Of a stretch of 23,585 nt of DNA, positions 1-23,585 are shown in pieces (the stretch's first letter is position 1; the number at the start of each line of letters is the position of its first letter). The notes beneath the pieces are model-generated. The model saw only the letters and a program-made list of their open reading frames with translations. It was not told the DNA's origin and searched no databases. The position numbers and the translations under genes are program-made. Origin of the DNA: a virus; IMG/VR virus record IMGVR_UViG_3300043444_000888, positions 1-23,585 of that record; one strand, 5' to 3'.

Positions 1-180
1 CGTGTGCATTGCCTGCACTTGTTGGTGGGCCCGCTGCTCGCACAGTGCACGCTCGCGCTCGGCGCGAATGCTCTGCTGGTGCACGTTGTAGCGGTACCCC
101 AGCCAGATCCCCAGCAAGGCGGCCGCCAATGGCAAGCCCACATGGCGCAACCAATTCCCGGCCCAGAACCAATCAATCAT
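1..180 (-). CDS. Spanin-like (Rz-type) membrane protein, partial
   Basis: The reading frame opens with ATG at 180 and runs off the left edge with 60 codons visible. Residues about 12-31 form one hydrophobic segment (core LPLAAALLGIWLGY), followed by a charged stretch rich in Q, R and E that looks like the start of a periplasmic coiled coil. This N-in, single-span plus coiled-coil layout directly behind a lysozyme gene is typical of inner-membrane spanins (lambda Rz type), which help disrupt the outer membrane at the end of Gram-negative lysis. The start overlaps the lysozyme stop by 8 nt, so the two are probably translationally coupled. The C-terminus and any nested Rz1 lipoprotein lie outside the window, so the assignment rests on topology and position only. 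Confidence 0.6.
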   Translation of the reverse strand, partial: MIDWFWAGNWLRHVGLPLAAALLGIWLGYRYNVHQQSIRAERERALCEQRAHQQVQAMHT

Positions 181-631
181 CGAAGAGGTCCGCTTCCCGC
201 CGGCGGCGAATGACCAGGCCATCCATCACGCGCCCGGCGCTGTAGACCCAGCGCTTGAACTCGGCGTTGGCGCCTTGGTAGTCGCCCAGGTTCAGGCGCT
301 GCAGCAAGGTGGAACGCGCCAGGTTCAAGGGGCCCAGGTTGAAGGTGAAATCCACCAGGGCATTGAACTGGCCCTGGGTCAGGGGGACGGTGACCAAACG
401 CTTGACGGCGCGCGAAGCGCTGGCAATGTCCTCCATCAACCACTCCTCGGCCTGGCGGTGACCGATCTCCAGGCCCTCATGCACTTCGGGCCCAGTGTGG
501 CCGTAGCCGATGGTCCAGGGCGCGCCGTGGCTGCCCGGGTCGGGGTAAGCCTTCAGACGCAAGCCCTCGGACAGGCGCACCAGATCGATGCCCTGCAGGT
601 CCACGCTGAGTTTGTCGTTGACCGATTTCAC
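173..631 (-). CDS. Endolysin, GH24 phage-type lysozyme
   Basis: This protein of 152 aa is a T4-type lysozyme that cuts the beta-1,4 bond between MurNAc and GlcNAc in peptidoglycan. The catalytic region is clear: E22 in LSEGL, D31 in YPDPG and T40 in WTIGYGHT form the E-D-T triad of the family. Motifs FNALVDFTFNLG and a C-terminal RRRREADLF also fit GH24. There is no signal peptide or SAR transmembrane segment, so export should depend on a holin. I chose the GTG at 631, which overlaps the previous stop as GTGA and gives the usual short N-terminus (KSVNDK...). An ATG at 691 would add 20 residues with no family match, inside the upstream gene. The loop between D31 and T40 is 3 residues longer than in T4 lysozyme, which is common among related phage enzymes. 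Confidence 0.93.
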   Translation of the reverse strand: MKSVNDKLSVDLQGIDLVRLSEGLRLKAYPDPGSHGAPWTIGYGHTGPEVHEGLEIGHRQAEEWLMEDIASASRAVKRLVTVPLTQGQFNALVDFTFNLGPLNLARSTLLQRLNLGDYQGANAEFKRWVYSAGRVMDGLVIRRRREADLFDD

Positions 632-858
632 GGTGCCTGCACCGGTTCGGTGTCCTTTTTCATGAGCAAGGCCGCGCCGTGCGTGGAGCACAGGATGCCG
701 ATGGCCTGAGCAAACTGCATCAGGTCCACCGCCCCGGTCTGCACCGCGTTCCAGGCCGCTCCCACGATGGTGGCCAGTGTGGTGATGAGCCAGGACCAGC
801 GCGCCAGGTCATGCGTGCAGTTGTCCTTGCCCGTGACCATTTGCCGGATCAGGTTCAT
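628..858 (-). CDS. Small membrane protein of lysis cassette, putative holin or antiholin
   Basis: A protein of 76 aa with a conserved-looking polar N-terminus (TGKDNCTHD), one clear hydrophobic helix at about residues 21-39 (WSWLITTLATIVGAAWNAV) and a second weaker one at about 45-67, then a charged tail. Proteins with this TGKDN...HD..RWSW pattern occur beside endolysins in proteobacterial phages, but I do not know a proven function. Its ATG at 858 overlaps the preceding stop as ATGA, and its own TGA overlaps the lysozyme GTG. It could be the pore-forming holin, a holin partner or an antiholin. Topology and position support a lysis role and nothing more specific. Confidence 0.6.
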   Translation of the reverse strand: MNLIRQMVTGKDNCTHDLARWSWLITTLATIVGAAWNAVQTGAVDLMQFAQAIGILCSTHGAALLMKKDTEPVQAP

Positions 859-1166
859 AGCGGCTTGCCCCCGTGACCTGCGCCGTAGATGGCCGCCCAG
901 ATCGCGGCCAGGGCCCCGGCAATCGTGGCCACCCACTTGGCCACCGTGCCCAGCACGCCAATGACGCGAAGCCCCGTCTTGGCCAGATCAAAGGCGTCCT
1001 TCATTTCCCGCGTGATGGCCATGTTTTCGGCAATCACCGTGGCCGTGGCCAGGCTCGCCTTCTGGTTCTCCAGGATCATCTGCTCGATGGCATCCATGCG
1101 CTCGATGCCCTTGGCAAAGCGCTCATTGACCAAAGCCTGGAACGCTCGGAACTCTTCTGGATTCAT
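855..1166 (-). CDS. Putative holin with N-terminal coiled coil and C-terminal membrane segment
   Basis: A protein of 103 aa. Residues 1-62 are charged and amphipathic with heptad-like spacing, and residues about 67-93 are a long hydrophobic stretch (VIGVLGTVAKWVATIAGALA) followed by a short glycine-rich tail. This coiled coil followed by one C-terminal helix resembles small hemolysin XhlA-like phage holin proteins. It is the first gene of the lysis group. A strong ribosome site AGGAGG (1178-1173) sits 6 nt before the ATG. It follows the tail hub gene after a gap of 55 nt that holds a hairpin and a candidate promoter. Holin function is inferred from topology and context. Confidence 0.6.
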   Translation of the reverse strand: MNPEEFRAFQALVNERFAKGIERMDAIEQMILENQKASLATATVIAENMAITREMKDAFDLAKTGLRVIGVLGTVAKWVATIAGALAAIWAAIYGAGHGGKPL

Positions 1167-1190
1167 GGCACGCCTCCTAGGGATGGATCG

Positions 1191-1220
1191 ATTTTAGCTA
1201 TCATTTTGATAGCCTATCAA
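1191..1220 (-). promoter_or_regulatory. Candidate sigma70 promoter for the lysis genes
   Basis: On the minus strand TTGATA (1220-1215) and TAAAAT (1196-1191) each match five of six bases of the sigma70 -35 and -10 boxes and are separated by 18 nt. A start point near 1184 would leave a short leader carrying the AGGAGG site of the holin gene. The spacer is exactly the hairpin element at 1197-1214, so promoter and hairpin cannot be separated by eye. Chance matches of this quality occur in AT-rich gaps, hence modest confidence. Confidence 0.35.
1197..1214 (-). repeat. Intergenic hairpin element, copy 4 (hub/lysis boundary)
   Basis: The minus strand reads GGCTATCAAAATGATAGC. It contains a perfect 7-bp inverted repeat (GCTATCA/TGATAGC) around 3 nt. 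A second symmetric arrangement, TTGATAG and CTATCAA around one base at 1206-1220, overlaps it, so two folds are possible. It starts 7 nt after the hub stop codon. No T-run follows, so it is not a standard intrinsic terminator. The same element recurs at 13193-13210, 16209-16226 and 21351-21368. Confidence 0.75.
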
Positions 1221-1221
1221 G

Positions 1222-3513
1222 TCAAAACTGGGTGACCAGCAAATTCAGGGTGACATCCGACAGCGTGGGATCCTGGGGAATGGCTGCGGTCACGGAGAAC
1301 ACATCACCCACCTCGAAGGTGGTGGCGGTGGTGCTGAAACTGGTGCTGCCGTTGCTCTGGATCACCAACTGACCGATGGACGTGCCGTTTTTGGCCAGGG
1401 TCCAACTGGTGGAAGTGGCCGTTGGCAGGGTGCCCACCAGCACCTTGCTGCCCGCAAAGTTCGCCAACGCCTGGCAGCGCGCGTTGATCACGGCGCTGAC
1501 CACTTTGGCCCCGGCTGCCGGTTTGCCCCCGATGAAGTACGACAGGTAGGTGCTTTGCTGTGAGCCCAGGCCGGTGAGCACGTAGGTGCTGGCAGACACC
1601 TGATCAAGCGTCTGCTCGGACTGGCCGTAGATGTTGAAACTGGTGAGCTTGATGAAGAACTGCTGGCCGATGTAGGCACTGCTGGGCAGGGTGTACTTGA
1701 GACAAACGTTGTTGAGCAGCGCAAAGTTGGCCCCTTGGTCGTGGGCACTGGTGGTGCTGCCGAACTGGCCGCGGTACAGCCCCGTGAGGTCATACACCCC
1801 AGCGGCCACCAGCGTGGCGGTGGTGTAACTCAGGTATTCGCCGCCCACGTAGCACAGCGAGCGTCCCGCCTGGGCGTCGATGGCCGAGACCGACATCAAC
1901 TGAGCGTCCTCTTGCACGTTCACGCGCAGCGTGTTGACGTTGTCCGGGTTGGTGCCGCTGTAGGCCGGCAGAGCACTGGCGGTGGCGCCATAGACACAGC
2001 CCAGCGGGATGCGCCCGATCGTCTGGTAGCTGTTGCCGTCCAGCGAAATCCAGACCCTCGCCCCGCCCCAGGTGCTGGCATTGCCATTGGAGAAAAACCA
2101 GACCTGGGGTGCGGCCCCGTTGAGCAAGGTGACGTTGGGCTCGAAGATCAGGGGCGCATCGGACATGCCCGGCGCCACGAAGCTGTTGCCGGTGTAGCCC
2201 TGGTTGGTCTGGCTGGGGTACTCGGGCGCCCACTGGGCGCCCTCCATGAACTCCTCGGCCGTGACCTGCAGCGTGCCATCGTCGTTTTCCACGATCTCCA
2301 TGATGCGTACCGGGTACTGCAGCAGCCCCAGGTCCGCCTGCGTGAGGGAGACGATGTCCATCGGTTCGAGCAACACGTACTCCCAGGACAGGCTGAACTG
2401 GAAGGTGTTGCGCACGTAGTGCAGGCGGTTTTTCATCAATTCCACACAGCGCATGCCCGCACTGGGGTTGGATATGAAGGGGGCGGTGCGCAAATCGGCC
2501 GAACGCAGCCCCAGGTCCTCGATGCTGGCCTGGTCCTTGGACTCCACCACTGCGGCGTTGAAGTTGTTGTCCTTGTCCACCACCTGCAGCCGGATGTGGT
2601 TGTAGCAGTCGTAGGGGTCGCGGCGGCTGATCTCGACGGGCTCGGCACTGCCCCCAGTCAGGAAGTCTTCGTCGGTAAGGTGGTAACGGATGGTGTTTTG
2701 CGGGGTGTAGGTCACCCCGTTTTGCACCAGCAGCTGATCGCCGAAGGGAACGAACTTGAGGACATCGCCAGACCACACCGCGGCGGTGTTGGTCACCTCC
2801 AGCCAGTCGGCGATCCACTCGCGCGCCGCCCTCGCCCGCGCCAGCGTGTCGGAAAACCCGATGCCGTTGGCGCCGCAGTAGTTGGCGTAGCAGTTGGGCA
2901 GCACGAACAGGGAGTCGTGGTCCAGCATCGGGAAGTTCGCCCCGTACTGGGTGTTGGTGCAAAAGTCCCAGATCACCTGCGCTGGGCCCGCATCGTCTGG
3001 CCCGACGGCGGCTGTGCCCCCCAAGTGCCCGAGCACCTCGAACCACAACTGCGGGGTGTAGTTGGAAGTGCCCAGGTCAAAGGCGCTGTGGCACAGGTAG
3101 GCGATCTGGCTGTAGGAGAGCGCTGCCTCGGGGTACTCGGTGGCGGTGAAGCCCCAGGGGGCCTGACCGGTATCGCCCTCGTACAGCAACAGGCCCAAAT
3201 CGGCGTAACTGGTGATGCCCTGGTTCTTCCAGACCTTCTGGCCAAGGCCCAGCACCCCCTCGCCCAGACCAAAAATGATTCCGGTGGTGTAGGTGTAACT
3301 CACGGAAGTGACCGAGCCACCGCCCTTGCCGCCCACCGAGCTTTCATGGCGGATGGCCTTGAAGTTGTCGTACCAGAGCAGGTTGGCCGCGGTCTTCACA
3401 CGTCCATAAATGATGGGGATTGGCAACCCCTGGGTGGCCGACTGGATCTGCAGCGTGCCGTACCGTGTGGGCTCAGGGGGCTGCGATCCCCCACCAAAGA
3501 GCAAGCCGCTCAT
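1222..3513 (-). CDS. Tail hub / tip attachment protein (GTA gp15-like)
   Basis: This protein of 763 aa should form the central baseplate hub at the tail tip, which contacts the host surface and opens the path for DNA. The N-terminal half has motifs typical of phage tail hub proteins: GLPIPIIYGRVKTAANLLWY near the start, then a segment around YNHIRLQVVDKDNNF and EYVLLEPMDIVSLT that resembles the phage tail hub domain (Phage-tail_3). The last 110 residues or so are beta-rich and Ser/Thr-rich and may be a surface-exposed receptor-contact domain. Its ATG overlaps the NlpC/P60 gene stop (ATGA), and the order DUF2460, DUF2163, peptidase, hub equals Rhodobacter GTA g12-g15. The gene is larger than needed for the hub core alone, consistent with added host-range domains. 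Confidence 0.85.
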   Translation of the reverse strand: MSGLLFGGGSQPPEPTRYGTLQIQSATQGLPIPIIYGRVKTAANLLWYDNFKAIRHESSVGGKGGGSVTSVSYTYTTGIIFGLGEGVLGLGQKVWKNQGITSYADLGLLLYEGDTGQAPWGFTATEYPEAALSYSQIAYLCHSAFDLGTSNYTPQLWFEVLGHLGGTAAVGPDDAGPAQVIWDFCTNTQYGANFPMLDHDSLFVLPNCYANYCGANGIGFSDTLARARAAREWIADWLEVTNTAAVWSGDVLKFVPFGDQLLVQNGVTYTPQNTIRYHLTDEDFLTGGSAEPVEISRRDPYDCYNHIRLQVVDKDNNFNAAVVESKDQASIEDLGLRSADLRTAPFISNPSAGMRCVELMKNRLHYVRNTFQFSLSWEYVLLEPMDIVSLTQADLGLLQYPVRIMEIVENDDGTLQVTAEEFMEGAQWAPEYPSQTNQGYTGNSFVAPGMSDAPLIFEPNVTLLNGAAPQVWFFSNGNASTWGGARVWISLDGNSYQTIGRIPLGCVYGATASALPAYSGTNPDNVNTLRVNVQEDAQLMSVSAIDAQAGRSLCYVGGEYLSYTTATLVAAGVYDLTGLYRGQFGSTTSAHDQGANFALLNNVCLKYTLPSSAYIGQQFFIKLTSFNIYGQSEQTLDQVSASTYVLTGLGSQQSTYLSYFIGGKPAAGAKVVSAVINARCQALANFAGSKVLVGTLPTATSTSWTLAKNGTSIGQLVIQSNGSTSFSTTATTFEVGDVFSVTAAIPQDPTLSDVTLNLLVTQF

Positions 3514-3959
3514 GCAACACCCCCCTGCCAGGCCGTGAAGTACTTCTTCTCACGATGGACAAACGGCTCCTTGTGCAGATCGGCGTAGGTCACCACCTTG
3601 TCCACCGCGTAGGCGTGGATCACCCGCGGGTAATCGATCACGATGGCCGAATGGCTGTAGGTGCGCCCGAATTTGGTCAGCACCAGATCGCCGGGAAGGA
3701 CCTCTTCCTTCGAAATCTCGCGCACATAGGGCATCACGGTCTCCAGGTACCGCTCGCTGTCCCGATGCAAGTGCCAGTCCTGCGGATAGGGACGTGGATC
3801 CAGACTGGCGTCGGTGACCCCCACCACGGCATACACCCGCACCAGGATCATGGCGCAGTCCACCCCCACCCCTTTGACATCGCCGTGGTGGTGGTACGGC
3901 GTGCGCAGCCAGCTTCTGGCTTCTCGCACGATGGCGTCTCTGAAGTCTTGCTCGGTCAT
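3510..3959 (-). CDS. NlpC/P60 family tail-tip peptidase
   Basis: A protein of 149 aa with the layout of a phage NlpC/P60 cysteine peptidase (GTA gp14-like, lambda K-like). The catalytic cysteine is C35 in GVDCAM, the histidine is H103 in YSHSAIV, and H115 in VIHAY is the likely third polar residue. The LPGDLVL motif at about 88-94 is also typical. These enzymes cut D-Glu to diaminoacid bonds in peptidoglycan and are thought to help the tail penetrate the wall or act in tip assembly. The ATG follows the DUF2163 stop directly (TAAATG), and the stop overlaps the hub start, so it is embedded in the tail-tip operon. Confidence 0.93.
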   Translation of the reverse strand: MTEQDFRDAIVREARSWLRTPYHHHGDVKGVGVDCAMILVRVYAVVGVTDASLDPRPYPQDWHLHRDSERYLETVMPYVREISKEEVLPGDLVLTKFGRTYSHSAIVIDYPRVIHAYAVDKVVTYADLHKEPFVHREKKYFTAWQGGVA

Positions 3960-4811
3960 TTACAACCCCAATTCGCTGGACGGGATGAATGGCATGGAGG
4001 TGTTGCGACTGGTGTTGCCAAAGCGGTTCTGGCAGGTCTGCAGGGTCTTGTCGCAGCCCCAACTGGCGGCAAAGGTGTCCCCGACCTGCGGCGCGTGCGG
4101 CAGCGGGTAGGACAGCACAAAGCTCAGGCCAGTGCTGTTTTTGATGGTGCGGCGCTGGCCCGCATTGGCCCCGCTCGTGAACAGGATCGTGCCCTGCCAG
4201 TAGTTGCCCGAAGTGGCACTGGCCCAATAGACCAAGGAGGGTGTGGAGACGGCGTCCACCACCCCGTCCTGGGTGAAGCTGGACTTGGTCAGGCCACAGT
4301 TGGTGTCGTAGAGGGTGTGCACACAGGCGCTTTGCCACTGGCGCCGGGGCATCTGCAGGTCCAGCAGTGCCATGTTGGATTTGACCGAGATCTCGGCCTG
4401 CAGTCGGGTGATGGCGCGGATGGAGGAGACATAACCCGTGAACAGGGTCACCTCCCCCACCACCTCGCCCCATACTTCCATGTAGGCGCGGGCGCGCCGG
4501 ATCTTGGCGCCATCGAGCGATCCGCTGCGCACAGCGTCCAGGAACGACAGGCCATCGAGCAGATGGGTTCGCTGCGCGGCAATCACCACCGTCTGCTCGT
4601 CCGCGTCCATGCCCGCCGTGATGCGGTAGCGCAGGCCGGAGATCTGTACGCCATAAGGGTTGTAGGTGATGCCCTGCGAGGTCACCACCCGGTCCGCCGT
4701 GGTCAGATGAAGCACATTGGTGCTCAGTTGCGTGATCGTGAACAGGTCTGCGCATATGAACTGGCGTTTGCTTTGCAGCAACTCCTGCAGGGCGGGACTG
4801 GCAGTTTTCAT
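3960..4811 (-). CDS. DUF2163 tail protein (GTA gp13-like, lambda L-like)
   Basis: A protein of 283 aa matching the DUF2163 / phage BR0599 family of tail-tip proteins, which link the distal tail ring to the hub. The N-terminal part (residues 1-150) is beta-rich with ARAYMEVWGEV and VTLFTGYVSSI. The C-terminal part has the family signature: C163, C172 (YDTNCG), FTSGANAGQ, GDTF, then C253 and C260 before RFGN and the terminal PFIPSSE. Four such cysteines bind an iron-sulfur cluster in lambda gpL, and the same is reported for GTA tails, so a cluster is likely here. I use the ATG at 4811 (ATGA overlap). An in-frame start at 4850 would add 13 residues inside the previous gene. Confidence 0.9.
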   Translation of the reverse strand: MKTASPALQELLQSKRQFICADLFTITQLSTNVLHLTTADRVVTSQGITYNPYGVQISGLRYRITAGMDADEQTVVIAAQRTHLLDGLSFLDAVRSGSLDGAKIRRARAYMEVWGEVVGEVTLFTGYVSSIRAITRLQAEISVKSNMALLDLQMPRRQWQSACVHTLYDTNCGLTKSSFTQDGVVDAVSTPSLVYWASATSGNYWQGTILFTSGANAGQRRTIKNSTGLSFVLSYPLPHAPQVGDTFAASWGCDKTLQTCQNRFGNTSRNTSMPFIPSSELGL

Positions 4812-5755
4812 GGCTTGACGGACTGGATGGAGAGTTTCTGCAACTGCCACAGATCGAACATGAAGTTGTCGTAGTCCTGGCTGTCCTCGGCAAAACGCAC
4901 CCGGTAGTACCAGGTGAAATCGATCCAGACGCTGGTGCCCACCGCAGGCGGCGCCGCAAAGACGATCTGGTTGGGGCTCACGAACGTCCAGCCCGTGGTC
5001 TGGGGCTGGGCCAGCGTGGCGCCTGGCGCCTGAAACCGGATGGCCAGCGAACTGCTGTCCACATAGCCACAGGGCTCGGTGAAGCCGCCATAGGTCTTGC
5101 TCAATGTGAATTTGGTGGTGGCCCCGTCCCCCACCGCCAGCAGATGGTCCTGCATGAGGTTTTCTTCACTGGGGTCGCGGTACAGGAAGGTGTCAAAGCT
5201 CCCCGCGCGCGCCAGAAAGAAGCCCATGAGTTGCTGCAACTCGGTGTGGGCATCGGCGCGCAGGAACTCGTACTTCATCTCCCACTCCCAGATCGGGTAG
5301 GCGTAGTTGGAGATGCGCACCTCGCGTCCGGAGACGTGGCTGGCGATGGCGGTGTTGAATTTGGGTCGTTTTTTGACGTGCCAGGCCAGGCCGGGCAGCG
5401 TCGGCAAGAGGTGATCGCTCACGGGTTGCAACTCCTGGGTCAAGGGGGAAGGTTCATCCAGGCCGTACATGACCTGCAGCACCAATTGGCGGGCCAGCGC
5501 CGCAGACGGTGCCTCCAGCAGCCAAGCCGATGCCAGCAGTTGGACGGCGGCGTTGGCAGGCCGCGTCACCAGCGCCTCACTCACCACCTGCGCGCTCTGG
5601 TGAGCGCTGACGACGGCCGGTTCGTAGAGCACGCTCAGGCACGACTGGCCGCTGCGGATGCCGCCCGACTCCACCAACAGCAGCGCGCTCACGCGCGATG
5701 CGCAGGCATGGCCGGCACCGTCCAGCAGGGCTTGCAGGTTGACCTGGGAGTACAT
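4808..5755 (-). CDS. DUF2460 distal tail protein with extra N-terminal domain
   Basis: A protein of 315 aa. Residues about 112-315 match DUF2460 (GTA gp12-like distal tail protein), with LPTLPGLAW, the SGREVRISNYAYPIWEWE core, FFLARAGSFDTFLYRDPS and the final FDLWQL...SIQSVKP. Members of the family normally begin just before LPTLPGLAW, so the first 111 residues are additional. They are Ala/Leu/Val-rich and I do not recognise them. V112 is a GTG with AGGAG 9 nt before it, so a shorter DUF2460 protein could also be made. The ATG at 5755 has GAGG 6 nt upstream and lies 7 nt after the lectin-like gene. The last 4 nt overlap DUF2163. This looks like two ancestral genes joined in frame, or one gene with nested products. 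Confidence 0.85.
   Translation of the reverse strand: MYSQVNLQALLDGAGHACASRVSALLLVESGGIRSGQSCLSVLYEPAVVSAHQSAQVVSEALVTRPANAAVQLLASAWLLEAPSAALARQLVLQVMYGLDEPSPLTQELQPVSDHLLPTLPGLAWHVKKRPKFNTAIASHVSGREVRISNYAYPIWEWEMKYEFLRADAHTELQQLMGFFLARAGSFDTFLYRDPSEENLMQDHLLAVGDGATTKFTLSKTYGGFTEPCGYVDSSSLAIRFQAPGATLAQPQTTGWTFVSPNQIVFAAPPAVGTSVWIDFTWYYRVRFAEDSQDYDNFMFDLWQLQKLSIQSVKP
5420..5436 (-). promoter_or_regulatory. Candidate internal translation start for DUF2460 domain
   Basis: Inside the DUF2460 gene, AGGAG (5436-5432) stands 9 nt before an in-frame GTG (5422-5420). The codons that follow encode SDHLLPTLPGLAW, which is how stand-alone DUF2460 proteins usually begin. This makes a second initiation site plausible, giving a protein of about 204 aa besides the full-length one. 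Confidence 0.4.
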
Positions 5756-5762
5756 GCGGGCC

Positions 5763-7373
5763 TCAACTCATCGTCTTGTAGCCAATCTGCGCCGCATTGG
5801 CTTCGGCCACGGTCCAGGGACTGCCGGTATCGGGGTTGGTGGCCCAGACGGTGGATTTGTAGGAAAAAGTGGAGCCCAGGTTGTAGGTGGCCCCCACCGC
5901 CTCGGTGCTGCCGGTCTTGATCAGGTTGGCCACTGTGCGCGGGTTGGCATCGTCCTTGGCGTACATGCCCGTGACCTGCACCGCGTAGACGGAAGAATCG
6001 GTGGCCAGGTTGCCGTCCGTCGTGAACAGGTCCTTGAGCCCCACCCCACCGGTCATGTTGTAGGTCGTGGCCCCATCGCCTGAGGTCTCCTGCACCGCCC
6101 CGTGGTTGGGGGTCGGTGTGAAGGTCAGGTTGTAGAGCACGAAGTAGGACACCGAACTGAGGCTGGTGGCGCCGGTGTACGGAAATGTGGCCGGCACACT
6201 TGGATACGTACTGGCGCTGTAGCACCAGGCTGGCACCCCGCCCGAGATGGCCAAAGTGTCGTAACGGATGTCAAAGCTGGTGTTGGCAATGAAGCCGATG
6301 AAGTACTTCTTGCCCTTTTGCAAGGTGACACCGGCGGGGAACGTCAGTGTGATCAGCCCCGCTGTGAAGGCCCCGTATTCGTTGCCCAAGGCCAGCAAGG
6401 CCCCGGGCTGATTGGGGACGTTGGGGTCCTCGCCATAGATCACCGGACGGCACTTGATGTCGGCCAGGTTGTTGTTGCACATCACACCAAAAGAGTTGAT
6501 CGTGCAGTCGCGCTTGGCAGCGATGAAACCGTTGCCCATCGAAACATAACGGTTGTTCATCACGTACTTGTCCGTCTGCCAGCGTCCCAGATAGACACGG
6601 TTGGCCACCGCCGTCATGTAGTACGAGGAAGTGGAGGTCTGCGGGTTGGGATCGACCGCATAGGCCCCGGAAGATGTGAATTGGCTCACCACATCGGCTT
6701 TGGGCCACATGGTGAAGACCCGCTTTTCGCCAAGCAGGGTATTCATAGGGTAAGCACCGGGGCCGATGCTGGCATCACACACGTACAGGTCATCTACCGC
6801 AGCGGCCAGACCAGAAAACACGAGCACGTTCATTTGGGTCTGTGCGGTCAGGCTGGTGCTCAGGTTGAACACGCTGGCCACCACCTCATTGTTCACGCGC
6901 GCCACCAAGGCACCGTCATTGCTGCCCAGCTTCAGGCGGATTTCAAAGTACATCCAGGTGTTGAGGGTGAAGGCGCTGGGTACGCTGGCCGCCACGGTGG
7001 TGTAACTGCTGGTCGCAGCGTTGTAGAGCTGCAGCGTGATGGCCAGTGAAGCTGGATCAAAGACCACCCGGGCGATGATGTTGCTGCCGTTTCGCAGTGA
7101 GATCTGGCGGGTGTAAAGGGTGTTGTTGATGGAGTAAATCTTGAGGGCCATCCCGACAAAAACTTCGGAGAGGTTCGCGCCCAGACTCAGGGTGTTGAGG
7201 CTGTTGTACTGGCCCATGACCAACGCAGTTCCATTGAAACGGCCCTGAATGAACATCGGCAGGGAGCCTTCGGTATCTGTGAAACAACTCACATCAAGCA
7301 AGCTCCAGCCCGCCGTCGACATGTCGCTGGTGCCGGTGTAGTGGTCAAAGCCCTCGCACAGGATCAAGGCCAT
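5763..7373 (-). CDS. Lectin-like structural tail protein
   Basis: A protein of 536 aa. The first 210 residues or so look like a concanavalin/laminin-G type beta-sandwich: it opens with LILCEGFDHYTG and contains WMYFEIRLKLG and a conserved AAVDDLYVCD near residue 195, a pattern common in phage particle proteins. The middle (about 220-430) is beta-rich with many aromatic residues. The C-terminal part (about 470-536) carries TVANLIKTGSTEAVGATY and ends in PWTVAEANAAQIGYKTMS, a module shared by many phage tail proteins. It sits between the tape measure and the distal tail gene, 3 nt after the former, with GGGAGA upstream of the ATG. A role in carbohydrate binding at the tail tip is inferred; no catalytic motif is visible. 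Confidence 0.75.
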   Translation of the reverse strand: MALILCEGFDHYTGTSDMSTAGWSLLDVSCFTDTEGSLPMFIQGRFNGTALVMGQYNSLNTLSLGANLSEVFVGMALKIYSINNTLYTRQISLRNGSNIIARVVFDPASLAITLQLYNAATSSYTTVAASVPSAFTLNTWMYFEIRLKLGSNDGALVARVNNEVVASVFNLSTSLTAQTQMNVLVFSGLAAAVDDLYVCDASIGPGAYPMNTLLGEKRVFTMWPKADVVSQFTSSGAYAVDPNPQTSTSSYYMTAVANRVYLGRWQTDKYVMNNRYVSMGNGFIAAKRDCTINSFGVMCNNNLADIKCRPVIYGEDPNVPNQPGALLALGNEYGAFTAGLITLTFPAGVTLQKGKKYFIGFIANTSFDIRYDTLAISGGVPAWCYSASTYPSVPATFPYTGATSLSSVSYFVLYNLTFTPTPNHGAVQETSGDGATTYNMTGGVGLKDLFTTDGNLATDSSVYAVQVTGMYAKDDANPRTVANLIKTGSTEAVGATYNLGSTFSYKSTVWATNPDTGSPWTVAEANAAQIGYKTMS

Positions 7374-7376
7374 GGT

Positions 7377-9953
7377 TCATCTCCCGAATTTCATGCTGTT
7401 GCTCAGCTGTGTGCCGTTGCGGCTGGCCGCGCGGATGGACTCCATCAGCGAGACTTTGTGCTGGTTGAAAAAGCGCCGCACGCTGTCGCCGTCCAGCGCC
7501 TGCACATGAAAGTGCACGTCCTTGACACCTGCGCTGCCCCCACCCTCTCCGCTGGCCAGGCCGCGCACGGCGTCCGCCTGCGCCGCGGGCAGCACCATCT
7601 CGCGCTCATGCAACTGGGTCAGGGGGTTGACGCCACCGGGCACATCAAAGCCATCGCGCGCGCTGAACAGGCTCATGGCCCCCATCGCCATGGCCAGCGT
7701 GCCGGCATAGGCGCTCGCGGCCAAGGCCGGCCCGACAAAAGGGGTGGGCGCCACCGAAGCCGCCGCCCCGGTGGCCGCTTCAGCTGCATTGGCCCCCACC
7801 ACGGTGGTCGCCTCGCCAATCTTGATGGACTTGACCAGCGCGCTGTTCATGATCTGGTTGACCACGAACTTGGCCAGCATGTTGGTGAAGGCGTCCAGCA
7901 CGGCCGTAGCCATGCCCCGCATCAGCCCCGTGATGCTCAAGGTGCCCTTCATGAAGTTCTGCAGCACGCCAGTCATGCCCGACTCCATGCCGTCCTTGAA
8001 GGACCGGGTGTACTTGGCGTTCTCCTGGGCGCTGCGCGCGCGGATGGCCTGCATCTCCTGTTGGTGCGCCAACTCCAGCGCCTGGATCTCCGACAGGAGC
8101 TTCTGGTAGGCCACTGGGTCCATGTCGTCGCCCATGGCCAAGAGCGTCGCCTTGCGCTCCATCAGGGCTTGGTACTTGATGGCGTTGCGCTCTTGCTCGA
8201 ACTGCGCTTGCTGGGCCAGCAACTCGGCGTTGGTCATCAGGCCCAGCGAGACCTGCAACTGGGCATCGCGCTCGCGCGCTCCCACCTCGGCCAGTTGCAA
8301 GTTCACCTGCATGGCACGTTGCTCATCGGCGATGGCTTTTTCCTGATCGGCCAGGGCCCGGCGAGCCATCAAGACCTTCTTCTGGGCCTCGATGGCCTGG
8401 CGGCTGTCGGCGTCGTAGTGCCGCGCCACCTCGGCGGCCATGCGCTCGGCGATGGCCAGGCGCTCCTTCTGGTTGTAGCGCCAGCCCTCCAGCTCGTCGT
8501 TCATGCGGGCGATGCGGATCTGGTACTGCTCCTTGAGGATGTCCAGTTCGGACTGCGCCACCTTGCGGGAGAGCGCCAGCATTTCCTCCTTGGTCAGGTC
8601 GCTGCGTGTCTGGATCTCGCCCCAGTAGTCCATCTCCTGCTGCTTGGACATCTCGCGCAGGTCGTTTTCCTTCTGGTAGGCCACCTTGCGGTCCATCAGG
8701 TCCACTTCCCACTGGCCCATGCGGCTTGGCGGGGTCTTGCCCTCACCGGATTCGCCCATGCTGCGCTGGCCACTGGCGGGCTTTTGCGCGGGGGTGCTCT
8801 TGCCCGACCAGGCGTCCTGGATGCGTTGCCAGGCGCGCTGGCCCTGCCCCACCATGTCCTCGGCCGCCTTGCTCCAGGTCTCCCGGATTTCCTGAAAGCG
8901 GGCGCTGGCGGCCGCTTTGGCTCCGGCGAAGTCGCCACCGGCCAGCTTGCTGAAGAACTCGTAGACCGCCATACCCGACAGGTACAGGGTGCGGGTAGTG
9001 GCCAGGCACACCGTCATCAGTTGCTCAAAGCCCGCCACCGCCAGGTTGAGCGCCGTGCCCAACACCTTCATGGCCGTGCGCATGAACTCCACCCGTTGCG
9101 GGCCGGTGGTGGCGAACCACTCCCCCAGTTCGGTGAGGATGGGTATCAGCGCATCGCCAATGGTCTTCTTGATGGCCAGCATCACATCGCCCGCGTCGTT
9201 GAGCGCGGCCTTGTAACGCTTGTAAGCGTCCACGTTTTCCTGGCTGACGGTCAGGCCCAGGGCTTCTTGCTTCTGGCGCGCCTCCTCCAGCACCTGGGCG
9301 TTGAGCTTGAGCAGTTGCATGGCTTCTTGCGCGCCGCGGCCAAACAGGGCCTGGGCGGCGATGTTGCGGTCGGTGCCCTCCTTGAACTCATTGAGCACTT
9401 TGAGGCTGGAGGTCATGATCTCCTGCATGGGCAGGAGGTGGCTGTTGGCGTCCCGGGTCTGCACTCCCAGCGCGCGCAGGCCGTCTTCGTTGGTGCGCAA
9501 CTGCCGCGTGAGCATGGCCGAGGCCCCAATGAAGGTGTCGCTGGAGACGTAGATGTCGCCCAGCGCGATGTTCAGTCGGGCCGCCTCGTCCACTGTGATG
9601 CCCAGGGCGCGGCTGAGCTTGATGGCTTCGCCAGTGAACTTCTTGGTCTCGTCCACCGCTTCGCTGAAGAACTTGCCCCCCGCCAGCAAGGCGGTGAGCG
9701 CCACCAGAGGGGCCATGGCCAGCGTCATGGCTGCCCCCACGCGTTCAAAAGCCCCGGTCACCCCACTGGCCATCCCCTGGCTGGCGGCCGTGACCGCGCT
9801 GGTGTGGCCCTGCAGCGCGCTGGCCAGCCCAGAAAACGCCCCGTTCATGCGGTTGATGGCGCCTTCCACCGTCCCGGCCGCGCCCTCCATGCCGGATTTG
9901 AGTCCGGAGGTTTCGGCGCCGAACTTGACTTCGACGTTGTTGCCCTCGCTCAT
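7377..9953 (-). CDS. Tape measure protein
   Basis: A protein of 858 aa, the longest in the tail module, placed right after the tail chaperone ORFs as in most siphoviruses. It opens with VEVKFGAETSGLKSGM, a common tape measure start, followed by Ala/Gly-rich helix and hydrophobic segments (about residues 72-93). Residues about 410-650 are a long charged helical/coiled-coil stretch rich in E, Q, K and R. A second hydrophobic Ala-rich region follows near 690-760, and the C-terminus has GFDVPGG and LHEREMVLPAA, a motif seen at the end of many tape measure proteins. It sets tail length and is ejected with DNA; at about 1.5 angstrom per residue the tail would be roughly 130 nm. Its start overlaps the preceding stop (ATGA). 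Confidence 0.95.
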   Translation of the reverse strand: MSEGNNVEVKFGAETSGLKSGMEGAAGTVEGAINRMNGAFSGLASALQGHTSAVTAASQGMASGVTGAFERVGAAMTLAMAPLVALTALLAGGKFFSEAVDETKKFTGEAIKLSRALGITVDEAARLNIALGDIYVSSDTFIGASAMLTRQLRTNEDGLRALGVQTRDANSHLLPMQEIMTSSLKVLNEFKEGTDRNIAAQALFGRGAQEAMQLLKLNAQVLEEARQKQEALGLTVSQENVDAYKRYKAALNDAGDVMLAIKKTIGDALIPILTELGEWFATTGPQRVEFMRTAMKVLGTALNLAVAGFEQLMTVCLATTRTLYLSGMAVYEFFSKLAGGDFAGAKAAASARFQEIRETWSKAAEDMVGQGQRAWQRIQDAWSGKSTPAQKPASGQRSMGESGEGKTPPSRMGQWEVDLMDRKVAYQKENDLREMSKQQEMDYWGEIQTRSDLTKEEMLALSRKVAQSELDILKEQYQIRIARMNDELEGWRYNQKERLAIAERMAAEVARHYDADSRQAIEAQKKVLMARRALADQEKAIADEQRAMQVNLQLAEVGARERDAQLQVSLGLMTNAELLAQQAQFEQERNAIKYQALMERKATLLAMGDDMDPVAYQKLLSEIQALELAHQQEMQAIRARSAQENAKYTRSFKDGMESGMTGVLQNFMKGTLSITGLMRGMATAVLDAFTNMLAKFVVNQIMNSALVKSIKIGEATTVVGANAAEAATGAAASVAPTPFVGPALAASAYAGTLAMAMGAMSLFSARDGFDVPGGVNPLTQLHEREMVLPAAQADAVRGLASGEGGGSAGVKDVHFHVQALDGDSVRRFFNQHKVSLMESIRAASRNGTQLSNSMKFGR

Positions 9954-10189
9954 CGGGCCACCTGCGCGAACTGGGCCATCAGCTTGGCCATGTCCTCTTC
10001 ACTGTCTGAGCGCTGAGGCTTGGCCTTGGGATACCCAAAGTAGGCCGCCACGAGCACGTGCAGGGGCGGAAACTGCTCGCAGTACCGGTTGAAGGCCTGC
10101 AGGCGGGGAATGTCGAATTGCTCACGGACCTGCTCGACGCTCATGCCCATGGTGATGGCCACATGCATGAACACCTCCGGCCAGGTCAA
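9950..10189 (-). CDS. Tail assembly chaperone, second ORF (gpT-like extension)
   Basis: A reading frame of 79 aa between the first chaperone ORF and the tape measure gene. Its only early start codon is a TTG at 10189 that overlaps the preceding stop (TTGA), an unusual start for this phage. The frame is -1 relative to the upstream gene and stays open well upstream of the TTG. In lambda and many siphoviruses the two chaperone ORFs at this position are joined by a programmed -1 frameshift (gpG and gpGT), so this may be the T-like part of a fusion rather than an independent gene. The sequence (SVEQVREQFDIPRLQAF, then PPLHVLVAAYFGY) is helical and small, consistent with a chaperone. The stop overlaps the tape measure ATG. 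Confidence 0.75.
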   Translation of the reverse strand: MTWPEVFMHVAITMGMSVEQVREQFDIPRLQAFNRYCEQFPPLHVLVAAYFGYPKAKPQRSDSEEDMAKLMAQFAQVAR

Positions 10190-10545
10190 CGCGTCGCCAT
10201 CCCCGCCGGCGCTTCCCCCAGCGGGGTCCCGGCCAGCTCGGCTTCCTGCTGCTTGCGCTTGAGGCCGGAGACATCCATCACCGCTTCCATCACCTCGGCC
10301 ATATTGCCCAGGTCCAGCAAATCGTTGACCACCCGCTCCCGGGTGATCTCGGGGTAGTTGCGGTGCAGCGCCATGAGCGTTGCATCCACCACCAGGCCCA
10401 CGCTTTGAGGATCCAGCGCACCGGTGAAGCCGACCAGGCGCTCTTGCAGCACCTCCACGGCAGCCAGGTTCAGCGGCGGCACGACCAACTCGGTGCCGTC
10501 GGCAAAGACCTGGCGCACCCCTTTGAATTTGGGCAAATTGCTCAT
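10186..10545 (-). CDS. Tail assembly chaperone, first ORF (gpG-like)
   Basis: A protein of 119 aa between the tail tube and tape measure genes. It contains FADGTELVVPPLNLAAVE, LQERL and LMALHRNYPEITRE, which match phage tail assembly chaperones of the kind that bind the tape measure protein before tail tube polymerisation. I chose the ATG at 10545, which has AAGGA 7 nt upstream; a GTG at 10566 in the same frame overlaps the tube stop but lacks a site. The C-terminus (EAELAGTPLGEAP) contains a run of five G followed by AA that could allow a -1 shift into the next ORF. Confidence 0.85.
   Translation of the reverse strand: MSNLPKFKGVRQVFADGTELVVPPLNLAAVEVLQERLVGFTGALDPQSVGLVVDATLMALHRNYPEITRERVVNDLLDLGNMAEVMEAVMDVSGLKRKQQEAELAGTPLGEAPAGMATR
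10213..10219 (-). other. Candidate -1 ribosomal frameshift site
   Basis: The heptamer GGGGGAA spans codons CTG GGG GAA of the first chaperone ORF, 10 codons before its stop. A -1 slip at GGG is tRNA-neutral in the P site, though GAA to GGA is a mismatch in the A site. After the slip the frame reads GSAGGDGDALTWPEV and continues into the second chaperone ORF without a stop. A GC-rich stretch follows that could form a stimulatory structure. The site is plausible by position but not canonical. Confidence 0.35.
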
Positions 10546-10562
10546 GAAGATTCCTTCGGGGC

Positions 10563-11330
10563 TCACTTGTCAGAGGTGGCGTAGGTCAGCACGTTGCCAG
10601 CGCTGTCGGCAAAACCCTCGAAATCGAATTCAGGCATGGCAAAGTCGTCGAGCTTGGTGGCAAAGGTCAGCTTGGTGCTGATGGCGTTGGGCAGCGTCCA
10701 GATCACGCTCTTGCCTTGGAACGGCGTGGCCAGATCCACCCGGAACGATGGCGCATAGCCCATGAGCACGTTTTGCACGGTGGACTTTTGCGCGCTGGTG
10801 CTGGTGGCGGTGTACTGGTAGTTGATGAAGACCACCTTGCCAGAGTCGGCGGCGGCGAAGGTGTAGACCCCGGCGCTCACGCTGTACTGGCCCGAGGTGG
10901 GGGCCGAGGCCACCCGCGTCATGGGCAGGCCGTTGGCATCCCGCACACCCAGGTCCACGGACCAGGTGCCCGAGCCGGGGGCCGAAGGCGTGACGGTGTA
11001 GGGGGAACTGGCCGGCACGGGGGTGCCCGCGGTGTCATAGACATCGGCAATCACCCCCGAGGTCAGGGTCTGGCCAAAGAACAGGTTGTTGAGCAGCGTT
11101 CCGTTGATTTGGGCGAACTTGGCCTTGCCGGTGACCTTGCCCTTGCCGCGGCCCACGGCCACAGGGAACTGGTTTTGCCCGTGCAGGGTTTTGTTCTCAA
11201 AGGACACGTCGAGCGACACGTCCTGCAAGGTGCCGAACTGGATCGGCGTGGGGGTGGCCAGCGGGTTGCCGGCGGCATCGGTCTGCGCCGTGCCCCACAA
11301 GATGCCCGAACCAAAAACGAATTGCGACAT
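10563..11330 (-). CDS. Major tail tube protein
   Basis: A protein of 255 aa and the single tube protein candidate. It starts MSQFVFGSGILWG and contains TLQDVSLDVSFENKTLHG and GKVTGKAKFAQING, which fit the beta-sandwich tube subunits of siphoviruses, followed by a variable Ser/Thr-rich region and a conserved end with LDDFAMPEFDFEGFAD. It polymerises into the hexameric tail tube around the tape measure protein. The ATG at 11330 has AAAGGAG 7 nt upstream. An upstream in-frame start at 11402 would add 24 residues inside the terminator gene and is unlikely. It lies between the terminator and chaperone genes, as expected. The middle residues (about 90-190) may be a surface-exposed Ig-like add-on, but I cannot be sure. 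Confidence 0.88.
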   Translation of the reverse strand: MSQFVFGSGILWGTAQTDAAGNPLATPTPIQFGTLQDVSLDVSFENKTLHGQNQFPVAVGRGKGKVTGKAKFAQINGTLLNNLFFGQTLTSGVIADVYDTAGTPVPASSPYTVTPSAPGSGTWSVDLGVRDANGLPMTRVASAPTSGQYSVSAGVYTFAAADSGKVVFINYQYTATSTSAQKSTVQNVLMGYAPSFRVDLATPFQGKSVIWTLPNAISTKLTFATKLDDFAMPEFDFEGFADSAGNVLTYATSDK

Positions 11331-11341
11331 GGTCTTCTCCT

Positions 11342-11788
11342 TTAATTTGCAACCACCAACATGCGAAGCGGCACCACCGCGATGGACTGCAGCCCCAGCC
11401 AACCTTCATCGGTGTGAATCTCCCCCTCGATCCAGCAGTGCTCCACCAGACCGCCGAGGGTTTGTTTGAAAGCGGGGCCGGCCGGCGGGCGCAGCACCTC
11501 ATCGAGTTCGTCCAGGATCTGGTTGACCGCCACGCTGGGCACGACCCCCGCGGTGTCGCGGTGGGCGTAGATCCAGACCTTGGCGTCCAGGTGGTACTTG
11601 GTGGGCAGGCCCGTCACCTGCTCGGCGGTCTGTGAGGTCACGGTCATGAACACCGCCGGTTGCAGGTTGGCGGGCACGTCCTCGTGGTGCGGCAGGATGC
11701 GCTCGCACTGCACCGGCGTGGGCATCTGCTGCAAGCGCTTGAAAAGCGCCTGGTAGCAGGTCTCCCGTTTCATGGAAGGTGTGGCCAT
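11342..11788 (-). CDS. Tail terminator-like protein (minor tail protein)
   Basis: A protein of 148 aa just before the tail tube gene, the usual place for the tail terminator that caps the tube and joins it to the head. Visible features fit the gpU/terminator type: an N-terminal helix (ETCYQALFKRLQQM), PAVFMTVTSQ, a strand with AKVWIYAH, a helix VNQILDELDEVL and a C-terminal strand SIAVVPLRMLVV. I chose ATG 11788, which has GGAG 8 nt upstream. A GTG at 11797 overlapping the previous stop is the alternative and adds 3 residues. Family assignment is by fold pattern and position. Confidence 0.75.
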   Translation of the reverse strand: MATPSMKRETCYQALFKRLQQMPTPVQCERILPHHEDVPANLQPAVFMTVTSQTAEQVTGLPTKYHLDAKVWIYAHRDTAGVVPSVAVNQILDELDEVLRPPAGPAFKQTLGGLVEHCWIEGEIHTDEGWLGLQSIAVVPLRMLVVAN

Positions 11789-11793
11789 GGCGT

Positions 11794-12291
11794 TCACTCC
11801 ACACCTTTGGTGAAGGCCTGGCGGACTTGGGCGCTAGCCGTGGTGGACAGGCGCTGCAAGATCTCGGGCGTCATTTCCTGTAGCGAGGACTGCAGAAAGG
11901 AGCGCTGACGCAGGTTGTACGGGGGCACAAAAACGCGTTTCACGAAAACATCCCCACCACCTTGCAGAAAATGCAAGGCCTTAGCCTGCTGGACCTGCAC
12001 CACATGGCCGGGCACACTGTGGCCGAGTTCATGCAGACGGCCATAAAAGACGTTGGTGCCCACCACCGCGTCGGTCGAGTGGCTGGTGCGCTGCATCTCC
12101 AGGTGAATGGAACGGCGCAGGCGGCCCGTTTGGACCTTGAGCACTTCCCCCGAGAGCTTTTGCTTGACACGCGCGCTGAGTTTGAGACCCAGCGCCAGCA
12201 CCTCACGGTCCAGCGCGCTGGTGAGCGCGGGGATTGCCTGGCGCAGCGCAAAGGGCAGGCGTTTGCCCCGGGAGACTTCGGCGTGGATCAT
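11794..12291 (-). CDS. HK97 gp10-like tail completion / head-tail joining protein
   Basis: A protein of 165 aa. The core VQTGRLRRSI followed by VGTNVFYGRLHELGH is the hallmark of HK97 gp10-like proteins (also called minor tail or neck proteins), which sit between connector and tail tube. The N-terminal half is helical (ALRQAIPALTSALDREVLAL), and the C-terminus has VPPYNLRQRSFLQSSLQEM, again as in the family. The ATG overlaps the connector stop (ATGA). Order connector, gp10-like, terminator, tube is the standard siphovirus arrangement. Confidence 0.87.
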   Translation of the reverse strand: MIHAEVSRGKRLPFALRQAIPALTSALDREVLALGLKLSARVKQKLSGEVLKVQTGRLRRSIHLEMQRTSHSTDAVVGTNVFYGRLHELGHSVPGHVVQVQQAKALHFLQGGGDVFVKRVFVPPYNLRQRSFLQSSLQEMTPEILQRLSTTASAQVRQAFTKGVE

Positions 12292-12839
12292 GCCGGCACC
12301 ACCCTGCGGTAGCGGTTCAGCAAGGTGCGCACCGATTCGGGCATGTCCTTCAAGCTGTAGGCGGTGGTCTCACCGGCCAGGCCCTTGCTGACCAGGCCCA
12401 CCCGATCTTTCTCGCGATACCGCAGCGAGACCATCTCGATGCAGGCCTGCGTCAGATCGGCCGGGGGCGCGGCAAAGCCTGCCTGGTAGCTCACGCTCAC
12501 GTTGCCCCGCCCGCGCGGAAACACCAGGCCGCGCAGCACCAGGCGGTTTTCGTCGTGCCAGTAACCGATGGCGCTGTCGCTGGCGGCAGCGGCAATGACA
12601 GCCCCGTTGATGCGCAACTCCGCCACCGACACGATGGGGAAATTGCGCAGCACCAGGGTGTCGCTGCCGTTGCCGTCAAGCAAAGCGCTGTAGCTCTGCA
12701 ACTCCAACGAGCGGTTGATCCAGGTCTGGATGAAACCGCTGGCGGCGTCGAGCATGCGGGCGAGCAAGGCGTCATCGGCCACACTGCCGATGGCCAGGTA
12801 GCCCTTGAACTGCTCGACGGTGGCCAGTTGCATCGCCAT
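12288..12839 (-). CDS. Head-tail connector (gp6/gp15-like adaptor)
   Basis: A protein of 183 aa that resembles the helical connector/adaptor proteins that dock under the portal. It opens with ATVEQFKGYL, then a helix ALLARMLDAASGFIQTWINR, a beta hairpin around LVLRNFPIVSVAELRING and a C-terminal helix region with IEMVSLRYREKDRVG and TVRTLLNRYRR-like end, all usual for the family. The ATG at 12839 overlaps the previous TGA by one base (TGATG); GTG 12842 and ATG 12833 are alternative starts. It stands between the small head protein and the gp10-like gene, as expected for neck assembly. Confidence 0.85.
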   Translation of the reverse strand: MAMQLATVEQFKGYLAIGSVADDALLARMLDAASGFIQTWINRSLELQSYSALLDGNGSDTLVLRNFPIVSVAELRINGAVIAAAASDSAIGYWHDENRLVLRGLVFPRGRGNVSVSYQAGFAAPPADLTQACIEMVSLRYREKDRVGLVSKGLAGETTAYSLKDMPESVRTLLNRYRRVVPA

Positions 12840-13126
12840 CACTTCTTGCCCTGAGCGCCGGTGGGAGCTACGCTGGCGGGCGGCTGATCGAGCACAGGCA
12901 GCTTGACCGTTTCGGGCGCCACTTCAGAGGCCGCAGGCACTTTGTCCTGGGCGCCCTCGTCCTCTCCTTTGTCCTCGCCCTTGTCATCGGCGATCTCGCT
13001 GAAGCCGTGCAGCAAGGCGCTGGCCACCGCCTTGTGCGGCACCTCCACGCGGCCACGCTTGACCTCGTACTCCTCGCCTTCGAAGGCAAAACAACTGGCG
13101 CCAGCAGGCGCTTTGAGCTTGGGCAT
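12839..13126 (-). CDS. Small head-associated protein of unknown function
   Basis: A protein of 95 aa. The first half has a compact pattern (PAGASCFAFEGEEYEVKRGR, then VPHKAVASALLHGF) found in small proteins encoded next to capsid and connector genes. The second half is low-complexity and acidic (DDKGEDKGEDEG) then Pro/Ala-rich, and probably disordered. The function is not known to me; a decoration or neck-assembly role is a guess from location. I chose ATG 13126. An in-frame ATG at 13174 would begin inside a stem-loop and give a basic N-terminus unlike the rest. No strong ribosome site is visible (GACGAG upstream). Confidence 0.7.
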   Translation of the reverse strand: MPKLKAPAGASCFAFEGEEYEVKRGRVEVPHKAVASALLHGFSEIADDKGEDKGEDEGAQDKVPAASEVAPETVKLPVLDQPPASVAPTGAQGKK

Positions 13127-13170
13127 GGGGACTCGTCTTTGGGGGAAATGGATTCGTTTGGGGTGTGAAG

Positions 13171-13194
13171 GCATCCGGGCACTTACCCGGATGC
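13171..13194 (-). terminator. Strong stem-loop downstream of the major capsid gene
   Basis: GCATCCGGG (13171-13179) and CCCGGATGC (13186-13194) form a perfect 9-bp GC-rich stem with a loop of 6 nt. It lies 23 nt after the capsid stop codon. The minus-strand sequence after the stem is CTTCACACCCC, without a T-run, so it is not a full intrinsic terminator. It could be a partial terminator, an mRNA 3'-end protector or a processing site that keeps capsid mRNA abundant. Confidence 0.45.
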
Positions 13195-13210
13195 GATCAA
13201 TTTGCTAGCC
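13193..13210 (-). repeat. Intergenic hairpin element, copy 2 (after capsid gene)
   Basis: The minus strand reads GGCTAGCAAATTGATCGC, a diverged copy of the element. Together with the preceding CCATAAA it matches the copy after the portal gene at 21 of 24 positions, and it begins directly after the capsid TGA. It overlaps the base of the 9-bp stem-loop at 13171-13194 by two nucleotides. Confidence 0.7.
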
Positions 13211-13217
13211 TTTATGG

Positions 13218-14729
13218 TCAAGCGTTGGCGATGTTGTTGATCACGCCCAGTGAGAACGGGGCATAGCACTGCAGCACCCCATCGGCATAGACGCCGTACT
13301 CGTACTTGCGCGAGACCAGCGGCCACTCCAGTTGGTAGTAGTCCTGGCGCATCAGCATCTGAGTGACGTTGCTCACGTTGGAGAGCGGGTACGGCAGTTT
13401 CTCGGTGTAGAAAAGGATGGTGCCGGCGGGCATGTTGGGGTGCACGCGCAGAGCCACCTTGGTACCGGTGACCTTGTTGAGGTACTCACCCACCACCAAA
13501 CCGGCAGAGATGGTGCCGGGATTTTCTGCACCGGTGGTCAGGCGCAACAGGGGCGCGCCGCCGTTGGCCACGATCTTCTTGGTGATGTTCACCAACTCCT
13601 GCGAGCTGACGTAGACCACCGTCGGCGAGAGGCGGAACTTGTTGTAGAAGTTCACGAAGGCCTGCTCGAAGTCGGCGATGCCGCCGGCGCCATCGGCCGT
13701 CAGGCCGCTGTTGCCGGTGGGCAGCGTGTTGATGTAGGCGTTGGAGCCAGGCTTGAAGGCTTGGTACAGCAGGCCATCGAAGTCCAGCGCGGAGGTGGAG
13801 TGGTCGGCCGCGCCCAGGCTGGAAGCCAGTTGCGCCGTCGGGGCAGGCAGCGCCGTGAGGGTGGCGCTGTTGACGCTGGTGACGGCCACCAGTTTCTCGG
13901 CGCCCGCCGTGCCCAGGTACCAGGCGTAGCCGACGGCGCCATTGGTGGCGGTGACGCTGGCGTTGATGGAGCCGGCCGAAGTGGCGCCCACCGTCACGCT
14001 CTGCGCGGCAGAAGGTTGGGCCGAACCGCCGCCAAAGCTGTCGGTGGAGCCGCCCGCGTTGGTGCGGGTGATCTGGCCGGGAACGCTGGCCGTGGCGGCC
14101 GAGAAGTACTGGCCGCTGGAGCCGTTGTTCACGCCCACGACATCGATGTAGGCCTGCAGGCCCAGCGCCACGGCGATCAGCGAGTAAGTGCCGCCAGCGA
14201 TGGTGCCACCGGTGGTCAGGCCCGTGGCGGCAGGCGTGGCCGTCTGGCCCATGGCCACACTGGTGTTGCCGCCCAGGATCAGGCGCTCTTCCTGCACCAT
14301 CAGCGCAGCCAGCGACTGCTCCACCGCCAGCGCTTTCACGTCCTCGAAGTTCTTGGAGGCGTAGTTCGCCTCGAAGTTCACGCTGTTTTCCAGACCGAAG
14401 CCACGGAAAGCGGCAAAGTTTTCGGTCAGTGCGTGGTTGATGACGCCGCCACGGTTGCCTTCGCTGACACCGGCGCGCACGTTTTGCACGTTGATGTTGG
14501 TGATGGCCTTCCAGTTGGCCTGGATCGCATAGCCCCCGGGCACGCGGGCAATGGAGTTGCGCAGCGGGGTGTCCACCGGGTAGAGCTTCTTGGAAGGCGC
14601 CTCCAGGTTGTAGGCCTGCACACCCGTGGTGGCGGTGCCTGGTTGGACAAAGGACTTGATGAGTGGGTCCGGGCTGGATTGAGCGACTTTCATCAATTCC
14701 AGGGTTTCGGCGGTCAGATTGGCACCCAT
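13218..14729 (-). CDS. Major capsid protein, HK97-fold type with Ig-like insertion
   Basis: A protein of 503 aa located after the protease gene, with the composition of an HK97-fold capsid protein. Residues 1-155 include the N-arm (LTAETLELMKVAQSSPDPLI), NVRAGVSEGNRGG and the spine helix VKALAVEQSLAALMVQEERL. Residues about 160-305 are Gly/Ser/Thr/Ala-rich and include SVTVGATSAG and GAVGYAWYLG, an Ig-like domain pattern, apparently inserted in the core. The core then resumes with ALDFDGLLYQAF, and the end (YYQLEWPLVSRKYEYGVYAD) is typical of the P-domain. I chose ATG 14729 because GAGGAG (14741-14736) lies 6 nt upstream; an ATG at 14792 would add 21 atypical residues. Confidence 0.92.
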   Translation of the reverse strand: MGANLTAETLELMKVAQSSPDPLIKSFVQPGTATTGVQAYNLEAPSKKLYPVDTPLRNSIARVPGGYAIQANWKAITNINVQNVRAGVSEGNRGGVINHALTENFAAFRGFGLENSVNFEANYASKNFEDVKALAVEQSLAALMVQEERLILGGNTSVAMGQTATPAATGLTTGGTIAGGTYSLIAVALGLQAYIDVVGVNNGSSGQYFSAATASVPGQITRTNAGGSTDSFGGGSAQPSAAQSVTVGATSAGSINASVTATNGAVGYAWYLGTAGAEKLVAVTSVNSATLTALPAPTAQLASSLGAADHSTSALDFDGLLYQAFKPGSNAYINTLPTGNSGLTADGAGGIADFEQAFVNFYNKFRLSPTVVYVSSQELVNITKKIVANGGAPLLRLTTGAENPGTISAGLVVGEYLNKVTGTKVALRVHPNMPAGTILFYTEKLPYPLSNVSNVTQMLMRQDYYQLEWPLVSRKYEYGVYADGVLQCYAPFSLGVINNIANA

Positions 14730-14735
14730 GTGGAT

Positions 14736-14741
14736 CTCCTC
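14736..14741 (-). promoter_or_regulatory. Strong ribosome binding site of the capsid gene
   Basis: GAGGAG stands 6 nt before the ATG at 14729, the best-placed ribosome site of the head genes. It decides the start over the upstream ATG at 14792 and agrees with the high expression expected of a capsid protein. The surrounding gap, 14730-14794, shows no hairpin element. Confidence 0.7.
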
Positions 14742-14794
14742 AGAAATAAGTGGGTCAGGTTGGTAACGGTTGATGAAATGGCATCCGCTCACCC

Positions 14795-16192
14795 TCAGCG
14801 GGCCGCGACACCGCCCTTGGCATGAAGCATCTTGATCAGCGAGGCCGCGTCATTGACCTGGCCGTGCGCGTCCAGCACCGGGCGCACATCGCCCTCGCCC
14901 TTGGCCAGGCCAGCCTCCTGGGCGGCCTGCGCGTCGTCCTGCAAGTCCATGCTTTTGCTGATGGCCATGGCGTTCAGGAGGGCCTTGCCCGGTGCGGGCA
15001 TTGCTTTGAGGCGCGTGAGTTCGCCCTGCAGGTGGGTGTTTTCTTGAGACAGTCGCTGCACATGGGCCTGCACCAGCGCGACCTTTTCCAGCGCCAGCGC
15101 GGTCTGCTCGGCCAACTTGACCACATCGGCGCCTTGGACATGGGTTGGATCGGCATCGGCTGGCGAGGCATCGGCTTTGGCCGTGCTGCACGCCACCCCC
15201 AACTCCACCAGGCTGTCGTGCATGGCCTGCATCTTTTGCATGCTCACGCCAGAAAAGCGGCGCCCGACCTTATGAACGGTGCCAGCGCCTTCGCCTTGGG
15301 TGGACACGCCATCGGCCAAGGCCACATCCTGGGTGCGTGCGGCGTTGTCCTCCTGGATCTCGCTGGCAATGAATTCCTTGAGCGCGCTCACCGCGGTTTG
15401 CAGGGCATTGACCTGCTTGGCGGCTTCACTGCCCTCCTCACCGTCCTCGCCCTGCGCCATCTCGTCGCGCTCCTTTTGCAGCACGTACTGGATGCTGCCC
15501 AGCGCCTGCAAGGCCTGGCCTGCGTCCCAGATTTCTTCCCCGGTGGATTTGCCCACCTGAGCGTCAGCGGATTGGGCCGCAGCGTCAGCGACCGGATCGA
15601 CGTTCACCTGCGCGTCAGTGGTGTCCGCCACCGCTGCGTCAGCAGTGACCGCGGTTTTGGCATCCGCTTTGGCCAGGGCCACCAGGCGCTGGGCGCTGAT
15701 GGCGCCCTGATCGAGCATCTGCGCCAATTGGGTGACGGCCGCTTCTTCATCGCTGGGTTTGGCATCGCTCGTGGCGGCTTCCGCTTTCCACAACGTGATC
15801 AGCGCTTCGGGGTTGGCGGGCCGGTCCACCAGGCTGATCTCGGTCAGGCGCAACGCGTTGATCACGTTGTCCACCTTCTCGATGGCTTTGCCGCCGATGG
15901 AAAAGCCTTTGTAGACCCCCGCCTTGACCTTGCTCCAGGCGTTGTCATCGACCACATGGGCGCTGATGAAGGTGCCCTTGTCGTCCATCTCCACCGACTT
16001 GGCCACGCCCACGGCGCTGGGCTGGTGCATCTCGCGGATGTTGGCAAAGCGCATGTAGTCCTGCAGCGCCGCAGCCATCGCCTGCTTGGTCACGATCTCG
16101 CCCTGCACATCCAGCGCCTCGGTGCTCGCATAGCCGTAGACCATGCGTTGCTCATCATCGACTTTGCAGATTTCGGCGTAGAAGTGTTTCAT
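14795..16192 (-). CDS. Prohead protease (XkdF-like, S78 type) fused to scaffold-like domain
   Basis: A protein of 465 aa. Residues 1-130 match XkdF-like S78 serine peptidases: YGYASTEALDVQGEIV, H56 in IREMH, VVDDNAWSKVKAGVYKGFS with S98, and E118 in LTEISLVDRPANP. H56 and S98 are the likely catalytic pair. The remaining 335 residues are Ala/Asp/Glu/Gln-rich, first low complexity (about 140-215), then helical, with a coiled coil around 355-400 (VKLAEQTALALEKVALVQAH), as expected of a scaffold that shapes the procapsid and is then digested. I chose ATG 16192, which has AAAGGA 8 nt upstream; the ATG at 16201 overlaps that site. The gene opens the head block after a gap of 132 nt. Confidence 0.87.
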   Translation of the reverse strand: MKHFYAEICKVDDEQRMVYGYASTEALDVQGEIVTKQAMAAALQDYMRFANIREMHQPSAVGVAKSVEMDDKGTFISAHVVDDNAWSKVKAGVYKGFSIGGKAIEKVDNVINALRLTEISLVDRPANPEALITLWKAEAATSDAKPSDEEAAVTQLAQMLDQGAISAQRLVALAKADAKTAVTADAAVADTTDAQVNVDPVADAAAQSADAQVGKSTGEEIWDAGQALQALGSIQYVLQKERDEMAQGEDGEEGSEAAKQVNALQTAVSALKEFIASEIQEDNAARTQDVALADGVSTQGEGAGTVHKVGRRFSGVSMQKMQAMHDSLVELGVACSTAKADASPADADPTHVQGADVVKLAEQTALALEKVALVQAHVQRLSQENTHLQGELTRLKAMPAPGKALLNAMAISKSMDLQDDAQAAQEAGLAKGEGDVRPVLDAHGQVNDAASLIKMLHAKGGVAAR

Positions 16193-16208
16193 GTGTCCCA
16201 TCCTTTAC

Positions 16209-16226
16209 GCTATCTTTTTGATAGCC
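16209..16226 (-). repeat. Intergenic hairpin element, copy 3 (before protease gene)
   Basis: The minus strand reads GGCTATCAAAAAGATAGC, with a perfect 6-bp inverted repeat (GCTATC/GATAGC) around 5 A. It ends 16 nt before the protease ATG, and the AAAGGA ribosome site follows it almost directly, so a folded stem would be right next to the translation start. Confidence 0.75.
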
Positions 16227-16240
16227 GTTTAGATGGGCGG

Positions 16241-16249
16241 ATGATAGCA
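16241..16249 (-). promoter_or_regulatory. Candidate extended -10 promoter for the head genes
   Basis: The minus strand has TGCTATCAT, an extended -10 box (TGn plus TATCAT, five of six matches). No good -35 box lies at the proper distance, which extended -10 promoters can tolerate. Transcription would start near 16234 and the leader would carry the hairpin at 16209-16226. Support is only sequence similarity. Confidence 0.3.
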
Positions 16250-16324
16250 GTCCTGAAGCTTTGTGGGTGATTTTTTTAATGCTTCCTGTTAGCACGCACA
16301 CTTTGCGCTATCAGATTGCGCGCC

Positions 16325-17284
16325 TTAGAACGCCGTGAGGATCACGATGCCATCACCGCCGCGCCCGCCTGCGGAACGGGTACCGCCGGTGAGCGTGCCC
16401 CCTCCGCCTCCGCCACCACAGCCCATGGCGCCGGCCCCACCGTTGCCGCCCGAGCCCCCTTGGCCTCCGCCGGAGGCGCCTCCGGTACCACCATAAAAAA
16501 AGAACAGGCCCGGCACCTTCAAACCGTTGGCCCCCTGTCCTCCGTTGGCGGAAGTGGAACCCCCGGCAACGCCCCCACTGTGCACCGGGTACAGGCCACC
16601 GGCACCGACCGTGTTGAAAGCTCCGCCAGGGTTGCCATTCGAAGCCGCGTTGCCCAGACCACCGCCGCCGGTGCCCCCCGTCAAGAAGATGCCTGAAGTG
16701 GGCAAGGACAGCGCCCCCCCTGCGCCGGTGGTTCCGCCAGCCACGCCCGCTTGGCCGGCCGCCGCCATGTTGCTGCTGGCCAGGCAGGGAGCGGCCATCC
16801 CGGCCAACATGGCGCTGCCCACGCCGGTGCTGCTGGCCAATGCACCGGCCGAACCCGCCGTGGAACCCGATCCTGCTCCGCCGCCGCTGCCCACGGTGCA
16901 CTTGACCAGAATATGGTGGGTTGCACTGATGTCGGGGACCGCAGCGATGTGGGTGTAGCCACCCAGGCCCCCCACGCCGGCCACACCACCAGCGCCTCCA
17001 TGGCCGACGGAAATGTACAAGCGCTCGGGCAGCATCCACGCAGGCACCCACATCACCGCTGCCTGACCTGAGGCGCCCCCCCCGCCACCGGCAGCAGCGC
17101 TGTTGGAGCCCACCGCCCCGGCCCCTCCGCCGCAGCCGCCGGAAACAGCCACGATGTGAACAAAGGAAATGCCACGTGGTCGCTCCCAGATTTGCCATTG
17201 GACATTGGTCGCATAGGCTGTGGGCGAGAACACCTGCACATCGGCCTTTTGTGAAGGCGGTAGGTGAAAAAAATCGTAAGCCAT
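16325..17284 (-). CDS. Glycine-rich adhesin-like structural protein
   Basis: A protein of 319 aa. The N-terminal 45 residues (WQIWERPRGISFVHIVAVSG) match the start of phage glycine-rich tail proteins. The rest is a series of Gly-rich runs separated by hydrophobic strands (WVPAWMLPERLYISVG, LPTSGIFLTGG), ending in GGRGGDGIVILTAF. This looks like a polyglycine-helix sandwich, as in T-even gp38-type adhesins, and like many glycine-rich phage proteins. Such domains bind surface receptors at a fibre tip. It is the last gene of the appendage cassette. Its ATG overlaps the previous stop (TGATG), with GGGAGG upstream. Binding to a receptor, and location on tail or head, are inferred. Confidence 0.8.
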   Translation of the reverse strand: MAYDFFHLPPSQKADVQVFSPTAYATNVQWQIWERPRGISFVHIVAVSGGCGGGAGAVGSNSAAAGGGGGASGQAAVMWVPAWMLPERLYISVGHGGAGGVAGVGGLGGYTHIAAVPDISATHHILVKCTVGSGGGAGSGSTAGSAGALASSTGVGSAMLAGMAAPCLASSNMAAAGQAGVAGGTTGAGGALSLPTSGIFLTGGTGGGGLGNAASNGNPGGAFNTVGAGGLYPVHSGGVAGGSTSANGGQGANGLKVPGLFFFYGGTGGASGGGQGGSGGNGGAGAMGCGGGGGGGTLTGGTRSAGGRGGDGIVILTAF

Positions 17285-18045
17285 CAGTAATGCCCTCCCA
17301 CCGCTGTCACGACCCAGCCGGCGGCCACGGTCGTGCCCAGCCCCACATAGACGTGCTGTCCCGGTGGCAAGGCCAGATTCATCGGGTACTCCACCTCGGG
17401 CGAAGACACCGAGGCACTGGCGGTGGTGGCCGGCAGGTTCGCCTCGCCGAACAGGATGTTGGTCAGCAGGTATGCGGTCGGGTCCGCATGCACAGGCGGC
17501 GTGCTACCCATTCCCGGTGTGGTGCTGTCCATCAGCACACTGGTGCCCGTGGTTTCGTAGAGCAGCACCTGACCGCCCGTCACCGGCCCGACAAAAAGCC
17601 GGTAACGCACGGCGCCGGCCACGCCATTCCACTCCCAGGTGATGGCACTACCCGCACTGGTCACATAGACCGCTGCGGATTCGCTGGACAGGGCACTGGC
17701 TCCTCCCCATTGATCCACCGCCTGGACCTTGGCGAAGCAATTGCCCACGGCCAGGCTGCCTGCACCGGCGCTCACCGTGCCGGTGGGCGTACCGCTGACC
17801 GCGGCCAGCGGACTGGCCAGATTGAGCGCGCCGGTGTTGAGGTAGACGCGCGCCACACTGGCCGCATTGGTCCCCAGGGCCTTGAAGCGCAGTTTTTGCA
17901 GGAAACTGCCGTTGCTGGGATCGGCCTGGAACACCAGTCCATTGAGCGGGCTTTGGCCGTTGTAGTCGGCCGCGGCAGTGGTCAGCGTGACCCCGCCCTG
18001 GACGGAGCCGACGCGGGTGAACATGGGGTTGGCATTGGCGCTCAT
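17284..18045 (-). CDS. FN3/Ig-like structural protein of the appendage cassette
   Basis: A protein of 253 aa with no family I can name. It is beta-rich with low charge. Residues about 80-175 look like a fibronectin III/Ig-like fold: SLAVGNCFAKVQAVDQWGGA, then ITWEWNGVAGAVRYRLFVGP. The C-terminus (PPGQHVYVGLGTTVAAGWVV) resembles ends of fibre-associated proteins. I chose ATG 18045, overlapping the preceding stop (ATGA); an earlier in-frame start at 18228 lies inside the upstream fibre gene and encodes Arg/His-rich junk. It is flanked by fibre and adhesin-like genes, so it is probably part of the same appendage, for example a linker or decoration. Confidence 0.65.
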   Translation of the reverse strand: MSANANPMFTRVGSVQGGVTLTTAAADYNGQSPLNGLVFQADPSNGSFLQKLRFKALGTNAASVARVYLNTGALNLASPLAAVSGTPTGTVSAGAGSLAVGNCFAKVQAVDQWGGASALSSESAAVYVTSAGSAITWEWNGVAGAVRYRLFVGPVTGGQVLLYETTGTSVLMDSTTPGMGSTPPVHADPTAYLLTNILFGEANLPATTASASVSSPEVEYPMNLALPPGQHVYVGLGTTVAAGWVVTAVGGHY

Positions 18046-19148
18046 GGCAGGTTGAATCCCAGTGAAGTGGCGATGGTGTTGCCCAGGCCCACACTGGCCG
18101 CCGCGCCTTGCGGCGCCACCTCCAGCACGTCCCAGCAGTTGTCGGCGCCATTGAAAGCACAGCGCACATAGAGGGTTTGACCAGGCACCGTGGTGCCGGG
18201 CAATGTGGCCCCGATCCCCCGAAAGCAACCTGCCCCCATGCTGGTCCAGGTGAGACTGCGGGCGCTGCCGTTGTCCTGGATGCGCAGCAGGTAGCTCTGA
18301 CCGTTTTGCGGTGCGTTGGGATCGGCCAGCAGGATCAGGTTGTTGGCCAGTGCGGTGATGTGGAACTGGTCATCGACGTTGGAGGTCGGCGTGAAGCTGG
18401 GGTTCGGACTGGCGGCGCTGCCCACGCGCGGCGTGGAGATGTCCACCCAGTACAGGCCGTTGAAGCCTTGCCAGCGTCCGGTGCTGGGCATGAAGCGGAA
18501 GGTGGCGTAGTCGCCCCCGGCCACCACCAGCAGAGCGCCTTGCGTGGCGTGCGCACGCGTGACGATGGCCAGCACCTGCGTCGCAGCGAAAGAATCGGTC
18601 AGGATGGCGTTAACCAGTTCACCGCTGGGGCTGATCCACAGGCGGTCGCGCAAAGCCCAGGCGCTGGTGTCCAAGCCCTGCAGTTCGCCCTGCACCACCA
18701 CCGTGCCACTGGCCCCAGCGGCGATATCTTCACTGAGCAAGCCCAGCACCGGCATGCGCGTGAGGTCGTTGGCATCCGCCGCCCCCACCTGATAGCTGTA
18801 GGGTGCCACCACCCCGCTTTGGTAGACCGGACTCCCCTTGGTGAGGGTGGCGGCACTGGCGTTGTTGACGGGCAGCACCAGCGCGGTGCTGGGCCCTGCG
18901 CCACCGCCCGCTGCGTTGGTCCAGGCACTGCCGTTCCAGGCAAGGGTCTGCCCCACCAGCAGCGAGGACAGCGACACATCGGCCAGGCCCGAGAGTTGGC
19001 CGGCGCCAATCTGCACCACCGCCGCACCGTCGTGCATGTAGATCTTGCGGTCGGTGGTGTTGACCGCCATTTCGTGGGCCACCAGTTGCGCCGTGGTCGG
19101 CACCTTGGCGGCCACGTTGGAGCGTTTGGGCAGCAGGGTGTTGCTCAT
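18042..19148 (-). CDS. Fibre protein B (tail-fibre-like)
   Basis: A protein of 368 aa. The N-terminus (LLPKRSNVAAKVPTTAQL, then HEMAVNTTDRKIYMHDG) is the attachment motif found in many phage fibres: a basic start, then 'E.A.N..D..iY...G'. Next is LADVSLSSLLVGQTLAWNG and SAWTNAAGG, another fibre motif. Residues about 100-210 (GSPVYQSG, VLGLLSEDIAAGASGTVV, RLWISPSGELVN) match a domain known from T4-like and cyanophage fibres. The end carries a beta-rich region with SYLLRIQDNGSARSLTW. It starts 9 nt after fibre A with GAGG upstream, and its stop overlaps the next gene. A trimeric fibre is probable; receptor and anchoring point are unknown. Confidence 0.78.
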   Translation of the reverse strand: MSNTLLPKRSNVAAKVPTTAQLVAHEMAVNTTDRKIYMHDGAAVVQIGAGQLSGLADVSLSSLLVGQTLAWNGSAWTNAAGGGAGPSTALVLPVNNASAATLTKGSPVYQSGVVAPYSYQVGAADANDLTRMPVLGLLSEDIAAGASGTVVVQGELQGLDTSAWALRDRLWISPSGELVNAILTDSFAATQVLAIVTRAHATQGALLVVAGGDYATFRFMPSTGRWQGFNGLYWVDISTPRVGSAASPNPSFTPTSNVDDQFHITALANNLILLADPNAPQNGQSYLLRIQDNGSARSLTWTSMGAGCFRGIGATLPGTTVPGQTLYVRCAFNGADNCWDVLEVAPQGAAASVGLGNTIATSLGFNLP

Positions 19149-19157
19149 GCCCGCCTC

Positions 19158-20687
19158 TTAGAACGTGCCGCCGTCGATGGCAGAGGCATCCGAGAGCAAG
19201 GTACCCGAGGTAGGCAGCGTGAGGTTGGTCGCCGCGGTGGCCACCAGCGTGATGCCGAATGCCCCGCTGGTGGTGAGTGCGCCCGCCAGGTTCACGTTGC
19301 CGCCCAGCGTGGTGGTGAAACTGCCGTTGTTCACGCCCGAGCCGCCATAGCTGGGTGAGATCACCGCGCCCTGCCAGGTGCCGGTGCCCACCGTGCCCAG
19401 CGTGGTGATGGAGGTTTGTCCGGCGTAGGTGCTGGCGATGTCCACGCTGTCGGCGTTCACCGTGATGCGGTTGGCCGTGCCCACCACGTCCAGCGTGCTG
19501 CCCGTCTTGGTGAGGCCCGCCCCCGCGGTGATCTGTCCCGCCCCGGAAAACTGCGCAAACGCCAGCGCCGTGCCACTGGCGCCGCCGATCACGATGGGGT
19601 TGTTGGTGGTGAGCACCCAGCCCGAATCGGCGTTGCTCGCACCCTCCTCCACGAACATGAAAGCGCCCGACGTGACCAGTGCATCGGCATCGAAGTCCGT
19701 GGCGCGGTCCCAAACCCCGTTGCTGCCGGTGCCCAGGGTGCTCACGCTCCAGACCCCGTTTTGCGCGGCGTTGTTCTGGTCCTTGAGCAGCAGGCGGTCG
19801 CCTGCGGCCAGGTTCACACCGTCCAGGGTGTTGGGGGCGGCCGTGAATTGTCCACGTGCACTGGTGCCACCGGTGGCGGCATAGGTCGCGCTGACGCTCG
19901 CGCTGCTGGCCAGGCGCACCGACTGCTTCACATCCAGACCCGAGCGGGCGGCGTCCACATACGCTTTGGTGGCCGCGTCGCCGTCGGCCGTGGGCGTGGC
20001 CAGGTTGGTGAGTTTTTGGCTGTTGAACGAGACCGCTGCGGTGGGCGCGGTCATCTGGTCCAGGCGGGAGGTGCGCACCTGGGTGTCAAAGTCACTGAGC
20101 TTGGCGGCCGTGAGCGTGGGGATGTCCCCGGCCACCAGCGCGCGAAAGGTCGGTGCGCCCGCACTGCCATTGGGCGCAGCGAACACCGTGTTGGCGCTCT
20201 GACTGGCCAGGCTGGCGCTCAAGGTGCCGCTGGCGGTGACGGGTGAACCGGACACCGTGAACAGGCTGGGCAGGGACAGCGCCACCGAAGTGACCGTGCC
20301 CACGCCCAGGCCGCTCAGGAAATTGGCCTTGGTGATGCGCTTGGTGCTGGTGCCGTCGTGCAGCGCCACGTAATCGGTGCTCGCCGCCACGGTGGCCGTG
20401 GCCAGGTTGCTCAGGTCCACGCTGAGTGCGCGGTTGGCCGACAGGTCACCGCCACCGGCCAGGCCCGAATTGGCCACCGTGGACAGGCTGCGTGCCACCC
20501 CGACAAAGGCACCTGGGCCACCAATCGGGATCACGCTGGTGGCGCTGCCCCCTGCCCCACCCGTGCCGAAGCCGTAGTAGAGCGTGTTGTCCTGCTCGTT
20601 GTAGGCCAACTCGGCGTTGGCCAGGCTTGCGGGCGCGCCCGCAGCGCCCCCTGAGGCGCGACGTTTGATGCGAAGGGTGTTGGCCAT
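19158..20687 (-). CDS. Fibre protein A (tail-fibre-like)
   Basis: A protein of 509 aa and the largest of the cassette. The N-terminus (RIKRRASGGAAGAPASLANA, then AYNEQDNTLYYGFG) is the same attachment motif type as in fibre B. Then come motifs widespread in fibres: GTVTSVALSLPSLFTVSGSP, FRALVAGDIPTLTAAKLSDF, KLTNLATPTADGDAATKAYV, NGVWSVSTLGTGSNGVWDRA and WVLTTNNPIVIGG, and FSGAGQITAGAGLTKTGSTL. The C-terminus (LLSDASAIDGGTF) ends in a D-G-G-x-F tail. It should be an elongated beta-structured trimer. AAAGGAGA upstream of the ATG is a strong ribosome site. Its position between portal and capsid genes is unusual for a tail fibre. Confidence 0.85.
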   Translation of the reverse strand: MANTLRIKRRASGGAAGAPASLANAELAYNEQDNTLYYGFGTGGAGGSATSVIPIGGPGAFVGVARSLSTVANSGLAGGGDLSANRALSVDLSNLATATVAASTDYVALHDGTSTKRITKANFLSGLGVGTVTSVALSLPSLFTVSGSPVTASGTLSASLASQSANTVFAAPNGSAGAPTFRALVAGDIPTLTAAKLSDFDTQVRTSRLDQMTAPTAAVSFNSQKLTNLATPTADGDAATKAYVDAARSGLDVKQSVRLASSASVSATYAATGGTSARGQFTAAPNTLDGVNLAAGDRLLLKDQNNAAQNGVWSVSTLGTGSNGVWDRATDFDADALVTSGAFMFVEEGASNADSGWVLTTNNPIVIGGASGTALAFAQFSGAGQITAGAGLTKTGSTLDVVGTANRITVNADSVDIASTYAGQTSITTLGTVGTGTWQGAVISPSYGGSGVNNGSFTTTLGGNVNLAGALTTSGAFGITLVATAATNLTLPTSGTLLSDASAIDGGTF

Positions 20688-20699
20688 TTCGCTCTCCTT

Positions 20700-20981
20700 T
20701 TAAAAATTGCCACCATCGGTGATGGTTTGTTGGGCGCTGTTGGTCCAGGTGCTGCTCTCGCTCAGCTGCAGCACATCGCCCGGTTGGGGGTTGCTGACCA
20801 CCACGGGCAGGCCGCCGATGGCCGTTCCGCCTGGCGGCCCCACCGGGCCGGGGATGCCTTGCACGCCCTGTGGACCAGAGGCCGACAACTCCAGACGGGT
20901 GACGGCCGGCGCCAGCGCGAGCGTGGGCCCACCGTCCGCGATCTCCACGGTGTGCTGCAAAGGGCTGACCACCACGTCCAT
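20700..20981 (-). CDS. Collagen-like mini fibre protein
   Basis: A protein of 93 aa. Residues 36-50 hold five or six Gly-X-Y triplets (GPQGVQGIPGPVGPPGG), a short collagen-like segment that can trimerise. The flanks have a beta pattern (SPLQHTVEIADGGP) and a C-terminal tail PGDVLQLSESSTWTNSAQ followed by TITDGGNF. The D-G-G-x-F ending is shared with fibre A, and the STWTN motif echoes SAWTN in fibre B. It lies 12 nt after the beta-sandwich gene, with a weak ribosome site. Function as an adaptor or minor fibre subunit is inferred from this likeness and from the neighbours. Confidence 0.7.
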   Translation of the reverse strand: MDVVVSPLQHTVEIADGGPTLALAPAVTRLELSASGPQGVQGIPGPVGPPGGTAIGGLPVVVSNPQPGDVLQLSESSTWTNSAQQTITDGGNF

Positions 20982-20993
20982 GGCCGCGCCCGT

Positions 20994-21335
20994 TCAGACC
21001 TGCCCGTCCACCAGCAACGCGCCTTCGAGCAAGCGCGTCACCTGGCCGCCCGGGCTGGTGAGGTCGAGTTGGTAGACGTACTGGCCAGGCGCCAGGCTGG
21101 CCGTGAGGCTGGCGGGCAAATCGATCATCACCACGCCCAAGGCGCCATCGATCACGATCTGGCCGTTGGCGGTGCTCGCCTGCAGCACTGGCGCTTCGCC
21201 CTTGCTCACGGCTGCACGCAGTTGCGCCGCGTAGCCCGTCAGATCGATCAGCACACCGGCCGCATCGCGGTAGGTAAGTGCCAGATTGAAGGAGGCGCCC
21301 TGCGCCAGCAGCAGCTTGTAGATCCCGGCACTCAC
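20994..21335 (-). CDS. Small beta-sandwich appendage protein (BppU-N-like)
   Basis: A protein of 113 aa with the pattern of a compact beta-sandwich common in phage fibre and baseplate proteins: LLLAQGASFNLALTYRDAAG, VLIDLTGYAAQLRA, then GVVMIDLPA and GQYVYQLDLTSPGGQVTRLL. A similar fold forms the N-terminal part of phage baseplate upper proteins. The start is a GTG at 21335 with AAGGAC upstream; no ATG is near. It is the first gene after the portal and the hairpin element, and leads the appendage cassette. An adaptor between particle and fibres is my inference. Confidence 0.7.
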   Translation of the reverse strand: MSAGIYKLLLAQGASFNLALTYRDAAGVLIDLTGYAAQLRAAVSKGEAPVLQASTANGQIVIDGALGVVMIDLPASLTASLAPGQYVYQLDLTSPGGQVTRLLEGALLVDGQV

Positions 21336-21350
21336 GGCGAGTCCTTTATT

Positions 21351-21368
21351 TCTATCATTTTGCTAGCC
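21351..21368 (-). repeat. Intergenic hairpin element, copy 1 (after portal gene)
   Basis: The minus strand reads GGCTAGCAAAATGATAGA, preceded by CCATTAA as in the copy after the capsid gene. The inverted repeat is imperfect here (GCTAGCA against TGATAG). It starts 12 nt after the portal stop and is followed by the AAGGAC ribosome site of the next gene. Confidence 0.7.
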
Positions 21369-21380
21369 TTAATGGACCAA

Positions 21381-23585
21381 CTAAAACCCGGACGCGGTTT
21401 CATCGACCAAGTCCGTGAACAACACCGGTGCGATGTCGCAACGGCAATTGGGGTGCTCGGGCGGGAACTGCGCGCCGCTGGGAAACTCCTCGTCCATCGG
21501 CAGGGGCGGGCTTTCGCCGTTCAACTGGCAGTCTTCGCTGACGCGGTCGTCGTTGGCGGTGATCCAGCGCTTATAAACCTCCACCCCGTTCTGGTTGGCG
21601 GCCTGGTAAAGAGCGACGTTGCCCTGCACATCGGCCATGGCGGTCTCGGTGCGCGCGATCATGAGGGCGCGATCCGCACTGAAGGCACCGGACTCTTCGA
21701 TGGCCTGCGCAAGTTGCTGGGCGCTCCATCCCTCGTCAATGGCTTGCGTGACTTGGGTGCGCAGCATGTCCTGCGTGGCCTGCCCGATCTGCCAGTCGGC
21801 CCCGGCCACGTCCTGCAGTTGGCCGTCCACCCAGCGCTTGCCCACCATCTCGGCGGCGCGGGTGCGGGCGTACTCGCTGGCGCGTTCGTTGGCCAGGTCC
21901 AGCGCCTGCGGCAAGCTGTCCGTGATCTGCAGTTGCACCGCGGCCTGCACCGCACCGTCAATGGCCAACGCCGCCAACAGATCGGCCACCTCCGGCACCA
22001 TCACATCCCAGTCCAAGTCCAGGCTGGCCAGCACCGATTCCACGTCGTGGCGCGGCAAGTCCATCTTGGCGCGGACTTGTAAAGCGGTGGCCAATTGCCT
22101 GGCTGCACGCGGGGCCAGCACAGCAAAGCGCTTTTGCAACACCCGCTGCAACTGGTTGCGCACCTGGCGCACCTTCTGGCGGTTGCGCCCGACCGGGCTC
22201 AGGGTGCGCGGCGCCGCCTTGGACAGTTTGTCCGTGGCCTGCGCATCGTCCGGGTTTTTGTCGGGTGGTCGGGCATGGGAGGGGGCGGGCCCCTTCCCGG
22301 CCGAAGTTGCATCGGGCTCTTGCGTCTCGGCCAGCGCCTGCAGGCCCAACTCCTCGCGCACCTCGTTGACCTGCTTGACCCCAGTGTTGACGTAGATCTG
22401 GTTGATCTGCGCCTGTTGCAAGGGGTCCGGGTCCTTGCTGTCGACCCAGACCAGTTGCAAGTCCTTCCAGCCGAAATACTTCCAGACCACATAGTCCACC
22501 AGGCCTTTGACCCAGGCCATGATGGGCGCCAAGCCTTCTTCCTTGACCTGCTCGCCCAGGCTCTGCGCGGTGGCGCGGTTTTGTTGGGCGATCAGGGCGT
22601 TGGGACTGATGCCGAAGGCGTAGCAAATCACCCTTGCCAGCCACTCGTCGTACTGGTCCTTGAGCAGGCCATCCTTGGTGTTGACGGGGCTCACCCCGCT
22701 GGGCACGAACATGGTGCCACGGCGTGCCCCTGTGTTGCCCGCAAGCACACTGTCCCACCAGGTCTTGAACTGCATCAACTGGTCCGGCGACCATTCCGGC
22801 GGCACCTGCAATATCAGGTCGGGCGTGCTGCCTTCGCTGTAGTACTGCAGCTGCGAAAGTTGCCGGCGCAACGCGATGTTCACGGTCATCAGGATCTGCT
22901 CGACCGGGCTGTAGCCGTAGACGCGGTGGGTGCGTACGTTGCGCGGCTTGTAGATCAATTCGTCACGGGAATAGTCCACGGCCGGCAAGCCCTTGATCAC
23001 CTGCTGGTAGGCCACCTGGGGCGGCAGCGGCGTACGCCCACTGCCATCGATCACCCGCTTTACGGTGGCGCCATCGAGCGGCTCCAGCGCGTACAGACCG
23101 CCCCCCAGGTTCAGGCGTGGGTAGACCGTGGGCGCATCCAGCACCAGCAGGTCCTCCAGCAGCATGCGCAGCCACTCCTCCCAACTGTGCTCCTGATCGG
23201 GAAAGCGAAAAAACTCCTGCAGTTGCGCGCAGCGCTGGTCCGCCTCCTTTTGCGGATCCTGTGGCTTGAATTCAAAGGCCAGTTTGCACACCAGGTCTTT
23301 GCGCGTCTCGATCACCAGGCGCAAGAGGTCCAGGTTGTCGGCCAGCGCTCGCAACTGGGCAAAACTCACGGGCTCATAGGCGCGCGGCTGGATCTGGGTG
23401 TTGTAGCCGGCCGGGAAATCAAAGCGCCGGGCCAGTGCCGCCTCTTGCGCCGCCGGAGCGACCGGCTGCTGCGGGCCAAACCATTCCGGAGCCTGCGGGT
23501 CACGGCCGCTGACCATGTAACGCACGCCACGAACCACCCGGTCGATCAGGCCGGGCTCCAAAGGGGTACGGGTTGCTTGGTTCAT
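21381..23585 (-). CDS. Portal protein with C-terminal MuF (minor head) domain
   Basis: A protein of 734 aa whose ATG is the last three bases of the window; the ribosome site is not visible. Residues 1-400 match phage portal proteins: LALRRQLSQL-type helix near 237-246, GLLKDQYDEWLARVICYAFG with ISPNALIAQQNRATAQSL (about 307-342), the usual region that contacts other subunits. A Pro/Asp/Ala-rich linker covers about 420-460. Residues 644-715 are a Mu gpF-like domain with ARTETA, then YKRWITANDDRVSEDCQLNG and PPEHPNCRCDI (conserved R-T-E, D-R-V, HPNCRC). Portal forms the dodecameric DNA channel, while MuF proteins are packaged minor head proteins. The fusion is in frame without internal stop. 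Such portal-MuF joins are known in other phages. Confidence 0.93.
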   Translation of the reverse strand: MNQATRTPLEPGLIDRVVRGVRYMVSGRDPQAPEWFGPQQPVAPAAQEAALARRFDFPAGYNTQIQPRAYEPVSFAQLRALADNLDLLRLVIETRKDLVCKLAFEFKPQDPQKEADQRCAQLQEFFRFPDQEHSWEEWLRMLLEDLLVLDAPTVYPRLNLGGGLYALEPLDGATVKRVIDGSGRTPLPPQVAYQQVIKGLPAVDYSRDELIYKPRNVRTHRVYGYSPVEQILMTVNIALRRQLSQLQYYSEGSTPDLILQVPPEWSPDQLMQFKTWWDSVLAGNTGARRGTMFVPSGVSPVNTKDGLLKDQYDEWLARVICYAFGISPNALIAQQNRATAQSLGEQVKEEGLAPIMAWVKGLVDYVVWKYFGWKDLQLVWVDSKDPDPLQQAQINQIYVNTGVKQVNEVREELGLQALAETQEPDATSAGKGPAPSHARPPDKNPDDAQATDKLSKAAPRTLSPVGRNRQKVRQVRNQLQRVLQKRFAVLAPRAARQLATALQVRAKMDLPRHDVESVLASLDLDWDVMVPEVADLLAALAIDGAVQAAVQLQITDSLPQALDLANERASEYARTRAAEMVGKRWVDGQLQDVAGADWQIGQATQDMLRTQVTQAIDEGWSAQQLAQAIEESGAFSADRALMIARTETAMADVQGNVALYQAANQNGVEVYKRWITANDDRVSEDCQLNGESPPLPMDEEFPSGAQFPPEHPNCRCDIAPVLFTDLVDETASGF

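Follow-up and report, generated by a model that had tools for sequence, protein, structure and literature searches.

The window, i.e. the whole stretch of 23,585 nucleotides that was analysed, carries six intact open reading frames on the minus strand at positions 16325–21335, in the order F6-F5-F4-F3-F2-F1. The upstream flank is a portal-MuF fusion (21381–23585, minus strand; PF04860, E 1.5e-22; PF04233, E 1e-19; phrog_2662, E 1.1e-108). Downstream lie a prohead protease S78 (14795–16201, minus strand; PF14550, E 8.8e-8; PF04586, E 2.5e-6) and the major capsid protein (13218–14792, minus strand; family phrog_13692, E 7.6e-167), which is matched by nine named phage records, some of them annotated as major capsid or head protein. 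The six genes, all on the minus strand, code for an Ig-like beta-sandwich of the BppU-ring/LtfC fibre-socket type (F6, 113 aa, 20994–21335), a collagen-like protein proposed to be a tether (F5, 93 aa, 20700–20981), two fibre proteins (F4, 509 aa, 19158–20687; F3, 368 aa, 18042–19148), a small protein of no recognised family (F2, 253 aa, 17284–18045) and a glycine-rich, adhesin- and tip-like protein (F1, 319 aa, 16325–17284). Stop and start codons overlap at F3/F2 (ATGA) and F2/F1 (TGATG), and the remaining junctions are spacers of 12 bp (F6/F5 and F5/F4) and 9 bp (F4/F3). All six genes recur in this order in the sister contig IMGVR_UViG_3300022748_000512, which rules out an assembly artefact or chance as its source. 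The tail-tip J-like protein is encoded at 1222–3513 (minus strand; phrog_1101, E 2.5e-86), and beyond it the 23.6 kb record contains small ORFs and an endolysin only, with no fibre gene. The six-gene set between portal and protease/capsid genes described in an earlier note, with its coupled overlaps and its place outside the standard position for a fibre/adhesin unit, is thus borne out. Its claim that flanking hairpins mark the unit is not: the sole perfect palindrome at the cassette edges, GCTATC-AAAAA-GATAGC (16209–16225, minus strand), lies on the protease side, in the F1-protease intergenic region, a second copy is found past J (1197–1213) and none on the portal side, so that hairpins were discarded as cassette borders.

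The PHROG profiles matched by F6 cover the whole protein (phrog_1084, E 1.9e-19, residues 2–113) or most of it (phrog_3304, L-shaped tail fibre assembly, E 6.9e-9, residues 5–111), and a profile search also returned the KPP25 structural protein 26dk_M (E 6.6e-18). For the F6 scan, an alignment of seven distant members was too diverse and three close members were used instead. The AF2 model of F6 (pLDDT 93) had as its top PDB fold match 8zdo_a, from the baseplate of Douge (TMq 0.74), a chain of 311 aa, the same length as Douge BppU, followed by the 80alpha baseplate (6v8i, TMq 0.60–0.62) and the Bas63 connector. By these values the F6 monomer model has the beta-sandwich fold of the BppU ring domain, and searching a viral structure library with F6 likewise gave a BppU_N protein. 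BppU_N was absent from the output of the Pfam scan of F6, and the LtfC-like family PF23926 scored 18.0 bits (E 0.0045), below its gathering score of 27 bits. The predicted fold of F6 resembles the fibre sockets of baseplate rings and of LtfC.

Both the F5 and the F4 C-termini carry a matching tag. F5, as seen from its sequence and the alignment of homologues, consists of a short N-terminus resembling beta-strands, a collagen-like GPQGVQGIPGPVGPPG run and the C-terminal TDGGNF (ITDGGNF with the stop codon at 20700–20723, minus strand); a single-sequence scan with F5 was swamped by collagen matches and left two weak hits. F4 has an Mtd_N-like head (residues 1–46), a central YVD/repeat domain and the C-terminal tag IDGGTF. 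F3 has an Mtd_N-like head, a DUF2190/cement-like middle and a C-terminal phrog_3030 domain, with no tag. The Mtd_N family (PF18454) scored 14.0 bits at the N-terminus of F3, below the gathering score of 26.3 bits, and 68.4 bits in the head of a relative (L223); a purpose-built HMM links the Mtd_N-like heads to one another (E 0.003–0.013).

Tags were counted over 160 independently fetched loci, all of them retrieved via related heads, with raw counts that are not independent and a pattern picked after the first set had been inspected: tagged genes make up 162 of the 300 directly before heads versus 19 of 1092 elsewhere. The tag thus marks proteins encoded just upstream of Mtd_N-like-headed proteins, a feature that is new; within the library of papers searched, no phage paper turned up that describes the tag strings in connection with tail fibres, or the entries 9nx3, 26dk and 23sh. 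Such a pattern could also arise if the tag were merely inherited with the F5 and F4 gene families and had no part in docking. The sampling via related heads, the shortness of the tags and the late choice of the pattern all speak for this reading; when genes are grouped into body clusters that share no BLASTP similarity with one another, however, 18 of the 46 clusters before heads are tagged and 0 of the 440 others, and headed proteins carry a tag mostly if another head follows (86/95, versus 14/115 otherwise). We therefore regard simple inheritance as rather unlikely, and propose that the tag docks into the next head and so builds a chain. A stricter rule, by which the last tag residue would be matched within a phage (F-F, Y-Y or A-A), was dropped, as L272 has GGNY and then GGTF.

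The middle of F4 (residues 190–434) belongs to the head decoration family phrog_2647 (E 1e-42), although tail-fibre families match there as well, among them phrog_8745 (E 2.3e-24). Within it, residues 261–399 match a solved capsid decoration protein (PDB 9nx3_A, E 6.4e-6), which shows this central domain to be common to capsid decoration proteins and tail fibres. The middle of F3 resembles the cement protein family PF09956 below the cut-off, and a PDB search with F3 gave no useful match. Taken by themselves, the phrog_2647 and PF09956 resemblances would fit capsid cement or decoration proteins devoid of receptor function, but the same domains match many tail fibres, and the F3 and F4 heads, the glycine-rich F1 and the allele swap of the outer genes described below all point elsewhere. 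So does the F3 homologue of L010, which ends in an S74 chaperone domain (26.8 bits; Peptidase_S74, with a cut-off of 22 bits, is absent from the window's F3 according to Pfam). A purely decorative role is accordingly very improbable.

F2 had been described as FN3-like, which the Pfam scan does not support, as it gave neither an FN3 match nor any other match above cut-off. One weak relative of F2 lies after J in L069 (BLASTP E 1e-5), and an IMG/VR scan of viral contigs returned the sister contig only. F1 matches Gly_rich_2 (PF21722, 29.7 bits, above the gathering score of 24.3 bits) and, weakly, the tail families phrog_356 and phrog_863; in the PDB search it had no useful match, and no solved receptor-tip adhesin of the T-even gp38 type was matched. 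An AF2 model of F1, built from two sequences, was discarded (pLDDT 29). Between the window and the sister contig, nucleotide identity is 72–77% over F3-F1 and about 95–98% over most other sequence, with dS of 0.81–1.29 for F3-F1 against 0.03–0.35, while J is 98% identical. F3-F2-F1 have therefore been exchanged in the sister phage with their frames kept and the tail-tip protein unchanged, as is expected for host-range parts. F3-F1 are under purifying selection (dN/dS 0.09–0.20), and positive selection on them is ruled out. Since the distal half of the unit was swapped between near-identical phages, the suggestion that it may decide surface binding is plausible; the exchanged block also includes the protease, so the swap alone is no proof of host-range selection.

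Most capsid relatives have no insert at the portal-protease junction (a gap of at most 300 bp in 58 of 112), and others have different fibre/adhesin sets there. The carriers of the F6 cassette form one clade in the capsid tree (support 98), and F6-F5-F4-F3 entered the window's lineage once. The earlier note had allowed that the arrangement might be a family trait, with the same order in close relatives and proteins localised to the tail tip; as regards gene order this is so, the F6-F3 order being the same in L002, L006, L010 and L214, which makes it characteristic of a small clade. The note's proposal that the genes moved agrees with what is seen outside the clade: relatives lacking the cassette keep their fibres after J (L013–L015), L022 has an F6-like/F5-like pair after J, and the unit follows tail genes in other phages. 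F6-F5-F4-F3 form a mobile fibre module, because the unit sits between capsid and head-tail adaptor in the L296 group, F5-F4-F3 are flanked in L271 by the genes for a host-range tail protein and an endolysin, and a freshwater phage group has the F6-F5 pair after a phrog_12 portal unrelated to that of the window, followed by a phrog_80 protease and a phrog_10 capsid.

We consider it moderately likely that the cassette is one co-expressed receptor-recognition fibre module which recombination put into the portal-protease junction, probably from a post-J tail position, and which works by a socket, a tether and a chain. F6 subunits would form a ring-like socket, like LtfC and the BppU ring domains, whose sheets would be joined by the N-terminal beta-strands of F5; the collagen run of F5 would be a short stalk, with its tag docking in F4's Mtd_N-like head and the F4 tag in that of F3, giving the chain F6-F5-F4-F3 as the putative order in the virion. 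F2 and the glycine-rich F1 may form or complete a variable outer end that touches the host surface.

The socket could also sit on the capsid or the portal/neck as a ring or clamp, and the cassette would then project from the head like whiskers or head fibres, its gene position reflecting head assembly. In several lineages, genes of the F6 type are again found next to those for portal or capsid, a placement that suggests a head or neck function and counts against the module explanation: the cassette or its F6-F5 pair occurs in at least four head-module settings (the window's clade with its phrog_2662 portal, the freshwater group, the cultured Limnohabitans phage DC31 with a phrog_113 portal and the L296 group), and a portal lies at most 1.5 kb upstream in 35 of 80 F6 loci. 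The same holds for L010, which keeps the cassette beside conventional post-J fibres of its own, so that it is there an extra and not a replacement, and for the F4 domain, which recurs in a capsid decoration protein of solved structure. A head or neck fibre also agrees with the fold match of F6 to the Bas63 connector proteins and with SPP1 gp12, a collagen-like capsid protein whose gene directly precedes the capsid gene (PMC6316719). However, the best-matched solved relatives of clear location (Douge, 80alpha and DT57C) are baseplate or tail-tip proteins, kit parts are found at canonical tail positions too (L271, phiHAP-1 and AP1), the F4 domain matches tail fibres as well, and no motif for binding the capsid or portal was found. 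We find a head or neck fibre possible but somewhat doubtful; for the receptor-recognition module itself, a socket on the tail is slightly favoured, with the neck or head a substantial possibility.

Among known systems, the lateral tail-fibre joint of the T5-like phage DT57C, where the LtfC dodecamer accepts beta-strands of LtfA (PMC10713586), also pairs a small beta-sandwich adaptor with its fibre, whose N-terminus with short beta-strands comes next, and F6 matches LtfC itself weakly (8hqz_Q, E 0.08) besides phrog_3304. It differs from the window, where the genes belong to the head module, the collagen part is a short protein of its own (F5), the fibre is apparently made of chained subunits and the Pfam LtfC score stays below its threshold. 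The BppU ring domains of Douge and 80alpha share the F6 fold, the Douge ring being dodecameric and F6 having been compared as a monomer, but F6 has no C-terminal carbohydrate-binding module and its genome position differs. SPP1 gp12 is, like F5, short, collagen-like and encoded in the head module; it is a lone 64-aa capsid binder, whereas F5 is tagged and part of a six-gene unit with a socket-type protein. The C1 mycobacteriophage decoration protein (9nx3) shares with F4 the central domain alone. The F6-F5-F4-F3 clusters of phages DC31 and Mosig and of cyanophage-type loci (L085, L090, L217, L222 and L352) have the same order, tags and heads, although in other phages and positions, and the F1-F2 pair was not recognised there.

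More generally, we tentatively suggest a fibre assembly code in which a C-terminal tag [D/E/N]-G-G-x-[F/Y/A] docks into the Mtd_N-like head encoded next, giving extendable chains on a BppU/LtfC-like socket, and in which phages exchange the kit and carry it at varied genome positions; within a head module, it may act as a neck or head fibre. Should the tag-into-head rule be true, the order and partners of fibre proteins could be read off the sequences of many uncultured phages, and modules for host range would be recognisable even away from the tail genes. With the kit present repeatedly in head modules, whether it makes a head fibre or a tail fibre becomes directly testable.

All structural genes of the window, a virus record (IMG/VR) of which the host genome is not a part, lie on the minus strand, in the order portal-MuF fusion, the six cassette genes F6 to F1 (16325-21335), S78 protease, capsid, neck/tail genes, tape measure, tail-tip genes to the J-like protein (J, 1222-3513), small ORFs and endolysin. 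All six cassette ORFs are intact. The coupled overlaps described in the earlier note are present at F3/F2 (ATGA) and F2/F1 (TGATG), while the other pairs are spaced by 9-12 bp. Neither the window nor its sister contig (IMGVR_UViG_3300022748_000512, same six-gene order) has a fibre gene after J within the available stretch of each. The palindrome GCTATC-AAAAA-GATAGC occurs twice (1197-1213 and 16209-16225), each copy immediately upstream of a gene start and the latter conserved in the sister; half sites are also found at 16243-16248 and 16307-16312.

F6, encoded nearest the portal, matches the profiles of phrog_1084, of which it is a member, and of the L-shaped tail-fibre assembly family. Its AF2 model is a confident beta-sandwich (pLDDT 93), and the best phage neighbours in the PDB are a Douge baseplate entry (8zdo_a, whose 311-aa chain has the length of BppU in Douge), the 80alpha baseplate and the Bas63 connector. 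Profile comparison also links F6 to a KPP25 (Pseudomonas phage) structural protein (26dk_M, E 6.6e-18) and, weakly, to LtfC of DT57C. F5 combines short beta-strand-like segments with a collagen-like run and a TDGGNF end. Related N-terminal domains (heads) were found in F4 and F3 with a purpose-built HMM; the head is a clear Mtd_N in cyanophage-type relatives (68 bits) and scores under the Pfam cut-off in the window. The middle domain of F4 is shared with tail fibres as well as with a capsid decoration protein of solved structure (9nx3, E 6.4e-6), the sequence of which is that of C1 mycobacteriophages. F1 passes the glycine-rich family cut-off. The FN3-like member proposed from sequence is not confirmed, F2 having neither an FN3 match nor an assigned family.

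The gene-order comparison proposed in the earlier note was made with 79 viral and 80 genome loci from a capsid-protein scan. The portal-protease gap, taken from the 112 loci with both genes identified, is at most 300 bp in 58, 300-900 bp in 14 and larger in 40, a few gaps including MuF genes that escaped detection. Inserts vary between relatives and, named by reading the sequences without profile matches, include among others fibre or glycine-rich sets (L147, L184, L163), beta-helix-like proteins (L060, L082), an SGNH-like protein (L076) and sugar-modifying enzymes (L071, L072). The latter include sugar-aminotransferase/acetyltransferase and glycosyltransferase-like genes (L071 4794-7187, L072 672-1469). 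A secreted serine-carboxypeptidase-like gene (501 aa) takes up the gap in the Sphingomonas-type loci L030, L034 and L109, and an opposite-strand histidinol-phosphate-aminotransferase-like gene lies there in several Rhodoblastus-type loci (L121, L123, L130, L132). The F6-F5-F4-F3 unit (the kit) is limited to a single small capsid clade (window, L002, L006, L010; support 98); L214, whose fetched piece lacks the capsid, is an additional carrier. Given this one clade and the varied inserts elsewhere, the junction serves as a slot that has been filled repeatedly, and the kit entered it a single time in the window lineage. An HNH-endonuclease-like gene lies between portal and F6 in L006 (2741-3079), L010 (4834-5172) and L214 (9633-9980), is absent from the window, and could have driven the insertion.

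Cassette-free relatives (L013, L014, L015) carry fibre genes after J, and L022 has there, as read from sequence, an F6-like and F5-like pair plus fibres (the F6-like protein had no match among the PHROG profiles). The portal lies at most 1.5 kb upstream of F6 in 35 of 80 F6 loci, with two portal families represented; in a smaller group (L202-type) F6 directly follows the capsid gene. Freshwater loci such as L262 read portal (phrog_12), F6, collagen fibre, protease (phrog_80) and capsid (phrog_10), and in Limnohabitans phage DC31 the kit is downstream of a phrog_113 portal. Capsid and head-tail adaptor flank the kit in L296-type loci, a host-range/tail protein and endolysin flank F5-F4-F3 in L271-type loci, and F6-F5 head the tail-fibre region of phiHAP-1 and Acidovorax AP1. 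From these many settings, the position of the kit is labile and the kit itself conserved. In L205 (2732-4892), F6 and a collagen-like gene directly precede the presumed portal gene, a reversed order, so the pair shifts within the head module too.

The bodies of F5 and F4 are dissimilar, yet their ends are alike (TDGGNF and IDGGTF). Such C-terminal tags ([D/E/N]-G-G-x-[F/Y/A], a pattern picked post hoc from the first locus set) occurred in that set in cassette genes only (10 of 7344 distinct ORFs; later 19 of 15400). Every headed cassette protein is preceded by a tagged one (one tag being DCGTF), and the final headed protein is untagged. In 160 new loci, retrieved independently via the head sequence alone, a head was encoded one or two genes further on for 300 genes, and 162 of these bore a tag; of the other 1092 genes, 19 did. 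With body-similarity clusters, which remove the kinship of these loci only in part, the figures were 18 of 46 before heads and 0 of 440 otherwise. Of the headed proteins followed by a further head, 86 of 95 were themselves tagged, compared with 14 of 115 of those with no head after them. Read most simply, these sequence patterns suggest that each tag would dock into the head of the following protein.

We lean slightly towards attachment of the cassette to the tail, as the best-located solved relatives of F6 are baseplate or tail-tip proteins and the kit is also found at canonical tail positions; DT57C offers a worked precedent for a fibre joint (PMC10713586). Attachment to the head or neck is nevertheless quite conceivable: the kit recurs beside portal and capsid genes, L010 carries conventional post-J fibres (L094) besides its cassette, F4 is related to a capsid decoration protein, F6 matches Bas63 connector proteins, and SPP1 gp12 is a collagen-like capsid protein encoded immediately before the capsid gene (PMC6316719).

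Most of the window is about 95-98% identical to the sister in nucleotides, against 72-77% across F3-F2-F1 and 81-83% in the protease. In this block dS is 0.66-1.29 (0.03-0.35 elsewhere) and dN/dS 0.09-0.20, which is best read as allele exchange through recombination, with function retained. A second dip (5501-6000, 85.6%) lies in and near a tail gene (4808-5755, phrog_2913). Since J is 98% identical, the variable surface parts sit in the cassette, in line with the proposal that the set may decide surface binding. The protease belongs to the swapped block, and any single gene in it may have hitch-hiked.

The cassette is a real, functional and mobile receptor-fibre module at an unusual location. 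It is a variant of known fibre systems, with a proposed assembly rule, tag before head, that is new and testable.
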